From Jiangella asiatica (GTDB taxonomy: Bacteria > Actinomycetota > Actinomycetes > Jiangellales > Jiangellaceae), in assembly GCF_004349065.1 (NCBI RefSeq), contig NZ_SMKZ01000016.1, forward strand, positions 1-64,000: 64,000 nt of DNA, read 5' to 3'. The translations under genes and the position numbers were made by a program. Each line of letters begins with the position of its first letter. The stretch's first letter is position 1. Under the pieces are notes generated by a model. It did not search any database and was not told the DNA's origin. It was given only the letters and a program-made list of their open reading frames with translations. Below are positions 1 through 64,000 of the stretch, in pieces.

Positions 1-1519
1 GGTTTGTCGTAGGTGTGGCCGGTGGGGCTGGTCCATCGGGTGGTGGCGGTGGGCAGTCGGGTGATCGCATAACCGGTGTGGTGTTTGAGTAGGTGGTGGT
101 GGCGGCACAGGGGTTGGCAGTTGCAGGCGCTGGTGGGCCCGCCCGCACCGTGAGCGACGCGGTGGTCGATGTCACAGCCGATGGCGCTTCGGTGGCAGCC
201 GGGGGTGCGGCAGGTCCGGTCCCGGAGGACGACGTGGTCGATAAGTGACTGCGTCGGTCGGTATCTCATGCGGCCGTGATCGAGGACCTGGCCGGTGGCG
301 GGGTGGGTGCGGACCCATTGCCAGATCCCGGCGGCGGCGAGGTGGCCGGCGGTGTGTGCGGGGATGGGGCCGTAGCCGTCCAGGTGGCCCGGCTCGTCGG
401 TGAGCCCGATCAGGGAACGCAGCGGGAAGGTGACGTGCACGGTGACCGGGCGGCCCTGCGCCGAGGCGAGCGGGATCGGTGCCGCACCCCCGCGACCCGC
501 ACCGGCGCCGGTGCCGGTGTCGGCGGCGTGGTCGCTGCCGGCGGGGGCGATGGTCTGGGTGTGCAGGGTTGTCCAGGCCAGCGCGGCCAGGGCGTCGGCG
601 CGGCGCTGGGCTGCCGTGCGCGGCTGGTGCCCGGCCGCGATGTCGTGGCGTTTGAGGCCGTGGGCGGCGGCATCGAGCACGGTTTTGACCGCGATGGCGT
701 CCTCGGCGGGCAGGTGCGCCTCCAGGTAGGCCATGGCGTCCGGGGCCGCGGTGATGGTGACATCGCGGCGCTCCCGCGCGGCCTGGCAGCGCTGCTGGGT
801 GCTCACCGGGGCGAGCTCGTGCAGCAGTTGGGTGATCCTCCGGCGCAGCATCACCGAATCCAGGCCCGGCGCCACCGGCAGCACCGCGGCCTCGACCCGC
901 CGGCGGACCTGCCGGTCCTCCCACCCAGCTCACCGGTGATCACTTTCGCGCGCCGCTCATCGATCACCCCGGCCGCCAGTGCCAGATGGGTGGCCGGGAA
1001 GTCGGTCACGAGTTGCACCGCATGCCCGACCAGGTTCTCCGCCTGCCGGGTGGTCGTGACCGTGCGGGCGGCCACCTCCACCGCGGTGATGGTGACCGGG
1101 TTCACCGACCGATACCCACACCGACCGGGCCGCAGCTGCGGGCGGGTACTCAGCTCGGCCAGCACCCGGGCCTGCCCGGCCTGCGCCCACGAGATCAGCC
1201 GCGCCCACCCAGCAGCGGCCTCCACCACGTCGTACGTGCAGGTCACCGACAGGTCCACCGCGGCCAGACGCACCGCCAGCTCCGGCCCCGGCGCCACCGC
1301 CTCGAACGATCCGTCCGCGGCCGGGTCGTCGCGCAGGCCGGCGTCGAGCAAGGCGGTCAGCTCGGCGCCAAGGAATCCGTCGGGAACCAGCCCATGCGCG
1401 GCCGGCAGGTCGTCGGGAAGCTCCCAGGGTTCGTAACTGACCCACACACCGGTCCGCGGGTCACGACCGACCAGCAAACCAGCGGACAAACCAGCAGCCA
1501 GACCCTCTTTCTCGAACAT
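1..1519 (-). pseudogene. DUF222/HNH endonuclease (13E12 family), frameshifted and cut by the window edge
   Basis: The N-terminal part (start at 1519, MFEKEGL; an in-frame start at 1549 is also possible) is a DUF222 domain. The C-terminal part is read in another minus-strand frame that is open from about 920 to the window start. It contains a classical HNH core with CDIDHR, then a Cys-rich loop and CRHHHLLKH near bases 60-180. The two halves join perfectly if one base is added in the G-rich run at about 919-926, where ELGG should continue as EDRQVRRRVEAAVL. DUF222-HNH proteins are multicopy in actinobacteria and their role is poorly known (suspected mobile or self-propagating nucleases). The last residues lie beyond base 1. 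Either a true pseudogene or a single-base assembly error. Confidence 0.85.
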
Positions 1520-1683
1520 GTGAACCACCCTACCCCGACCCACCGACAAACGTCAGACCAGAGGCCTCACGGCGGGAACGCCCGTACGGGGCGCTTCAAG
1601 CGTCGCCAAACACCGTCATCGACCCCGAGCGTGCCGATCGACTGGCCCTCCAGCTGGCGTGGCCGTCATGGTGATGCCCGCGT

Positions 1684-1700
1684 CGTCATCGGCGATGACG
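1684..1700 (-). terminator. Small hairpin just downstream of the glycosidase gene
   Basis: CGTCATC-GGC-GATGACG forms a 7-bp perfect stem with a 3-base loop, 9 bases past the stop of the minus-strand gene ending at 1709. There is no T-tract, so a role in termination is only suggested. The rest of 1520-1708 shows no gene. Confidence 0.35.
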
Positions 1701-1708
1701 GCCGATGG

Positions 1709-2899
1709 TCAGCCGGGCGCGCGCTCCACGTAGGCCTGGTACATCGTCGTGGCGAGGAAGTTCCAGTTGAGGAACCCGGCGCCCTGGATGCCGCGGCCCG
1801 TGTCGGGGTCGTAGTACTCGTGCAGCGTCCCGGTGTGCTCCAGGTCGTCGGCCAGCATCACGAGCGTGCCGGTCAGGATGCGTCGCGCCTGGGCGACGTA
1901 GCCGTAGTCCAGCAACCCGGCGAAGGCGATGTAGTTGGCGACCACCCAGACCGGCCCCTGCCAGTTCGACGGGTTGCCGCTGGCGGCCAGGTTGTACAGC
2001 GGCTCACGGGGCGACAGGGTGCGGATGCCGGCATCGCAGAAGAGATCGCTGGCATCGACCATCGCGGCCGCCTGCTCCGGAGTGGCCACACCGGACCACA
2101 ACGCGTAGAAGCCGACCCACGACCGATAGCGCAGCGGAACGAACCAATCGGCGTTCTGCCTGGTCCCGGGCGGGGTGGTGGTCAGCGTGTCGGCGTGGCA
2201 GAAATCCGACATCACCGGGTCCCAGAGCAGGCGTCGCACCCGCGCCGCGAGCTCGGCCCGCCGCTCGGCGTAGTGGCGGGCACCGTCCAGGTCGCCGACG
2301 GCGGCGTGCAGCTCTGCGAGCGCTCCGTACTCGGCGACGAACAGGCAGTTGAGGTCGACGCCGGCGGTCGAGTCCCGCGGGCGACCGTAGACCCCGGGGT
2401 GGTTGTCCGCGCCGCTCCCCCGGTGGCTGCGCCAGCAGAAGAGGCCGGAGTCGTGCAGCTGGGTCTTCTGCCAGTGCGCGACGTGCCGCCGCAGCCCGGG
2501 CAGCGCCGGCCCGGCCCAGCCCGCCGGGTCCTCCGTCAGCAGGGCAAGCTGGGCCAGTACCGGCTTGGCCGAGTTCATCGGCGACTCGCGTGCCCGGTGA
2601 TCGGGGCCGTCGGCGTCGTGGGCCCCGATGACGTACGGGATCGAGCCGTCGTCGCGCTGGTGGTCCAGGAAGTTCAGCACGCAGTCGCGCGCCAGCGTCG
2701 TGTCGCCCAGGTGCGGTGTCAGGGCGAGCAGCGTGAAGTAGGCATCCCAGTCCCACAACTGCCCGCGGTACACCGAGGCGGGGTCCACGTACGGTCGGGC
2801 CAGCACACCCTCGGGCGGGCGCGCCGTGCGCGGGCGCTCGCCGGCCAGGTACGTCTCGACGACCCGGTATGCGGCTTCGGTTCTCGCGTCGAGCCTCAC
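1709..2899 (-). CDS. (alpha/alpha)6-barrel glycoside hydrolase, GH37/GH63-like
   Basis: A 396-residue protein with no signal peptide, so probably cytoplasmic. The motif GQLWDWDAYF near residue 45, repeated Trp/Asp-rich helices, SGNPSNWQGPVWVVANY near residue 305 and the late YDPDTGRGIQGAGFLNWN segment are typical of the trehalase/GH63-like (alpha/alpha)6 clan, whose members include mannosylglycerate hydrolases and processing glucosidases. The substrate cannot be read from the sequence. The GTG start at 2899 overlaps the stop of the upstream sulfatase (GTGA), so it is translationally coupled and last in a six-gene operon. In this context it probably hydrolyses an oligosaccharide released by the upstream enzymes (inference). 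Confidence 0.8.
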   Translation of the reverse strand: MRLDARTEAAYRVVETYLAGERPRTARPPEGVLARPYVDPASVYRGQLWDWDAYFTLLALTPHLGDTTLARDCVLNFLDHQRDDGSIPYVIGAHDADGPDHRARESPMNSAKPVLAQLALLTEDPAGWAGPALPGLRRHVAHWQKTQLHDSGLFCWRSHRGSGADNHPGVYGRPRDSTAGVDLNCLFVAEYGALAELHAAVGDLDGARHYAERRAELAARVRRLLWDPVMSDFCHADTLTTTPPGTRQNADWFVPLRYRSWVGFYALWSGVATPEQAAAMVDASDLFCDAGIRTLSPREPLYNLAASGNPSNWQGPVWVVANYIAFAGLLDYGYVAQARRILTGTLVMLADDLEHTGTLHEYYDPDTGRGIQGAGFLNWNFLATTMYQAYVERAPG

Positions 2900-4305
2900 C
2901 CCTGGCTCCGGTGCGGAGTGTCGCCGACCGCCGCCTGCTCGCGTGCCAGCACCGCCGTCAGCTCGTCCCGGACCTGCCGGTAGGACGGGTCGTTCCAGAC
3001 GTTGGCCAGTTCATCCGGGTCGTCGGCCAGGTCGTAGAGCTCCCAGCACGGCGCCGGCGAGCTGGTGCCGGTGCCCGGCAGCGCCATGCCGTCGTTGTAG
3101 AAGTAGACGAGCTTGTAGCGATCGGTGCGCACGCCGTAGTGCGCCCAGACGCCGTGGGTCGGGTCGTCGTGCTGCCAGTACCGGTAGTAGACGGCGTCCC
3201 GGGGCGGGTTTGAGTCGCGTCCGGACACCAGCGGACGAAGGCTGACCCCCTGCATGCGCGCCGGCGCGTCGACGCCGGCCCAGTCGAGGAACGTCTGCGC
3301 GAAGTCGACGTTCGCGACCAGGTCCTGGCAGACCGATCCCGGCCGAATCTCCCGCGGGTAGCGGATCAGCAGCGGCATCCGCAGGGAGTGCTCGTAGATG
3401 AACCGCTTGTCGAACCAGCCGTGGTCGCCGAGGAAGAACCCCTGGTCGGAGGTGTAGACGACGATCGTGTCGTCGGCGAGGCCGGCCTGGTCGAGGTGAT
3501 CGAGCACGCGCCCCACGCTCTCGTCGATCGCGGCGACGCAGCGCAGGTAGTCGGTGATGAACCGCTGGTACTCCCACGACCTGCGGCCCGCGTCGTCGAG
3601 CCCGGGCGGGACGTCCTCCTTGAGGTCGCGCGGCTTGAGGTGCTCTCCGACGCGCATCCGCGCGGCTTGCGCCGCACCGCACCGGGTGGCGTAGTCGTCC
3701 CGGAACGTCGCCGGCTCCACGAAGACCTCGCCCTGGTAGAGGTCGCGGTGCCGCTCGGCCGGCAGCCACGACCGGTGCGGCGCCTTGTGGTGCAGCAGCA
3801 GGCAGAACGGGCGATCGCGATCGACCGAGCCCAGCCAGTCCACGCTCAGGTCGGTCAGGATGTCGGTCACGTACCCATCGTGCTGCTCGTCGCCGCGGGG
3901 CGTGCGGAGCACGGGATCGTAGTACTGGCCCTGGCCGTAGAGCACCCGCCACTCGTCGAACCCCTGCGGGTCGTGGCCGGAGCCCTCGCCGAGATGCCAC
4001 TTCCCGAACAGCGCCGTCTGGTAGCCGGCGTCACGCATCAGCGCCGGGAACGTCGGCTGCGCCGAGTCGAACGGGCTCGCCATCGCCATCACGCCGTTGA
4101 CGTGGTTGTGGGTGCCGGTGAGGATGACCGCCCGGCTCGGCGCGCAGATCGCGTTCGTGCAGAAGCAGTTGTCGAACCGCATCCCCTCCTCGGCGACGCG
4201 ATCCAGCTGGGGCGTGTGGTTCAGGGCGCTGCCGTAGGCGCTGATCGCGTGTGCCGCGTGGTCGTCGGACATGATGAAGACGATGTTCGGCCTGTTCTCA
4301 AGCAA
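2896..4305 (-). CDS. Sulfatase (formylglycine-dependent, type I)
   Basis: A 469-residue alkaline-phosphatase-fold sulfatase. It begins RPNIVFIMSDDHA (metal-binding Asp14/Asp15) and carries the maturation signature C-A-P-S-R with Cys54 as the predicted formylglycine. YTSDQGFFLGDHG supplies further metal ligands. No signal peptide is visible. The canonical first strand RPNIVF means translation must begin just before it, so the TTG at 4305 is the likely start; it overlaps the 3' end of the next sulfatase gene by 8 bases. The enzyme would hydrolyse sulfate esters of a sugar. It needs an FGE enzyme, and no intact one is in this window. A paralogue sits directly upstream in the operon. Confidence 0.9.
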   Translation of the reverse strand: MLENRPNIVFIMSDDHAAHAISAYGSALNHTPQLDRVAEEGMRFDNCFCTNAICAPSRAVILTGTHNHVNGVMAMASPFDSAQPTFPALMRDAGYQTALFGKWHLGEGSGHDPQGFDEWRVLYGQGQYYDPVLRTPRGDEQHDGYVTDILTDLSVDWLGSVDRDRPFCLLLHHKAPHRSWLPAERHRDLYQGEVFVEPATFRDDYATRCGAAQAARMRVGEHLKPRDLKEDVPPGLDDAGRRSWEYQRFITDYLRCVAAIDESVGRVLDHLDQAGLADDTIVVYTSDQGFFLGDHGWFDKRFIYEHSLRMPLLIRYPREIRPGSVCQDLVANVDFAQTFLDWAGVDAPARMQGVSLRPLVSGRDSNPPRDAVYYRYWQHDDPTHGVWAHYGVRTDRYKLVYFYNDGMALPGTGTSSPAPCWELYDLADDPDELANVWNDPSYRQVRDELTAVLAREQAAVGDTPHRSQG

Positions 4306-5803
4306 CGGCGATCCGTTCGTACTTGCTCGCCTCGCGGCGGATCTCGGCGTTGAGGAAGCGGTGGCTGACCTCGGCCCGCAGCTCGGCGTGCGACGGGTCG
4401 TCGAACAGGTTGCGCAGCTCGCCCGGGTCGCGCTGAAGATCGAAGAGCTCGCCGGCGGGCTGGTCGCGATAGAGGGTCATCTTGTAGCGCTCGTCGACGT
4501 ACGTGCGGATGTGCACGGCCGTCGGCTGGTGGCGGTTCTCCACCAGCACGTGCTCGCGTGCTGGCTCCCGCGTGCCGCACCAGACGTCGAGCTGATCGAC
4601 CCCCTGCATGTCGCCCGGCACCGGGAGCCCTGCCGCCCGCAGGAACGTGGGCGCGAGGTCGATCAGGCTCTGTAGGGCCGTCACCTGGCTACCGGCGGGG
4701 ATCCGGCCGGGATAGCGGGCCAGCATGGGGATCCGGATGAGGTCCTCGTAGTGGAACGGGCCCTTGGCGGTCAGCCCGTGCTGGCCGAGGAAGTGGCCGT
4801 GGTCGGTGGTGAAGACGACCAGCGTCTCCCCCGCCAGTCCCTGACGCTCCAGATGGTCGAGCAGGCGGCCGATCCCGGCGTCGACCAGGCTGATCATGCC
4901 GTAGTAGACCGCCAGGTCCCGGCGCAGCCGGTCCGGCTCCACGCGATGGCCGACGAAGCCGTGGTTGGCGTGCTCGGTCTCCTGCCAGGCCGAGAAGTCC
5001 GGGTCGTCCTCCTGAGTCAGGCCGAACCATTCCGGCATCGCCTCGAGCTCGCCGTCGGCGAGGGTGCCCGGCTGGACGTCGTCCGGGCTGTACATCGACG
5101 CCCACGGCTCGGGGACGAGGTATGGCGGGTGAGGATCTTGGAAGCTCGCCCAGGTGAAGAACGGCCGGCCCGCGCCCACCGCGCTGTCCATCGCGGCGAT
5201 CGTGCGCTCGGCCACGAAGTGCGTGTAGTGGCTCTCCTCCGGCAGGTCCCAGACGTGCTCGCGCGGTGTGTAGTGGGATCCGCCGCGGAAGAACTCGCGC
5301 CAGTTCGCCAACCCGTGGCTCTCCATCCACAGCGCGTAGTGCTGGCCGGCCCACCGCTCGTCGGCGTGGTTGCGGGCGAGCTCGATGTGGTCGAAGCCGT
5401 AGTACGGACCGTGGAACCCGGCCCAGAACGCCAGGTCACGCAGCAGCTCGGCGCGTTCGAGCGACGGCTGGTCCGGCGTCGCCGCCAGCGGCTCGAAGTG
5501 GGCCTTGCCGATGAGCGACGTCGCATACCCGGCTGCCCCGAGCAGGTGGCCGACCGTGCGCGACTCGCGGTCGAGGCTGGTGCCGATCGTCCAGCAGCCG
5601 TGTGCGGACGGGTACCTGCCGGTGATCAGGGATGACCGCGACGGCGAGCACAGCGGGTTGGGGCAGTAGGCGCGGTCGAACCTGGCTCCCTCGTTCGCGA
5701 TCCGGTCGAGGTGAGGCGTCCTCAGCACCGGGGTGTGGTGCCCGAGGGCCCGGTGGTGGTGCTGGTCGGTCGTGATCAGCAGGATGTTGGGAGTATCGGT
5801 CAC
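4298..5803 (-). CDS. Sulfatase (formylglycine-dependent, type I), second copy
   Basis: A 501-residue sulfatase opening TPNILLITTDQHHHRALG, with C-S-P-S-R (Cys52 the predicted formylglycine) and VFTTDHGHFLGQHG as metal ligands. It diverges from its neighbour, which suggests a different sulfate position or sugar rather than a recent duplication. It starts at GTG 5803, whose last bases form the stop of the upstream glycosidase (GTGA overlap). The lack of an export signal implies that it desulfates imported oligosaccharides in the cytosol, or that export is atypical. Confidence 0.9.
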   Translation of the reverse strand: MTDTPNILLITTDQHHHRALGHHTPVLRTPHLDRIANEGARFDRAYCPNPLCSPSRSSLITGRYPSAHGCWTIGTSLDRESRTVGHLLGAAGYATSLIGKAHFEPLAATPDQPSLERAELLRDLAFWAGFHGPYYGFDHIELARNHADERWAGQHYALWMESHGLANWREFFRGGSHYTPREHVWDLPEESHYTHFVAERTIAAMDSAVGAGRPFFTWASFQDPHPPYLVPEPWASMYSPDDVQPGTLADGELEAMPEWFGLTQEDDPDFSAWQETEHANHGFVGHRVEPDRLRRDLAVYYGMISLVDAGIGRLLDHLERQGLAGETLVVFTTDHGHFLGQHGLTAKGPFHYEDLIRIPMLARYPGRIPAGSQVTALQSLIDLAPTFLRAAGLPVPGDMQGVDQLDVWCGTREPAREHVLVENRHQPTAVHIRTYVDERYKMTLYRDQPAGELFDLQRDPGELRNLFDDPSHAELRAEVSHRFLNAEIRREASKYERIAVA

Positions 5804-7407
5804 GTGGTGCTCCGTGGACGCAGGACCGCCTTGACGTCACCGCGTACGTACAGTGGGTCGCCGGTCAGGGTCAACGACACCGAGCCTCGGTACGGAGTGA
5901 TGGTGCGGGTCACGCCCATCGTGTCGGTCACCTGGATCGGCTTGTTGGTCATCAGCCTGACCGGCGTGTCGGCGTCCGGCGCCCACATGGTCCGCACGGT
6001 CGTCGTGCCGTCGCCGAAGCGGTGACTGCGCACACCGTCCGGAGCCCGCTCCGGACCTTCGTAGGACAGCCCGGACAGCTGCGCGGTCATGACGCCGTAG
6101 GCGACGTAGGACGGCTTCGGCGTGTAGTCGCCCCGCGGGTCGCCAGGGCGCCGGAGCAGGCCGAACGGGCCGCTGTTGTGGTCCATGAAGTTGTACCAGT
6201 AGAACCGCTCCACTCCCGCGGAGAACGCCAGGACGTACGACCGTGGCAGGTACTGCGCCTGCGCCCGTTCGGTCGTGTGCTCGGACTTGTCGTTCGTCGG
6301 CCAGCCGAGCTCGCTGAACCAGATCGGCGCGTCGGCCGCGCCGTTCTCATCCATCAGGCGGCGGACGTCGGCGATGTCGTCGGGCAGCGTCTCCGGCGTG
6401 CAGCAGGCCCGGTAGGGATGCAGAGAGACGACGTCGAGCGCGTCGGCGCCGCCGGCGCGAAGGTATTCCTCCAGCCACGGCAGGCCGTCGGCGAAGTCCT
6501 GCGTCTTCGCCAGCAGCTCGGGCGCGACGACATTGACGTCAGGCCGCACCTCCTGGACGGCTTCGTACACCGCTTGGGCGAGGTCGGCGTGATAGTCCGG
6601 ACGGGCGTCGGCCGGGCCGTCGCCGCGGTCGCCGAACTTCAGGCTGTTGGGTTCGTTGTAGACGCCGACCTGGCCGATCTGGTCGCCGTAGTGGGCCAAG
6701 ACCTCCTGGACGAACCTGGCGAAGGCCTGCCGTCCCTCTTCGGTGTAGGGGGTGGCACCGCCGTCGTGGTTCGGGTTGTACAGGCCGAAGTTGATCAGCG
6801 GCTCGACGGAGTGCTCGGCGAGCGCCTCCATGTACTCCTCGAACCGGCCGTCCTCGACGCCGAAGTCGTAGCCTCCCGGTGACGTCTCGATGAGCTGCCA
6901 CTGCTGTGCGTCCCGGACCGTCTGCACCCCGATGTTCGTCAGCAGCGGGACGATGATCCCGGGATCCCAGCCATGGGCGAAGTGGGTCTGCACCCCGAAC
7001 CGAACGGGGTCGGTCGCGGATCGGCTGGCGGGCGCCAACACCGCGAACGACGTCTCGACGGCCTCGGCGGCCTCGGTGTCCGCCGCCTCCACCCGCAGCT
7101 CGAAGTAGCCGGGGACGTCGACCTCCACCCGCAGGTGCGCGTGACCGTCGACCGTGGGCGTGGTGCCGGTCGCGACCTCCTGTCCCCAGTAGTCGTGTGC
7201 GGTCCAGGACACCTGCGGCGCTGCTGTCGACACGTCGAAGCTCGGCACGGCGTCCGAGGCGAAGACGTTGCCGGGCGTCGTGTGCCCGATGGTCACCGTG
7301 ACCGGTTCCGCGGCCGCTCCGGGCGCCGCCATCGCGGTGGTGGCCAGCGCTAGCACGAGGGCAAACTGGCTCCGGGCGCGCGTCGAGGACCTCGTCGTCC
7401 GCTGCAT
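5800..7407 (-). CDS. Secreted clan GH-A glycoside hydrolase (GH5/GH39-like TIM barrel)
   Basis: A 535-residue protein with an N-terminal Sec signal (charged start, then a hydrophobic stretch ending AAPGAAAEP). A beta-sandwich spans about residues 36-125 and a TIM barrel about 135-450. Catalytic candidates fit clan GH-A: Glu252 in VGVYNEPNS (acid/base) and Glu366 in IWFSELGWPT (nucleophile). A short beta domain ends the protein. The longer frame upstream is a shadow of the next gene; the ATG at 7407 overlaps that gene's TGA (TGATG), so translation is coupled. The family within the clan is not resolved. It would cleave the glycan backbone or side chains outside the cell. Confidence 0.85.
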   Translation of the reverse strand: MQRTTRSSTRARSQFALVLALATTAMAAPGAAAEPVTVTIGHTTPGNVFASDAVPSFDVSTAAPQVSWTAHDYWGQEVATGTTPTVDGHAHLRVEVDVPGYFELRVEAADTEAAEAVETSFAVLAPASRSATDPVRFGVQTHFAHGWDPGIIVPLLTNIGVQTVRDAQQWQLIETSPGGYDFGVEDGRFEEYMEALAEHSVEPLINFGLYNPNHDGGATPYTEEGRQAFARFVQEVLAHYGDQIGQVGVYNEPNSLKFGDRGDGPADARPDYHADLAQAVYEAVQEVRPDVNVVAPELLAKTQDFADGLPWLEEYLRAGGADALDVVSLHPYRACCTPETLPDDIADVRRLMDENGAADAPIWFSELGWPTNDKSEHTTERAQAQYLPRSYVLAFSAGVERFYWYNFMDHNSGPFGLLRRPGDPRGDYTPKPSYVAYGVMTAQLSGLSYEGPERAPDGVRSHRFGDGTTTVRTMWAPDADTPVRLMTNKPIQVTDTMGVTRTITPYRGSVSLTLTGDPLYVRGDVKAVLRPRSTT

Positions 7408-8420
7408 CAGTTGTACGTCCGGACCCAGTCGTGCTCGGCCACCTTCGGGAAGTCCAGGCCGGGACCGCCCGGCGGGTTGCCCTGGGTGCTGAGGATGAGG
7501 TGACGCGCCTGCGTGATCAGCGGCGAGTCGGCGGGCAGCTCCTTCGTCCACGTCGGCCGCCCGTCGAAGTAGAAGGTCAGCAGGCCCACTGGGCTGCCGT
7601 CGACCTGGACGATCTCGCGCCGGACGGCGTAGGTGTGCATGGCGTCGGTGAGCATGCCATCGCCCAGCGGCTCGGTCTCGCAGTCGTCGATCGTGCCTGC
7701 CGGGTCCTCGGTCTGGTCCGCTCGCCCGGTCCGGCAGTTGTCGACCGCGGTGTGCTCGGCCGGCGTCGGCGATTCCGGTGGCGGCGGGGACTCCCACAGG
7801 TGCAGGGCCATGTGCATCTCGTCGGCCCAGAAGAACTCCTGGATGTCGATCTCCGGGTTCGGGTTCGTCTCGTGGCTGGGCGGGCGGCTAGTCATCCATA
7901 CCGCGCTGAACACGTTCTGGTCCCACGCGTTGTGGCTCGCGACGTTGGCGGCGAAGCCCTGCGTGCGGACCTCGACGCAGCTGGCCCGGCGCTCGGTCGC
8001 GCCCGGGACGTCGAACGTCGACTCGACTCCGCCGGCCGGGTAGTCGAGGCTGCCGTCGCCGTCGACGTCCTCGGGCTCGTCGACGATGCTCAGGCTCAGG
8101 GTGCCGTCGTCCATGCTCACCATGTCGGTTCGGTAGTACAGCTCACCCGATCGCCTGCCCGGGGTGCCGGTGGTCAGCGACGTGTCGTAGTAGTCGTACA
8201 GGCGCCACTTCGAGCCGAGGCGGCGGTCGAACTCGTCGCTGGCCTTGGGCACCAGCCGCAGCCCGCTGTTGCACAGCGTGGGTACGTCGTGCCACCCCGG
8301 CGACGCGCTCACCTCGTTGTCGTCGGGCTCCGAGACACCGAGGGCGGCGTTCGCCGTCACCGCCGCGCTCGCCACGACCACCGAGAGGGCGCCTCTGCGG
8401 AGTCCTTCACGTCCGACCAT
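7407..8420 (-). CDS. Secreted GH16-like concanavalin-fold protein
   Basis: A 337-residue protein with a signal peptide (RRGALSVVVASAAVTANAALG) and a jelly-roll domain. NPNPEIDIQE carries the GH16 catalytic pattern ExDxxE (Glu190, Asp192, Glu195). GH16 enzymes include laminarinases, agarases, carrageenases and porphyranases; the subfamily cannot be assigned by eye. It is about 45% like the next gene along the whole length, so the two are tandem paralogues. A GGAGG ribosome-binding site precedes the ATG at 8420, 12 bases after the previous stop. Linked sulfatases make a sulfated galactan or similar polymer plausible. Confidence 0.85.
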   Translation of the reverse strand: MVGREGLRRGALSVVVASAAVTANAALGVSEPDDNEVSASPGWHDVPTLCNSGLRLVPKASDEFDRRLGSKWRLYDYYDTSLTTGTPGRRSGELYYRTDMVSMDDGTLSLSIVDEPEDVDGDGSLDYPAGGVESTFDVPGATERRASCVEVRTQGFAANVASHNAWDQNVFSAVWMTSRPPSHETNPNPEIDIQEFFWADEMHMALHLWESPPPPESPTPAEHTAVDNCRTGRADQTEDPAGTIDDCETEPLGDGMLTDAMHTYAVRREIVQVDGSPVGLLTFYFDGRPTWTKELPADSPLITQARHLILSTQGNPPGGPGLDFPKVAEHDWVRTYN

Positions 8421-8432
8421 GATTGACCTCCA

Positions 8433-9365
8433 TCAGGCGTAGGTACGGACCCAGGCGTGCAACGCCACCTTCGGGAACGGCGGACCGGGGTCGCCGGGTG
8501 GGTTGCCCTGGGTGCTGAGAATGACGTGCCGGTCGTCGGTGACGAACGGGCTGTCAGCCGGGAACTGCCTGGTCCACGTGGCGATCCCGTCCACGTACAC
8601 GGTCAGCAGGCCGGCCGCCTCACCGTCGATGACCGCGATCTCGCGCCGCAGCCCGTACGTATGCTGGGACGCGGTCAGGTCACCCAGCCCCAGCGAGGCG
8701 GAGTGACAGTCGTCGATGCCCTCGCCGACGGGTGAGGTGTCGGGCTTGCCGGTGTGACAGCGGTCCGGGTCCGTGCGCGTGGGGGTCTCGTCGTCCGCTG
8801 AGTCGAGCTCCCAGGTGTGCAAGGCGCTGTAGACCTGGTCCGTCTGGATGAACTCCTGGATGTCGATCTCCGGGTTCGGGTTCAGCTCGTACCGGGAGGG
8901 CCGGTCGTGGAGCCAGACCGCGCTGAAGACGTTCTGGTCCCACGTACCCGGCCGCGCCACGTTCGCGGCGAAGCCCTTGGTGCGGACCTCCACGCAGCTG
9001 GCCTGTCCCGGGCTCGCGCCGATCACGTCGAAGGTGGACTCGACCGCGCCGGCCGGATAGCCGTTGACACCGTCGTCGGGGTCGTCCGCCCGGACGTAGA
9101 GCCGGAGGACCCCGCCCGAGACCTCCACCATCTCCGGCAGGTATGCGAGCTCGGCCGAACGATCGCCGTTCGCGACGTCGTAGACCCGCCAACGCCCGTC
9201 GAGCGGCTCGTCGAACTCGTCGCTGGCCGAGTCCACCTTGCTCAGACCGCTGGCACAGCTCGGCGCCGGAGTCCACGACTCGGCCTCGTTCTCGTAGTCA
9301 GGCTGCCCCGGACCCGCCACCAGGGCGCCGATGAGGCCCGTAAGGACCAGTGCGACCGTACGCAT
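8433..9365 (-). CDS. Secreted GH16-like protein, tandem paralogue and first gene of the operon
   Basis: A 310-residue product starting at ATG 9365 (MRTVALVLTG), which follows a GAGGAG site; the open frame to 9446 lacks such a site. It has a signal peptide, then a jelly-roll domain with the same framework as its neighbour: SASDEFDEPLDGRWRVYD, VESTFDVIGA, SCVEVRTKGFAANV, and NPNPEIDIQE with the ExDxxE catalytic triad at Glu166/Asp168/Glu171. It is the promoter-proximal gene of the 9365-to-1709 operon. The paralogue pair may cut different linkages or positions of the same polymer. Confidence 0.85.
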   Translation of the reverse strand: MRTVALVLTGLIGALVAGPGQPDYENEAESWTPAPSCASGLSKVDSASDEFDEPLDGRWRVYDVANGDRSAELAYLPEMVEVSGGVLRLYVRADDPDDGVNGYPAGAVESTFDVIGASPGQASCVEVRTKGFAANVARPGTWDQNVFSAVWLHDRPSRYELNPNPEIDIQEFIQTDQVYSALHTWELDSADDETPTRTDPDRCHTGKPDTSPVGEGIDDCHSASLGLGDLTASQHTYGLRREIAVIDGEAAGLLTVYVDGIATWTRQFPADSPFVTDDRHVILSTQGNPPGDPGPPFPKVALHAWVRTYA

Positions 9366-9397
9366 CGGCCTCGACTCCTCACGATCGGGACTCTTGA

Positions 9398-9487
9398 GTT
9401 TACTCGTGTTGTACACGCGTCTTAGCGCTGTGAAGTGCAAAAACAACGTGTTTTCGATCCCGCATCGGCGAATCTGTTTACTCGTGT
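9398..9487 (-). promoter_or_regulatory. Promoter region of the glycan operon with 12-bp direct repeats
   Basis: GTTTACTCGTGT occurs at 9398-9409 and again at 9476-9487. The first copy runs into CGTGT-TGT-ACACG, a short palindrome. Between them lies an A/T-rich patch (AAAAC-AACGT-GTTTT, about 9439-9454) that stands out in this high-GC context. This looks like the operator and promoter of the minus-strand operon starting at 9365. The cognate regulator is not identifiable here. The rest of 9488-9640 shows no gene. Confidence 0.5.
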
Positions 9488-9644
9488 CACCGCGTGAGCC
9501 ATACGGAATCAGACCGACCGGAGGATGTCAAGGGGTACCGCGATCGCCGATCGGTGTGAGATCACCGCGTTGGAGGTGTGCGACCGCCGCGGCGGTGGTG
9601 GCGCCACCCTCACTTCGAGCGCCGTAGCGTACGACCTAGCTGTT

Positions 9645-9660
9645 CTGGAATCGTTCCCGA
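9645..9660 (+). promoter_or_regulatory. Probable LacI-family operator, weaker copy
   Basis: CTGGAATCGTTCCCGA matches the perfect palindrome at 9706-9721 in 12 of 16 positions. It lies about 60 bases upstream of that site, a spacing compatible with cooperative or looped binding ahead of the E1 operon. Confidence 0.5.
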
Positions 9661-9705
9661 AATCTGGAACAACCCTTGATATGGCACCATGTGCGCACTA
9701 GTTTG

Positions 9706-9721
9706 CTGGAATCGATTCCAG
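9706..9721 (+). promoter_or_regulatory. Probable LacI-family operator (perfect palindrome)
   Basis: CTGGAATCGATTCCAG is a perfect 16-bp palindrome with a central CG, as LacI/GalR operators have. It sits 20 bases before the GTG start of the E1-beta gene, so binding would block transcription. Related sites lie at 9645, 15999 and 16108. The only LacI-family gene in the window (11994-13016) sits between the two promoter regions and is the obvious candidate regulator. Confidence 0.75.
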
Positions 9722-9740
9722 AACTCGGCTGGAGTGTGAT

Positions 9741-10757
9741 GTGACCAAGCTCAGGATGAACCAGGCCGTCTCCGCGGCATTGGCGGATGCGATGCGTGAG
9801 GACCCCGCCGTCGTCGTGATCGGCGAGGATGTCGCCGTTCCGGGCGGGGTGTTCAAGGCCACCGACGGGCTGCTCGCCGAGTTCGGCGTCGGCCGGGTGC
9901 GCGACACCCCGATCTCGGAGATGGGCTTTCTCGGCGCCGCCGTCGGTGCCGCCGCGACGGGGCTACGACCGGTCGTGGAGATCATGTTCGGAGAGTTCCT
10001 CGGCGTGGCCCTCGACCAGCTGGTGACCGAGGCGGCGAAGCTCCGGTACCTCTCCGCCGGCCAATACGGCGTGCCGCTGACGGTCCGCGCATCCGTGGGC
10101 GCCGGGCTGGGGTTCGGCGCGCAGCACTCCCAGTGCCTCGAGACGTGGTTCTACGCCACGCCGGGGCTGAAGGTCGCCGTGGCCTCCGGCCCGCAGACGG
10201 CCTACGGGTTGCTGCGGGCCGCCGTCCGTGACGACGACCCCGTCGTCGTGCTCGAGCCGCGCCGGCTCTACGGCGGACGGGCCGAGGTCGTCACCGGTGA
10301 CGACGGCATCATCGCGTTGGGCAGCGCCGAGGTCCGGACCGCCGGCGACGACGTCACGCTGGTCGCCCTCGGCGGGACGGTGCCGGTGGCGCAGGAGGCG
10401 GCCGACGGCGCCGGCTGGGGCGCCGAGGTGGTCGATCTGCGCACGCTGGTGCCGTGGGACGTGGCCACGGTGCTGGACTCCGTGCGCCGCACCGGCCGGC
10501 TGGTCGTCGTCGAGGAAGGACCGTTCAGCGGCGGCTGGGGCACCGAGATCGCCGCCCGCGTCGCCTCGGAGCTGTTCGGTGAGCTGCGCGCGCCCGTGCA
10601 CCGGGTCACCTCGCCCGATGTCCCCGTCCCCTACGCCAAACCGCTCGAGACCCGCTACGTGCCGACCGTCGAGTACGTGCGCGAGCAGGTGGGAGAGCTG
10701 ATCGAGACCGGCCGGACGCCGCGACCCTGGTGGTCGCGGGAAGGAGCGCACCGATGA
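9741..10757 (+). CDS. TPP-dependent 2-oxoacid dehydrogenase E1 component, beta subunit
   Basis: A 338-residue transketolase-like beta subunit of the pyruvate/acetoin/branched-chain dehydrogenase type: MNQAVSAALADAM, IGEDVAVPGGVFKAT, DTPISEMGFLGAAVGAAATG, then the C-terminal TPP-side domain with VDLRTLVPWD and VEEGPFSGGWGTEIA. With the alpha subunit it would decarboxylate a 2-oxoacid (or cleave an alpha-diketone, as acetoin dehydrogenase does) and pass the acyl group to lipoate. The start is GTG 9741 after GGAG; an ATG two bases earlier is out of frame. First gene of a three-gene operon with operators just upstream. The beta-before-alpha order is the reverse of most PDH operons. Confidence 0.9.
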   Translation: MTKLRMNQAVSAALADAMREDPAVVVIGEDVAVPGGVFKATDGLLAEFGVGRVRDTPISEMGFLGAAVGAAATGLRPVVEIMFGEFLGVALDQLVTEAAKLRYLSAGQYGVPLTVRASVGAGLGFGAQHSQCLETWFYATPGLKVAVASGPQTAYGLLRAAVRDDDPVVVLEPRRLYGGRAEVVTGDDGIIALGSAEVRTAGDDVTLVALGGTVPVAQEAADGAGWGAEVVDLRTLVPWDVATVLDSVRRTGRLVVVEEGPFSGGWGTEIAARVASELFGELRAPVHRVTSPDVPVPYAKPLETRYVPTVEYVREQVGELIETGRTPRPWWSREGAHR

Positions 10758-11731
10758 GCACCAGCCTCGACCGCCGCGTCGCGCTGCGCGACCCCACCGC
10801 CCGGCTGGAACGGATGATGGAGATCCGCGAGTTCGAGGGTCGCGTCAAGGACCTGTTCTTCGAGGGCGTCGTGTCCGGCACCACACACCTGTGCGAAGGA
10901 CAGGAGGCGGTCTCTGTCGGGCTGGCTGCGACGCTGCGGCCCACCGACCACGTCACCTGCACCTACCGCGGCCACGGTGTGGCGCTGGCGCTGGGCTGCG
11001 AGCCGTCGGCCGTGCTCGGCGAGATCATGGGCCGCACCGTCGGCCTGGTCGGCGGTGTCGGCGGCTCGATGCACCTGAGCGAGCGCGCCGTAGGGCTGAT
11101 GCCGACCTTCGCGATCGTCGGCGGCGGCATCCCGGTCGCGGTGGGCGCCGGGCTGAGCTGCCAGGTGCTCGGCGGCGACGACGTCGCCGTAGCGGTCTTC
11201 GGCGACGGCGCCACGAACATCGGCGCGTTCCACGAGTCGCTGAACCTGGCCGCGGTCTGGAAGCTGCCGGTCGTGTTCGTCGTCGAGAACAACCTCTACG
11301 GCGAGTACTCCCCCATCGCCAGCACCACCGCCGTCACCGACCTGGCCGTGCGCGCCGGCAGCTACGCGATGCCCGCCGAGACCGTCGACGGCCAGGTGGT
11401 CGACGACGTCGCGGCGGCGGTCCGGCGGGCGGTCGAGCGGGCCCGCGGCGGCGACGGGCCGACCCTGCTGGAGATGAAGACCTACCGGTACTCCGGTCAC
11501 TCACGCGCCGACACCGGCCCCTACCGGCCCGACGGCGAGCTCGAGGCCTGGCAGGGCCGCGACCCCATCGCGCTCTACGCCGACGCGTTGGTCGCAGCCG
11601 GTACCGTCACCGCCGGCGAGGTCGACGCGTTGCGGTCCGCGGTCACGGAGCGGATCGACGAGGTGGTCGCCGAGGTGCGGCAGGCACCGGAACCGGACCC
11701 GTCGGCGATGTTCGGCCACATCCACGCCTGA
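10754..11731 (+). CDS. TPP-dependent 2-oxoacid dehydrogenase E1 component, alpha subunit
   Basis: A 325-residue E1-alpha starting at ATG 10754, which overlaps the beta-subunit stop (ATGA) after a GGAAGGAG site. The TPP-binding motif is clear: GDGATNIGAFHESLN followed by VVFVVENNLYG. THLCEGQEAVSVGL, CTYRGHGVALALG and GGVGGSMHLSE are standard E1-alpha segments, and YRYSGHSRAD near the end is the usual phospho-loop region. It is acetoin/pyruvate-dehydrogenase-like, but substrate specificity is not readable. It pairs with the E1-beta and the small lipoyl protein beside it. Confidence 0.9.
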   Translation: MSTSLDRRVALRDPTARLERMMEIREFEGRVKDLFFEGVVSGTTHLCEGQEAVSVGLAATLRPTDHVTCTYRGHGVALALGCEPSAVLGEIMGRTVGLVGGVGGSMHLSERAVGLMPTFAIVGGGIPVAVGAGLSCQVLGGDDVAVAVFGDGATNIGAFHESLNLAAVWKLPVVFVVENNLYGEYSPIASTTAVTDLAVRAGSYAMPAETVDGQVVDDVAAAVRRAVERARGGDGPTLLEMKTYRYSGHSRADTGPYRPDGELEAWQGRDPIALYADALVAAGTVTAGEVDALRSAVTERIDEVVAEVRQAPEPDPSAMFGHIHA

Positions 11732-11744
11732 CCAGGAGGCACGA

Positions 11745-11987
11745 ATGCGCGTGACGGTCAAGCTTCCCCGGCTGGGCGAGACGGTCGACGAAGCCGTCGT
11801 CCTGGAGTGGTACAAGCAGGTCGGCGACGAGGTGGCCGAGAACGAGCCGCTGCTCGCGGTCGACACCGCGAAGGTGCAGAGCGACGTGCCGGCACCGGTG
11901 CGCGGTCAGTTGACCGAGCAGCTGGTGGCGCCCGACGACGAGGTCACCACCGGCACGCCGATCGCCGTCATCGTCGTACGCGAGTAG
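11745..11987 (+). CDS. Free-standing lipoyl-domain protein
   Basis: An 80-residue protein that is a single biotinyl/lipoyl fold: VKLPRLGETVDEAVVLEWYKQVGDEV, then LLAVDTAKVQSDVPAP with Lys43 as the predicted lipoylation site, then GQLTEQLVAPDDEVTTGTPIAVI. A normal E2 continues with a peripheral-subunit-binding domain and a catalytic acyltransferase core; here the frame stops right after the lipoyl domain. It lies 13 bases after E1-alpha with an AGGAGG site. It could carry acyl groups to an E2 core encoded elsewhere, or serve another lipoyl-dependent step. It ends 6 bases from the convergent LacI gene. Confidence 0.9.
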   Translation: MRVTVKLPRLGETVDEAVVLEWYKQVGDEVAENEPLLAVDTAKVQSDVPAPVRGQLTEQLVAPDDEVTTGTPIAVIVVRE

Positions 11988-11993
11988 GAGCGC

Positions 11994-13016
11994 TCAGCGT
12001 GGCGGGCCGCAACTGCGGCCGGGTGCGAACATCGACGGCAGCACCGCGTGGTGCGGCTGGTCGCCGCGCAGCCGCCCCAGCAGCAGCTCGGCCGCCCGCT
12101 GCCCGATGCGGAACGGGTCGCGGACGATGGTGGCGATGGGCGGGTCGTACAGCTCCGACAGCGGCACCTCGTCGCAGCTGACCAACGAGATGTCCGACGG
12201 CACCGACAGCCCTCGGGCCCGCAGCTCGCGCAGCACCCCGATGAGAATCTGGTTGCCGCCGGCGACCAGGGCGGTAGGCGGGTCGGCACCGTCGAGCAGC
12301 TCGGCCGTGGCAGCGGCGCCGTGCGCGGCCGTGAACGATCCCGGCCGCACCACCGCGCCCACCTCCGGGTGCTCGGCGCACACCGCACGCAGTGCGGCCT
12401 CGCGCTCGCGGCTGGGCCGCAGGTCGATCGAGCCAGTGATCATCCCGATGCGCCGGTGACCCAGCTCGATCAGCGAGGCCGCGGCCGCGCGCATCCCCGA
12501 CTGGTGGTCGGACAGCACCGCGCTGGCCGCGACCGCCGGCGGCAGGTCGCGGTCGATCAGCACGATCGGGGTCTCCAGGCCGGCCAGCGCCTCGAGCGTC
12601 TCGGTGTGGTTCTCGCTGGCCAGGCTCAGCAGCAGGCCGTCGACACGACGCTGCTGGAACAGCCGGATGTGCCGAGCGTCGAGCACCGGCTGGTTCTGCG
12701 AGTTCGCCAGCAGCATCGAGTAGCCCTCGCGCTGCAGGCTGACCTCGGCGCCGAGGGCGATCTGGGCGAAAAGCGGGTTGGAGATGTCGCCGACGACGAA
12801 CCCGACGGTGAGCGTGGCGCCGCGGCGCATGCTCTGCGCCAGCCAGTCCGGTTCGTAGCCGAGCTGCTCCACCGCCTCGAGTACTCGCTTGCGCATCCGG
12901 GCGCTGACGTCAGGGTGGCTGGTGAGCACCCGCGACACCGAGGAAACGGAGACCCCGGCACGGTCGGCCACCTGGCGGATCCCGGCGCGCTGCGACCGTC
13001 CCAGTCCAACTGTCAT
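11994..13016 (-). CDS. LacI-family transcriptional regulator
   Basis: A 340-residue protein with an N-terminal helix-turn-helix (IRQVADRAGVSVSSVSRVLTSHPDVS, then the hinge-helix region LGYEPDWLAQSMRRG) and a periplasmic-binding-protein-like effector domain (VGFVVGDISNPLFAQIALGAE, IVLIDRDLP, ELGHRRIGMITG, SLVSCDEVPLSELYDPPIATI). It is last in the minus-strand set that begins at 15976, so it is probably autoregulated through the operator at about 16000. The predicted effector is a sugar or sugar acid handled by the surrounding genes. Candidate targets are the palindromes at 9645, 9706, 15999 and 16108. Confidence 0.93.
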   Translation of the reverse strand: MTVGLGRSQRAGIRQVADRAGVSVSSVSRVLTSHPDVSARMRKRVLEAVEQLGYEPDWLAQSMRRGATLTVGFVVGDISNPLFAQIALGAEVSLQREGYSMLLANSQNQPVLDARHIRLFQQRRVDGLLLSLASENHTETLEALAGLETPIVLIDRDLPPAVAASAVLSDHQSGMRAAAASLIELGHRRIGMITGSIDLRPSREREAALRAVCAEHPEVGAVVRPGSFTAAHGAAATAELLDGADPPTALVAGGNQILIGVLRELRARGLSVPSDISLVSCDEVPLSELYDPPIATIVRDPFRIGQRAAELLLGRLRGDQPHHAVLPSMFAPGRSCGPPR

Positions 13017-13061
13017 GCATCGCCTCCGAGAGCCCGCGCCGCAGTGATGATGCCCACGAGA

Positions 13062-14027
13062 CTAGTCGCGCCACCGGACCTTGACCGGCCGCCCCGGATC
13101 GGGCACCAGCTCGATGAGCCCATAGGCCGCAAGCCGCTCGAGATGCCCGCTGAGCGGGAAGAACAGCGCTGCCGCCGCCTCCTGCGGCCAGCCGCCGAGC
13201 TCGGGGCTGAGCTTCTCGGTCAGCTCGCGGACCGTCACCGCACCGCCGGCGCCCCGCAGCTCCGCGCGCAGCGTCTGCTCGGTCCGGTCGACGAACGCCT
13301 GGCTCTCGGCCAGGAACTCGGCGACGGCCGGCCCGCGCTGGATCGCGTAGTGGCTGGTCAGCAATGTCTGGGGCGCGAGGGTGCGCATCGCGCGGATGGT
13401 GCTGACGTACGTGTCGACGTAGCGGTAGGTGGGTGGGAACGCCGGCTCGCCCTCGGCGGTGACCACGGCGTTCCCGAGGACGGCGTCACCGACCACCAGG
13501 GTGCCGCTGCGCGGGTCGTGGACGCTGATGCTCCCCCACGAGTGCCCCGGGGTGTGCAGGACCGTGACTCGCCAGCCGTCGCCCAGGTCGACGACCTCGC
13601 CGCCCTGCAGGCCGACGTCAACGGGGGTCGTGCCGGTGGCCGCGCGGATGGCGGCCTTGGTGTCGTCGGTCTCGTCGTGGCCGTGGTCGGCGCTGAACTC
13701 GCCGTACCGCCCGGTGATCATCAGCTCGATGTCCTCGATCATCGGCCGGTCCAGCTCGTGACAGACGAACGCCGCCGCGGGCGCGTACTCGCGCAGCGCG
13801 GCGTTGCCGGCCATGTGGTCGTAGTCGGAGTGGGTGGTGAGCACGTAGCGCAGCCGGTCCGGGCCGACGCCGGCGTGCTGCAGGTACGGGATGACGTGCG
13901 AGCGCGCCGTCTCGTCCGTGGCGGTGTCGACGAGCAGCGACCCGCGACTGCCGGCGAACAGGTAGACGGCGTTGACTCGCGGCCCGAACGGCGTCTCGAT
14001 GCGGTGGAGACCTGGGGCGACTTCCAT
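13062..14027 (-). CDS. Metallo-beta-lactamase-fold hydrolase (possible lactonase)
   Basis: A 321-residue MBL-fold enzyme. The metal motif is TTHSDYDHMAG: His66, Asp68, Asp70 and His71, so the second His of the usual HxHxDH is Asp, a known subgroup variant. HTPGHSWGS, VVGDAVLG and TSHY supply the later ligands. A C-terminal helical region of about 90 residues resembles the small winged domain of SoxH/quorum-lactonase-like proteins. Gaps of only 18 and 45 bases to its neighbours place it in one operon with SDR, enolase-superfamily enzyme and LacI. Lactone hydrolysis after sugar oxidation would fit but is inferred. Confidence 0.85.
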   Translation of the reverse strand: MEVAPGLHRIETPFGPRVNAVYLFAGSRGSLLVDTATDETARSHVIPYLQHAGVGPDRLRYVLTTHSDYDHMAGNAALREYAPAAAFVCHELDRPMIEDIELMITGRYGEFSADHGHDETDDTKAAIRAATGTTPVDVGLQGGEVVDLGDGWRVTVLHTPGHSWGSISVHDPRSGTLVVGDAVLGNAVVTAEGEPAFPPTYRYVDTYVSTIRAMRTLAPQTLLTSHYAIQRGPAVAEFLAESQAFVDRTEQTLRAELRGAGGAVTVRELTEKLSPELGGWPQEAAAALFFPLSGHLERLAAYGLIELVPDPGRPVKVRWRD

Positions 14028-14045
14028 CTGCGACCTCCGCTGGTG

Positions 14046-14825
14046 TCAAGTGTGGAACTTGGCGCCGAGCCCGCCGTCGACCGCGACGTCGGCGCCGGTC
14101 ATGAAGCTGGCCTCGTCGGAGGCGACGAACGCGACGACGTTGGCGATCTCGGCGGGCGTGGCGATGCGGCCCATCGGATGGACGCCGAGGACCTCCCGCT
14201 CGACCCGCTGCGGGTCGTCCTGCTGCTCGAAGTACTCCTGCACGAGCTGCGTGCGAACGTACCCGGGCGAGACGGCGTTCACCCTGATGCCGCGCGGCCC
14301 CTCGTCCAGTGCGAGGCTGCGGGTCAGCCCGAGCACCCCGGACTTGGCCGCGGCGTACGGGAACATGCCGTGGGTGGTCATCCGCGCGTGCAGCGAGGCG
14401 ATGTTCACGATGCTGCCCCGGCCGGCCGCGCGCATCGCCGGCAGCATGGTCCGGGTGACCAGCCAGACCCCTTTGAGGTCGACGGCGAACACCCGCTCCC
14501 AGTCGCTCTCGTCCATCTCGGCGGCGTCGAAGTAGGCGCTGATGCCGGCGTTGTTGACCAGGACGTCCGCCGGCCCGTGCGCCGTGGCGAGCGCCGCCAC
14601 CGCGGCCTCGACCTCGGCCCGGTCGGTGATGTCGCAGTGGCGGTAGGCCAGCTGGTCCGGCCCGGTGTCGGTCTCGCGCAGGACGGCGTCGGCGTGCTTG
14701 TCGTCGACGTCCAGGAAACCGACGCGCGCGCCCTCGGCCAGCAGCTTGGCCACGATCGCCGCGCCGATGCCCTGCGCGCCGCCGGTGACCACGGCGGTCC
14801 GGCCGGCCAAGCGCGGTGCGGTCAT
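14046..14825 (-). CDS. Short-chain dehydrogenase/reductase
   Basis: A 259-residue classical SDR: TGGAQGIG nucleotide motif, VNNAG, catalytic Ser in NIASLHARM, and Tyr/Lys in FPYAAAKSG (YxxxK). Asp at the end of the second strand (GFLDVDD) favours NAD+. The ending GADVAVDGGLGAKF is typical of sugar or polyol dehydrogenases. The start at 14825 (MTAPRLAGR) follows an AGGAGG-like site; the longer frame upstream is the 3' end of the enolase-family gene, 11 bases away. Likely the sugar-oxidising step of the locus. Confidence 0.9.
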   Translation of the reverse strand: MTAPRLAGRTAVVTGGAQGIGAAIVAKLLAEGARVGFLDVDDKHADAVLRETDTGPDQLAYRHCDITDRAEVEAAVAALATAHGPADVLVNNAGISAYFDAAEMDESDWERVFAVDLKGVWLVTRTMLPAMRAAGRGSIVNIASLHARMTTHGMFPYAAAKSGVLGLTRSLALDEGPRGIRVNAVSPGYVRTQLVQEYFEQQDDPQRVEREVLGVHPMGRIATPAEIANVVAFVASDEASFMTGADVAVDGGLGAKFHT

Positions 14826-14836
14826 GCGTGTCCTCC

Positions 14837-15976
14837 TCAGGTGTCCAGGCGGTGACTGTCGATGTAGTCGTGGTTGAGGACCCAGCCGAGTCCCGGCCCG
14901 GTGGGCAGCGGCAGCTCGCCGCCGTCCAGCTCCGGCCGGTTGGCGATCAGGTTCCACCAGAACGGGTCACGGTCGGGGTGGAAGCACTCGACATAAGTGC
15001 CGTGCGGCTGGCTGGCCAGCAGGTGCGCGGCGACCTGGGGTTCCTCGTGGTGACCCATCTGCACACCGTAGGCATGCGCGATCGCAGCCACCCGCCGCCA
15101 CACCGTCGGTCCGCCGGACCACGAGGCGTCGAAGTTGCACACGTCGATGGCGCCGGCCTCCATGAGGTCGCGGCAGCCGCCGGCCGACAGCTCGCTCTGC
15201 CCGGCGCACACCGGGACGCCGCCGCGCATGCGCACGTCGCGCAGGCCCCGCCGGTCGTTGCTCCAGCCGACCGGTTCCTCGAACCAGCGCACGCCCAGGT
15301 CGGCGATGCGCCGGCACAACTCCAGCGCGTCGGCGACGTCGTAGCCCTGGTTGGCGTCGATGGCCAGGATGAAGTCGTCGCCAGCGGCGGCGCGGGCAGC
15401 GCGCACCCGCTCGGCGTCCTCGGCCGGGGCTCGGCCGCCGACCTTGAGCTTGCAGCCGGCGATGCCCATGCGCTTGTACTCGAGCATCTCCTCGCCGAGG
15501 GCCTCGGGCGTGCTGCCGTAGTAGCCGCCGATGCAGATCATCGGCAGCCGGTCGCGGTAACCGCCCCACAGCCGCCACAAGGGCTGGCCCAGCGCCTTGC
15601 CCACGGCGTCCCAGACGGCCGCGTCGACCCCGGCCAGCGCGACGAGGCCCAGCCGGCGGTCGCGCAGGATGTCGTAGGTGACCGGGTAGCCGGCGGCCCA
15701 GCACCGCTCGGTGGCGAAGGCGTCCAGCCCGACGAGGGCCGGCGCGAGCTCGTCGCGCACGATACCGGCGATCGCCTGGAGACTCTTGTCCTCGTCACCG
15801 GCGTAGGCTTCGCCGACGATGCCCTGGTCGGTGATCACCCTGGTGATCAGGGTGGCCCGGTGGGTCATGCGGTAGTAGCTGCCGCGGTACTCGCGGGCCA
15901 GCGGCGCCATGACCGGAATCGTCTCGATCGCCCGGATCGTCAGGGGCTCCAGCCCGGCCGCTTCGCTCAAGTCCAC
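14837..15976 (-). CDS. Enolase-superfamily enzyme, mandelate racemase group (sugar-acid dehydratase-like)
   Basis: A 379-residue protein from GTG 15976 (AGGA site about 10 bases upstream). It has the N-terminal capping domain and a TIM barrel with all mandelate-racemase-group landmarks: K176-x-K178 (KLK), metal ligands D207-x-N209 in AIDANQG, E233 in FEEPVG, E262 in GQSE, and His309/310 in MGHHEEP. Most such enzymes dehydrate aldonic or aldaric acids to 2-keto-3-deoxy acids; the exact acid is not readable. First gene of the minus-strand operon, with operator palindromes just upstream. Confidence 0.88.
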   Translation of the reverse strand: MDLSEAAGLEPLTIRAIETIPVMAPLAREYRGSYYRMTHRATLITRVITDQGIVGEAYAGDEDKSLQAIAGIVRDELAPALVGLDAFATERCWAAGYPVTYDILRDRRLGLVALAGVDAAVWDAVGKALGQPLWRLWGGYRDRLPMICIGGYYGSTPEALGEEMLEYKRMGIAGCKLKVGGRAPAEDAERVRAARAAAGDDFILAIDANQGYDVADALELCRRIADLGVRWFEEPVGWSNDRRGLRDVRMRGGVPVCAGQSELSAGGCRDLMEAGAIDVCNFDASWSGGPTVWRRVAAIAHAYGVQMGHHEEPQVAAHLLASQPHGTYVECFHPDRDPFWWNLIANRPELDGGELPLPTGPGLGWVLNHDYIDSHRLDT

Positions 15977-15998
15977 TTCACCACCATCCTGGCAGATT

Positions 15999-16020
15999 CT
16001 GGGAACGTTTCCGGAAACGT
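15999..16020. promoter_or_regulatory. Overlapping palindromes, probable LacI operator for the minus-strand operon
   Basis: CTGGGAACGTTTCCGG (15999-16014) matches the 9706 palindrome in 12 of 16 positions. ACGTTTCCGGAAACGT (16005-16020) is itself a perfect 16-bp palindrome. They lie 23 bases before the start of the enolase-family gene at 15976 and inside the divergent promoter region 15977-16166. Confidence 0.65.
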
Positions 16021-16107
16021 CGCCATCTTGCGCCACCCCGGCGTTCCACGTCAAGACATTCCGGATAGCACCAGGTCTTGACGGGCGTGGGTGACGACTT
16101 CTACCTT

Positions 16108-16123
16108 CAAGAATCGTTTCCAG
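16108..16123 (+). promoter_or_regulatory. Probable LacI operator for the plus-strand sugar operon
   Basis: CAAGAATCGTTTCCAG matches the perfect palindrome at 9706 in 13 of 16 positions, including the AATCG core and the TTCCAG half-site. It lies 43 bases before the mutarotase start. Confidence 0.65.
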
Positions 16124-16166
16124 TCCATGAAGCAACCGACGGACTCGTTCGGTGGAGCGTGAGCGC

Positions 16167-17195
16167 ATGACCAACAGCGGCCGAGACGGTGGCCGGGGCA
16201 TCAACGGCAGCGTGATCCGGCTGGCCGGCCGCGGCGCCGAGCTTGTCGTGCATCCGGACCGCGGCGGCGAGATCACCCGGGTCGGCCGCCCAGGCGGCGC
16301 GAACGCGCTGTTCCACGACGGCGCGCGCACCCCGTTGCGGGCCAGCGGCTCCACCAGCTACGGCTCCAGCGAGGCCGACTGGCTCTCGGAGTACCGCGGC
16401 GGCTGGCAGGAGCTGTTCCCCAACGCCGGCGCCCCCTGCGAGGTCCTCGGCGTCCCCCTGCCGTTCCACGGCGAGGTCTCGTCGGCCCGATGGACCGTCA
16501 CCGAGGTCTCCGCGACCTCGGTGGTCATGAGCACCCCGGCGCGGCTGCCGTTCGTGCTCGAACGGCGGATCGACGTGCACCCGGACGACCCCGTGGTGCG
16601 CCTCACCGAGACCGTGCGCAACGAGTCCGACCTGGAACTGCCGTACCTGTGGGGTCACCACCCCGCGTTCGACGCGGTGCCCGGCAGCCGGATCGACCTT
16701 CCCGGCGCCACCGTCCACGTGCCCGGCGACTACGACCCGCCCGACAACGACCTGCGGCCGGACACCACCGCGCCGTGGCCATTCGTCCCAGGCAAGGACG
16801 GCACCGAGGTCGACCTGCGACTGGTCCCCGGCGGGCCGCGCGAGCGGGTCACGTACCTCACCGACGTCACCGCGGGGTGGGCGGCACTGCGCGAGCCCAC
16901 CGGGCTGGGCATCGCACTGGCGTGGGACCTGGCCGCCTTCCCCCATTTGTGGTGCTGGACCGAGATCGGCGGAACGGACTTCCCGTGGTTCGGCCGCTCG
17001 CGGATCATCGCGCTCGAGCCGGCGACGTCCTGGCCCAACGACGGTCTCCGCAGCGCGGTGGAGCGGGGCCGTGCCCGGTACCTGGCCGGCCGCGCCACGG
17101 CGTCCAGCTGGCTCACACTCACGCTGTTCGACGCCGACGAGCGGCCGGTCACCGGTGTGCACCAGGACGGCCGGATCGAGCGCCACACCGATTGA
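16167..17195 (+). CDS. Aldose 1-epimerase (mutarotase)-like protein
   Basis: A 342-residue galactose-mutarotase-fold protein. Visible landmarks are GGWQELFPNAGAPCEVLG, PLPFHGEVS, the Asn/His-containing ETVRNESDLELPYLWGHHPAFD, and the late WTEIGGTDFPWFGRSRIIALEPATSWPN segment with the catalytic-region Glu. The start at ATG 16167 follows GGTGGAG; GTG 16152 is an in-frame alternative. It would interconvert sugar anomers for the importer or dehydrogenase that follow. First gene of the plus-strand operon, 22 bases before the binding-protein gene. Confidence 0.82.
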   Translation: MTNSGRDGGRGINGSVIRLAGRGAELVVHPDRGGEITRVGRPGGANALFHDGARTPLRASGSTSYGSSEADWLSEYRGGWQELFPNAGAPCEVLGVPLPFHGEVSSARWTVTEVSATSVVMSTPARLPFVLERRIDVHPDDPVVRLTETVRNESDLELPYLWGHHPAFDAVPGSRIDLPGATVHVPGDYDPPDNDLRPDTTAPWPFVPGKDGTEVDLRLVPGGPRERVTYLTDVTAGWAALREPTGLGIALAWDLAAFPHLWCWTEIGGTDFPWFGRSRIIALEPATSWPNDGLRSAVERGRARYLAGRATASSWLTLTLFDADERPVTGVHQDGRIERHTD

Positions 17196-17217
17196 CATCG
17201 TCACGAGGGAGAGACCC

Positions 17218-18240
17218 ATGACCACACGACAGGCACTGCTCGTGGCCCTGGCCGCCGGTTCGGTCGCGCTGACGGCGGCGTGCACGAGTGCGAGCGAAGC
17301 GAACGGCGGCGACGACGCGACCGGCGAGCAGGTGTCGGCCGACGACCTCGTCCTTGCCTATCTGCCCAAGCGGATGGACCAGGGCTACTTCCAGTCCGAG
17401 GCCGCCGGCGTGGAGGCCAAGTCCGCCGAGCTCGGCGTCGAGACGCTGATCCTGGACGCCAGGTTCGACGCGAACACCATGTCGTCGCAGCTGGACACGG
17501 CGATCAACCAGGGCGCCAAGGGGGTCATCCTCATCACCGTCGACCAGCAGATGGGCCCGTCGCTGATGACCCGGGCCGAGCAGGCCGGCGTCACCGTCCT
17601 CGCGCTGGACGACCCGATCGAGGACGCGTCCGGGCAGCCGGTGCCGTTCCTCGGCTACGACTTCGAGCAGATCGGCGCCGACGTCGGCGCGCAGCTGGCG
17701 ACGCTGGCCACCGAGCGCGGCTGGCCGGTCGCGGACCTGCGGGTCGCCGCCCTCACCTTCGACGAGGTCACCAGCTGCACCACCCGCACCGACGCCACCA
17801 AGCAGGCGCTGCTCGACGGCCTGGACGGGCTCCAGGAGCAGCAGATCCTCGAGACCAACTACGCCGGCGCCAACACCGACGGTGCCCTGCAGGCGATGCA
17901 GGGGCTGCTCACGTCGAACCCGGGCGTCCAGCACTGGCTGGTGTACTCCTGCAACGAAGAGGGCGTGGTCGGCGCGGTCCGCGCGCTGGAGGCGGCCGGC
18001 GTCGACGCCACCTCCTGCGGCGTGGGCATCGGCGACGGCGCCCTGGCCGGCATCGAGATGCTCAAGCCGGAGGAGAACGCCTACTGCGGCAACCTGTTCA
18101 TCGACGGCGAGGCGAACGGCGCGCTGGCGGTGCAGCAGCTCTACGACGCCCTGGTGAACGGCGAGGAGCTGCCGGCGCAGACGCTGTCGCCGGGCGTCGT
18201 CGTGACCCGCGAGAACGCCGCCGAGGTCTTCGGTGGCTGA
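17218..18240 (+). CDS. Sugar ABC transporter substrate-binding lipoprotein (CUT2, ribose/arabinose type)
   Basis: A 340-residue protein with signal and lipobox LTAAC (Cys22 the lipidated residue). The mature part is a type-I periplasmic-binding fold: LAYLPKRMDQGYFQSEAAGVEA, DTAINQGAKGVILITVDQQ, LALDDPIED, VYSCNEEGVVGAVRALEAAGVDA, and an ending like AraF/RbsB proteins. It catches a monosaccharide outside the membrane and hands it to the ATPase/permease pair that follows. The true start is ATG 17218 after GAGGGAGAG; the longer frame upstream is a shadow. The 3' end overlaps the ATPase gene by 8 bases. Confidence 0.9.
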   Translation: MTTRQALLVALAAGSVALTAACTSASEANGGDDATGEQVSADDLVLAYLPKRMDQGYFQSEAAGVEAKSAELGVETLILDARFDANTMSSQLDTAINQGAKGVILITVDQQMGPSLMTRAEQAGVTVLALDDPIEDASGQPVPFLGYDFEQIGADVGAQLATLATERGWPVADLRVAALTFDEVTSCTTRTDATKQALLDGLDGLQEQQILETNYAGANTDGALQAMQGLLTSNPGVQHWLVYSCNEEGVVGAVRALEAAGVDATSCGVGIGDGALAGIEMLKPEENAYCGNLFIDGEANGALAVQQLYDALVNGEELPAQTLSPGVVVTRENAAEVFGG

Positions 18241-19774
18241 CGCAGGCTCGGTGGTCGCCGCGCCGGCGGTGGAGTTCCGGGAGCTGAGCAAGCGCTTCCC
18301 GGGCGTGCTCGCCCTGGACCGGGTGTCGTGGACGCTGGCCCCGGGCGAGATCCACGCGCTGCTCGGCGAGAACGGGGCGGGCAAGTCCACGCTGCTGCGC
18401 ATCCTCGCCGGCGACCACCGGCCCGACGGCGGCGAACTGGTGCTGCCAGGCACCGGCGTCGACGTCCGCACGCCGGCCGACGCCCACGACGCCCGGGTGC
18501 GGGTCATCTACCAGGAACCGAACCTGCTGATGGACCGCAGCGTCGCCGAGAACGTGCTGATCGGCGCGCTGCCGGCACGCCGGCACCTGGTGGACCGGCG
18601 GCGCCTGCACGAGCTGGCGGCCGAGCAGGCCCGGCGGCTCGGCGTCGACATCGACGTCACCACGCGGGTCCGTCGCCTCGGCCCGGCCGCACGGCAGCTG
18701 GTCGAGATCATGAAGGCGCTCGCGTCCGACGTGCGGGTCCTCGCCCTGGACGAGCCGACGTCGTCGCTGTCCGGCCGCGAGACCGAGCGGCTGTTCGCGA
18801 TCTTGCGGACTCTGCGCTCCGACGGCGTCGGCATCGTCTACGTGTCGCACCGGCTGGAGGAGGTCCGTGAGATCGCCGACCGGGCGACGGTGATGCGCGA
18901 CGGCCGGGTAGTCGGCACCGTCTCCGTCGCCAGCACCACCGACGCCGAGCTGATCCGGATGATGATCGGCCGCCAGATCTCCACCGTCTTCGCCACCCCG
19001 GACACGCACGGCGACGGACGCGGCGACCGCGGCACGCCGCGGCTGGCCGTCACCGAGCTGCGGACCGGCTCGGTCGGGCCGGTGAGCCTCACCGTGCGTG
19101 CCGGCGAGGTGGTCGGGATCGCCGGGCTGGTCGGTTCCGGGCGCAGCAAGCTGGTCCGGGCGCTTGCCGGCGCCGAGCCACTGACCGGAGGCGAGGTCCG
19201 GGTGGACGGCCGGCCGGTGCGGTCCCGCGGCCCGTCCGGCGCGATCGCCGCCGGGATCGCGGTCTGCCCCGAGGACCGCCGCGCGCTGGCGCTGGTCCCG
19301 GACCGCAGCGTGCGCGAGAACATCCTGCTCGGACACCGCACGGTCCGCCCACGGCTGGGGTTCCTGCGGGTGCGCCGCCGCGAGGTCGACCGGGTCGAGC
19401 GCTACCTGCGGCTGCTGGACATCCGTCCGGCCGACCCCGAGGCGCGGGTGCGCACTCTGTCCGGCGGCAACCAGCAGAAGGTGGTGCTGGCCAGGTGGCT
19501 GGCGCGCGAACCGTCGGTGCTGATCCTGGACGAGCCCACCCGCGGCATCGACGTCGGCGCGAAGAGCGAGATCTACGCGCTGATCCGGCGGCTGACCGCC
19601 GACGGCCTGGCCGTCCTCGTGGTGTCGTCGGAGCTGGTCGAGGTGATCGGTCTGGCCGACCGGGTGTACGTCATGCGCGGCGGCCGGGTCGCCGGCGAGG
19701 TGCCGCGCGCGGAAGCGACCGAGGAGAGCCTGCTGACGCTCGCCCTCGGCACGAACCAGAGGAGCCGCCCGTGA
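18233..19774 (+). CDS. Sugar ABC transporter ATPase (CUT2, RbsA/AraG/XylG type)
   Basis: A 513-residue tandem ATPase. The first half has Walker A GENGAGKST, Q-loop VIYQEPNLL, and Walker B VLALDEPTSSLSG. The second half has the degenerate Walker A usual for this family (GLVGSGRSKLV), a perfect LSGGNQQKVV signature and ILDEPTRGIDVG. The GTG start at 18233 overlaps the binding-protein gene and the stop overlaps the permease start (GTGA). It powers monosaccharide import. Confidence 0.95.
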   Translation: MADAGSVVAAPAVEFRELSKRFPGVLALDRVSWTLAPGEIHALLGENGAGKSTLLRILAGDHRPDGGELVLPGTGVDVRTPADAHDARVRVIYQEPNLLMDRSVAENVLIGALPARRHLVDRRRLHELAAEQARRLGVDIDVTTRVRRLGPAARQLVEIMKALASDVRVLALDEPTSSLSGRETERLFAILRTLRSDGVGIVYVSHRLEEVREIADRATVMRDGRVVGTVSVASTTDAELIRMMIGRQISTVFATPDTHGDGRGDRGTPRLAVTELRTGSVGPVSLTVRAGEVVGIAGLVGSGRSKLVRALAGAEPLTGGEVRVDGRPVRSRGPSGAIAAGIAVCPEDRRALALVPDRSVRENILLGHRTVRPRLGFLRVRRREVDRVERYLRLLDIRPADPEARVRTLSGGNQQKVVLARWLAREPSVLILDEPTRGIDVGAKSEIYALIRRLTADGLAVLVVSSELVEVIGLADRVYVMRGGRVAGEVPRAEATEESLLTLALGTNQRSRP

Positions 19775-20832
19775 TCCCAGCCGCCCGGCATCTCCTGCGG
19801 CCCACCCGCATCGGCGTCATGCTGGCGCTGGCCGCGCTCGTCGTGTCGCTCAGCATCGCCTCGCCGTACTTCCTGACCACCAACAACGTGCTGAACATCG
19901 GGGTCGCGGTGGCGCTGGTCGGCGTCGTCGCCGCCGGCAGCACGCTGGTGATGATCGCCGGTGGCCTGGACGTGTCGGTCGGCTCGACCGTGGCCCTGGC
20001 CGGGGTCAGCGCGGCCAGCGTGCTGTCGTCGACGTCCAGCGTCGCGCTCGCGATCGCCGCGGGCGTCGTCGTCGGCGGGCTGGCCGGCCTGTTCAACGGT
20101 CTGATCATCACCAAGCTGAACATCAACCCGCTGATCGCCACGCTCGGGACCTTGTCGGTGTACCGGGGCCTGACGTTCATCGTCAGCGACGGCGTGGCCA
20201 TCGGTGTCACCGAGGCTCCGTTCCTCGACATCGGCTCCGGCCGCCTCGCCGGCATCCCGAACCCGCTGGTGATCCTGCTGGTCGTGTTCGCCGTCCTCGC
20301 CGTCGTGCTGCACGCCACCGACATCGGCCGCAACGTGTACGCGATCGGCGGCAACGCCGAGGCAGCACGGCTGGCCGGCATCCGGGTCGACCGCTACCGC
20401 ACCGGGCTGTACACGCTGAACGGGCTCCTCGCCGGGCTGGCCGGCGTGGTGCTGACCGCCCGGCTCGGTTCCGCGCAGCCGCTGGCCGGTGCCGGCCTGG
20501 AGCTCGACGCGATCGCCGCGGTCGTGCTCGGCGGCGTCGCGCTGGCCGGCGGCATCGGCACGATCGGCGGGACGGTGCTCGGCGTGCTGGTCCTCGGGGT
20601 GCTCAACAACGGCCTGACGATCCTGGCGATCGACTCCTTCTACCAGTACGTGGCCCGTGGCGGCGTGCTGCTGGTCGCGGTGGCGCTGGACCAGGCCGGG
20701 CAGGCGCGGCGGGAGCGGGCCAGGGCGCGGTCGACGCCACCGGCCTCGGCCCGCGCGCCCTCCTCGACCGATCCACCCGGCGACGACGGCGACGCGGACC
20801 GCACGCGCGCTCCCCATCTGACGGGAGGATGA
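19771..20832 (+). CDS. Sugar ABC transporter permease (CUT2, RbsC type)
   Basis: A 353-residue permease with 8-10 hydrophobic helices. Family landmarks are the TTNNVLNIGVAVALVGVVAAGSTLVMIAGGLDVSVGS region, NGLIITKLNINPLIATLGTLS, IGRNVYAIGGNAEAARLAGI (ATPase-contact loop) and GGIGTIGGTVLGVLVLGVLNNGL. The GTG at 19771 with a GAGGAG site is coupled to the ATPase stop. The last 45 or so residues are a hydrophilic Arg/Pro/Asp-rich tail of no recognised domain, longer than in typical RbsC. Confidence 0.93.
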   Translation: MIPAARHLLRPTRIGVMLALAALVVSLSIASPYFLTTNNVLNIGVAVALVGVVAAGSTLVMIAGGLDVSVGSTVALAGVSAASVLSSTSSVALAIAAGVVVGGLAGLFNGLIITKLNINPLIATLGTLSVYRGLTFIVSDGVAIGVTEAPFLDIGSGRLAGIPNPLVILLVVFAVLAVVLHATDIGRNVYAIGGNAEAARLAGIRVDRYRTGLYTLNGLLAGLAGVVLTARLGSAQPLAGAGLELDAIAAVVLGGVALAGGIGTIGGTVLGVLVLGVLNNGLTILAIDSFYQYVARGGVLLVAVALDQAGQARRERARARSTPPASARAPSSTDPPGDDGDADRTRAPHLTGG

Positions 20833-20836
20833 GCGG

Positions 20837-21997
20837 ATGGACGGCGCGGACCCCGACGCTCGGCTGGCGGAGCTGACCTGGCTGACGGTCACGATCGGGC
20901 TGCCCCGGCCGCTGCGGGTGGGGTCGCTGGTCATCGACGCACGGCAGTACTGCTGCGTGCGCGCGACGCTCGCCGGCGGCGCGGTCGGCGAGGCGTTCGT
21001 GATGACCCGCGGGCTGGACGTCGCGGGGACGCTGAGCACGGTGCTCGCACCACAGCTGTCCCGGCTGCCGACCGGCGGCGGTGACGACGAGGCCGCGCTG
21101 CGGGTGCTGCTGCGCAACAGCGGCTGGGACGGGCCCATCTCGCGAGCGGCCGCCGCCGTCTTCCTGGCCGCCCTGGACGCCCGGGCCCGCGGGCGCGGGG
21201 TACCGGCCTGGCAGCTGGTCGGGTCGCCGGCGGGGGGACCGCCGCCGCGGATCGTGGCGGCCATCGGCTACACCCCGGTTGGGGTCGACCCGGCCGAGGC
21301 CGAGCTGGCCGAGGCCGCCGCGGCCGTCGAGGCCGGCGCCGACGCCGTCAAGTTGATGGGCGGCTTCGGCCCGCCGTGGGTGGACCTGGACCGGCTGCGC
21401 CGGGTCCGGGCCGCGGTGGGCGACGGGTGCGCCGTCGCCCTCGACGTCAACGGCAACTGGTCGCGCGACGCGGCCGTCGAGCTCCTCCCCCGGCTGTCCG
21501 ACCTCGGCGTGGACTTCGTCGAGGAGCCCTGGCCGTTCGAGCTCGGCCTGGCCGGGCCGTGGGCGAACGGCACCGCGCCCGCCCTGGCCGTCGGCGAGGT
21601 CGTCGCGTCCACTGTCGAGCTCGAGGCGCTCGCCGCCACCGGCCAGGTGCGGTACCTGCGCCCGGACGTCACGGTGCTCGGCGGGCCCGGCCGGTTCCTC
21701 GCCGTGCTGCCCGCCGTGTGGGCCGCCGGCAGCGAGCTCATGCCGCACTTCTGGCCAGAGGTGCACCGGCACCTGATCCGCGCCTACCCCGGCCCGAGCT
21801 GGGTCGAGGCCACCGTGGCCGGCAGCGGCGGGTTCGCCCTGGACTCGTTCGTCGACGGCGCCCTGGACGTGGGGCCGGAGCTGGCCGCCACGCCGACGAG
21901 GCCGGGCTTCGGCTACACGCTGGACTGGGACCGGCTGCGCGCCACCGCCGACGGGCCCGCCACCACCGTCACCCTCACCCAGGCCGCCGGGAGCTGA
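20837..21997 (+). CDS. Enolase-superfamily protein with an altered KxK motif
   Basis: A 386-residue protein with the capping domain and TIM barrel of the mandelate racemase/muconate lactonising group. Metal-ligand motifs are present: D203-x-N205 in ALDVNGNW, E229/E230 in VEEPWP, and E254 in VGEVV, with a late LMPHFWPEVHRH (His304, His310). However, the barrel-strand motif that normally reads KxK is K172-L-M174 (VKLMGG), so the usual second lysine base is missing. It could be a dehydratase that uses the His side only, or a non-racemising family. It starts 4 bases after the permease, after GGAGG. Confidence 0.82.
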   Translation: MDGADPDARLAELTWLTVTIGLPRPLRVGSLVIDARQYCCVRATLAGGAVGEAFVMTRGLDVAGTLSTVLAPQLSRLPTGGGDDEAALRVLLRNSGWDGPISRAAAAVFLAALDARARGRGVPAWQLVGSPAGGPPPRIVAAIGYTPVGVDPAEAELAEAAAAVEAGADAVKLMGGFGPPWVDLDRLRRVRAAVGDGCAVALDVNGNWSRDAAVELLPRLSDLGVDFVEEPWPFELGLAGPWANGTAPALAVGEVVASTVELEALAATGQVRYLRPDVTVLGGPGRFLAVLPAVWAAGSELMPHFWPEVHRHLIRAYPGPSWVEATVAGSGGFALDSFVDGALDVGPELAATPTRPGFGYTLDWDRLRATADGPATTVTLTQAAGS

Positions 21998-22024
21998 CCC
22001 GGCCGGCCGCGACGAAGGAGAGCG

Positions 22025-22744
22025 ATGCGCACACTCGTGGTCACCGGCGGCGCCAAGGGCATCGGGTTCGGCGTGGCCGAGCGGTTCGCCGGCGAAGGCT
22101 GGCACGTCGTCGTCGCCGACTCCGACCCACAGGCGAGCGCCGACGCCGCCGAGAAGCTCGGCGCCGAAGCGGCCGTCGTCGACGTCACCGACCGGGCCGG
22201 CCTGGTGGACGCCTGCCGGGCCGCAGCCCTGCGCACCGGCGGCATCGACGCCCTGGTCACGTCGGCCGGGATCACCCGGATCGGCCCATCCGCCGAGCTC
22301 GCCGAGGACGACTGGCGCGCCGTCGTCGACGTCGACCTCACCGGGACGTTCCTGTCCTGCCAGGCCGCCGCGCCGCACCTGCGCGACGGGTCCGCCGTCG
22401 TCACGATCGCCTCCACCGCGGCGTTCCGCGGCATGCCCGGCCGCGCGGCCTACTGCGCCGCGAAGGCCGGGGTCGTCGCGCTGACCCGCTGCCTGGCAGC
22501 CGAGTGGGCGCCGCGGGTGCGGGTCAACTCCGTCGCGCCGGGATGGGTGGACACCCCGTTCCTGCGCGACGCGGCCCGCCGCGGCCACGTCGACCTTGAC
22601 GAACTGGCGGCACGACCACCGATGAAGAGACTGTCCGACGTGACCGACGTCGTCGGCGCGGTCCGTTTTCTCGTGTCCGACGAGGCCGGCTTCGTGACCG
22701 GCCAGACCCTCACTGTCGACGGAGGTTGGGTATGGGCCAGCTGA
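22025..22744 (+). CDS. Short-chain dehydrogenase/reductase
   Basis: A 239-residue classical SDR: TGGAKGIGFG, VTSAGIT, catalytic Ser in TIASTAAFRG, YCAAKAG (YxxxK), and an ending GQTLTVDGGWVW. Asp in the second-strand end (VVADSDP) suggests NAD+. It belongs to the sugar-import operon and is clearly different from the SDR at 14046-14825, so the locus has two dehydrogenation steps or two substrates. It starts at ATG 22025 after GAAGGAGAG and overlaps the next gene by 13 bases. Confidence 0.9.
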   Translation: MRTLVVTGGAKGIGFGVAERFAGEGWHVVVADSDPQASADAAEKLGAEAAVVDVTDRAGLVDACRAAALRTGGIDALVTSAGITRIGPSAELAEDDWRAVVDVDLTGTFLSCQAAAPHLRDGSAVVTIASTAAFRGMPGRAAYCAAKAGVVALTRCLAAEWAPRVRVNSVAPGWVDTPFLRDAARRGHVDLDELAARPPMKRLSDVTDVVGAVRFLVSDEAGFVTGQTLTVDGGWVWAS

Positions 22745-24891
22745 CCACGATCCTGCGCGCGGCCGCGGCCGCGGTCCTGCTTCTCCCGGTGGCGGCGGTC
22801 TCGGCGCCCGGTGCGGCCGCCGGGTCCGGAGCCGCCGAGCACGTGCGCCCGATCGACTGGGAGCGTTTCGACGCGCCAGCGCCGGACGACGAGAACGCGA
22901 CGATGGTCCGTTCGGCGCTGCGCAACGCCACCCGCTACGCGCTGACCACGTGGTGGCAGGAGCGCTACGGCGGCCAGACCGGTCGCTACCTCGAGCTGGG
23001 CGGCGTCGCCGAGCAGCACGTGCGCCAGCCCGCCGCGCAGGCCTATGCGATCGCCGTCGCGCTGCGGACCGGCGGCTACGACCCCGAGGCGACCGGCGTC
23101 AGCGCCGAGCAGGCCCGCGCGGTCGCCGTCCGGCTGGCCGCCTCCATCGCCTACCGGCACCGCGCCACCTCTGCCGGCGGCTGGGGCGACGTGTGGCAGT
23201 CGGCGCTGTGGGCCTACTACGCCGGCAATGCGGCCTGGCTGCTGTGGGACCACCTGGCAGAGGGCGACCGCGAGCACGTCGCGTCGATGCTCGAGTTCGA
23301 GGCGGACCGGTTCCTGGAGTACGACGTGCCGTACTTCCGCGACCGCGACGGCACGGTGGTGTTCCCCGGCGACAGCAAGGCCGAGGAGAACGCCTGGAAC
23401 GCCAACCTGCTGCAGCTGGTGACCGCGATGATGCCGCGGCACCGGCACCACGCGCAGTGGATGACGAAGAACGTGGAGCTGATGCTGTCCGCGTTCGCCC
23501 GCCCCTCGGACCTGAGCGACAACCGGGAGCTGCACGGCCGGCCGGTCGCGGACTGGCTCGGCGGGTCGAACATCGCCGAGGACGGCACGCTGGTGAACCA
23601 CGGCTTCGTCCACCCCGACTACATGGCCACGGTCGCCATGAACGCCTCCGGCCCGATGACCTACGGACTGGCCGGGATGCGCACCCCGGAGGCTTCGCGA
23701 TTCAACGCCGACGTGGTGTACGCGGCCCTGACCGCGGTGTCGTTCCCGAGCCCGCCGTACCGGGCACCGGGCGGCACCATCTACGTCCCCGACGCCGCCG
23801 GCGAACCGGGGCCGGGCGTGTACTACCCGCAGGGCAACGACTGGGGCACGCACCGGCGCGCCCACCTCGTCGTCGCCGACGCCGCCGCGCACCTGTTCGG
23901 CTTCGACGGCGACACCGCCGCCGCGGCGTGGGAGCGCCAGCACGTGGGCACCCTGCTGGAGATGCAGGCCCGCGGCACGGACGGACGCACCTACCAGGCG
24001 CCGGGCGAGGACACCTACGCCGGCCGCGAGTCGTGGGTGTCGGTGGAGATCGCCCGCGCGCAGCTGGCGCACTGGCTCGCCGCCCAGGACGCGGTGCGCT
24101 GGACCGACCAGGCGTACCCGGTCCTCGAGGTGGCCGCCGAAGGGCCCGACCTGCTGCCCGCCGGCGACACCGCGACCGTGACGGCGACGCTGCGACCAGA
24201 GCTGACCGACGCCTCGGCGGCGCGCGTCGAGCTGTCCGTGTCGGCCGGCGACGGCGTGACGGCGACCCCGACCGGCCCGAGCGCCTGGGCCGTCGTCGGC
24301 GCCGCCGGCGTCACGACGACGGTGCGGCTGGCCGCGGCTCCGGACGCCGCCGGGACGACGACGGTGACGCTGCGGGCCCGGTACCGGCTCCTCGGCGCCT
24401 GGCACGAGACCGTGACGACGCTCGCCGTCCCGGTCGTGCCACCACCGCCGACGGCCGACACCTGGCTGTCGGACCTGCCGTGGGTGTCGGCGACCGTCGG
24501 GTACGGCCAGGCGCCGCTGCGCGACACCAACTACTACGGCGACCCGATCGCCGTCGGCGGCACGGCGCACGAGAAGGGCCTGTGGACCCACGCGCCCGCG
24601 GCGCTCACCTACCACCTGGGCGGCCGGTGCGCCGAGCTGACCGCCGTCGTCGGGATCGACGACGCCATGCACGAGCTCGGCCCCGACCGCGGCTCGGTCG
24701 GCTACCGCGTTCTCGTGGACGGCGAGCTGGTGCACGACACCGGCCGCATCACCGGCTCGACGCCGCCGGTCCCGATCGCGGTCGACGTCACCGGCGCTCG
24801 CCTCCTGCGGCTGGAGGTGACCGACGCCGGCGACGGCAAGAGCTACGACCACGCCGTCTGGGGCAGCGCCCGCGTGACCTGCGGGCCCTGA
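22732..24891 (+). CDS. Secreted alpha-helical-barrel protein with C-terminal NPCBM domain
   Basis: A 719-residue exported protein. The start is ATG 22732, six bases after a perfect GGAGG that lies inside the SDR gene. Signal peptide about residues 1-30. Residues about 35-460 are rich in paired helices with aromatic clusters (WGDVWQSALWAYYAGNAAWLLWDHL, KAEENAWNANLLQLVTAMMP, DGTLVNHGFVHPDYM), as in (alpha/alpha) toroid lyases and hydrolases; no family can be named. A beta-sandwich linker follows. About residues 580-719 form an NPCBM-like sugar-binding module (WVSATVGYGQAPLRDTNYYG, HEKGLWTHAPAALTYHL). It probably releases the sugar that the operon imports. Confidence 0.75.
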   Translation: MGQLTTILRAAAAAVLLLPVAAVSAPGAAAGSGAAEHVRPIDWERFDAPAPDDENATMVRSALRNATRYALTTWWQERYGGQTGRYLELGGVAEQHVRQPAAQAYAIAVALRTGGYDPEATGVSAEQARAVAVRLAASIAYRHRATSAGGWGDVWQSALWAYYAGNAAWLLWDHLAEGDREHVASMLEFEADRFLEYDVPYFRDRDGTVVFPGDSKAEENAWNANLLQLVTAMMPRHRHHAQWMTKNVELMLSAFARPSDLSDNRELHGRPVADWLGGSNIAEDGTLVNHGFVHPDYMATVAMNASGPMTYGLAGMRTPEASRFNADVVYAALTAVSFPSPPYRAPGGTIYVPDAAGEPGPGVYYPQGNDWGTHRRAHLVVADAAAHLFGFDGDTAAAAWERQHVGTLLEMQARGTDGRTYQAPGEDTYAGRESWVSVEIARAQLAHWLAAQDAVRWTDQAYPVLEVAAEGPDLLPAGDTATVTATLRPELTDASAARVELSVSAGDGVTATPTGPSAWAVVGAAGVTTTVRLAAAPDAAGTTTVTLRARYRLLGAWHETVTTLAVPVVPPPPTADTWLSDLPWVSATVGYGQAPLRDTNYYGDPIAVGGTAHEKGLWTHAPAALTYHLGGRCAELTAVVGIDDAMHELGPDRGSVGYRVLVDGELVHDTGRITGSTPPVPIAVDVTGARLLRLEVTDAGDGKSYDHAVWGSARVTCGP

Positions 24892-24917
24892 CCCTCTTCC
24901 GGCCCCGCCGTGCCTCT

Positions 24918-25025
24918 TGATCATCAACGATCGCTGACATCAGTAGGACTGTGTGTGCTCCACCACGCCTACACGCCTGGTGAGGCGCGAGAACTCCTGG
25001 TGATGTCGCGGATCGCTGATGATCA
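24918..25025. repeat. Long imperfect inverted repeat (31-bp arms) in a 313-base intergenic gap
   Basis: The arm at 24918-24948 and the reverse complement of 24995-25025 agree at about 25 of 31 positions: both begin TGATCATCA, share CGATC and GACATCA, and end AGGA. The 46-base loop has its own small stem (CGCCT/AGGCG). It follows the stop at 24891 by 26 bases, so it may end transcription. The arms also look like the ends of a small repeated element. The rest of 24892-25204 shows no gene. Confidence 0.55.
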
Positions 25026-25204
25026 CGGGGCGCAGCAGGAGATCTCCTTGCGAGGGCGAGGTGACCGGTGAGTCGTCGCCGTCGAGCTGCGCCCACGGCA
25101 CGACGAGGCGATGATGACGTCGCGTTGCTCGCGACGACGCGCCGATGTGTCCTACGATGCGGTCCCCACCCGATGCGAGCCGGCAACGACGACGAGGTGA
25201 CCAG

Positions 25205-25393
25205 ATGTCCGACCATCACGTCCTGGCGCCACTGCGGCGCTGGCTCATCGACTCAGGTGCGCCGCAACGGCTCGCCGTCAGCCTGCTGCTCGCGGTCATG
25301 ATGATCGCCACCGCCCTCGTGCTGCTGAACAGCACCGGCGAGAGCGACCGATCCGAGATCATCGAGATCGAGAACGCACGGCCCAGCGGCTGA
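25205..25393 (+). CDS. Small single-pass membrane protein, unknown function
   Basis: A 62-residue frame from ATG 25205 (MSDHHVLAPLRRW), with a weak GAGGTGA site. Residues about 23-42 are a hydrophobic helix (LAVSLLLAVMMIATALVLL), flanked by a basic amphipathic start and an acidic tail. No family recognised. It ends 5 bases before the convergent SPFH gene. Third-position GC bias supports coding, but the gene is short and the call is tentative. Confidence 0.5.
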   Translation: MSDHHVLAPLRRWLIDSGAPQRLAVSLLLAVMMIATALVLLNSTGESDRSEIIEIENARPSG

Positions 25394-25398
25394 GCGCG

Positions 25399-26508
25399 TC
25401 AGCCGCCGGAGTTCGGGCTCAGCCTCGTGTCGGTTCCGCTCTCCGCCGCCGCGGCCTCGGCCTTGGCGTCCTGAACGGCCGCCTCCGCCTGCCGGGCCAC
25501 CTGGTCGGCGGCCGCTTCGGCGTCGGCGGACAGCGGCTCACCCGGCGTCAGCTCACGCCCGGTGGGCGTCTCGTCGAGCTCCGGACGCCGCTCGTCGGGA
25601 GCCCGGTCGGCGGCCGGCCGCGCGGGGGGCGCGCCTGTCCGGGCGTGGTCGCCGAAGGCGCTGGTGACCGAGCGGATCGCCTCGGTGAGCTCGCCGGGGA
25701 TGACCCAGAAGGTGTTGTTGCCGCCGTCGGCGAGGTGCGGCAACGTCTCCAGGTACTTGTACGCGAGCACCTTCGGGTCGGCGTCGTTGTCGTGCACCGC
25801 CTGGAAGACCCGCTCGACGGCGCGGGCCTCGCCGTCGGCGCGCAGGATCATCGCCTGTTGGTTGCCCTGCGCCTCCAGGATCTCCTGCTGGCGGGTTCCC
25901 TCCGCGGTCAGGATCTTGGACTGGCGCTCACCCTCGGCGTGCAGGATCACCGCACGCTTGTCGCGCTCGGCCCGCATCTGCTTCTCCATCGCCTCCTTGA
26001 TCGTGGAGGGCGGGTCGATCGCCTTGATCTCGACCCGGTTCACCCGGATGCCCCACTTCCCCGTCGCCTCGTCGAGCACCGTGCGCAGTTGAGCGTTGAT
26101 CACCTCGCGAGAGGTGAGCGTCTTCTCCAGGTCCATGCTGCCGATGACGTTGCGCAGCGTCGTGACCGTGAGCTGGTCGATGGCCTGCAGGTAGTTGGCC
26201 ACCTCGTAGGCAGCCGCGCGCGGGTCGGTGATCTGGTAGTAGAGCACCGTGTCGATGTTGACGACCAGGTTGTCCTCGGTGATCACCGGCTGTGGCTGGG
26301 ACGAGAACACGTGCTCGCGCACGTCCAGCTTGGTGTTGATCCGGTCGACCATCGGGATGATGAAGTTGAGTCCCGGCTGGAGGGTGGTCCGGTAGCGCCC
26401 GAACCGTTCGACGTTGTAGCGGCGGGCCTGTGGGACCACCCGGACCGTCGACGCGACCGCGAACACCACGACCGCCGCGATGACGACGATGAGCACCAGC
26501 AGTTCCAT
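25399..26508 (-). CDS. SPFH/Band 7 (stomatin-like) membrane protein
   Basis: A 369-residue protein with an N-terminal membrane helix (about residues 2-22), then the SPFH domain: VPQARRYNVERFGRYRTTLQPGLNFIIPMVDRI, PVITEDNLVVNIDTVLYYQITDP, VIGSMDLEKTLTSREVIN, DPPSTIKEAMEKQMRAERDKRA. A coiled-coil (EGERQSKILTAEGTRQQEILEAQGNQQ) and an acidic Ala-rich tail follow. Such proteins form oligomeric scaffolds in membrane microdomains. It starts at ATG 26508 after GGAGGAG. The NfeD-like gene 32 bases upstream is the usual partner, which strengthens the assignment. Confidence 0.93.
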   Translation of the reverse strand: MELLVLIVVIAAVVVFAVASTVRVVPQARRYNVERFGRYRTTLQPGLNFIIPMVDRINTKLDVREHVFSSQPQPVITEDNLVVNIDTVLYYQITDPRAAAYEVANYLQAIDQLTVTTLRNVIGSMDLEKTLTSREVINAQLRTVLDEATGKWGIRVNRVEIKAIDPPSTIKEAMEKQMRAERDKRAVILHAEGERQSKILTAEGTRQQEILEAQGNQQAMILRADGEARAVERVFQAVHDNDADPKVLAYKYLETLPHLADGGNNTFWVIPGELTEAIRSVTSAFGDHARTGAPPARPAADRAPDERRPELDETPTGRELTPGEPLSADAEAAADQVARQAEAAVQDAKAEAAAAESGTDTRLSPNSGG

Positions 26509-26540
26509 GTCTCCTCCGTCTTCGATTCGGTGGCCGTGCG

Positions 26541-26978
26541 TCAGGGCAGGAGCTCCCGCGGGTAGACGATGGCCGTGGCGCCCTCGATCTCCATGACGTC
26601 CACGACGGCCCCTGCCGGGATCACGTGGTCGTCGTCGAGGGCGCGCGCCGACCACGTCTCGCCGGACAGCTTGATGAGACCGCGCTGGGCGGTGACCTCC
26701 TCGAGGACCACCGCCTTCTTCCCGACCAGCGCGTCGCTGCCCTCGCTCGTCAGCGGTGGATGACTCATGTGCTGACGCGCGACCGGGCGGACGATCAGCA
26801 GCCCGGCCGCCCCGGCGACGGCGAACGCCGCGATCTGGAGCAACCAGCCGCCGCCGACACCGGCGACGACGCCCGCCACGAGCGCCGCCCCGGCGAGCAG
26901 GCCGAACGCGAACGTGAGCGTGAAGAACTCCACGGCGCCCAGCGCCATGGCGATCAGCAGCCAGACGATCCACGGCAT
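26541..26978 (-). CDS. NfeD-like membrane protein
   Basis: A 145-residue protein with three N-terminal membrane helices (WIVWLLIAMALGAVEFFTLTFAFGLLAGAALVAGVVAG and a further one to about residue 63) and a C-terminal OB-fold domain (LVGKKAVVLEEVTAQRGLIKLSGETWSARALDD). NfeD proteins are encoded next to SPFH proteins and are thought to assist them in membrane microdomains. It starts at ATG 26978 after AGGAGG. Confidence 0.92.
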   Translation of the reverse strand: MPWIVWLLIAMALGAVEFFTLTFAFGLLAGAALVAGVVAGVGGGWLLQIAAFAVAGAAGLLIVRPVARQHMSHPPLTSEGSDALVGKKAVVLEEVTAQRGLIKLSGETWSARALDDDHVIPAGAVVDVMEIEGATAIVYPRELLP

Positions 26979-27013
26979 CGAAGCGACCTCCTGTTCAGGA
27001 AGGTCCCTTCAAT

Positions 27014-27706
27014 CTAGCTCGCCGGACGCCGATCCAGAACGGCCCGGCGCCTGTCGTCGTCGGCCGACAGGTCGCGTAGGAGCCGCGAGACGTGTGATCG
27101 GCCGGCGGCCTCGGCCAGCACGGGGTCGCCGGACTCCAGCGCGTCGACGATGCGGCGATGCTCGGTGACCGCGAGCGGCATGCCGCCGGGCGAGCGGTGG
27201 GTCGTGTACATCGCGAGCCGGATCTGATGCTGGAGGAGCTCGAGCTGGGCGGTGAGCCGGGTGTTGCCCGCGAGCTCGCGGACCCGGGCGTGGAATCGCA
27301 TGTCCAGGTCGTAGTGCAGCTCGACGTCGCCCGCCTCGACCGCGGCCGTGTGCTCCGCCACCAGCTCACGCAGACCGGCCACGTCGTCGGCGCCCATCCG
27401 CTGGCTCGCGAGCCGGCAGGCGAGCCCTTCGAGTGCCTCCCGGACCTCGTAGATCTCGAGCAGCGACTCGGCGTCCAGGTCGGCGACGACGGCGCCCTTG
27501 TGCGGCTCGAAGTGGGCCAGGCCCTCGTAGGCGATGCGGGCGATCGCCTCGCGTGCCGGGCTTCGGCTCACCCCCAACCGCTCCGCCACGTTGGGCACCG
27601 ACAGCCGCGTCCCTGGCGCGAGCTCGTGCTCGAGGATCGCCTTGCGCAGTGTGAGGTACGCGCGTTCGGCGAGTCCTTGCTCGCGGGCACTCGTCTCCGT
27701 GGTCAT
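27014..27706 (-). CDS. GntR-family regulator, FCD (FadR) subfamily
   Basis: A 230-residue protein with an N-terminal winged helix (RAYLTLRKAILEHELAPGTRLSVPNVAERLGVSRSPAREAIARI) and an all-helical FCD ligand domain with metal-site histidines (RFHARVRELAGN, TEHRRIVDALESGDP, AGRSHVSRLL). The start at 27706 (MTTETSAREQ) follows GGAGG. It is divergent from the organic-acid import and catabolism operon at 27842-34011, which it most likely represses until an acidic ligand binds. Confidence 0.92.
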   Translation of the reverse strand: MTTETSAREQGLAERAYLTLRKAILEHELAPGTRLSVPNVAERLGVSRSPAREAIARIAYEGLAHFEPHKGAVVADLDAESLLEIYEVREALEGLACRLASQRMGADDVAGLRELVAEHTAAVEAGDVELHYDLDMRFHARVRELAGNTRLTAQLELLQHQIRLAMYTTHRSPGGMPLAVTEHRRIVDALESGDPVLAEAAGRSHVSRLLRDLSADDDRRRAVLDRRPAS

Positions 27707-27720
27707 CGAACCTCCACATT

Positions 27721-27797
27721 GATTACATGTAACCGTAGCGTCTCGACCCTGACTTGAGCCATTCGATCCGGAGCAAGCCTTGAAATTACATGCAATC
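27721..27797. promoter_or_regulatory. Paired GntR/FadR-type operators in the divergent promoter
   Basis: TTACATGTAA (27723-27732, perfect palindrome) and TTACATGCAA (27786-27795) lie 63 bases apart between the GntR gene and the ABC operon. Both sit in AT-rich islands (GATTACATGTAAC and AATTACATGCAATC). The spacing is six helical turns, suited to two dimers on one face of the DNA. Confidence 0.65.
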
Positions 27798-27841
27798 CTT
27801 CGTAACGTCGCGGACACAACGTCGACCGAAAGGGCGCGTAG

Positions 27842-28665
27842 ATGACTTCGACCACCGTCACTCGCTCCGCCCCTCGACGCCGCCGGCCAGCGACCGGAAC
27901 CGTCAGCGGCACCACCCGGAGGGTCGTACTCGGCGTGCTCGGCGCCGTGATCGCCGTCGGGATCTGGTACCTGGTCGCCGTCTCGGGCATCGTCTCCGGG
28001 CGCGGCGTCCCCGTCCCGACGAGGTGCTGTCGGCCGGCCGGGTGCTGTTCACCGAGCAGGATCTGCTGTTCGACGTCCGGGTGAGCATGACCCGGGTCTG
28101 CATCGGCGTCGCCGTCGGCTCGCTGCTGGCGCTTCCCGTCGGCTTCCTGCTCGCCTGGTATCCCACCCTGCGCGCCATGGCCGAGCCGCTGGTCAACTTC
28201 TTCCGGGCGCTGCCGCCGATCGCCCTCGTGCCACTGGTCATCGTCTACTTCGGCATCGGCGAGGACGCCCGGATCTCGATCCTCGTCTACGCGTCGTTCT
28301 TCGCGGCGGTGATCGTGCTCTTCGAGGGCATCTCCAGCATCGACCCGCTGCTGGTCCGGGCGACCCGGGTGCTCGGTGCCAACCCCTGGGAGGTCTTCAT
28401 CCGCACCGTCGTGCCGGCGTCGGTGCCGCACCTGTTCACCGCCGTTCGCGTGGCGCTCGGGGTCTCCTGGGCCACGGTGGTCGCCGCCGAACTGGTCGCC
28501 GCCCAGCGCGGCCTGGGCGCGGCCATCCAGGACGCCGCGACGTTCTACCGGATCCCCGACATGTACGTCGGCATCGCGATGATCGGTGCCACCGCGCTGC
28601 TCATGGACCTCGTTCTCAAGCTCATCCAGTCCCGGCTCACCACCTGGCAGGAGAAGACGCGATGA
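27842..28665 (+). CDS. ABC transporter permease (NitT/TauT/SsuC type), apparent single-base frameshift
   Basis: ATG 27842 (MTSTTVTRSAPRRR) opens a frame with a first membrane helix (VVLGVLGAVIAVGIWYLVAVSGIV). At about 28010-28020 it runs out of frame, and the reading continues one frame over as DEVLSAGRVLFTEQDLLFDVRVSMTRV. The rest is a normal binding-protein-dependent permease core with the EAA-like loop GISSIDPLLVRATRVLGANPWEVFIRTVVPASVPH. Adding one base in the C-rich run restores GVPVP-DEVLSAG, the usual N-terminal pattern of SsuC-type permeases. Downstream genes are intact and coupled (ATGA), so a sequencing or assembly slip is as likely as a real mutation. Confidence 0.85.
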
Positions 28666-29486
28666 CCCTCACCGCAGCGGCGAACCGCCGGACGGCGTCG
28701 GACCGCATCGTCTTCGACGAGATCGGCAAACACTACGTCCGGGCCGGCGACCAGCTCCAGGTACTCGACAGGTGCTCGTTCACCGTCGAGCCCGGGGAGT
28801 TCGTGTCCGTGATCGGACCGTCGGGCTGCGGCAAGACCACGCTGCTCAACATGGCGGCCGGGTTCACCGCGCCCGACGACGGCTCCGTGCGCGTCGGCGA
28901 CGACGTCGTGACCAGGCCGCATCCGTCGAGAGGCGTCGTGTTCCAGCAGTACGCGATCTTCCCGTGGCTCACCGTGGCCAGGAACATCGAGTTCGGCCTG
29001 ACGCTGCGGGCCAACCGCCGCCCGCGCGGCGAGCGCAAGGACGTGGTGCGCCGCTACCTCGAGCTCATGGGCCTGGAGCCCTTCGCGTCGGCGTACCCGA
29101 AGGAGCTGTCCGGCGGCATGCGGCAGCGGGTCGCCATCGCCCGCGCGTACGCCACCGACCCGCAGGTCCTGCTGATGGACGAGCCGTTCGCCGCACTCGA
29201 CGCGCAGACCCGCGAGCGCATGCAGGAGCTGCTGCACGAGACGCAGCTCACCGAGCGGCGCACGGTCCTGTTCATCACGCACAGCGTCGAGGAGGCGATC
29301 TTCCTCTCCAACCGCGTGGTCGTGCTGTCCGCTCGCCCGACCGGCGTGCGCGAGGTGGTGGACATCGGCATACCGGCGCCCCGGTCGCCCGAGACGCGGC
29401 TGTCGCCTCGCTTCGTCGACCTGCGGCGGCGTCTGGAAGGCCTGTTGCGCTCGGCGTCGACGGACGAGGCGGGGGCGAGACGATGA
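28662..29486 (+). CDS. ABC transporter ATPase (NitT/TauT/SsuB type)
   Basis: A 274-residue single-domain ATPase: Walker A GPSGCGKTT, Q-loop VVFQQYAIFPWLTV, signature LSGGMRQRVAIARA, Walker B VLLMDEPFAALDAQTR and H-loop FITHSVEEAIFLSNRVVVLSARP. Q-loop and C-terminal features are those of nitrate/taurine/alkanesulfonate importers. The start overlaps the permease stop and the stop overlaps the binding-protein start, both ATGA. Confidence 0.95.
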   Translation: MTLTAAANRRTASDRIVFDEIGKHYVRAGDQLQVLDRCSFTVEPGEFVSVIGPSGCGKTTLLNMAAGFTAPDDGSVRVGDDVVTRPHPSRGVVFQQYAIFPWLTVARNIEFGLTLRANRRPRGERKDVVRRYLELMGLEPFASAYPKELSGGMRQRVAIARAYATDPQVLLMDEPFAALDAQTRERMQELLHETQLTERRTVLFITHSVEEAIFLSNRVVVLSARPTGVREVVDIGIPAPRSPETRLSPRFVDLRRRLEGLLRSASTDEAGARR

Positions 29487-30538
29487 GGATGCCTGCGATG
29501 GGGAGGGTACGTTCGGCGATCGTCGCCGCGGCGGCGGCACTGACCGGCGCGGCGCTGCTGGCGTCGTGCGCCCTGGAGGACAGCGGCGCCACGGTGAGCC
29601 GCGACGGGCTGACCGTCGTCAGGGTCGGCTACCTGCACACCGTCGCGGTCGACTCGCACCTGTGGCTCGGCGGCGAGGAGGAGATCTTCGAAGAGCACGG
29701 GGTGCAGCTGGAGCCGGTCGCCTTCGACACCGGCACGGCGCTGAGCCAGGCACTGTCCGGTGGCTCGGTCGACGTCGCGATCATGGGCGCTGTCCTGTCG
29801 AACTTCCCGGCTCAGGGCGCCGGCACCGTCTTCCTCGCCAACGACGTCGAGTTCGACACCGCGCAGCTGTGGGTCGACCCGGCCTCGGGTATCAGCTCGG
29901 TCGAGGACCTCGCCGGCCAGCAGGTCATCACGGCCACCGGTACCACGGCGCATGTGTTCCTCCACAACGCACTGGAAACGGAGGGCGTGGACCCGGCCGA
30001 CGTCAAGGTCATCAACTCCGACATGCCGGCCGCGGTCACGGCGTTCGTCTCCGGTCAGGTGCCGGCCGTCGTACTGTGGGTGCCGTTCGACGAGACGGTG
30101 AAGAGCGAGCTTCCCGGTGCCGAGCTCATCAGCTCGGCGAAGGACTACTACCCGGAGTCGTCCATCATCGGCGGCTGGGTTGCCAACAACGACTTCCACG
30201 AGTCCGAGCGGGACACCCTCGTCAAGATCGCCGCCGCCTGGCTCGACGTGAACCACCGGCTCGTCGAGGACCCGCAGGCGGCGATGACCACCGTGCACGA
30301 GGCCGCGTACGCCGACAGCCAGGACCTGGACGACACGTTGCGCCAGTTCGAGTTCGCACGGCTGTACCCGAACGACCAATGGGCGGGGATGTACGAGTCC
30401 GGCGAGCTCGAGGCCAGCATCGGCGGCGTCGAGCAGATCTTCGTCGAGCTCGGCGGCATCGACGAGTTCGTCGAGCCGAGCGAGTTCGTCGACACCGGGA
30501 TCTTCATGGACGCGTACGCCGAGTGGAAGGACCAGTGA
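29483..30538 (+). CDS. ABC transporter substrate-binding lipoprotein (NitT/TauT/SsuA type)
   Basis: A 351-residue protein with a lipoprotein signal ending LLASC (Cys29). The mature part is a type-II binding protein of the SsuA/THI5-like class: VVRVGYLHTVAVDSHLWLGGEEEIFEEHG, ALSGGSVDVAIMGAVLSNF, VEDLAGQQVITATGTTAHVFL, and a helical C-terminal lobe. Ligands of this class are small organic acids, sulfonates or vitamin-like molecules; with the catabolic genes after it, an organic acid is most likely (inference). It starts at ATG 29483, overlapping the ATPase stop. Confidence 0.9.
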   Translation: MRMPAMGRVRSAIVAAAAALTGAALLASCALEDSGATVSRDGLTVVRVGYLHTVAVDSHLWLGGEEEIFEEHGVQLEPVAFDTGTALSQALSGGSVDVAIMGAVLSNFPAQGAGTVFLANDVEFDTAQLWVDPASGISSVEDLAGQQVITATGTTAHVFLHNALETEGVDPADVKVINSDMPAAVTAFVSGQVPAVVLWVPFDETVKSELPGAELISSAKDYYPESSIIGGWVANNDFHESERDTLVKIAAAWLDVNHRLVEDPQAAMTTVHEAAYADSQDLDDTLRQFEFARLYPNDQWAGMYESGELEASIGGVEQIFVELGGIDEFVEPSEFVDTGIFMDAYAEWKDQ

Positions 30539-30549
30539 GGGAAACCGTG

Positions 30550-31425
30550 ATGACGCAGAAGATCCGAGTCCTCGGCCTGGGGACCATGGGTGGGCGCAGT
30601 GCCGCGGCGGCGGTCGCCGCGGGGTACGACGTCCGCGGGTTCGACCCGTCGCCCGCGGCCCGCGAGGCGGCCGCCGCGGCCGGTGTCCGAGCCAGCGACG
30701 ACGCCGCGTCGGTCGTCGCCGACGCCGACCTCGTGCTGGTCTCCGTGCCCAGACCCGAGCACGTGCGCGCACTCGCCACGGAGGTGCTGGTCAAGGCGCC
30801 GGCGGGCGCGATCGTCGTGGACCTGTCCACCATCGACCCGGCGACGGCGCGGGCCGCCGCCGGCCAGCTGGCCGAGAGCGGCGTCACCTACGTCGACGCG
30901 CCGGTCCTCGGCCGCCCGGCCACCTGCGGCTCGTGGACGCTGGTGTGCGGCGGACCGGCCGCGGCCATCGACACCGTCCGGACGCACCTCACCGCCACCG
31001 TCGCCGCGAAGGTGATCCACGTGGGCGAGACCGGCGCCGGCTCGGTCGTGAAGATCGCCAACAACCTGATGTTCGGCGCCATCAACGCCATCACGGCCGA
31101 GGCGATCACCCTGTGCCAACGCAGCGGCGTCGACGCCCGGACGTTCGTCGACACCGTGGCCGAGTCCGGCGCCGCGACGGTGTCGAACCTGTTCAGGGAG
31201 ATCGCGCCGAAGATGGTGACCGGCGACGACGACCCGGCCTTCGCCCTGGAGCTGCTCGCCAAGGACAACCAGCTGGCGCTCGACCTCGCCGAGGCCTCCG
31301 GCGCGCCCGCGCCGCTCGCACGCGCCGTCGTCGACGTCAACGAGATCGGGCTCGGCCAGGGCCTGGGGCCACGCGACAGCGGCGCGGTGGTGAAGGTGTA
31401 CGCCGAGCTGGGTGGCGCCCGTTGA
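30550..31425 (+). CDS. 3-hydroxyisobutyrate dehydrogenase family oxidoreductase
   Basis: A 291-residue beta-hydroxyacid dehydrogenase: N-terminal Rossmann motif VLGLGTMGGRSA with a normal second strand (GFDPSP), VDLSTIDPATARA, DAPVLGRPATCGSWTLVCGG, and catalytic Lys in GAGSVVKIANNLM. The helical C-terminal domain includes the KDNQLALDLAE pattern. It oxidises or reduces a 3-hydroxyacid such as tartronate semialdehyde-type or 3-hydroxyisobutyrate-type substrates with NAD(P). ATG 30550 follows AGGGAA; an in-frame GTG lies three bases before it. The stop overlaps the next gene (TTGA). Confidence 0.9.
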   Translation: MTQKIRVLGLGTMGGRSAAAAVAAGYDVRGFDPSPAAREAAAAAGVRASDDAASVVADADLVLVSVPRPEHVRALATEVLVKAPAGAIVVDLSTIDPATARAAAGQLAESGVTYVDAPVLGRPATCGSWTLVCGGPAAAIDTVRTHLTATVAAKVIHVGETGAGSVVKIANNLMFGAINAITAEAITLCQRSGVDARTFVDTVAESGAATVSNLFREIAPKMVTGDDDPAFALELLAKDNQLALDLAEASGAPAPLARAVVDVNEIGLGQGLGPRDSGAVVKVYAELGGAR

Positions 31426-32582
31426 GTGCTGGCGCGGTCCTGCCGATCGAACGGCTGCGGGTCACCATCCTGTCCGCGCCGATCACCGGCGCGGTCGCCA
31501 TGGCGTTCGGGCAGCTCACGGACCGGCGGGTCTGCCTGGTCGAGGTCGAGGCGGGCGGGGTCACCGGGCTCGGCGAGAGCTGGATCAACTACCCGTCGTG
31601 GGCGCACGCCGAGCGGCTGAGCACCTACCGCGACGGCGTCGCCCCACTGATCCTCGGGGCCGACGCCACCGATCCGGCCACGGTGCAGCGCCACCTCGCA
31701 GCGCGGCTGCTGCCGATCGGGCGCCAGGCCGGCGCTGCCGGGCCGATCTGGCAGGCCATCAGCGGCGTCGACATCGCACTGTGGGACCTGGCCGGCAAGA
31801 TCGCCGGTGAGCCGGTGCACCGGCTGCTCGGCGGCACCGCCACAGCGGCCCGGGTGCCCGCCTACGCCAGTGGCATCGGCCCCACCGACGTCGAGGCGCT
31901 GTGCGACGCGGCCCTGGCCGGCGGCTACCTCGCGGTGAAGACGAAGCTCGGCTTCGGCACCGCGCGCGACGAGCGGACGCTGTCGGTCACCCGAGCCCGC
32001 GTCGGGGACGAGGTCGAGCTGTTCGCAGACGCCAACCAGGCCTGGGACGTGGCGACGGCCATCGAGGCCATGCCCATGCTCGCCGCGCACGGGGTGCGCT
32101 GGATCGAGGAGCCGCTGTCCGGCGACCGGGTCGACGACCTGCAGAAGCTGGCCGCCGACAGCGCGCTGCCCCTCGCGACCGGCGAGAACATCTACGGCCT
32201 CGCCGCGTTCGAGGCGTGCATGGACTCCTCCGCTGTCGCGCTCATCCAGCCCGACCTCGCCAAGTCCGGCGGGTTCACCGTCGGCCGTGCCGTCGCCGAG
32301 TACGCCGCCGGGTCGGGCCTGCGGGTGGCACCGCACTGCTACTCCAGCGCCGTCGGAGTTGCGGCCAGCGCCCACCTGGCGGCCGCCTACGACCACGTGG
32401 ACTGGGTCGAGGCGGACGTCCGGCCCAACCCGCTGCGCACCGACCTGCTGACGGCCCCACTGGGCTGGGCCGGCGGCGCGTTGGACGTGTCCGATGCGCC
32501 CGGTCTGGGCATCGAGCTGGACTCGGACGCCGTCGCCCGGTACCGCATCCACGAGGAGGAACGAACCATCCATGACCGCTGA
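31422..32582 (+). CDS. Enolase-superfamily enzyme, mandelate racemase/muconate lactonising group
   Basis: A 386-residue protein with complete motifs: K173-T-K175, D203-x-N205 (FADANQAW), E229/E230 (IEEPL), E255 (ATGEN), and the Asp278/His305 dyad (QPDLAKSGG, VAPHCYSS). All catalytic residues of the mandelate racemase type are therefore present. It would abstract the alpha proton of a hydroxy- or sugar acid for dehydration or racemisation. The only in-frame initiation near the conserved N-terminus is TTG 31422, which overlaps the preceding stop; an alternative GTG there is out of frame. It overlaps the ALDH gene by 11 bases. Confidence 0.88.
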   Translation: MSAGAVLPIERLRVTILSAPITGAVAMAFGQLTDRRVCLVEVEAGGVTGLGESWINYPSWAHAERLSTYRDGVAPLILGADATDPATVQRHLAARLLPIGRQAGAAGPIWQAISGVDIALWDLAGKIAGEPVHRLLGGTATAARVPAYASGIGPTDVEALCDAALAGGYLAVKTKLGFGTARDERTLSVTRARVGDEVELFADANQAWDVATAIEAMPMLAAHGVRWIEEPLSGDRVDDLQKLAADSALPLATGENIYGLAAFEACMDSSAVALIQPDLAKSGGFTVGRAVAEYAAGSGLRVAPHCYSSAVGVAASAHLAAAYDHVDWVEADVRPNPLRTDLLTAPLGWAGGALDVSDAPGLGIELDSDAVARYRIHEEERTIHDR

Positions 32583-34011
32583 GCCCCGCACTTTCATCCC
32601 CACCTCCGCCGCGCCGACCGGAGCGCGGATCGCCGGCGCCGGCGTCGACGGCGACCCGCACGACCTGCCCGACCCGGCCACCGGCGAGACGCTCGCGACC
32701 GTCGGCTGGGTCGATCCGGCGACGGCGGAGGACGCCGCCCGTGCCGCGCACGAGGCGCTGCCCGGCTGGGGCGCGACCCCGGTCCGGGAACGCGCCGCCG
32801 CCCTCCGCGCGATCGCCGCCGACCTGCGCGCCGACACCACCGCGTTCGCCGCCGTCATCAGCGCGGAGTCCGGGAAGCGGCTGAGCGAGGCGACCGCCGA
32901 GGTCGGCTTCTCGGCCCAATATCTCGACTGGTTCGCCGACGCTGCCACGATGCCGCGCGACGAGGGCGTCGTCACACCTCAGCGGCGATTCGCGGTGACC
33001 CGTCGGCCGGTCGGCGTGGTCGCCGCGGTGAGCCCGTGGAACTTCCCGCTGTCCATCCCGGCACGCAAGGTGGCGCCGGCATTGGCCGCGGGGTGCACCG
33101 TCGTCCAGAAGGCGTCGGAGCTCACCCCACTCACCAGCCTGGCCTTCACCGAGATCTGCGAACGCCACCTGCCCGCCGGCGCGGTCAACGTCGTCGTGGG
33201 CGACGGCGAGAAGCTCACCACCGCTCTGGTGGACTGCGAGCAGGTGGCCGCGGTGACGTTCACCGGCTCCACCGCCGTCGGCGCGTCCGTCGCCGCCCGT
33301 GCCATGCGGTCGATGACCCGCGTGACGATGGAGCTGGGCGGGAAGGGCCCGTTCATCGTCACCGACCACGCCGACCTCGACGTGGCGCTGGAGGCGCTCC
33401 TGGTGGCGAAGTTCCGCAACAACGGAGCGTCGTGCATCGCGGCCAACAACGTGTTCGTGCACCAGGCCGTCTACGACGAGTTCGTCGCCGCTCTCCGGTC
33501 CCGGATCGAGTCCCTGGTGTGCGGCGCGCCCTCGGACCACGCCGTCGACGTCGGCCCGATGCTGCGCCCCGCACACGTGGAGAGGCTGGAACGACTGGTG
33601 GCCGAGGCCGAGGCCACCGGCTGCGCGGTGTCGCGCGCGCCGCTCACCACCACGCGAGGCTTCTTCGTGGCGCCGACGCTCGTCGAGGCCAGCGCCGAGC
33701 TGCGGCTGTGGCACGAGGAGATCTTCGGTCCGGTGTGCGCGGTGCGCCCCTACACCAGCGAGGACGACATCGTCACCGAGATCAACGAGTGGCGCTCCGG
33801 GCTCGGCGGCTACGTGATGTCCGCCGACGCCGAGCACGCCGCCCAGCTGGCCGGACGGCTCGAGATCGGGATCGTCGGCGTCAACAACGGCGCGCCCAAC
33901 ACCCCGGAGGTGCCCTTCGGCGGGTTCGGCCGCGCCGGGCTCGGCCGCGAGGGCGGGCTGAGCGGTCTCCTGGAGTTCACCGAGGAGCAGACGGTGTCAT
34001 TCGCCCGCTGA
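32572..34011 (+). CDS. NAD(P)-dependent aldehyde dehydrogenase
   Basis: A 479-residue ALDH: oxyanion Asn156 in PWNFPLSIPARKVAPALAAG, cofactor Lys180 in QKASELTP, FTGSTAVG, general base Glu254 in MELGGK, and nucleophile Cys288 in NNGASCIAANN. EIFGPVCAVRPY and PEVPFGGFGRAGLGREGG are typical of succinate-semialdehyde or 2-oxoglutarate-semialdehyde dehydrogenases. As the last gene of the operon it would oxidise the aldehyde made by the preceding enzymes to an acid that enters central metabolism (inference). ATG 32572 follows GAGGAGGAA. Confidence 0.93.
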   Translation: MTAEPRTFIPTSAAPTGARIAGAGVDGDPHDLPDPATGETLATVGWVDPATAEDAARAAHEALPGWGATPVRERAAALRAIAADLRADTTAFAAVISAESGKRLSEATAEVGFSAQYLDWFADAATMPRDEGVVTPQRRFAVTRRPVGVVAAVSPWNFPLSIPARKVAPALAAGCTVVQKASELTPLTSLAFTEICERHLPAGAVNVVVGDGEKLTTALVDCEQVAAVTFTGSTAVGASVAARAMRSMTRVTMELGGKGPFIVTDHADLDVALEALLVAKFRNNGASCIAANNVFVHQAVYDEFVAALRSRIESLVCGAPSDHAVDVGPMLRPAHVERLERLVAEAEATGCAVSRAPLTTTRGFFVAPTLVEASAELRLWHEEIFGPVCAVRPYTSEDDIVTEINEWRSGLGGYVMSADAEHAAQLAGRLEIGIVGVNNGAPNTPEVPFGGFGRAGLGREGGLSGLLEFTEEQTVSFAR

Positions 34012-34156
34012 CGGACCCGTCGGCGTCGCTGCGGCTTGTACACTGCGGGGACCTCACGCGACGACTCGGTGCGGGTCTTCGTGACCCGGGGCATCGTGGT
34101 CTACGTGGCCGCCGCGCTCCTGGTCTACGAGGTGGCCGGCCGGGACCTCACCTGAA

Positions 34157-34196
34157 CGGCACCCCGGCGGATCGGGGGATTCACGCCGGGGTGCCG
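34157..34196. terminator. Strong bidirectional stem-loop between convergent genes
   Basis: The 13-bp arm CGGCACCCCGGCG (34157-34169) pairs perfectly with CGCCGGGGTGCCG (34184-34196) around a 14-base loop. It lies between the ALDH operon (ends 34011) and the convergent S41 peptidase gene (ends 34226). There is no long T-run, as is common for actinobacterial terminators. The rest of 34012-34156 contains no supported gene. Confidence 0.8.
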
Positions 34197-34225
34197 CTAC
34201 GTTGCCCCGGCGAGCCCGGACGGGC

Positions 34226-35665
34226 TCACCGGGGCAACGCGCCCTCCTCGCCGTGCAGGAGGTCGATCGCGGTGTCCAGGGCCCGGTCCTCACCGGCGGA
34301 GAGGTCTTCCGCGGTCGGCGGCGAGACGTAGTGGTCGGGTGCCACGCCGATCTCGTTGATGATCTCACCGTCGGGACCGACCCCGCGGTCGCGCGGCAGC
34401 AACATCTGGCTGCCGTCGTCGAGGACGTAGGGAACGGACTGGCCGGAGACGACACCCGCGGTCCGGCTGCCGACGAGGACGCCGAGGTCCAGGTCCTGGA
34501 CCGCGGCGGCGAAGGCGTCGCAGGCCGAAGGGCACTGGCCCGAGGTGAGCAGGGCCAGCGGCAGCCCGAGCAGCTCGATGCTGTCGTCGGTCATCTTGGG
34601 GGTGCACTTGGCGTAGTCAGCGTCGCAGACGTAGCCGTAGGGCGTGTCGTGCACGAAGGCGCCGAGCAGCCGGGCGACCTCGGCGACCGATCCGCCCGAG
34701 TTCTGCCGGACGTCGAGGACGATCCCCTCGAGCGGGCCGTCCTCTTCCAGCTCGGCGATCTCCTGCAGCATCTCCTCGGTCCCGCCGTCGGTGAATGCGC
34801 GCAGGGTGACGAGGGCGATGTCGTCGGCCACCCGGGTGACCGTGACGTCGTCGCCGGGGCCCGGGCGCGACTGCGCCGGCGTCAGGGTGACGGTCCACGT
34901 CTCACCGGTCGACGGGCGCTCCAGCGCCAGCTCCACCGGCTCCGCGGACGGCGCGTTCAGCCAGTCGATGACACCCTCGACCGGTTTGCCGTTGATGTGT
35001 GTCGGGAGGCCGTTGACCGAGGTGATGATGTCGCCGGGTAGCAGGTCCTGGTCGGCCGCGGGTGCGCCCTGCACGGACCGGATGAACACCTCCGGGTACG
35101 CAGACGGGTTCGCGACCGTGATCCCCAGGCTGTACGACGTGGTCGGCTCCGCGGGCGGGGCCCAGCGAGTGTGGTTGTCGTGCATGCCCTCGACCATGGC
35201 GAGGATGCTCGCCGAGGCCAACGCCTCGTGCAGCTCGGCGTCGTCGGGCAGCTCGGCGAGCACCTCCTCGTAGACGTCGCTGAACCGGTCCCAGTCCTCG
35301 TCCCGCTTGCCGGTGAGGGCGGGCATCGTCGCCGTTGCGAGGTCGAGCCCTCTGCTGTCCAGCTCCGCAGCGAGCCCGGAGAACGCGTCGGCCAGCAGGG
35401 TGCGGGTGTTCAGATCATCACCGTCCACGTGGTTGTCGATGATGCAGTTGTAGGCCTGCTCGAGCGTCGCGATCGAGGTCGGCACCGACGACGAGGCCGA
35501 CTCCGTCGGTTGCCCGGGCGACAACTTGGTGCACGACGGACGGTCGTGCCCGCTGGCGGTGTCGGACGCCGAGACGCTGGCACCGCCCAGCGTGAACGCC
35601 GATGTGGCCAGCACGGATGCGATGACTGCGGGTACAACGAACCGTTTGTTCTTCATAGTTGACAT
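34226..35665 (-). CDS. Secreted S41-family peptidase (C-terminal-processing type) with PDZ domain
   Basis: A 479-residue protein with a signal peptide (KNKRFVVPAVIASVLATSAFTLGG). A helical N-terminal domain is followed by a PDZ domain at about residues 175-260 (SYSLGITVANPSAYPEVFIRSVQG, LLPGDIITSVNG) and the S41 core: DVRQNSGGS at 318-326 and nucleophile Ser380 in GQCPSACDAFAA. MSTMKNKR at 35665 is the preferred start; MKNKR at 35656 is possible. It lies 46 bases after the response regulator gene, so it may belong to the two-component operon and act on misfolded or surface proteins. The cysteines (C346, C354, C378) could form disulfides outside the cell. Confidence 0.88.
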   Translation of the reverse strand: MSTMKNKRFVVPAVIASVLATSAFTLGGASVSASDTASGHDRPSCTKLSPGQPTESASSSVPTSIATLEQAYNCIIDNHVDGDDLNTRTLLADAFSGLAAELDSRGLDLATATMPALTGKRDEDWDRFSDVYEEVLAELPDDAELHEALASASILAMVEGMHDNHTRWAPPAEPTTSYSLGITVANPSAYPEVFIRSVQGAPAADQDLLPGDIITSVNGLPTHINGKPVEGVIDWLNAPSAEPVELALERPSTGETWTVTLTPAQSRPGPGDDVTVTRVADDIALVTLRAFTDGGTEEMLQEIAELEEDGPLEGIVLDVRQNSGGSVAEVARLLGAFVHDTPYGYVCDADYAKCTPKMTDDSIELLGLPLALLTSGQCPSACDAFAAAVQDLDLGVLVGSRTAGVVSGQSVPYVLDDGSQMLLPRDRGVGPDGEIINEIGVAPDHYVSPPTAEDLSAGEDRALDTAIDLLHGEEGALPR

Positions 35666-35711
35666 GGTGCCGATGCGGGTGCCCGCGCCGGGAGCGGCGA
35701 AGGGCGAGGCC

Positions 35712-36401
35712 TCACCGCCGGTGTGGATGACCGACCGTGTCGTCCAGATGGCTGACACCGCCGTCGGTGCCGAGCGTGATGAGGTGCTGTGCGAACGCGA
35801 CGGCGACCGCGGCCGTGCGGTCGGCCACGTCGAGCTTGGCGAAGATCCGGGCGAAGTAGGTCTTGACCGTGGCTTCGGAGACGGCGAGTGCGCTGGCGAT
35901 GCGCCGGTTGGTGGCGCCCTGGGCGGCGAGGGTGAGAACCTGTCGCTCGCGGGTCGACAGGGGTTCGGGCCGGGTCGCGTGCTGGTGACGGACGAGCTTC
36001 GTGGCGACGGACGGTGCGAGCACCGCGTGGCCCTTCGCGGCGGAGCGGATCGCCTCGAGGAGCTGCAGGCGTGGGGTGTCCTTGAGCAGGTAGCCGATCG
36101 CGCCGGCGGCCGTGGCCTTGATGATGTCGGCGTCGGCGTCGTAGGTCGTCAGCACCAGGACGCGTGGCGGCGGTGTCAGGGCGGTGATCTGGCCGATCGC
36201 CGTGATGCCGTCGCCGCCCGGCATGCGCAGGTCCATGAGCACGACATCGGGGCGCAGCGCGATGGCCAGCCGCGCGGCGGTGGCGCCGTCACCGGCCTGC
36301 CCCACGACGTCGAGGTCGTCGTGGGGCTCGAGCATCGCGGTGATCCCGTCGCGGATGATCGCGTGGTCGTCGGCGACGAGGATGCGGATCGGTCCGGTCA
36401 T
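35712..36401 (-). CDS. LuxR/NarL-family response regulator
   Basis: A 229-residue regulator with a receiver domain (acidic pair Asp11/Asp12, phospho-acceptor Asp57 in VVLMDLRMPGGDG, Thr/Lys in VLTTYDAD and LLKDTP) and a C-terminal helix-turn-helix (PLSTRERQVLTLAAQGATNRRIASALAVSEATVKTYFARIFAKLDVADRTAA). It overlaps the kinase gene stop (ATGA), so the two are a cognate pair. Possible targets include the downstream S41 peptidase gene. Confidence 0.95.
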   Translation of the reverse strand: MTGPIRILVADDHAIIRDGITAMLEPHDDLDVVGQAGDGATAARLAIALRPDVVLMDLRMPGGDGITAIGQITALTPPPRVLVLTTYDADADIIKATAAGAIGYLLKDTPRLQLLEAIRSAAKGHAVLAPSVATKLVRHQHATRPEPLSTRERQVLTLAAQGATNRRIASALAVSEATVKTYFARIFAKLDVADRTAAVAVAFAQHLITLGTDGGVSHLDDTVGHPHRR

Positions 36402-37699
36402 TGGTTCTCCCCCGCTGTTGTCGTGGCCTTCCCCGTGGGCAGGGCGACCGTGACGGTCGTCCCGCTGCCGGGTGCGCTGGTGACGAGCAAGGTGCCGCCG
36501 GCCGCGGCGGCCCGTTGTCGCATGACGGTGACGCCGAACCCGCCCGAGATGTGCCCGTCGGGGCGTGGCGGGTCGTCCGGGTCGAAACCGCAGCCGTCGT
36601 CGCTCACCACGACCCGCAGCTCGTCGGTGGTGTACTCGACGGCGACGGTCACCGCGCCGGCGGCGGCATGCTTGGCGACGTTGGTCAGCGCCTCCTGCAC
36701 GACCCGCAACGCGACGACCTCGGCCTGTGGGTGACTCTGACCTGCCAGGCCGGCCACGGAGCGGCGCACGGGCACTCCGGTCATCTCACTCCACCGCACG
36801 CAGACCGTCGCCACGGCCTCGGCGAAGCTCGCGTCGTCGAGCGTCTCCGGACGCAGCGCTTCGACCGCCCGCCGGGTGTCGGCCAGGCAGAGGCCGGCCG
36901 TCTCCCTCGCCCGTGCCAGCAGGCGCTTCACGTCGCGGCCGGGCGTGGCGCCCTCGGCACCACGGGCGCTGTCCAGGTGTTCGGCGGCGGCGTCGAGCTG
37001 GAGCACCACCCCGGCGAGCCCTTGCGCGAGCGTGTCGTGCAGCTCGTGCGCGAGCCGCTGCCGCTCCTCGGCACGGCCGGCCAGCCGAGCGGTGTCGGCA
37101 AGCTCGGCGCGGGTGGCCGACAGCTGGTCCACCAGTTCCTGCCGGCGACGGTTCTGCCGGCGCAGAGCGCGTACCGCCCACGCCGTGAACAGGCCCGTCA
37201 GCAGCGGGAGCAGCACCGTCTCGAGGATGAAGTTCAGCGTCCCCGGCTGGACGACCACGTGGTAGCGGTGCTTCCAGCCCAGACCGCGCGCCACATCGTG
37301 CAGCAGCGGCGAGACCAGGAAGCGTCCGCCGACGGCCACCACGGCCACCGCCGCCGCTGCCGGCGGTGGCAGACGCACGAACGCCAGCGGCAACAGACCG
37401 AACAGGACCAGCGAGAAGGTCGGGAACACGGCCGTCACCACACTCACCGCCGCGCCGACGGCGAGGAAGTAGCCCACGACCGCGCCCCGCCGATCGTTCA
37501 GCAGCCCGCGACGCCGCATCGCGATGTCCGCGGCGGCCAACGCGACCGTGGCGACCCCCACGACCAGCCGATCCGACCCAGCGGGGAACGCCGCGACCGT
37601 TCCCACCAGCGCCACGCCGAGCAGGACCAGGTGCAGGTTGTGCAGCGCCCACGCCCAGCGATCGTGGTCCCACCGGCCAGGGCGGGTCAGCGTGGGCAT
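36398..37699 (-). CDS. Sensor histidine kinase, HisKA_3/NarX type
   Basis: A 433-residue kinase. About four or five membrane helices occupy residues 16-175. The dimerisation and phosphotransfer motif ERQRLAHELHDTLAQGLAG (His221) follows, and a HATPase_c domain near residues 320-425 has the N-box ALTNVAKHA, DDGCGFDP and GFGVTVMRQRA. It starts at ATG 37699 (MPTLTRPGRW); the longer open frame beyond is the shadow of another gene. The sensing part is membrane-embedded with no large outer loop, as in kinases that sense membrane or envelope state. Confidence 0.92.
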   Translation of the reverse strand: MPTLTRPGRWDHDRWAWALHNLHLVLLGVALVGTVAAFPAGSDRLVVGVATVALAAADIAMRRRGLLNDRRGAVVGYFLAVGAAVSVVTAVFPTFSLVLFGLLPLAFVRLPPPAAAAVAVVAVGGRFLVSPLLHDVARGLGWKHRYHVVVQPGTLNFILETVLLPLLTGLFTAWAVRALRRQNRRRQELVDQLSATRAELADTARLAGRAEERQRLAHELHDTLAQGLAGVVLQLDAAAEHLDSARGAEGATPGRDVKRLLARARETAGLCLADTRRAVEALRPETLDDASFAEAVATVCVRWSEMTGVPVRRSVAGLAGQSHPQAEVVALRVVQEALTNVAKHAAAGAVTVAVEYTTDELRVVVSDDGCGFDPDDPPRPDGHISGGFGVTVMRQRAAAAGGTLLVTSAPGSGTTVTVALPTGKATTTAGENQ

Positions 37700-37773
37700 G
37701 TCGACGAGTGTCGCCTGTGTTCCTGTGAACTTGCCAAGAAAACGGTAAGCGACGACCGTGACATGTGTCGTCG

Positions 37774-38916
37774 TCAACGCGGGAAGGCGGCCGACAGCGC
37801 CTCCAGCAGGGCGGTCCCCCGGTCGGTGTCGGGAAGCAGGTACGACCCCTCGGTCCACTCGTTCCAGGCGTTCACCGTCACGATCGGCGGCGCGTCCGGT
37901 TGCACCGCGAGCAACTGCGCGGCGTCCGCGGCAGCCTTCGCGACCGACGCCGCCGAGCACTCGAACACCGGGGTCCAGCCGTAGCCGGGGTTGTACTCCC
38001 ACGGTCCGTCCGGCGAGGTACGGGGCGAGCTGTCCCAGCCGACGGAGAGGTTGGGGATGAACGGCAGCGACAGCTCGTGAGGGTAGGCGCGGTACTGGTC
38101 GAACACCTCCTCCCGGACGCGGTCCCAGTCGCCCACTGGGAAGGAGTGCGCGGAGAGGTCGACATGGTGGAGCCAGGTGTAGGAGCTGGTGGACGCCACC
38201 GGCAGCGCCTGGAGGAGCTGCCGTGGCCGGTCGAGGGTCACGTGGTTGGGCAGGACGCCGGTCCCCCACACCACCACGTCGACGTGCACCCCCGGGAGGC
38301 CGGCGCGGCGGGCCTTGCGGTCTAAGGAGCGCAGTGCGTCGGCGGCTGCGTCCGGGCCGCCCATGGACTCCACGAAGGTGCCGAGCTCGTAGACGGAGAA
38401 GAAGGGCCGCCCAGCGACGGTGTGGTAGTCCGGCCGGCTGAAGTAGGCCGCCACGATGTGGTCGGTCATCGCCTCGAAGGCGTCCCGGGCGATGGCACCG
38501 GGGCGGAGCAGGCGCGGCCGGCTGCGCGAGGTGGGCGCGGGCAGCGGGTAGAGGTCCAGCAGGTCGTGGTTGGCCCACATGAGGGCGAACCGAAAGGGGG
38601 AGCCGCCCGTTTCCCGGCCGAGGAACCCCTCGTCGAGCGCGCGCTGGAGGTACGGCCCGTCGTCGTACCAGTAGTAGTCGAAGATGAAGCCGTCGATGCC
38701 GTGGTCATGGGCGAGGCGCACCTCCGACTCCATGACGACGGGGTCGCTCTCGTCCCGGCAGCCGAGCGCGGGAACACGAGGCTGGCGATGACCCGGGAAC
38801 CGGGGAACCGCCCGGTTCACCAGCTCCCATTCGGTGAAGCCGGGAGAGATCCACTCGGCATCGCGCTCGTCGGCGTGCCAATGCGGGAAGTAGTAGGCCA
38901 GCACATCAGGTCTCAC
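37774..38916 (-). CDS. WbsX/GH99-like glycoside hydrolase or glycosyltransferase-like protein
   Basis: A 380-residue cytoplasmic protein with the full WbsX pattern: LAYYFPHWHADERDAEWISPGFTEWELV, HGIDGFIFDYYWYDDGPYL, FRFALMWANHD, and late TVNAWNEWTEGSYLLPDT. WbsX-like proteins are placed beside GH99 endo-mannosidases and are linked to surface polysaccharides. Here the protein is last in a carbohydrate-import operon, so oligosaccharide hydrolysis is more likely (inference). GTG 38916 is preferred for its GAGGAAC site at ideal spacing; GTG 38928 would add four residues. Confidence 0.8.
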   Translation of the reverse strand: MRPDVLAYYFPHWHADERDAEWISPGFTEWELVNRAVPRFPGHRQPRVPALGCRDESDPVVMESEVRLAHDHGIDGFIFDYYWYDDGPYLQRALDEGFLGRETGGSPFRFALMWANHDLLDLYPLPAPTSRSRPRLLRPGAIARDAFEAMTDHIVAAYFSRPDYHTVAGRPFFSVYELGTFVESMGGPDAAADALRSLDRKARRAGLPGVHVDVVVWGTGVLPNHVTLDRPRQLLQALPVASTSSYTWLHHVDLSAHSFPVGDWDRVREEVFDQYRAYPHELSLPFIPNLSVGWDSSPRTSPDGPWEYNPGYGWTPVFECSAASVAKAAADAAQLLAVQPDAPPIVTVNAWNEWTEGSYLLPDTDRGTALLEALSAAFPR

Positions 38917-38976
38917 GTGGTTCCTCACTTCTGGTCGTTCCGGGTCGGCGTTCGGTCAGCTCGGGCGTCGGTTCCG

Positions 38977-39765
38977 TCATTTGATGGCGCCCGCGAGGAA
39001 GCCGGCCCGCACCTGGCGCTGGAACACGAGATAGAGCGCGACGATCGGCAGGCTGATGAGCAGGTTGGCGGCGAAGACCTTCGGCAGGTCGATGTGCCGC
39101 TCGCTCTGGAAGTAGGTGGGGATCTGCGTCACCACCTGAGCGCTGTGGTCCTGCAGGAACAGCAGCGGCAGGAAGTACTCGTTCCACGCGGCCAGGAAGG
39201 TGAAGATGATGATGACGGCCATGATCGGCCTGGCCAGCGGGACGACGATGCGCGCGAAGATCTGCACGGCGCCGGCACCGTCGAGCCGGGCGGCCTCGTG
39301 GATCTCGTCCGGGATCCCCATCAGGTAGTTGCGCGCGACGAGCACGCCGAACGGGACGGTCAGCGCGCTGAGCGGGAGAATCACCGCGATCGGCGTGTCG
39401 AACAGGCCGAGCCGCTGGATGGTCACGAACAGCGGCACGGTGAGCGCCATGCCGGGCAGCGCCAGGCCGGCGATGATCGCGATCTGGCTGGTCCGCGCGA
39501 ACGTCGCGCGGAGCACGACCATGCCGTAGGCGGCGGCCATCGCCACCGTCGTGACGACGACCACGGTCGTGGCGGCGATGACGATGCTGTTGAGGAAGAA
39601 CCGCAAGAACGGCGTGCCGGCGACCACCTCGACGTAGTTGCGCCACCCCTCGCCTTCCAGGGACTCCTTGACCACGAGCAGCAGGGGCAGCGTCAGGACC
39701 ACCAGGAGGACGACGACGAGGAGCTGGCTGACGACCCGGCCGGCCCTCGACTGGTGACGGAACAT
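38977..39765 (-). CDS. Carbohydrate ABC transporter permease (CUT1, MalG type)
   Basis: A 262-residue permease with six hydrophobic helices and the EAA loop GIPDEIHEAARLDGAGAVQIFARIVVPLARP near residue 170. It is slightly shorter than most MalG proteins. ATG 39765 follows GGGAGG that overlaps the end of the MalF-type gene 4 bases away. It forms the channel with the partner permease; the ATPase is not in this operon, which is common where a shared MsiK-type ATPase serves several importers. Confidence 0.92.
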   Translation of the reverse strand: MFRHQSRAGRVVSQLLVVVLLVVLTLPLLLVVKESLEGEGWRNYVEVVAGTPFLRFFLNSIVIAATTVVVVTTVAMAAAYGMVVLRATFARTSQIAIIAGLALPGMALTVPLFVTIQRLGLFDTPIAVILPLSALTVPFGVLVARNYLMGIPDEIHEAARLDGAGAVQIFARIVVPLARPIMAVIIIFTFLAAWNEYFLPLLFLQDHSAQVVTQIPTYFQSERHIDLPKVFAANLLISLPIVALYLVFQRQVRAGFLAGAIK

Positions 39766-39768
39766 CGC

Positions 39769-40653
39769 TCAGACCTCCCGGAGTCGCGAGAGTCGGACCT
39801 GCAGGACCGCGAACACGAGCGCGATCGCCACGAGGACGAGGGACAGCGCGGCGCCGTAGCCGGCGTGGAAGCGCAGGATCGTCTGTTCGTAGATGTGCAG
39901 GGTGAGCAGTTCCGTCGACGTTCCCGGCCCACCGGCCGTCGTGAGCACGACCAGGTCGAACGTCTTCAGGGAGCTGATCGCGGTCAGCACGATGAGGACC
40001 AGGTGCGCGCCGCGGAGGTTCGGCAGCACGACCGCAGTGAACGTTCGCCGGTTGGACGCGCCGTCGATCTGTGCCGCCTCCAGGGTCGCCGGGTCCACCT
40101 GGGAGATCGCGGCGTCGTAGATGACGAAGCTGTAGCCGGTGTACTGCCAGACGGTGATGGCGACCAGCGTGGCCAGCGCGAACGTCGAGTCGGCCAGCCA
40201 GGGCCTGGCGAGCCCGTCCATGCCGACCGCCCTGAGCACGTCGTTCAACGCGCCTTCCTGGTCGAGCAGGTATCGGGCCGTCGTCCCGATGATCGCCGGT
40301 GAGAGGACCACAGGCACGAAGATCAGCACGCGCAGCAGGTTCCGGCCGCGCGCCTGTGTGCGTACCAGGACAGCCACGCCGAGACCGGCACCGAGCTGCA
40401 GAACCGTGACCGCTACGGCGTAGACGGCGGTGTTCCGCATGGCCGCGAGGAACACGTCGTCCTCGATGATCGCCGTGTAGTTGTCCAGGCCGATCGAGCG
40501 CCACGTGGGCGCGATCCCGTTCCAGTCGGTCGTACTGATGACGCCGTTGTAGACGATGCCGACATGGACGATCCCCACGACCAGGATCAGCGCCGGGAGC
40601 AGCCAGAGCAGGCCGGCCAGGCGGGCTCGCCGGTCAGAGCGGCGGACGGTCAA
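39769..40653 (-). CDS. Carbohydrate ABC transporter permease (CUT1, MalF type)
   Basis: A 294-residue permease with six helices (first at LAGLLWLLPALILVVGIVHVGIVYNGV) and the EAA loop QVDPATLEAAQIDGASNRRTFTAVVLPNLRG. No ATG precedes the first helix. TTG 40653, overlapping the binding-protein stop (TTGA), is the best start and implies coupling. Confidence 0.9.
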   Translation of the reverse strand: MTVRRSDRRARLAGLLWLLPALILVVGIVHVGIVYNGVISTTDWNGIAPTWRSIGLDNYTAIIEDDVFLAAMRNTAVYAVAVTVLQLGAGLGVAVLVRTQARGRNLLRVLIFVPVVLSPAIIGTTARYLLDQEGALNDVLRAVGMDGLARPWLADSTFALATLVAITVWQYTGYSFVIYDAAISQVDPATLEAAQIDGASNRRTFTAVVLPNLRGAHLVLIVLTAISSLKTFDLVVLTTAGGPGTSTELLTLHIYEQTILRFHAGYGAALSLVLVAIALVFAVLQVRLSRLREV

Positions 40654-41981
40654 CGGTCGATGCCTGCGGACACCTGCTCGACCTCGGACAGCGCGTCCTC
40701 GATCGATCCCGGGTCGGCGATGATGGTCGAGAGCGCCTGACCCAGCGCCGCCTCCAGGTCCGGGTACGAGATCTGCCGCGGCCCGACCAGCTCCGCGAGG
40801 CCCGCCTGCTGTGCCTCGATGTTCTCGACCTGGTCGGAGACCACGACGTCGCCGGTGCTGATCGCGACGTCGGTGTTCGCCGGGAAGTTGGCCAGCGCGG
40901 CCTGGACGTCCTGGCCGCCGCCGTGGGTCAGGAACTCGACCAGGTCGTACGCCTCGTCCGGATGCGCGCTCTGCGCCGAGATCGCCCAGCCGTTGTCGGG
41001 GCCCCCGAACAGTGCTGTCGGTTCCTTGCCGCTCTGCGGGGCCGGGAACGGCGCGGAGTAGAACGGGCCGGACGGTTCGCCCGAGATGCCCTCGGCGGAC
41101 AGCGCCAGCCCTTCGGTCGTCATGGTGCCCGCGGTGTTCCAGGTCCCGAGCGCGATGAACGCGGCACCGCCGCCGACGAACTCGTTGAACGCGTCCGGGT
41201 ACTCGGCACGCGACGCGGCGCCGTCGGCGACGATCCCGTTCTGGAAGAGGGACGCGAACTCGGTCGCGGCCGTCACGAACTCCGGAGCGTCCCACGCGGT
41301 GTCGCCGGCGATGGCGTCGTACACGAGTCCCGGCTCGTCGGAGTTGATGACGGACAGGAAGAGGTCGATGTTGGCCCACGCGTCCTTGGCGCCGTGTGCC
41401 AGGCACTGCCGGCCGCTGGCGACGACCGCGGCGCAGGTCGTCTCCCACGCCTCGAACGTCGTGGGCACTTCGACGCCGACCTCGTCGAGGACCGACTGGT
41501 TGTAGTAGACGAGTCCCGCCGCGCTCATGATCCCGGGCAGGGCGGCCTGCTTGTCGTCGAAGGCCAGCTGCTCGAGGCCGGCGGCGTAGAAGCTGTCGCG
41601 CCACTGTGCGCCCAGGCTCTCCTCCAGGTGCGGTACCAGGTCGACCGCCAACGGCTCGTAGTTCGCCAGCATCCCGCCGGGCTGCACCTGGAAGACGTCC
41701 GGGCCGTCGCTGCCGGTGAGCGCGGGGCGCAGGGCCTGGAGGTAGTCGTTGTAGGCGTACGGGCGGAACTCCACCGTGACGCCGGGGTGCTCCTCCTCGA
41801 ACGCCGCGACGGTCTCCTCCGCGGCGGCGATGTTCCAGCCGACCATCGTCAACCGCACGCCCTGCGAGGCGTCGTCGCCGCCGGAGCCGCCGTCGGACCC
41901 GCTTCCACAGGCGGCGAGGCTCAGCACGATCGTGGCGGCGACGGGTACGACGAACCGTCGCTGGACGCGGCGCGTTCTCAT
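40650..41981 (-). CDS. Carbohydrate ABC transporter substrate-binding lipoprotein (CUT1, family 1)
   Basis: A 443-residue protein with lipobox LSLAAC (Cys25) followed by a Gly/Ser/Asp linker. The mature part is an oligosaccharide-binding fold: TMVGWNIAAAEETVAAFEEEHPGVTVEFRPYAYNDYLQAL, GPDVFQVQPGGMLANYEPL, PGIMSAAGLVYYNQSVLDEVGVEVPTTFEAWETTCAAVV, FGGPDNGWAISAQSAHPDEAYDLVEFL. It delivers an oligosaccharide to the two permeases after it. ATG 41981 with AAAGGAG; its start overlaps the stop of the giant upstream gene (ATGA). Confidence 0.93.
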   Translation of the reverse strand: MRTRRVQRRFVVPVAATIVLSLAACGSGSDGGSGGDDASQGVRLTMVGWNIAAAEETVAAFEEEHPGVTVEFRPYAYNDYLQALRPALTGSDGPDVFQVQPGGMLANYEPLAVDLVPHLEESLGAQWRDSFYAAGLEQLAFDDKQAALPGIMSAAGLVYYNQSVLDEVGVEVPTTFEAWETTCAAVVASGRQCLAHGAKDAWANIDLFLSVINSDEPGLVYDAIAGDTAWDAPEFVTAATEFASLFQNGIVADGAASRAEYPDAFNEFVGGGAAFIALGTWNTAGTMTTEGLALSAEGISGEPSGPFYSAPFPAPQSGKEPTALFGGPDNGWAISAQSAHPDEAYDLVEFLTHGGGQDVQAALANFPANTDVAISTGDVVVSDQVENIEAQQAGLAELVGPRQISYPDLEAALGQALSTIIADPGSIEDALSEVEQVSAGIDR

Positions 41982-44900
41982 GGCTTGGGCTCCTTTGCTG
42001 AAACGTCCTGGACCGGCAGCAGCTCGACGTGGTCGACGTGGAAGGTACCGGTGCTGTCGCCTTCCTCGGGGTCGAGCCGGAGCTGGCGCAGCACACCGGT
42101 CCACCCACCGACCGTGCTCAGGTCCAGCTCGTAGTCCACGTAGCCGGTCTCACCGGGCACCAGCGGGATGCGGATGCTCTTGGACTCGCTGAAGTTCGGT
42201 TCGGCCTCCGTGGTGAAGTACAGGGTGCCGTGCATCGCGCTGGTGTCGACGGCCATCCGGATCGACACCGTCGTCAGCTCGGTGAGGTCGAGCCAGAGTC
42301 CGGGCGCGGAGTAGAACTGCGGGTCGGGACCGACGATCGTGCCGCCCACTCCCCCGTCGCGCCACCCGAACCCGTCGATGTTGCCGGCCTGGCCCCAGCC
42401 TTCGGCGGACTCGTCGAAGGTCCAGGTGCGCTTGGTGTTGACCGACGTCAGCACGAACGGCTCGACGCGGACGGTGTCCAGGCGCAGCTCCTGGCCCGGC
42501 TCCGCGCCGACGAGCTCGACGGCGAGGCTCTCCAGCAGCCCCCGCCACTCGGGCACCGTGTCCATGCTGACCTGGTAGGTCGTGAACGCCTCGTCGTGCG
42601 CGGTGATGTCGAAGGGGACGGCGTGTTCCGTGCCCTCCGGGTCGTCGGTCGTGGTGAACCGGACGACACCCTGAGCAGCCGACGAGTCGTTGCGCAGCCG
42701 CAGCGTCACGGTGTCGGCGTTGGTGATGTCGGCTCGCAGGTCCGGCGGGGACCGGAGCTCGTCGTCGACGCCGTCGAGCGGAACGCCGATCGAGCCGTCG
42801 GGCCCGCTGGTCGCTCCCGGCGCCGTCCACCCGTCGAGGTCGTCGCCAGCGAAGTGTGCGGCGTAGACGGCGTGGTCCGGCGCGAGCCGCACGTGCCCGA
42901 GGTCCAGCCGGCCCTCGTCCGCCGAGACCTCGATCCCGATCTGGCGAATCGTCCCCGACCAGCCCGGCGCGTCCGTCAGGTCGACGACGTAGGCGGTGTA
43001 GCCGCTGTCGGCCGCGATGCGGAACGGACGCCGCCCGGTCACGGTCCGCCCGTCCGGCGTGGTCGCCACGTAGCGCAGGTGCGCCTCGCGCGCCGTCGTC
43101 CGGTTCTGGAGCTCGACCAGGACGGACCGGAGCTCCCCTGCGTCGATCTCGAGGTCGGCGGCTGACAGCAGCGCGGCGCCGGCTCCGTCGACGACGCCCC
43201 CGATCGTGCCGCCCGCCGCCCATTCGGGCCCGCCCAGCGGACCCTCCCCGGTCCATCCGTCCGTGCTCTCGGCGAACTCCCACGAGGTGCCCGACGGCGA
43301 CACCGCGGGGTCGCGGCCCGACCGGACCCTGATCTCGGCCAGCTCCGGCGCCGCGCCGGTCGTCCCAGTGACGACCAGCTGAACGGCGTCGGCGCGGGTT
43401 GTGCCGAGCTCGATGGTCGTGGCCGCGTCCAGCTCGCCGCCCCGGTGCACGGTGCGCCAGCCGCGGGCGTCGTGCAGGCGTACCTCGAACGAGGTCACCG
43501 TGGCGTCGGCGGTCCTGGGCACGACGTCGATGCGGTCGAACGGCACGGTCCGGCCGAAGGACAGCTCGACGTGGTCGCCGGCCTCCTGGGTGCCGCGCCA
43601 GTACGTTCCCACGCTGCCGTCGTTGACCTGTCCGGCGTTGGTTGCGAACCACTGTGCGGGGGCGAACGAGGAGGCCGTGGCGTACGCGGCGTCGGCGAGG
43701 TTCGACGTATCGAGGTCGCCGCCGCGGCCGGCGGCCCCGACGCCGTACTCGAAGTAGTCGTGGTAGTAGGTGCCGCTCTGCGCCTTGAACACCACCATGA
43801 TCTCGTGCTGGCCATCGGGCAGGCCACGCACCTCGAAGACGGTCCGCCGCGGATCGCTCCGCTCGCTGTACAGGTTGACGACGCCTTGCGACAGCCCGTC
43901 GACGAACACCTCCGCCTCCGTGCCCTGCGGGCCGGCCGGAGCCACCCAGCGCACGGCGTTGCCTTCGAAGCCGGTCCGGATGAAGCTGCGGAAGAAGGCG
44001 TCGGGCCGGCCGCCGGGGTTGTAGAGGTAGCTGTGCGTGCCGCCCGAGCTCTCCGGGTCCGCGACCGTCACCCAGCTGCTCGCCTCCGGGGTCACGTGCG
44101 CCTCGTAGTCAGTCGTCGGGTCGTCGTCCTCGATCCGGTACCACCCCGACGCCTGCTCCGGCAGCGGTTCCACCGCGGGCGGGCCCGTCGGCTCCCCCGC
44201 GGCGGGGTGGTCGCCGGTGTCATAGAGGTAGCTGAACCGGCCGTCCGGCGCGGCGTCCCCGGAGACGTACGCGTCCACGATGTCGTCGCTTTGCTGGTTG
44301 TCCCACCACTTGAAGCCCAGGCGCAGCGGCTCGCCGGAACCGCCCAGCTCGGCCCGCGGCACGGCCACCATCAGCTCGTCCTTCCCGGTGGTGAACGAGA
44401 GCGACTCCCGGACCGTCTGCCAGCCGTCGGCGACGGTGAACCGCTCGAGCCGCGCGTCTTCCTCGCCGTGCCAGCGGACCCGCAGGTCGTAGCCGGACCA
44501 GCCGGTGGCCCCGTCGGAGTCGGCGTCGAGGTAGAGCGTCATCCAGCCCTCGTCGGAAGCGTCGGTCAGCTCGTCGTGTGTCCGCACGTAGAAGTAGACG
44601 TTGTCGCTGTCCCTGGCCACCTTCGCCGAGACGATGTCGTTGCGGCCGGTCCGGTTCACATACGTGCGCGCGTCGACACCCGGGTGGTCGCGGTGCGCGG
44701 TGTCGCCCTGGTAGTCCGCGTACTCCGGTGACACGTCCCGCCACTGGGCGAACCCGCCGCGCAGGTCGATGGTGTGTTCGCCGCCGGTGTCGGCGGGCGG
44801 CTCCACGCCCTTGTAGCGGCGGATGTTGTCGACCAGCTGCAGGTAGTAGTTGTCGCCGTAGCCGCCGGTCATCGGCGCGAGGTCACGGCTCCAGCGGGTG

Positions 44901-46069
44901 TTCACGACGTCGTAGAACACGAGCGGATCGCTGGGCCGCGCCGCCCAGTTGCCGGCGATCCACTCGTTCCACTCGAGCACGAGGATCGTCTCGGGGTCCG
45001 CCTCGATGGCGTGGTCCCACTGCTCCTGGAAGTTGAACCCGTGGTTCTCCGCGCCCGGCGACTCGTCCTCCGCGCCGTCGTGGAAGCTGCGGCTGCGTGA
45101 CGGCGGGTCGTCCAGGCCGTACCACGCGGTGTAGCTGAAGATCGACGAACTGCCGGAGTTCTGCGCCGGGGAGACCGCCATCTGTTCGAGGTTGCCCTCG
45201 GCGTCGTGGTTGCCCCGCTGCGGGCGGTCGAAGCTGATCCAGTCCCAGCCGTCGGCGGGCTGCTGCGGCTCGTTCGGCCACTGGGCGTAGCGGAACGTGA
45301 AGAACTCCTGGACGGCCCGAGACGGGTCGACGCCCATGATCAGCGGCTTGCCGTCCCAGTGGAACCACGTGCTCGGATACCGGTGCGGCGCGTCGTCGGC
45401 GTAGAACGTCCGGTAGATCTCGTCCATGTTCCGCGACGACTCGGTGTGCGTCATGAAGACGACCTGCGGCGCCCGCACGCCCTGCGACTGCAGCTCGACG
45501 ATCGTGCGCATGAGCAGGATCGCCTGCGGCTTGTAGACCTCCCAGTTCGACGCGTCGAGCACCAGGTAGTCCACCTGCGCGGCGGCAAGCAGCTGCAGGT
45601 CACGGCGGACCACCCACGCGTCGTCGCTGCGGAAGTAGCCGTAGAGCGGTTCGCCCCAGTAGGCGAAGTGACCCGGCCCAGGAAAGGCGCCGCTGTCCGG
45701 CGTCTGCCACGCGAGCGGGTCCTCGGCCAGGGTGGCGTTGTTGTCGAAGACGTTCTTGTACTCCCGCATGTCGTTCGACCCGTGCCAGAGCACGTAGAAC
45801 ACGCCGACGGTGCGGTCCTCGCGCGGCGGCGGCGCCTCGGTGTGGTCGGCCAGCTCGCGGCCCAGCGCGTCGGTGGCCACCAGCGGGCCGCCCGGCGCCA
45901 TGACGTTCGCGACGGTCTCGGCCGGGCCGGCGCTCGGCTCGCTGGCGACCGGGGCGGCCGCGGATCCCGGCCCGGACAGGGCGAGCACCATAGCCGCCGC
46001 GGCGGTGCCCATCGCCAGCAGCCGGCGCAGGCGGGAGCGCAAGCGCATCGAGCGTTCGTCCGTGGTCAC
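41978..46069 (-). CDS. Giant secreted GH99/WbsX-like protein with triplicated C-terminal beta-sandwich modules
   Basis: A 1363-residue exported protein starting at GTG 46069 after AAGGGAG. Signal peptide about residues 1-36. Residues about 70-420 form a GH99/WbsX-like TIM barrel (TVGVFYVLWHGSND, AAAQVDYLVLDASNWEVY, ILVLEWNEWIAGNW). Next comes a DOMON/CBM9-like module near 450-600 (VSAKVARDSDNVYFYVRTHDE). A malectin-like segment and an F5/8-C-type discoidin domain (about 800-930; NDGSVGTYWRGTQEAGDHVELSFG) follow. Three tandem copies of a roughly 135-residue jelly-roll then run to the end, each opening W-F-(E)-x-S-x-(E/D)-G-W and ending in a GHV/DTV/DHV strand. It probably cleaves and grips a cell-surface or plant glycan whose fragments the CUT1 importer takes up. 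Confidence 0.85.
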   Translation of the reverse strand: MTTDERSMRLRSRLRRLLAMGTAAAAMVLALSGPGSAAAPVASEPSAGPAETVANVMAPGGPLVATDALGRELADHTEAPPPREDRTVGVFYVLWHGSNDMREYKNVFDNNATLAEDPLAWQTPDSGAFPGPGHFAYWGEPLYGYFRSDDAWVVRRDLQLLAAAQVDYLVLDASNWEVYKPQAILLMRTIVELQSQGVRAPQVVFMTHTESSRNMDEIYRTFYADDAPHRYPSTWFHWDGKPLIMGVDPSRAVQEFFTFRYAQWPNEPQQPADGWDWISFDRPQRGNHDAEGNLEQMAVSPAQNSGSSSIFSYTAWYGLDDPPSRSRSFHDGAEDESPGAENHGFNFQEQWDHAIEADPETILVLEWNEWIAGNWAARPSDPLVFYDVVNTRWSRDLAPMTGGYGDNYYLQLVDNIRRYKGVEPPADTGGEHTIDLRGGFAQWRDVSPEYADYQGDTAHRDHPGVDARTYVNRTGRNDIVSAKVARDSDNVYFYVRTHDELTDASDEGWMTLYLDADSDGATGWSGYDLRVRWHGEEDARLERFTVADGWQTVRESLSFTTGKDELMVAVPRAELGGSGEPLRLGFKWWDNQQSDDIVDAYVSGDAAPDGRFSYLYDTGDHPAAGEPTGPPAVEPLPEQASGWYRIEDDDPTTDYEAHVTPEASSWVTVADPESSGGTHSYLYNPGGRPDAFFRSFIRTGFEGNAVRWVAPAGPQGTEAEVFVDGLSQGVVNLYSERSDPRRTVFEVRGLPDGQHEIMVVFKAQSGTYYHDYFEYGVGAAGRGGDLDTSNLADAAYATASSFAPAQWFATNAGQVNDGSVGTYWRGTQEAGDHVELSFGRTVPFDRIDVVPRTADATVTSFEVRLHDARGWRTVHRGGELDAATTIELGTTRADAVQLVVTGTTGAAPELAEIRVRSGRDPAVSPSGTSWEFAESTDGWTGEGPLGGPEWAAGGTIGGVVDGAGAALLSAADLEIDAGELRSVLVELQNRTTAREAHLRYVATTPDGRTVTGRRPFRIAADSGYTAYVVDLTDAPGWSGTIRQIGIEVSADEGRLDLGHVRLAPDHAVYAAHFAGDDLDGWTAPGATSGPDGSIGVPLDGVDDELRSPPDLRADITNADTVTLRLRNDSSAAQGVVRFTTTDDPEGTEHAVPFDITAHDEAFTTYQVSMDTVPEWRGLLESLAVELVGAEPGQELRLDTVRVEPFVLTSVNTKRTWTFDESAEGWGQAGNIDGFGWRDGGVGGTIVGPDPQFYSAPGLWLDLTELTTVSIRMAVDTSAMHGTLYFTTEAEPNFSESKSIRIPLVPGETGYVDYELDLSTVGGWTGVLRQLRLDPEEGDSTGTFHVDHVELLPVQDVSAKEPKP

Positions 46070-46194
46070 CGTGACTCCCTTGTCCGGCAGGGTTGTCGGA
46101 TCGACTTGCACGTATTTCGCAATACTGTCCCTGCGTGACTGTAAGAGCTAGCATGATCTCGTCTTGAAGTAGCACGAAACAATCAGGAGCCCGC
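46070..46194. promoter_or_regulatory. Divergent promoter region between the glycan operon and AraC regulator
   Basis: A 125-base AT-richer gap separates two start codons that face away from each other. It contains TATTTCGCAATACT, TGTAAGAGCTAGCATG and a CAATCAGGAG site ahead of the regulator start. No clear long palindrome is visible. AraC proteins often bind direct repeats in such gaps. Confidence 0.5.
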
Positions 46195-47073
46195 GTGATC
46201 ACACGGTATCGACGACGCGAAACGCTTCCGGTTGCAGGGCCGGCCATCGCCGCGGAGCTCATGGACGGCCTCGGCGAGGTCGGCCCGCACAGCCACGAGT
46301 TCATCGAGATCGTGCTGGTCGAGAGCGGCCGGGCCGACCACGAGACACGCTCGGTCAGACGGGCGGTGCACCGGGGCTACTGTGCGGTGCTTCGGCCCGG
46401 CGAGTGGCACAGCTGGCGCGACTGCGAGCAGCTGCGCGTCTGGAACATCTACCTCGGTACCGAGGTGCTCCAGTCAGCGCTGAGCTGGCTGCGCGACACC
46501 CCCGAGTGCAGCAGCCTGATCAGCCCGCCCGCTCCCGGGCGCGTCACCGAGCGCGTCCTGGCCGACCCCGCGCTCACGAACGTCATCGGGTGGCTGACCG
46601 CGATGCCGCCCCGGCAGCCCGCCGACGGCATCTCGCCGTCGGCCCGCCGCGCCGGCCTGCTGACCGCGGCCCTCGGCGAGATCGCGGCGGCGCCTGAGCT
46701 CGACGAGCCGGCCGCGGGCCTGCGGCCGGCACCGCACCTGCCGGCGACCATCGCGAGCACGCTGCGGCTGCTGGAGCACGATGTCGCGCACCCGTGGACC
46801 CTGGGCGAGCTCGCCGAGCACACCCACCTGTCGCCGTCACACCTGTCCCGGCTGTTCTCGCAGGCCACCGGCATGGCGCCCATTGCCTACCTCGCCCGGC
46901 TGCGCGCCGAACACGTCGCCGCCGACCTCATCAACGGCGACGACCCGATCGCCGAGATCGGACGCCGCTACGGCTGGCCCGACCCGAACTACCTCAGCCG
47001 GCGGTTCCGCCAGGTCTTCGGCGTCTCCCCGCGGGCGTTCCGGCACCGTTACAGCCAGGCGACCCCGTCGTGA
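46195..47073 (+). CDS. AraC-family transcriptional regulator
   Basis: A 292-residue regulator. The N-terminal cupin-like sensor domain has HSHEFIEIVLVESGRADHETRSVRR, CAVLRPGEWHSWRDC and WNIYLGTEVL. The C-terminal double helix-turn-helix runs from about residue 190 (TLGELAEHTHLSPSHLSRLFSQATGMAPIAYLARLRAEHVAADLI, IAEIGRRYGWPDPNYLSRRFRQVFGVSPRAFRHRY). GTG 46195 follows CAGGAG. Divergent from the 46069-37774 operon, which it likely activates in response to a sugar. Confidence 0.93.
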   Translation: MITRYRRRETLPVAGPAIAAELMDGLGEVGPHSHEFIEIVLVESGRADHETRSVRRAVHRGYCAVLRPGEWHSWRDCEQLRVWNIYLGTEVLQSALSWLRDTPECSSLISPPAPGRVTERVLADPALTNVIGWLTAMPPRQPADGISPSARRAGLLTAALGEIAAAPELDEPAAGLRPAPHLPATIASTLRLLEHDVAHPWTLGELAEHTHLSPSHLSRLFSQATGMAPIAYLARLRAEHVAADLINGDDPIAEIGRRYGWPDPNYLSRRFRQVFGVSPRAFRHRYSQATPS

Positions 47074-47074
47074 C

Positions 47075-47240
47075 GGCTAAGGTGTTCTCGGCGTCGTCGT
47101 AGGTGCCGTGACCGTTCTCGGCGATGCACCGGAGCTTGTCGCGGGCCTCCTCGGAGACGTCGAGGCCGACCACGTCGATGCGCACGTCGACGCCGTCGCC
47201 GGCCAGCTCGGTGGCGACCTGGCAGGGGTCCGGATCGCGT
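47075..47240 (-). pseudogene. Remnant of a von Willebrand A-domain protein
   Basis: One minus-strand frame reads DPDPCQVATELAGDGVDVR followed by IDVVGLDVSEEARDKLRCIAENGHGTYDDAENTL. This matches the last strand-helix part of actinobacterial VWA-domain lipoproteins (DPC-x-VA, DGVDV-x-I, VGLDV, LRCIAE-x-GG-x-Y). No start codon, upstream MIDAS motif or signal fits, and the frame is cut at the AraC gene end. It therefore looks like a decayed fragment left by deletion or rearrangement. The rest of 47241-47313 shows nothing. Confidence 0.6.
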
Positions 47241-47313
47241 CTACGGCGCCGGCCGTGCCGGCGAGGCCGTCGCCCACCTCCTCGACTCACCGCCGCGGAA
47301 GTAACAGCTCCGA

Positions 47314-49866
47314 TCAAGCGGTCGAGAGCACGTCGTACCGGGCGGCGTGCCAGGCCGGACCGCCGGGCGCGGGCTCGAGGCGCACCTCCAGCTCGCTCCG
47401 ACCCCGGGTCAGCGCCGGCGGCAGGGCGAACGTGTCCTCCGCCCAGCGTTGGTGCGGGTTGCCGTTCGGCGCGAGCCACCGCCCGGCCCACCTGCCGTCG
47501 ACGTACACGTCGGCGCTCTGGTACGAGACAGCACGGTCGAAGCGGCGGCGCAGCTCGACCAGGGCGTGGTGGCGGTCGGTGTGGACGGTGAAGTGCACCG
47601 GGTCGGTGGTGGCGCGGCCGTGGTCGGTCACCTCGACGTCGTCGTCGTCGCCCTCGAAGACCGCGGTGAGGGTCGTGACGGCGCCCGGCTCGCCCGCCGC
47701 GCCGGTGTAGCCGTGCGCCGCCTCGCTGGCCGGGTCGCCGACGTCGACGGAGTCGGTGACCGTCGCCGCCGGCAGTTCGCGGCCGTACCAGAACGCCGTC
47801 GACCCGTAGCTGCCCGGCCACTCGTTGGCGCCGCCGTGCTCGATGCCGAAGCGCAGCGCGGCCGAGAACGGGACCGCGTCGCCGATCATCAGGCGGTACG
47901 CCGAGTCGCACAGCCAGGCGCAGCCGAGCTCCTGCACCTCGGCGGCGGTGTTGCCGGTGAACGGGTTCGAGAACGGCCCGGTCGCGAAGTACCACGCGCC
48001 TTCGTAAAAGTCCTCGGTGCCGGTGCCGTGCAGCTGCGGGCTGGCGGCCCCGTCGACGTGCACGCGCTCATCGCCCTCGAGGTAGCCGCGCGAGTTGATC
48101 GAGCCGGGCAGCTGCTCGCCCAGCATCGTGTGCGAGACGCCGACGAACCGCCCCTGCCCCCTGGTGTCGAGGAAGCGCCAGTCGCGGTGCTCGACGGTCG
48201 CGCCGGCCAGCGCGGTCGCCCGGAAGGTTCCCAGGTCGCCGCGCGGGCCGAGCCCGATCGCCGTCCGGGCGTTCCGGTGCCAGCGCACGGCGCCGTCGAC
48301 CAGCTCGACGTCGAGGTCGGAGGTGTTGACCAGCTCGACGCGGGCGGACCGCACGAACGGCATCGGCCACCACGACCGGTACCAGCCGTCCGGCGCGGTG
48401 TCGACGGCGAAGAACAGCGACCGGACGGGGTACTCGCCGAGGCCGGTGCCGAAGAACTCGCCCAGCGGCGCGTCCACGGTGGTCGCGCCGTCGACGCTGA
48501 CCCGTACCCGCAGGTCACGCAGGAGTGCGTCGGAGGTGGCGATCGGCTCGGGCTCGCCGGTGGGCGGGTACGGGTTCCACTGCGCGCCGGCCCACAGCTG
48601 GCCCTCGATCGCGTAGCCGTGCGCGGCCTCGGACTCCGCCGCCTCCGGGCCGATGTCGACGACGTCGGTGCGCACCCACTCGTCGCCCACCCGGGAGTCG
48701 ACCCAGTAGTGGAACTCCTCGAAGCTGCCGAAGATCGAGTCGACCGCGTCGGTATGAACGGTGACGCTCGACCGGCCCGCGGTGAGCGCGGCCGGCAGCT
48801 CGAGGGTGGCGTCGGTCCACCGCGGCGCGTTGGTGGACGGCAGGTGCGGCCACGAGCCGGCCGGCACGCCGTCGACGCTCACGTCGGCGACCTGGGTGGC
48901 CGCCCAGAACGTGTTGACCCGCCGGGTGAGCCGGACGCCGGTGTTGCGCGCGTCGATCGCGACGGTGAACTGGCTGTGGCCGGGCTTGCGGAAGCCGCGG
49001 CCGTCGTCGCGGACGGTCGGCGACCGGTCCGGGCCGACGATCTGGGGTATCCGCAGCGCCAGCTCGTCGATGACGCCCGGCCCGCGCAGCCGGCCCAGCT
49101 CGATCGAGCCGCCGGCGGGCAGGGTGGCGCTGTGCGATGCGGTCAGCGGGTGCTCCGCCGGTGGCTTCGGGTCCGCGGTGCCGGCGCGTCGCAGCATCGC
49201 GATAACGTCCTCGGCCCGGTCGGCGGGGTCGAAGGTGCGCACCCCCTCCGCGTCGGCGAACGCCCGGTAGGTGACGTGGTAGAACTGCGCGTTCTCGGTC
49301 GTGGTGATCCGCATCGACTCGCGGAACGGCATCGGCACCCGTACCGAGACGCCGCCGGAGCTCTGGTCGCGGTTGGCCACCAGCGGGTACACGAACGGCG
49401 CGCCCAGCTCACCGTCCACCACGTCCTGTGCCGGTGCGTCGACGACGACCCGACCGTCCAGCTCGATGACCAACCGGCCCAGCGAGGTGACGTTGCCCGG
49501 GTCGGCGAGGTCGCGGGTGAACCAGATGCTCTGCACCTCTCCGGCGCCGCTCGCCTCGGCGATGACGCAACCATCGGCCGTGGTGCGCAGACACGAGCCG
49601 GCGACGGCGTCGGCGTTGCCGCCGGTCCGGTCGTAGCTGGAGAACTGCAGCGTCCGCACCCCGGTGGGCAGGACGGGGAGCAGATCCAGCCGGCGGTAGA
49701 CGTCCCAGCCGATCGGGCCCTTGGCGGTGGACGCGCTCGCGGGCTCCGCGCCGGCCGTGGGCTCGGCGTCGGCCGTGACGTCGCCCGTCACCCCCGTCAG
49801 GCCCGTCACGGTGAGCGCGACCAGAGCACCAGCGGTGACCAAGGATTTCGCACGCATCGGGCTCAC
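47314..49866 (-). CDS. Secreted GH172 (DUF2961) glycoside hydrolase-like protein
   Basis: An 850-residue protein with a signal peptide (KSLVTAGALVALTVTGLTGV). Residues about 50-700 show the DUF2961/GH172 framework: PTGVRTLQFSSYDRTGGNAD, IWFTRDLADPGNVTSLGRLVIELDG, PLVANRDQSSGGVSVRVPMPF and the signature HGTGTEDFYEGAWYF. A C-terminal beta domain has RFDRAVSYQSADVYVDGRWAGRW. Known GH172 enzymes act on fructofuranose or D-arabinofuranose linkages. The GTG start at 49866 overlaps the GH67 stop (GTGA), so it is third in the operon. Confidence 0.87.
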   Translation of the reverse strand: MSPMRAKSLVTAGALVALTVTGLTGVTGDVTADAEPTAGAEPASASTAKGPIGWDVYRRLDLLPVLPTGVRTLQFSSYDRTGGNADAVAGSCLRTTADGCVIAEASGAGEVQSIWFTRDLADPGNVTSLGRLVIELDGRVVVDAPAQDVVDGELGAPFVYPLVANRDQSSGGVSVRVPMPFRESMRITTTENAQFYHVTYRAFADAEGVRTFDPADRAEDVIAMLRRAGTADPKPPAEHPLTASHSATLPAGGSIELGRLRGPGVIDELALRIPQIVGPDRSPTVRDDGRGFRKPGHSQFTVAIDARNTGVRLTRRVNTFWAATQVADVSVDGVPAGSWPHLPSTNAPRWTDATLELPAALTAGRSSVTVHTDAVDSIFGSFEEFHYWVDSRVGDEWVRTDVVDIGPEAAESEAAHGYAIEGQLWAGAQWNPYPPTGEPEPIATSDALLRDLRVRVSVDGATTVDAPLGEFFGTGLGEYPVRSLFFAVDTAPDGWYRSWWPMPFVRSARVELVNTSDLDVELVDGAVRWHRNARTAIGLGPRGDLGTFRATALAGATVEHRDWRFLDTRGQGRFVGVSHTMLGEQLPGSINSRGYLEGDERVHVDGAASPQLHGTGTEDFYEGAWYFATGPFSNPFTGNTAAEVQELGCAWLCDSAYRLMIGDAVPFSAALRFGIEHGGANEWPGSYGSTAFWYGRELPAATVTDSVDVGDPASEAAHGYTGAAGEPGAVTTLTAVFEGDDDDVEVTDHGRATTDPVHFTVHTDRHHALVELRRRFDRAVSYQSADVYVDGRWAGRWLAPNGNPHQRWAEDTFALPPALTRGRSELEVRLEPAPGGPAWHAARYDVLSTA

Positions 49867-52800
49867 CTTTCCCGCGCCGGCCGGCGCATGATCAGGGCGT
49901 TGAGGTGCCAGTGCTGACCCGGCAGGCTGCTCAGCTCCAGGTCCGCCTCACGGCCGGCGGCGCCGCCGTCGAGGTCGAAGCGGAGCCAGGCGAACGCGCC
50001 GCCGGCCAGGACGGGACTCTCGGCGAGGAGCTCACCACCGGAGCGGATCGAGGTCGGCTGCGCGAGCACGGTGTCGCCGACCAGGACGAACACCTCGTGG
50101 AGGCCGGCCGGAACCGCCAGGCGCAGTGTGCGCGTCTGCGCGTCGTTGCAGAAGTCGCGGCGCAGCGGGTCGAGCACGCCGCCACGGTCCCGCGACTGTG
50201 GCGGGCCACTGACCCACCCGCAGCCGCGGGCGGCGTCCCAGGCGTCCTCCGGTGCCAGCCGCCGGTAGGTCCCGACGACGGGGCTCGCGGCGGCGCCGGC
50301 GTCCAGGGCGAGCACGACCTCGTCGCCGCCGGGCACCGCGAGCAGCTCGACCTCGTGCCGGCCGCCGCCGACGGAGTGCGGCCCGGCGGTCACCTCCACC
50401 TGCAGCGTGACCGGCGGTGTGGGGTCCGGCGGGGGTAGGACGGCGGCCCGCAGCGTGGCCGTCTCCCCGGCCGCGACGGTGGCGACGGCGTCGGTACCGC
50501 TCCACCCCGCGGGCACGCCGACGTGGACGGTGGTCGCGATCGCGGTGTCCGGCGTCGTGTTGGTGACGGTGACGGCGACCTCGCCGCCGGTGCCGCCCAC
50601 CAGCAGCCGCGGCGCGTCCAGCGCGGTGACCGCGATGGCCGGCGGCTCGGCGTCGGGATCCACGAGCGCGAACGCCACCAGGTGCCAGGCGCCGGTGGTC
50701 GGCGCCTGCTGGGGCAGCTCCCAGTGGTAGTCGACGCTGGACAGCTCCAGGTCCACGTCGCGCCCATCCGCCCCGCCGTCCAGCCCGAACCGCAGCCACG
50801 TGTAGCTGCCGCCGGGCAGGTTCTCCTCCGACGCGGCCAGCAGCTCACCGCCGGACCGCACGAACGTCGGGTAGACCGGCGCCCACCAGCGGTCGCCCAC
50901 CAGCAGGTACGCGTCGTGCGGCCCCGGCGGCACGCTGACCCGCAGCGTACGGGGGACGATGTCGTAGATGATCTCGCGCCGCAGGTCGTCCAGCGCGTTG
51001 CCGCGGTCCAGGGCGCGCGGTGTCCCGCCGACCCAGCCGAAGCCCCGCTCGGGGTCCCAGGCGTCGGTGGGCGCGAGCCGCCGGTAGCCGAACTGGACCG
51101 GGTACAGGGCGGAGTCCGGTCCGGCGTCGAGCGCGAGGACGCACCGCTGGCCGGCCGGCGCCACCAGGACGTCGGTCGGCGTGGTGCCGAGCACCGGGAC
51201 GCCGGCACCGGCGACGTCGGGCGCGACGACGGCGCCGCCCGGGGCCAGCGGCGGGGTCAGCGGCAGGTCGACCGTCCGCACCTCGCCCGGTGACAGCGTG
51301 AGGTCCTGGCCGGTGCCGCTCCAGCCGTCCGGCAGGTCCAGCCCGACGGTGACCGACCGCGGCTCGGCGGTGGCGTTGCCGGCCCGCAGCGCCAGCGTGT
51401 TCGGCCAGCCGCCCAGCAGGAGGAGCGACGGCGGCTCCAGGATGATGGACCCGCCGGGGAGCGCCGCCTGCACCCACCGGTGGTGCTCCGAGCGGATGCC
51501 GGTGAGCCCGAACAGGTAGTCCACGCAGGTGTCGCGCCACAGCGTCGCGTGCGCCAGCTGCCCGTCGAGAAACTCCAGGACCTCCTCGTGCCGCCGCCGG
51601 TCGATCCGGCCGGCCAGGCGCTGCCAGTCGCGGCGCGTCCGGGCCACGTCCGCCACGCCGCGGACGTAGGCGTCGTAGATGTGCTGGAGCAGGGTGCTTC
51701 CCGAGCGCAGCCGGTGGTCGTACGGCAGCCGGTGGAACACCAGCAGCAGCTCCTCGGGGCAGGTGGCCACCGAGTCGAAGATGTCGGAGTTCGGCGGGTG
51801 GTAGACCTGGGTGGCGCCGGTGCCGGTGGCGACGGTTCGGTCGGTGCCGATCTCGGTCGCGGTGGCGTTGTGGAACGGCGGCGTCGGATGGTTGCGGCCG
51901 GTGAAGCCGCCCATCAGCGGCGCGGTGTACGACTCGTAGACCCCGCGCGACTCCAGCAGCATCGCGGTGACGACCTCGACCATCCGGCGCTCGGACCCGA
52001 ACGTCATCCGGACCCACTCCTCGGCGATCTCCGCCGCGCTCAGCTCTGGGTTCCAGGCCAGCCGGCCGTAGCCGTGAGTGTTGGCGGCGGCCAGATGGTT
52101 GCCGGCCCAGGTGACGTCGTCGCCGAGGTTCATCACGCCGGCCAGCCCGGCGTGTGCCGATCCGTACGCCCGGCCGCTCGCGACGGCGGCGACGGTGGTG
52201 CCCGGCCCGTCGGCGTGGGTGTCGAAGTCGAGGATCTCCTTCCAGCCCGGCACCAGGTAGCACAGGTGCCGGCCCTGGCCCGTGTACTCCTGCAGGACCT
52301 GCAGCTCCATGACGAGGTTCGTGTTCGGCATCGCGCCGAACAGCGGATGCGCCGGTTCGCGGACCTGGAAGTCGATCGGCCCGAACTTGACCTGCACGAT
52401 CGCGTTGTCGGCGAACTCACCGTCCAGCGGCCGGAACACGTTGTACGCCGCGGTCACGAACTCGCCGCCGCCCTCGTGCCCGACGAAGGCGCGCCACATG
52501 ACGATGCCGCCGTGCGGCTCCAGCGCCGCGGCCAGCATGTTCGCGCCGTCGGCGTGAGTGCGCCCGTACGCGATCGGACCCGGCTGGCCTTCGGAGTCGG
52601 CCTTCACCAGGAAGCCGCCGAAGTCGGGGATCGCGGCGTAGATCTCGTCGGCCTTGGCCCGCCACCACGCCCGGACGTCCTCGTCCAGCGGGTCCGCCGT
52701 GGGCAGGCCGCCGACCGCGCGCGGGCTGAAGAAGTTCGCGCACAGGTAGAGCCGGATGCCCCAGGCCCGGAACACGGCCGCGAGCGGGACCAGGTTGCCG

Positions 52801-53576
52801 ATCATCTCGGTGGTGATGAACTCGTGCTCGGCGTTCACGATGTTCACGACCGAGCCGTTCATGCCGATCGACGCCAGCGCCCGGGCGTAGTCGGTGTAGC
52901 GCGGCCGGAGCGCCGGCAGCTCCTCCCAGTGGAAGACCGACCGCCCGGCCGAGCCCCACTGCACCACCCGGTCCAGGTAGTCCCAGTGGTTGGCCAGCCG
53001 CAGCGGGTTGACCGGCCCTTCGCACACGTCCAGGCCGTCCAGAGGCTGCCTCGTCTGCAGCAGCCGCAGCAGGTGGAACGCTCCGTACAGCACGCCGGCC
53101 GGGCCGCCGCCGGCCACCAGGACCACCTCGTGACCGTGCACCACGGCTCCGCGCAGCAGGTAGCCCTCGGCGCCGACGGCGTCCAGGTCGCCGGCGGGCA
53201 CGTGCGCGGCCACGATCGGTGACGCCCCGGTACCCAGCACGACCGCGCCGTCGCGCGCCGGTGCCGGAGCCTCCTCGACCGGCCGGCCCAGCAGCCCGGA
53301 CAGTCCGCGCACCAGCTCGCCGGCCGCGGAGGCCAGCGGCTCGGCGTCGCCGTCCCGCACGACGTGCGTCAACCGGCGCCGGTAGGCCGCGAGCAGGTCG
53401 CCCGGCTCGACCGGGCGGTACCGCAGCCACAGCTCGTAGCCGTCCTCGTCCGGCGGCGCACCCGCCGATCCGGCTGGCTCCCAGGCCGTGGCCGGCGCGA
53501 CCGCCGACACGTAGGCGCCCGCGGTCGCGACGCCGCCGGTGGCCAGGAACCGCCGCCGGGTCCAACTGTGCTCCAT
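49863..53576 (-). CDS. Tat-exported GH67 alpha-glucuronidase-like protein with duplicated C-terminal modules
   Basis: A 1237-residue protein with a twin-arginine signal (WTRRRFLATGG). Residues about 45-720 follow GH67 closely: DGYELWLRYRPVEPGDL, LRLANHWDYLDRVV, NGSVVNIVNAEHEF, GGFLVKADSEGQPGPIAYGRTHADGANMLAAAL, WNPELSAAEIAEEWVRMTF. Known GH67 enzymes are about 700 residues, so roughly 500 residues are extra. That extension holds an NPCBM-associated-like sandwich (TVGLDLPDGWSGTGQDLTLSPGEV) and two copies of a module about 140 residues long (YRRLAP-x-DAWD, GW-V-x-G-x-P, RSGGELLA, WLRF-x-LDGG, DLELSS). Expected to remove 4-O-methylglucuronate from xylan-type fragments. ATG 53576 after GAGGAG. 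Confidence 0.9.
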   Translation of the reverse strand: MEHSWTRRRFLATGGVATAGAYVSAVAPATAWEPAGSAGAPPDEDGYELWLRYRPVEPGDLLAAYRRRLTHVVRDGDAEPLASAAGELVRGLSGLLGRPVEEAPAPARDGAVVLGTGASPIVAAHVPAGDLDAVGAEGYLLRGAVVHGHEVVLVAGGGPAGVLYGAFHLLRLLQTRQPLDGLDVCEGPVNPLRLANHWDYLDRVVQWGSAGRSVFHWEELPALRPRYTDYARALASIGMNGSVVNIVNAEHEFITTEMIGNLVPLAAVFRAWGIRLYLCANFFSPRAVGGLPTADPLDEDVRAWWRAKADEIYAAIPDFGGFLVKADSEGQPGPIAYGRTHADGANMLAAALEPHGGIVMWRAFVGHEGGGEFVTAAYNVFRPLDGEFADNAIVQVKFGPIDFQVREPAHPLFGAMPNTNLVMELQVLQEYTGQGRHLCYLVPGWKEILDFDTHADGPGTTVAAVASGRAYGSAHAGLAGVMNLGDDVTWAGNHLAAANTHGYGRLAWNPELSAAEIAEEWVRMTFGSERRMVEVVTAMLLESRGVYESYTAPLMGGFTGRNHPTPPFHNATATEIGTDRTVATGTGATQVYHPPNSDIFDSVATCPEELLLVFHRLPYDHRLRSGSTLLQHIYDAYVRGVADVARTRRDWQRLAGRIDRRRHEEVLEFLDGQLAHATLWRDTCVDYLFGLTGIRSEHHRWVQAALPGGSIILEPPSLLLLGGWPNTLALRAGNATAEPRSVTVGLDLPDGWSGTGQDLTLSPGEVRTVDLPLTPPLAPGGAVVAPDVAGAGVPVLGTTPTDVLVAPAGQRCVLALDAGPDSALYPVQFGYRRLAPTDAWDPERGFGWVGGTPRALDRGNALDDLRREIIYDIVPRTLRVSVPPGPHDAYLLVGDRWWAPVYPTFVRSGGELLAASEENLPGGSYTWLRFGLDGGADGRDVDLELSSVDYHWELPQQAPTTGAWHLVAFALVDPDAEPPAIAVTALDAPRLLVGGTGGEVAVTVTNTTPDTAIATTVHVGVPAGWSGTDAVATVAAGETATLRAAVLPPPDPTPPVTLQVEVTAGPHSVGGGRHEVELLAVPGGDEVVLALDAGAAASPVVGTYRRLAPEDAWDAARGCGWVSGPPQSRDRGGVLDPLRRDFCNDAQTRTLRLAVPAGLHEVFVLVGDTVLAQPTSIRSGGELLAESPVLAGGAFAWLRFDLDGGAAGREADLELSSLPGQHWHLNALIMRRPARER

Positions 53577-53586
53577 GGCGGTCTCC

Positions 53587-56289
53587 TCAGTCGTCGGCGA
53601 CGAAGCAGTAAAGGTGGCCGTCCCACGCGCCGGTCAGCACGAGGTTCCCGGTGACCGCCGGCGAGCTGGCCACCCACGAGCCCAGCTCGAATCGCCACCG
53701 CACGGTGCCGTCGGCCGCGTCCAGGGCGTACAGGTGCCCGTCGTTGGCGCCGACGTACAGCGTCGAGCCCGACACCGCCGGCGACGACAGCAGCGCGGCC
53801 CCCAGCGCGCTGCGCCACCGCTCCGCCCCGGTGGCCAGGTCGAGAGCCGCGACCACGCCGCTGGGCAGGGAGGCGTACACCCTCGTCCCTGCCACCGCCG
53901 GCGCGGTGCCGTCCAGGTCGGCGAAGGCCAGCACGTCGGCCGGTCCGAGGTAGCGCCACAGCTCCGCGCCGGTGCGGGCGTCGAAGGCCTCGACGGCGTT
54001 CGGCCCCTTGGACACCGCGTCGCGGAACGTGGCCAGCACGACCCCGTCGGCGTACACGAGCGGGCCCTGGCCGAACTCCACCGGCCGGTCGCCCGGCGGG
54101 ACGGTGAGCGCGGCCGACCAGGCGTGCGTCCCGGTGGCCAGGTCGATCGCCCACGGCGCGTTCAGGCCGGGGTTGACGTAGATCCGGCCGTCGCCGACCG
54201 CGACCGCCTTGTTGTCGTTGACCAGGAAGAGGAACCCCCGCGTGTACCGCCACCGCACGGCGCCGGTGGCGACGTCGTGCGCGACGATCCAGCTCGACCC
54301 CATGCCGTCGGCGACCCGGTAGGTGCGGTAGGCGTGCAGCACCATGCCGGCGGCGACGGCCAGTGAGCTGTACGCGCACACGTACGCCAGCGGGTCGCCG
54401 GCGGCCGCGTCGTGCTCCCACAGCGGCGTGCCGGTCGCGGCGTCCAGGGCGCGCAGGCGGCCGCCGACCGACGTCGTGAACACCCGGCCGTCGTCGGCCG
54501 CGAGCGTCGCCTCCACCAGGCTGTCCGCGGGCGTACGCCAGCGGCGTTCGCCCGTGGCCAGGTCCACGGCGACGACACCGCAGTGCTCGGCGCCGTCCTC
54601 GTCGCGGACTCCGATGTAGGCGGTGTCCCCGGACACCACCGGCGACCCGGTCAGGATGGTGCCGCCGGTGCCGTGGCTCCAGGCCAGCCGCAGCGGCGGC
54701 GCCACCTCGTCGATCGCGTGGCCGCCGCGGGCCGGGCCACCGTGGAACATCGGCCACGGCGCACCGGGCGCCGGCTGCTGGACTCCGCCGGCCGCGACGA
54801 CGGTGAACTCCCCGCTTCGCTGCCAGCGCCGGCCGGTGTGATCGCGCACCTCAGCCGTCCACCGGTGTGTGCCGGGCTCGAGCGCGCGGAAGTTCTCACG
54901 TGCCGTCCAGGTCCACGGTCCGGCCGGCCGCAGCGGACGCCAGCGCTGCTCGCCGTCCAGCCGGTACCGGGCACCCTGGATGACGCTGGTGGTGTCGTAC
55001 GCGCTGATCTGCACGGTTCCGGCGCCCTGCGGGACGCGCGCACCCGGAGCCGGATGGACCAGGGTGAGCGCGCAGTCCACGCCGAACATGCGGTACGGCG
55101 CGCGGGCCGGGCCGTCGCCGACGTCGACCACCCGGAAGCCCAGCGGCGTCTGGTCCAGGCTGTAGTAGGACGACGTGCTGTTGACGTGCTTCGCGCCCGG
55201 GACGCTGCGGTCGTCGACCCGGTTCACGTGGGCGTGGCCGGAGAGCACGAGCGTCGTGTCGTACCCGCCCAGAAGGTCGAGGTAGGACTGCGCGACCGGC
55301 TCCGAGTCCGGGTAGTAGCGGCGGACCCAGTCGTCGAACTCCACGAACGGCGCGTGGAACATCACCACGACCTGCTTGCCGCCCCCGTTGCGGGCCAGGT
55401 CCCGCTCCAGCCAGGCCAGCTGGTCGGGCTGCCCGGCGCCGAGCATGTTGTCGAGCACCACGAAGTGCTGGCCGCCGTAGCCGAACGAGTACCACTCCGG
55501 GCCCAGCGACTGCCGGTACTGCTCGACGTTGCCGCCGTACGTCCACGGCGCCGTCCACCAGGCCAGCGGGTACTCGTGGTTGCCCAGGACCGGCCACACC
55601 GGCACCTGGCTGTCGCGGGTGCCGTCGCGGAAAGCGTCGAACTCCGTCGGCAGGCCCCACTCGGTGACGTCGCCGCTCACGCACAGGAACCGCGGCGCGT
55701 CGTCGGCGCCGGCGGCGTTGGCGACGATGCGGTTGAACTGGCCGATCTGCCCCCGCCACCGGCCCAGCGGGTCGCGGTCGAACGGGAAGCTCCCGGGCGT
55801 CGGGCGCACGTGCGGGTCGGACACGGCGAGGAACCGGAACGCCTGGTCGTCGGAATCGCGGTCCCGGCGCAGCGCGAGGTCCACCCGGATCTGCTCGCCG
55901 GCGCCGACCGAGACATGGCGGTAGAACCGCGGGATCATGTCCGCGTCCGGCGCGGCCGCCCAGCCGCTGGGGACGGTGACGAAGACGACGAGCCCGTCCC
56001 GCCGGGTGGTGTCGACGGTGAGCTCGAACCTCCCGGTCGCGTCCGTGACAGCGACGTCCTGCCCGTCGGACACGGTCACGCCGGCCAGCCGGCGCTCGCC
56101 CGGGTCGAGCAGGTCGTTGCCGTTGCGGTCGTCGAAGACGTGGCCCCACACCACGGCCTGGTTCGGCGCCAGGTCGGCCGTGCGCTCCGTCGCGGTCGCG
56201 TGCCCCGACATCACTCCGCCGAGGGTCGCGGACACGCCCGCGAGGCTCGTCGCCTGGAGAAAACGTCGCCTGTCCATGCCAGCGTCCAT
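53587..56289 (-). CDS. Tat-exported metallophosphoesterase fused to a PQQ-like beta-propeller
   Basis: A 900-residue protein. The twin-arginine signal MDRRRFLQATSLAG follows a short leader from ATG 56289 (AGGGA site). An SpaA/CNA-B-like sandwich lies at about 43-140 (VFDDRNGNDLLDPGERRLAGVTV). The calcineurin-like phosphoesterase at about 150-390 has VSDPHVR, CVSGDVTEWG, VLGNHEYP and SGHAHVNRV. After a linker sandwich, residues about 510-900 form a PQQ/BamB-like propeller with repeated A-(L/V)-D-x-A-T-G-x-x-x-W motifs. Phosphoesterase and propeller in one chain is unusual. First gene of the GH67/GH172 operon, so it may free phosphate from, or bind to, a cell-wall glycan. It could be a phosphodiesterase. 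Confidence 0.85.
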   Translation of the reverse strand: MDAGMDRRRFLQATSLAGVSATLGGVMSGHATATERTADLAPNQAVVWGHVFDDRNGNDLLDPGERRLAGVTVSDGQDVAVTDATGRFELTVDTTRRDGLVVFVTVPSGWAAAPDADMIPRFYRHVSVGAGEQIRVDLALRRDRDSDDQAFRFLAVSDPHVRPTPGSFPFDRDPLGRWRGQIGQFNRIVANAAGADDAPRFLCVSGDVTEWGLPTEFDAFRDGTRDSQVPVWPVLGNHEYPLAWWTAPWTYGGNVEQYRQSLGPEWYSFGYGGQHFVVLDNMLGAGQPDQLAWLERDLARNGGGKQVVVMFHAPFVEFDDWVRRYYPDSEPVAQSYLDLLGGYDTTLVLSGHAHVNRVDDRSVPGAKHVNSTSSYYSLDQTPLGFRVVDVGDGPARAPYRMFGVDCALTLVHPAPGARVPQGAGTVQISAYDTTSVIQGARYRLDGEQRWRPLRPAGPWTWTARENFRALEPGTHRWTAEVRDHTGRRWQRSGEFTVVAAGGVQQPAPGAPWPMFHGGPARGGHAIDEVAPPLRLAWSHGTGGTILTGSPVVSGDTAYIGVRDEDGAEHCGVVAVDLATGERRWRTPADSLVEATLAADDGRVFTTSVGGRLRALDAATGTPLWEHDAAAGDPLAYVCAYSSLAVAAGMVLHAYRTYRVADGMGSSWIVAHDVATGAVRWRYTRGFLFLVNDNKAVAVGDGRIYVNPGLNAPWAIDLATGTHAWSAALTVPPGDRPVEFGQGPLVYADGVVLATFRDAVSKGPNAVEAFDARTGAELWRYLGPADVLAFADLDGTAPAVAGTRVYASLPSGVVAALDLATGAERWRSALGAALLSSPAVSGSTLYVGANDGHLYALDAADGTVRWRFELGSWVASSPAVTGNLVLTGAWDGHLYCFVADD

Positions 56290-56316
56290 CAGGATTCCCT
56301 TCGAAGGGGAGGCGGC

Positions 56317-56349
56317 ATGTGGACTAGTATGGCAGTATTCATGCCACAT
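56317..56349. promoter_or_regulatory. Inverted repeats in the divergent promoter
   Basis: TGGCA-GTATTCA-TGCCA (56330-56346) is nested in a wider ATGTGG (56317-56322) / CCACAT (56344-56349) pair, in the 79-base gap between two divergent operons. The surrounding ACTAGTATGGCAGTATTC is the only AT-rich stretch nearby. Confidence 0.4.
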
Positions 56350-56368
56350 CGCCTAGGGGGTGTGACCC

Positions 56369-57559
56369 GTGGATGTGGGTTCGCGTGCGGCCGCAGCCGG
56401 CGGCACAACCCTCACGCCCCCTGTCGCCGCAGCCTGTGAGGCCACTGCCATGACCTTCGTCCAGGAACCGTCCCAACCCCTTCGTGTCGCCGTCGTGGGG
56501 ACGGGCCAGATCGCCCGCTTCGCCCACCTGCCCGCCGTGCGGAGCGTGGGCGCGCAGCTGGAGCTGGTGGCCGCCGTCGACGTCGACGAGAGCGTGGCCA
56601 AGGAGTTCGCGACGAGCTTCGGCGCGGGTGCAGCCTTCACCGACGTGGCGACGATGCTCGACGCCGTCCGGCCGGACCTGGTTCTCGTCTGCACTCCCCC
56701 GGCGTGGCACGCCGAGGTCGTCGTCGCGACGGTGCGGGCTGGAGCGTGGGCGTTCTGCGAGAAGCCGCCAACGGCATCGCTGGCCGAGCTGGACCGCATC
56801 GCCGCGGCCGAAGCCGCGGGCGGCGGCCGGGCGGAGTTCGTCTTCCAGTGGCGCACCGGCTCCGCCGCCGAACACGTGCGCCGACTGATCGCCGACGGGA
56901 CACTCGGCCGGGCACTGGTGGCCATGGTGTCGACGACGTGGTATCGCGACGCGGCCTACTACGAGGCGCCGTGGCGGGGTCGCTGGGAGACCGAGATCGG
57001 CGGCGCCACCGCCGGGCAGGGCATCCACGCCATTGATCTGCTGCTGTCGCTGCTCGGGCCGTGGCGGACGGTCACCGCGGTGGCCGACACTCTGGAGCGC
57101 GCCATCGAGGTCGAGGACACCTCGATGGCCATCGTCCGGTTCGAGTCCGGCGCGCTGGCCAGCCTGGTCACGAGCGTGCTGTGCCCGCGGGAGGACAGCG
57201 CCGTGCGGATCGACCTGCAGGACGCCACCGTCGAGCTGCGCCAGCACAGTGGCGACGGCAGCGGCTGGACGGTGGTCCCCCGCCCCGGCCTCGGCGACGA
57301 CCGGCTGGCCGCGGCCGGCCCGGTACCGCACGACGTCCCCGCCAGCCACGGCAGCCAGCTGCGCCGGCTGGTCGACGACCTGCGCGCCGGGCGCGCGCCG
57401 GCCACCGGGGTGGGACAGGTCCGCCCGACGGTGGAACTGCTCGCCGCGCTGTACAAATCCGCCGCCAGCGGCCGCCCCGTCCGGGCTGGGGAGATCGGGC
57501 CGGACGACCCGTACTACGCCTCCATGCACGGCGGCCGCGGCACCGTCAGCACCGGATGA
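56369..57559 (+). CDS. Gfo/Idh/MocA-family sugar oxidoreductase
   Basis: A 396-residue protein with an N-terminal NAD(P) fold (VAVVGTGQIARFAHLPAVRSV) and the family EKP motif in AFCEKPPTASLAELDRI. A catalytic-domain region has GGATAGQGIHAIDLLLSLLG with His near the usual catalytic position. About 27 residues before the Rossmann strand are Ala/Thr-rich and could be spurious. GTG 56369 has a strong AGGGGG site; ATG 56450 (MTFVQEPSQP) would give the standard domain start. It oxidises or reduces a sugar or cyclitol with NAD(P)(H). Confidence 0.87.
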   Translation: MDVGSRAAAAGGTTLTPPVAAACEATAMTFVQEPSQPLRVAVVGTGQIARFAHLPAVRSVGAQLELVAAVDVDESVAKEFATSFGAGAAFTDVATMLDAVRPDLVLVCTPPAWHAEVVVATVRAGAWAFCEKPPTASLAELDRIAAAEAAGGGRAEFVFQWRTGSAAEHVRRLIADGTLGRALVAMVSTTWYRDAAYYEAPWRGRWETEIGGATAGQGIHAIDLLLSLLGPWRTVTAVADTLERAIEVEDTSMAIVRFESGALASLVTSVLCPREDSAVRIDLQDATVELRQHSGDGSGWTVVPRPGLGDDRLAAAGPVPHDVPASHGSQLRRLVDDLRAGRAPATGVGQVRPTVELLAALYKSAASGRPVRAGEIGPDDPYYASMHGGRGTVSTG

Positions 57560-57592
57560 CCGAGGACCCCACCGCACAGAAGGGTGACCACC

Positions 57593-58615
57593 ATGAACGC
57601 CGACCAGACCCCGCCGAGCCGGCGCACCAGTCGCCGGCGGTTCCTGCAGACCGCCGGCGCCGGGCTCGTGCTCGCCGGCACCCCCTCGCTGGCCCGGGCC
57701 ACCGAGTCCCAGGTCGTGTTCTTCGACGACTTCACGTCGGCCGCGACGATCGACGTCGGCGCCACCGATGCGCCGGGCTACAACTGGTATCCGCGCAAGT
57801 GGTTCCGGACCACGGCGACCCGGCCGGAGAACATCAGTGTCAGCGACTCGGTCCTCACCCTCGGCGGCAACGGCGGCGAGTCGGACCTGACCAGGCTGTC
57901 GACCGCGATCGCCGTCGACACCAGCCCCTACGCCCGCGGGACCGTCTTCCACGGCGGCTACTTCGAGGCCCGCATCGCCTTCGACCATGCCGAACGCCCG
58001 CCGACAGCCGGCGCCAACCCCGCGTTCTGGTCGATGGCCATCGAGCACGTCGCCCACCAGTACGTCGGCACGTTCTACACGCAGTGGCCCGGGCAGGCGG
58101 CCGGCTACTCGCACTACATCGAGCTCGACTTCATGGAGCACTTCAGCGATCCGCGGCAGAGCTACGTCTGCACGGTCCACGACTGGTCCGGCCCATACGC
58201 CACGCCGCCGGGCAGCGACGACGACCCGTTCTGGTGGTACGACATCGCCAACGGCAACAACATCGTCCAGGTCGGCCCGGTCGACTGGAGCGAGTTCCAC
58301 ACCTACAGCTGCTACTGGGCGCCGCAGAACGGCAGCACGCCCGGGCACGTGCAGTGGTTCTTCGACGGCCTCGCCGGCCCGACCACCAACGTCTACTGGG
58401 CCGGCCCGATCGGCGCGCCGCCACTGCCGGGACAGGCCCCGGAGCCTGGCACCCCCGCGCACACGAGCTTCACGCCCGACACGCCGGCCGAAGCCGACCG
58501 GACGTTCGCGATCCTCGACCAGCAGCGCATCGCCCTCACGCTCACGACCGACCCCGGTTTCCCGATGTACGTCGACTGGGTCCGCGTCTCCGACAGCACC
58601 GTCGAGGTCCTGTAG
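57593..58615 (+). CDS. Tat-exported GH16-like concanavalin-fold protein
   Basis: A 340-residue protein with a twin-arginine signal (SRRRFLQTAGAGLVLAG) and a single jelly-roll. The GH16-type catalytic pattern is at Glu177, Asp179 and Glu182 in YIELDFMEHF, with NPAFWSMAIEH before it. It differs from the two GH16-like proteins at 7407-9365: export route, a long aromatic insert (DDDPFWWYDIANGNN), and no close similarity outside the motif. ATG 57593 (MNADQ) follows AGAAGGGTGA. It ends 4 bases from the convergent GH3 gene. Specificity unknown. Confidence 0.82.
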   Translation: MNADQTPPSRRTSRRRFLQTAGAGLVLAGTPSLARATESQVVFFDDFTSAATIDVGATDAPGYNWYPRKWFRTTATRPENISVSDSVLTLGGNGGESDLTRLSTAIAVDTSPYARGTVFHGGYFEARIAFDHAERPPTAGANPAFWSMAIEHVAHQYVGTFYTQWPGQAAGYSHYIELDFMEHFSDPRQSYVCTVHDWSGPYATPPGSDDDPFWWYDIANGNNIVQVGPVDWSEFHTYSCYWAPQNGSTPGHVQWFFDGLAGPTTNVYWAGPIGAPPLPGQAPEPGTPAHTSFTPDTPAEADRTFAILDQQRIALTLTTDPGFPMYVDWVRVSDSTVEVL

Positions 58616-58619
58616 CGGC

Positions 58620-60803
58620 TCACGGCAGGTCGAAGCGAGCCTCGTTCGTGGTGGTGCTGTCGCCGCCCACCATGACCGCGAACTCGCCGGGCTCGACAAC
58701 TCGCTCGCCGGCGGCGTTCCAGAACGCCAGGTCGTCCCGGCTGAGCGTGAACACGACGCGGCGTGCCTCGCCGGCGCGCAGTGTCACCCGACGGAACGCC
58801 TTGAGCTGGCGCATCGGCCGCTTCAGCGAGGCGACCAGGTCCCGGAGGTAGAGCTGGGCGACCTCGACGCCGTCGCGGTCCCCGGTGTTGGTGACCTCCA
58901 CCGTGACCGTGACGTCCTGGCCGACCTCCACGCCGACCTCCCCGTACTCGAACGTCGTGTACGACAGCCCGTGCCCGAACGGGAACCGCGGCGCCACCGG
59001 CGTGTTCACGTACCGGCCCCGCTCGTCGCGGCCGGTGTGCATGTAGTCGTAGGTGGACGGCAGCTGGGCGGTCGCCGCCGGCCACTGCACGGGCAGCTTC
59101 CCGCTCGGTGCCACGTCGCCGAAGAGCACGTCGGCCAGTGCGCTGCCACCCTCCTCCCCCGGGTTCCACGCCGCCACGGCGGCCGCGACATGGTCGAACG
59201 CCCACTCCATCGTGTTCGGCCGGCCGCCGATGTGCACCAGGACCACCGGCGTCCCGGTGGCGTGGACGGCGCGGATCAGCTCGTCCTGCCGCCCGGTCAG
59301 GTCCAGCTCGCCGGCGTCGCGGATCTCGCCGCTGGTGGCGGCGGACCCGCCGACCACGACGACGGCGACGTCCGCGCGCGCGGCGATCCGGGCCGCCGCG
59401 GCGATGCCGGCGTCGTCCGGCGGCTGGTCGACCACGGGGCACCCCTCGGTGTACAGCACGGCGGTTCCCGTACCGGCCCGTGCGCCGATGCCGGCCAGCG
59501 GGGTGACCAGGTCGGGGTTGCGGCCGCTGTAGTCGCCGGTCTCGGCCACGCCGGCGTTGGGCCCGATGACGGCGATGGTGCCCAGGTCCGCTCGCAGTGG
59601 CAGCGTGCCGTCGTTCTGGAGCAGGACGACGGACTGCCGGGCCGCCTCGCGTGCCAGGGCCCGGTGCTCGGGGCTGTCGCAGACGGCGTCGGCGGTGGTG
59701 GCATCGACGTAGGGGTCCTCGAACAGGCCCAGCTCCACCTTGGTGCGCAGCACCCGGCGCACCGCCCGGTCCAGGACCTCCTCGTCGAGGACGCCGGCAC
59801 GCACCGCGTCGACGACCGGCGGGCCCAGCGCGCTGGCGAAGCTCTGGTCGACCCCCGCGCGCAGCGCCTGGACGGCCGCGTCGGCGGTGTCGGCGGCCAC
59901 GGCGTGCGCGGTGTGCAGGAAGCCGATCGCGCCCATGTCCTCGATCACGAACCCGCCGAAGCCCCACTCGTCGCGCAGGATCTCGGTGAGCAGCTCGTGG
60001 GAGGCGTTGCAGGGGACGTAGCACCAGTCGCTGTAGGCCGCCATGACGCCGCCGGCGCCGGCCTCGCGGACGGCCGCCTCGAACGGCGGCAGCGCGAACT
60101 CGCGCAGGAACTCCCGCCCGTGGCCCGACGGCGCGCTGTCCCGGCCGCCCTGCGGCGCGCCGTGCCCGGCGAAGTGCTTCACGGTGGCGACGAGGCCGGG
60201 CCCCGCGCCGTCGCCGCCCTGCAGGCCGCGCACCATCGCCACGCCGAGCCGGGACACCAGGAACGGGTCCTCGCCGTAGGTCTCCTCCAGGCGGCCCCAC
60301 CGCGGGTCGCGGCACACGTCCAGCACCGGGGACAGTCCGACATGGGTGCCGACGGCGCGTGCCTCGCGCGCCGTCGCCAACCCGACCTGTTCCAGCAACT
60401 CCGGGTTCCAGCTCGCCGCCAGCCCGATGGCCTGCGGAAACACCGTCGTACCCGCGGGACCGACCAGCCCGTGCAGCGTCTCGCCGATGAACAGCGCCGG
60501 GATGCCCAGCCGGGTGTGCTCGGCCAGGTACCGCTGGACGGCGTTCGAGCTCTCCGCGTAGGCATGTGGCGAGGCGTCGTCCTGGCGCTGCGACAGCGAG
60601 CCATGTCCGTCCGGTCCGAGGTTCGCCGCGGCGGTAGCCGGGTCGAACCGCCCGTCGCGCAGGAAGCTCTCGCCGTCGCCCCAGGACCGGTCGAGCATCT
60701 GCAGCTGCTGGCCCTTCTCGGCCGGCGTCATCCGGGCCAGCAGGTCGTCGACCCGTTCGGCCGGCTTCGCGGCAGGGTCGCGGTACAGGGGGAGGTCACT
60801 CAT
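58620..60803 (-). CDS. GH3 family beta-glycosidase (glucosidase/xylosidase type)
   Basis: A 727-residue GH3 enzyme: N-terminal TIM barrel (RLGIPALFIGETLHGLVG, SWNPELLEQVGLATAREARAVG, PRWGRLEETYGEDPFLVSRLG, KHFAGHG at 209-215). The nucleophile Asp289 lies in GFVIEDMGAI, where many members have SDW. An alpha/beta sandwich (VAVVVVGGSAATSGE) and a C-terminal fibronectin-III-like domain (GYT-type LSRDDLAFWNAAGERVVEPGEFAVMVG) follow. There is no signal peptide, so it would act on imported oligosaccharides. It lies 9 bases downstream of the fusion gene and is third of the minus-strand operon. Confidence 0.92.
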   Translation of the reverse strand: MSDLPLYRDPAAKPAERVDDLLARMTPAEKGQQLQMLDRSWGDGESFLRDGRFDPATAAANLGPDGHGSLSQRQDDASPHAYAESSNAVQRYLAEHTRLGIPALFIGETLHGLVGPAGTTVFPQAIGLAASWNPELLEQVGLATAREARAVGTHVGLSPVLDVCRDPRWGRLEETYGEDPFLVSRLGVAMVRGLQGGDGAGPGLVATVKHFAGHGAPQGGRDSAPSGHGREFLREFALPPFEAAVREAGAGGVMAAYSDWCYVPCNASHELLTEILRDEWGFGGFVIEDMGAIGFLHTAHAVAADTADAAVQALRAGVDQSFASALGPPVVDAVRAGVLDEEVLDRAVRRVLRTKVELGLFEDPYVDATTADAVCDSPEHRALAREAARQSVVLLQNDGTLPLRADLGTIAVIGPNAGVAETGDYSGRNPDLVTPLAGIGARAGTGTAVLYTEGCPVVDQPPDDAGIAAAARIAARADVAVVVVGGSAATSGEIRDAGELDLTGRQDELIRAVHATGTPVVLVHIGGRPNTMEWAFDHVAAAVAAWNPGEEGGSALADVLFGDVAPSGKLPVQWPAATAQLPSTYDYMHTGRDERGRYVNTPVAPRFPFGHGLSYTTFEYGEVGVEVGQDVTVTVEVTNTGDRDGVEVAQLYLRDLVASLKRPMRQLKAFRRVTLRAGEARRVVFTLSRDDLAFWNAAGERVVEPGEFAVMVGGDSTTTNEARFDLP

Positions 60804-60812
60804 CGTCGGTTC

Positions 60813-62750
60813 TCAGCTCTCGTTCGGGGTCAGGTCGACGGCGCAGCGGAAGCCGACGGTGGAACAGCGGTCCAGCTCGGGCCAGGACAAGATGAACTTG
60901 ACGGTGAACTGCGGCGGCCGCGGACCACCGTCCACGTACCAGACCGAGCCGTACGCGGTGAAGTCGGCGCCGCCCTTGAGCAGGCAGAATCTCGTGTGCC
61001 CGTCGGAGTGCACGCTCTCGGTCCACTCCCACACCCGGGCGTTGCCGTACCCGGCGGCACCGGTCTCGAGGGCGTGCTGCCACTCGTGCTCGGTCGGCAG
61101 CCGCCGCCCGGCCCAGCGGGCGTAGGCCCGCGCGTCGGCCAGGTCGACGTTCACCACCGGGAGGTGCTCGATGCCCGGCGCAGGTCCGCCGTCCGGCCAG
61201 TGCCGGAGGAATCCGCCGGGGTCGTCGGGCCGGTAGCCGGTGGCGGCGACGAACGCGGCGAACTCGGCGTTGGTGACCGGGGCGGCGTCGATCGCGTAGG
61301 CGCCGAGCACGGCGTGCACGACCTCCCGCACCGGGTGGTGGAACCGCGGCGCATGGTCGTCAAGCACCGGCGCGCCCTCGTACGTCCCGCACTCACGCAG
61401 TCGGAAGACGACGTCGAGGTCGCGCTCCACCCCGGCGACGGCGGCCATCGCGGCCGGCGCCGAGGTCGCCGCGGCCGGTGCGACCGGCAACCGCCCGATC
61501 GACGGCGTCGCGGTCGCGATCGTCCGGGCCACCGGCGCCGCCCCGTCCGGTGACGCGGCCAGCAGCGGGGTGACCCGCCGTGCCCAGGCGTCGGCATCGG
61601 CGACGACGACGCACGCCAGCCCGCGCGGCGGGAGCGGCCCGTCCAGCGTGACGGTGTCACCGTCGCCCGGCAGCTCACGGCCCGACACCAGCTCCGCGGA
61701 CCGCAGGCCCGGCTCGGCGGCCAGGGACAGCAGCGGCCCCGTCGCCTCGTCCGTCGACCGGTTGACGACCGTCCACAGCCGCACATCGTCGCCGTCCCAC
61801 CGGCTCGCGTACACGCCGTCGGCGAGCGTGTCGACGAGCGGCGTCCACTCCCCGGTCGTGAACAGGTCGGCGAAGGCGCGCTGCAGCGGGACGATGGCGC
61901 GCAGCAGGGCACGGTCACGCTCGGACCAGCCGTTCCACGTGCCGAAGACGTTCTCCCACACCAGCACGCCGGCGCCGTTCATCCAGGCGGCGTGCACCTC
62001 GTCGGAGTGGTCGCGGTCCCACCGGTGGATCAGGTGATGCTGGTGGCCGCGCTCGACCCAGCGGTTGCGCAGCACGGCCGGCGCGGTCTCGCCGACGTCG
62101 AACCACTGACCCCAGGACATGTGGTGGTCGTGCAAGTGCTCCAGCGGCAGGTGCCCCTCGGCCTCGAACACGACGCCGTCACGGCGGGCGTCGACCGCGG
62201 CGCGCAGCTCCCGACCCTGGTTCATCGTGTCCAGGAAGACGCCATCGGCGTCGACCGTGGCGATCAGGTCGGCCAGTGCCTCAGCGTCACCGACCAGTTC
62301 CCGGCGGGTCCCGACGTCCCACGGGTTGTAGTCGAGGAACACCCGCACGCCATGCCCGTGCAGCTCGTCGACGAGGCGGCGCAGGCCCGGCAGGCCGCCG
62401 GGGACCTGGCGGTAGAAGTCGAACTGGTTGCGCTCGTCCACGCCGATGCGCGGGTAGGCGTGCCACAGGACGACGGCGTCGTAGCCGCCGAACTGCTCCA
62501 CGCCGCGGCGCAGGTACGACTCGACGGTGAACGAGCGGATCGCCGGATCGTGGAACTCCTCGTCCCACAGCATCACCATCGCGCACGAGTAGCACGAGCG
62601 CGTCCAGGCGAACTCCGGGCGCTGGTAGCGCCTGGACTCCAGGTCCAGCTCGCGCCGCACCGACTCGCGCCACCGCCGCAGCTCCGCCCGCCAGGCGGCG
62701 GCGTCGTCGGGCGGATCCGGCGCGTGGATGACCCCGAAGCCGAACCTCAC
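60813..62750 (-). CDS. TIM-barrel glycosidase-like protein fused to an FGE-sulfatase-type domain
   Basis: A 645-residue protein from GTG 62750, which overlaps the stop of the propeller gene (GTGA). Residues about 1-400 form a TIM barrel reminiscent of GH31/GH36-type enzymes (VRVFLDYNPWDVGTRREL, DADGVFLDTMNQG, VFEAEGHLP). A beta domain covers about 400-460. Residues about 475-645 match the FGE-sulfatase (formylglycine-generating-enzyme) fold: VTNAEFAAFVAATGY, VVNVDLADARAYARWAGRRLPTEHEWQHAL, VWEWTES, CSTVGFRCAVD. The position of the two active-site cysteines reads GGADFTAYGSVWY, with none. No signal peptide is seen. Confidence 0.8.
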   Translation of the reverse strand: MRFGFGVIHAPDPPDDAAAWRAELRRWRESVRRELDLESRRYQRPEFAWTRSCYSCAMVMLWDEEFHDPAIRSFTVESYLRRGVEQFGGYDAVVLWHAYPRIGVDERNQFDFYRQVPGGLPGLRRLVDELHGHGVRVFLDYNPWDVGTRRELVGDAEALADLIATVDADGVFLDTMNQGRELRAAVDARRDGVVFEAEGHLPLEHLHDHHMSWGQWFDVGETAPAVLRNRWVERGHQHHLIHRWDRDHSDEVHAAWMNGAGVLVWENVFGTWNGWSERDRALLRAIVPLQRAFADLFTTGEWTPLVDTLADGVYASRWDGDDVRLWTVVNRSTDEATGPLLSLAAEPGLRSAELVSGRELPGDGDTVTLDGPLPPRGLACVVVADADAWARRVTPLLAASPDGAAPVARTIATATPSIGRLPVAPAAATSAPAAMAAVAGVERDLDVVFRLRECGTYEGAPVLDDHAPRFHHPVREVVHAVLGAYAIDAAPVTNAEFAAFVAATGYRPDDPGGFLRHWPDGGPAPGIEHLPVVNVDLADARAYARWAGRRLPTEHEWQHALETGAAGYGNARVWEWTESVHSDGHTRFCLLKGGADFTAYGSVWYVDGGPRPPQFTVKFILSWPELDRCSTVGFRCAVDLTPNES

Positions 62751-64000
62751 GGTAGCGGCAGTCCCAGCGGATCGCGGAAGTGCGGCCCGTAGAGCATGAC
62801 GTTCTGCAGCACGTCGTTGTCCGGCGTGCACGGGTTGCCCTCGTCCGGGTCGCACCCGGCCCCGTTCGTGCTGAACACCACCATCGGATCGGTCGGCGAG
62901 GTGCCCGGGACGTTGGTGACCATCTGCCCGCCGTAGTTCTGCCGGAGCTGTGGCCAGGTGGTCCCCGCGGTCACGTCGACCGGCTGGCCGGCGCCGTCGC
63001 GGACGACGGTCCACGGTCCGGCCGGCGACGGTGCCCGCCACAGGTACACCTGCGGCCCGAGGAACCACAGCGGACCCTGCTTGGCGGTCATGAGGAAGCC
63101 GCTGCCCCACGGGATGAGGCCGGCGAGCCCGACGGTGTTCGTGTCGGCCGGGAAGTCCAGGGCCATCGGCCGGGCCTGGCCGACCGTGGCCGACCACGTG
63201 CTGCCGGTCCAGTACTGCCAGCTGGACCCGGTGAGCAGCTCGTCGTCCGGTGCGCGCGCGACGTAGACTCCCGGCGCGAACGGCCCGCCCGCCGACGGCC
63301 CGTCGGGCTGGAAACCGCCGGCCCGGCCGTACAGGTACACGTAGCCGCCGTGGTGGAAGATCTTCGAACCGAAGTGCGGCATGTCCAGGGCGTCCGGGTC
63401 GTAGGGCACGGAGCTGACCGAGATCACGTCGAGCGTGGACGCCGACAACGTGAAGATCTTCACCGTGCACACCCGCCAGGCCTCGCCCGGGCAGACGCCG
63501 CTGGCGGTGATCCGGATGACCGCCGGGCTGACGGTGGAGTCGACGTAGCCGCCGGCGGCCCAGAAGATGACGCCGTCCTGGTCGGGCAGGAACGACGTCG
63601 GCGCGGACGTAGTGCCGCGGGTCACCGGGGTGAAGCAGGCGCCGTCCTGCAGCTGGGCGCTGCGGACCATCCGCCAGCCCGGCAGGAGCGCGTCGTTCTC
63701 GTCGATCTGGCCCATGAACGTGTCGCCGAACAGCCAGAGCTCGCGCCCGTCGGGCAGCGAGATAGGCCAGGCGCCGTCACCGCCGGCCCAGCCGCCAGAG
63801 CGGTGGTCGAAAGCCTCCTGGTAGTCGGCCGGGCCGCTCGGAACAGCGTCCAGGCAGTGCGTCGGCCACTCGACGGCGTCGACGGCCAGTGCCGCGTCGA
63901 CGGCCAGTGCCGCGCCGGCGGTCACCCCCGCGTCGGTCTCGGCTGCCGGCGCGGTGCCTCCGGCGGGTGGCGCGGACACCGTCAGTGCCGCCATCGTCAG
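62747..64000 (-). CDS. Five-bladed beta-propeller protein (DUF4185/GH43-like), N-terminus beyond the window
   Basis: At least 418 codons are open to the window edge. The first residues (LTMAALTVSAPPAGGTAPA) look like the tail of a signal peptide, so the true start lies beyond 64000; ATG 63994 is probably internal. Propeller blades are indicated by ELWLFGDTFMGQI, VYLYGRAGGF, SGFLMTAKQGPLWFLGPQVYLWRAPSPAGPW and MVTNVPGTSPTDPMVVFSTNG. Such proteins act on, or bind, plant or algal oligosaccharides; no catalytic triad is certain. First visible gene of the minus-strand operon with the TIM/FGE fusion and GH3. Confidence 0.75.
   Translation of the reverse strand: MTMAALTVSAPPAGGTAPAAETDAGVTAGAALAVDAALAVDAVEWPTHCLDAVPSGPADYQEAFDHRSGGWAGGDGAWPISLPDGRELWLFGDTFMGQIDENDALLPGWRMVRSAQLQDGACFTPVTRGTTSAPTSFLPDQDGVIFWAAGGYVDSTVSPAVIRITASGVCPGEAWRVCTVKIFTLSASTLDVISVSSVPYDPDALDMPHFGSKIFHHGGYVYLYGRAGGFQPDGPSAGGPFAPGVYVARAPDDELLTGSSWQYWTGSTWSATVGQARPMALDFPADTNTVGLAGLIPWGSGFLMTAKQGPLWFLGPQVYLWRAPSPAGPWTVVRDGAGQPVDVTAGTTWPQLRQNYGGQMVTNVPGTSPTDPMVVFSTNGAGCDPDEGNPCTPDNDVLQNVMLYGPHFRDPLGLPLP
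63876..63911. repeat. Perfect 18-bp tandem duplication in the exported leader
   Basis: GCGTCGACGGCCAGTGCC occurs twice in direct succession (63876-63893 and 63894-63911). It encodes ALAVDA twice in the linker of the propeller protein. In frame, so harmless; a recent replication slip. Confidence 0.9.

Follow-up and report, generated by a model that had tools for sequence, protein, structure and literature searches.

A GH99-related barrel family with alanine at the acid/base position, linked to a CUT1 importer and a WbsX-family protein in Jiangella asiatica

Glycoside hydrolases of family GH99 act by an unusual 1,2-anhydro-sugar mechanism that requires two glutamates. The EW[H/G]E motif of these enzymes is conserved across all domains of life (PMC11025385), and in GH71 the change of the equivalent Glu to Ala lowers activity by ~1,600-fold (AnGH71B) to 15,000-fold (AnGH71C) (PMC12394665). 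GH195, a distant relative of GH99, is an active endo-mannanase (PMC13063451); therefore, GH99 relatives outside GH99 can be active. OpGH99A (PDB 5ngw) has been crystallised and, by its title as cited in PMC13063451, is a GH99-related protein lacking catalytic machinery. Going by that title, pseudoenzymes exist in this fold as well. For the WbsX proteins (PF14307), whose Pfam name is still that of a glycosyltransferase, our literature search found nothing useful on function.

The window analysed here, a stretch of 64,000 nucleotides from Jiangella asiatica, encodes a giant protein whose barrel can be set beside each of these systems. With GH99 (BtGH99, BxGH99 and human MANEA) it shares the barrel fold and homology at the profile level, and in both the WNEW segment that holds the first catalytic Glu lies at the end of strand 8, but its family has Ala at the acid/base position, lacks HIEPY and always has a CBM9-like domain attached. 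It shares a fold superfamily with WbsX (hhalign probability 86%, E 5e-6) and an Asp at the end of strand 3; WbsX, in contrast, retains the E..E pair and is predicted to be cytoplasmic here, and PF14307 does not match the giant. Like the giant family, GH195, an endo C6-sulfate α-1,3-mannanase family that is secreted and endo-acting (PMC13063451), is a distant GH99 relative outside GH99, whereas its founder is a sulfatase fusion from marine Bacteroidota; this comparison is by description and not by sequence. OpGH99A has the same fold as the giant barrel (Z 16.5), but the canonical catalytic set is absent in it, the giant-family profile does not match it at E up to 10, and the giant family retains one invariant catalytic-site Glu. 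The barrel of the GH71 α-1,3-glucanases is related (Z 15) and carries a β-sandwich, as in the giant, but GH71 retains D..E at the motif.

Architecture of the giant protein

The giant gene (41978..46069, minus strand, as are all features below unless stated) encodes 1363 residues from a GTG start, with an ATG at 46048 also possible, and begins 125 bp from a divergent AraC gene. A Sec signal peptide is predicted at residues ~8-38 (45956..46048; hydropathy only), and this N-terminus suggests that the protein is secreted. The GH99-fold (β/α)8 barrel spans residues ~85-425 (44795..45817), as placed by AlphaFold2 and by fold and profile matches, and is followed by a CBM9/DOMON-like β-sandwich at residues 426-617 (44219..44794; model and structure match) that resembles CBM9 (1i82, E=6e-4) and accompanies the barrel in every homologue. 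The model of barrel and sandwich together (residues 55-625) reaches a pTM of 0.85. A β-rich stretch of ~150 residues (~640-790; 43700..44152), absent from the domain list of the preliminary description, has weak similarity to CE2_N (E=0.12) and low model confidence.

The F5/8 type C domain (discoidin, CBM32-like; residues 797-905, 43355..43681; PF00754, E=4e-9) is the sole match of the giant in a Pfam search, and a sequence search of the PDB gave no significant match. Three β-sandwich repeats of 127-136 residues complete the protein: residues 929-1062 (42884..43285), 1076-1202 (42464..42844) and 1215-1350 (42020..42427). Each matches, at E<1e-38, an iterated profile built outward from the last repeat, and each is modelled as all-β with a pLDDT of ~80-90. 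The C-terminal half as a whole is all-β and resembles tandem CBM22/CBM32-type sandwiches, a likeness of fold class only since the whole-length TM score is low; the repeats are well predicted, but the overall pTM is 0.36 and the model does not fix the arrangement of the modules.

The giant is full length in three genomes of the same genus at 83-84% identity, in another genus at 69%, and in two Paenibacillus at 48-52% over 1330 residues. This conservation and the domain matches confirm the 1363-residue reading frame with barrel, DOMON-like part, discoidin domain and three repeats that had been read from the sequence earlier. The giant of Paenibacillus sp. 598K has 2230 residues and ends in SLH domains, which supports a surface location.

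The C-terminal repeat also occurs elsewhere. A 949-residue right-handed β-helix protein in a Jiangella genome (L036:8203-11049) carries two copies of it, which marks the repeat as a mobile module. Another Jiangella genome (G007) encodes three secreted proteins of 1567-1722 residues beside CUT1 permeases (L026:6684-11849, L033:5829-10529 and L034:6086-11065). They combine a WbsX-type barrel in which NE[WFY]GEG is intact, LamG-like parts, the giant's repeat and a C-terminal β-helix-like stretch.

The barrel family and its catalytic site

The model of the giant barrel matches GH99 structures (MANEA, BxGH99) with Z 17-18, while unrelated barrels score Z 12-13, and the family profile finds GH99 structures in the PDB at E=7e-7. 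Five of the 18 family members touch PF16317 (GH99), the best at E=3e-5. No Pfam or NCBIfam model matches the barrel of the window giant, and PF14307 matches neither the giant at E up to 1 nor any of the 18 relatives at E up to 5.

Conservation was counted over 51 non-redundant homologues of the giant barrel from six phyla. The GH99 segment FNEWHE aligns ungapped with WNEWxA of the family, in the window giant W367-N-E369-W-I-A372 (44954..44971), so that the first GH99 carboxylate is present and the second, the acid/base, is Ala. The GH99 pair E..E is thus E..A (E369, A372) in 51/51 members. We considered a sequencing or frame error behind the missing Glu and rejected it because Ala stands in all 51 independent sequences. 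The H[I/L]EPY motif is also missing: the window has F-M-T-H-T in the aligned stretch, and almost all homologues carry N, P or H where GH99 has the Glu. Since the acid/base Glu is Ala, H[I/L]EPY is absent and PF14307 does not match, the barrel is, as judged by sequence, a member of neither GH99 nor WbsX, despite its GH99 fold and distant homology. The label "GH99/WbsX-like" given to the giant in the preliminary description therefore holds for the fold (Z 17-18) and the profile match (E 7e-7) but not for family membership (EWxA in 51/51, no PF14307). That description had also looked to the catalytic acids of the barrel: one of the two is absent (A372) and E369 is retained, and the WbsX partner retains both.

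The residues invariant in 51/51 are D172, N175, W367, N368, E369, A372, D387, R395 and D406. Positions near the C-terminal strand ends of the barrel are more conserved than the rest (Mann-Whitney p=8e-4): 11 of 56 there are nearly invariant versus 22 of 284 elsewhere. D172 lies at the end of strand 3; its aligned counterpart in WbsX is D84, which is likewise invariant, and GH99 has no acid there in the alignment. E349 fails as a strictly invariant acid, being Gln in 1/51, and E140 (WGEP) is K, R or N in 4/51.

Eighteen named contigs contain the core of barrel and CBM9-like domain; they belong to Actinomycetota, Bacillota, Planctomycetota, Bacteroidota, Verrucomicrobiota and Armatimonadota. Full-length copies were found in 4 of 12 genomes of the same genus, in 17 of 297 sampled Paenibacillaceae, in 5 of 199 Planctomycetota and in 3 of 395 Bacteroidota, the last with reading frames of 592-1400 residues; among 296 sampled genomes of the phylum, no other genome held one. 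These low counts indicate that the family is rare and patchy. In about a dozen Paenibacillaceae the core is a CBM-poor protein of ~570 residues that lacks a signal peptide; the operons around it also encode CUT1 components, a GntR/LacI-type regulator, a GH78-type rhamnosidase and a secreted protein with DUF5722. Taken together, the barrels are a real and conserved GH99-related family that is probably undescribed so far.

The operon and its conservation

Downstream of the giant, its stop codon overlaps as ATGA with the start of the gene for a CUT1 solute-binding lipoprotein (SBP_bac_1; 40650..41984). The gene of a MalF/UgpA-type CUT1 permease (39769..40653) follows with a 4-nt TTGA overlap, and that of a MalG/UgpE-type permease (38977..39765) 3 bp further. 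The operon thus holds SBP_bac_1 and two BPD_transp_1 permeases, as in a CUT1 importer; none of its genes in the window encodes a MalK-type ATPase. After 48 bp comes the gene of a 384-residue WbsX-family barrel (37774..38928; PF14307, E=2e-42, 146 bits versus a curated Pfam cut-off of 25.1) that lacks a signal peptide and, from its N-terminus, is predicted to be cytoplasmic. Its motif N356-E357-W-T-E360-G (37846..37863) has both GH99-type carboxylates, and E357 and E360 are invariant in 12/12 WbsX sequences. The preliminary description is accordingly confirmed in the ATGA coupling of the giant to a binding protein, and in the two permeases and the second WbsX-type protein that come next.

The order AraC, giant, SBP, MalF, MalG, WbsX is identical in three other Jiangella genomes. 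The divergent AraC-type regulator (46195..47073, plus strand) is conserved beside the giant within the genus and also in one further genome (G016). The actinomycete MAG DX1.bin79 has the giant in reverse orientation, again adjacent. Paenibacillus sp. 598K and RH52_bin.008 have the giant, then a YesN/YesM two-component pair, the SBP, two permeases and WbsX. Their WbsX proteins are 44% identical to that of the window, and their permeases are ~28-31% identical to those of Jiangella. Judged by repeated direct adjacency, the giant, the CUT1 genes and WbsX are linked in two Paenibacillus and, among actinomycetes, in four Jiangella genomes and one other genus. The regulators (AraC versus YesMN) and the importers differ, yet giant and WbsX stay linked in both phyla, which supports the logic of the operon. 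The proposed arrangement of one barrel outside and one inside the cell, both locations being predicted, joined by a CUT1 importer, is conserved across these genomes.

The WbsX-linked giants form one clade (support 100/100), and in the WbsX tree all operon copies fall within one supported set of 15. The WbsX tree is not fully congruent, since the window WbsX has a nearer relative in one Jiangella WbsX that lacks a giant than in the Paenibacillus operon copies; this points to partner exchange or loss. In secreted giants that are more distant, namely G571, which has a GH20 enzyme, and G625, the link to CUT1 persists but WbsX is absent. The cytoplasmic partners thus vary (WbsX, GH78, GH20), suggesting that the substrate differs between lineages.

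Past AraC, the window holds a second gene group (47314-63470) that encodes GH172/DUF2961, a GH67 α-glucuronidase with a NEW3-type domain, a metallophosphatase joined to PQQ-type propeller repeats, GH3, an FGE-sulfatase-domain protein and a ~750-residue protein that has no Pfam match. We rejected a whole-locus PUL that would include its GH172, GH67, GH3 and FGE-type genes, since such neighbours are missing within the flanks read in the other operon carriers.

A possible route for glycan use

We favour a reading in which the operon is a route for glycan capture, import and trimming, and the secreted barrel is catalytic with a relocated acid; we give it a probability of roughly 0.5. The giant would be secreted, and its CBM9-like domain, discoidin domain and three repeats would hold a polysaccharide; one Paenibacillus version would be anchored to the cell wall by its SLH domains. 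Its GH99-fold barrel would cut the bound glycan into oligosaccharides, with E369 as the base and a different conserved acid replacing the lost GH99 glutamate. Candidates for this acid, from alignment and secondary structure, are D172 (strand 3 end), D387 (loop following strand 8) and E349. The lipoprotein and the two permeases would import the pieces, with an ATPase that we assume to be encoded elsewhere and shared, and the cytoplasmic WbsX, with both catalytic glutamates intact, would trim them. Cleavage outside, trimming inside and the direction of flow between them are likewise presumed.

At the level of the barrel, this reading would make the proteins a new GH family of the GH99/GH71/WbsX superfamily, present in at least six phyla, that uses E369 together with D172 or D387 as the relocated acid and serves as a modular giant outside and a small enzyme inside the cell; we consider this slightly short of an even chance. 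We count against catalysis the missing GH99/GH71 acid/base and that no member has a known activity, and the incomplete congruence of the WbsX tree speaks against the proposed route. Alternatively, the giant barrel may be a pseudoenzyme in a surface glycan-binding platform, and the cutting would be done by other enzymes and the cytoplasmic WbsX. The invariant loss of the GH99 acid/base, the many binding-type β-sandwiches of the giant, and the precedent of OpGH99A (Z 16.5 to our model), to the extent that its title conveys, make this a real rival. However, E369 and the rest of the active-site face do not vary across the six phyla, and a capture role makes little sense for cytoplasmic versions that lack extra binding modules and lie beside importers and exo-glycosidases. 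The CBM-poor relatives of ~570 residues in CUT1/GH78 operons fit an enzyme better than an adhesin, and we regard the binding platform as somewhat unlikely.

The retained carboxylate, with the acid changed to the same residue in all members, fits adaptation to another chemistry better than decay. The barrel might then carry out a related but different reaction: a lyase step, transglycosylation, or the hydrolysis, without an acid catalyst, of a linkage that has a good leaving group. The partner genes (GH78, GH20, WbsX) are ordinary glycosidases, though, and we regard such a reaction as improbable. A further reading follows the family labels of the preliminary description: outside the cell a canonical enzyme of the GH99/WbsX type, acting on mannan as an endo-mannanase or on O-antigen, and another such enzyme in the cytoplasm. 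The GH99 fold, the distant homology and the true WbsX inside the cell agree with it, but the giant has neither EW[H/G]E nor H[I/L]EPY and no PF14307 match, so that it is contradicted at the sequence level. In addition, the partners and the likely substrates vary, and we found no evidence here for mannan or O-antigen, given the different cytoplasmic partners of the relatives (WbsX, GH78 rhamnosidase, GH20). A canonical pair is therefore highly improbable.

A widespread sister family of GH99 with a fixed Ala at one glutamate offers a natural test of how catalysis is altered or lost in this fold. The operon, found in more than one phylum, is in turn a defined genetic unit of binder or cutter, importer and trimmer for finding the substrate of WbsX.

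The Paenibacillaceae loci contain further unusual genes. The secreted DUF5722 protein (~1330 residues; L122:15130-19104) and its relatives in 8 other loci lie beside the cytoplasmic barrel version, and our literature search found no paper that mentions DUF5722. A CUT1 permease with an N-terminal β-propeller (WD40/PQQ-like) before BPD_transp_1 occurs at L122:2055-4007 and in 11 further loci, and at L137:15508-17562 NHL repeats are fused to a Yip1-like membrane domain in a position similar to that of the propeller permease. In Paenibacillus nasutitermitis (L134:4563-12730), an SBP and CUT1 permeases come after three tandem barrel-core genes, of which two encode secreted proteins and one a protein that lacks a signal peptide.
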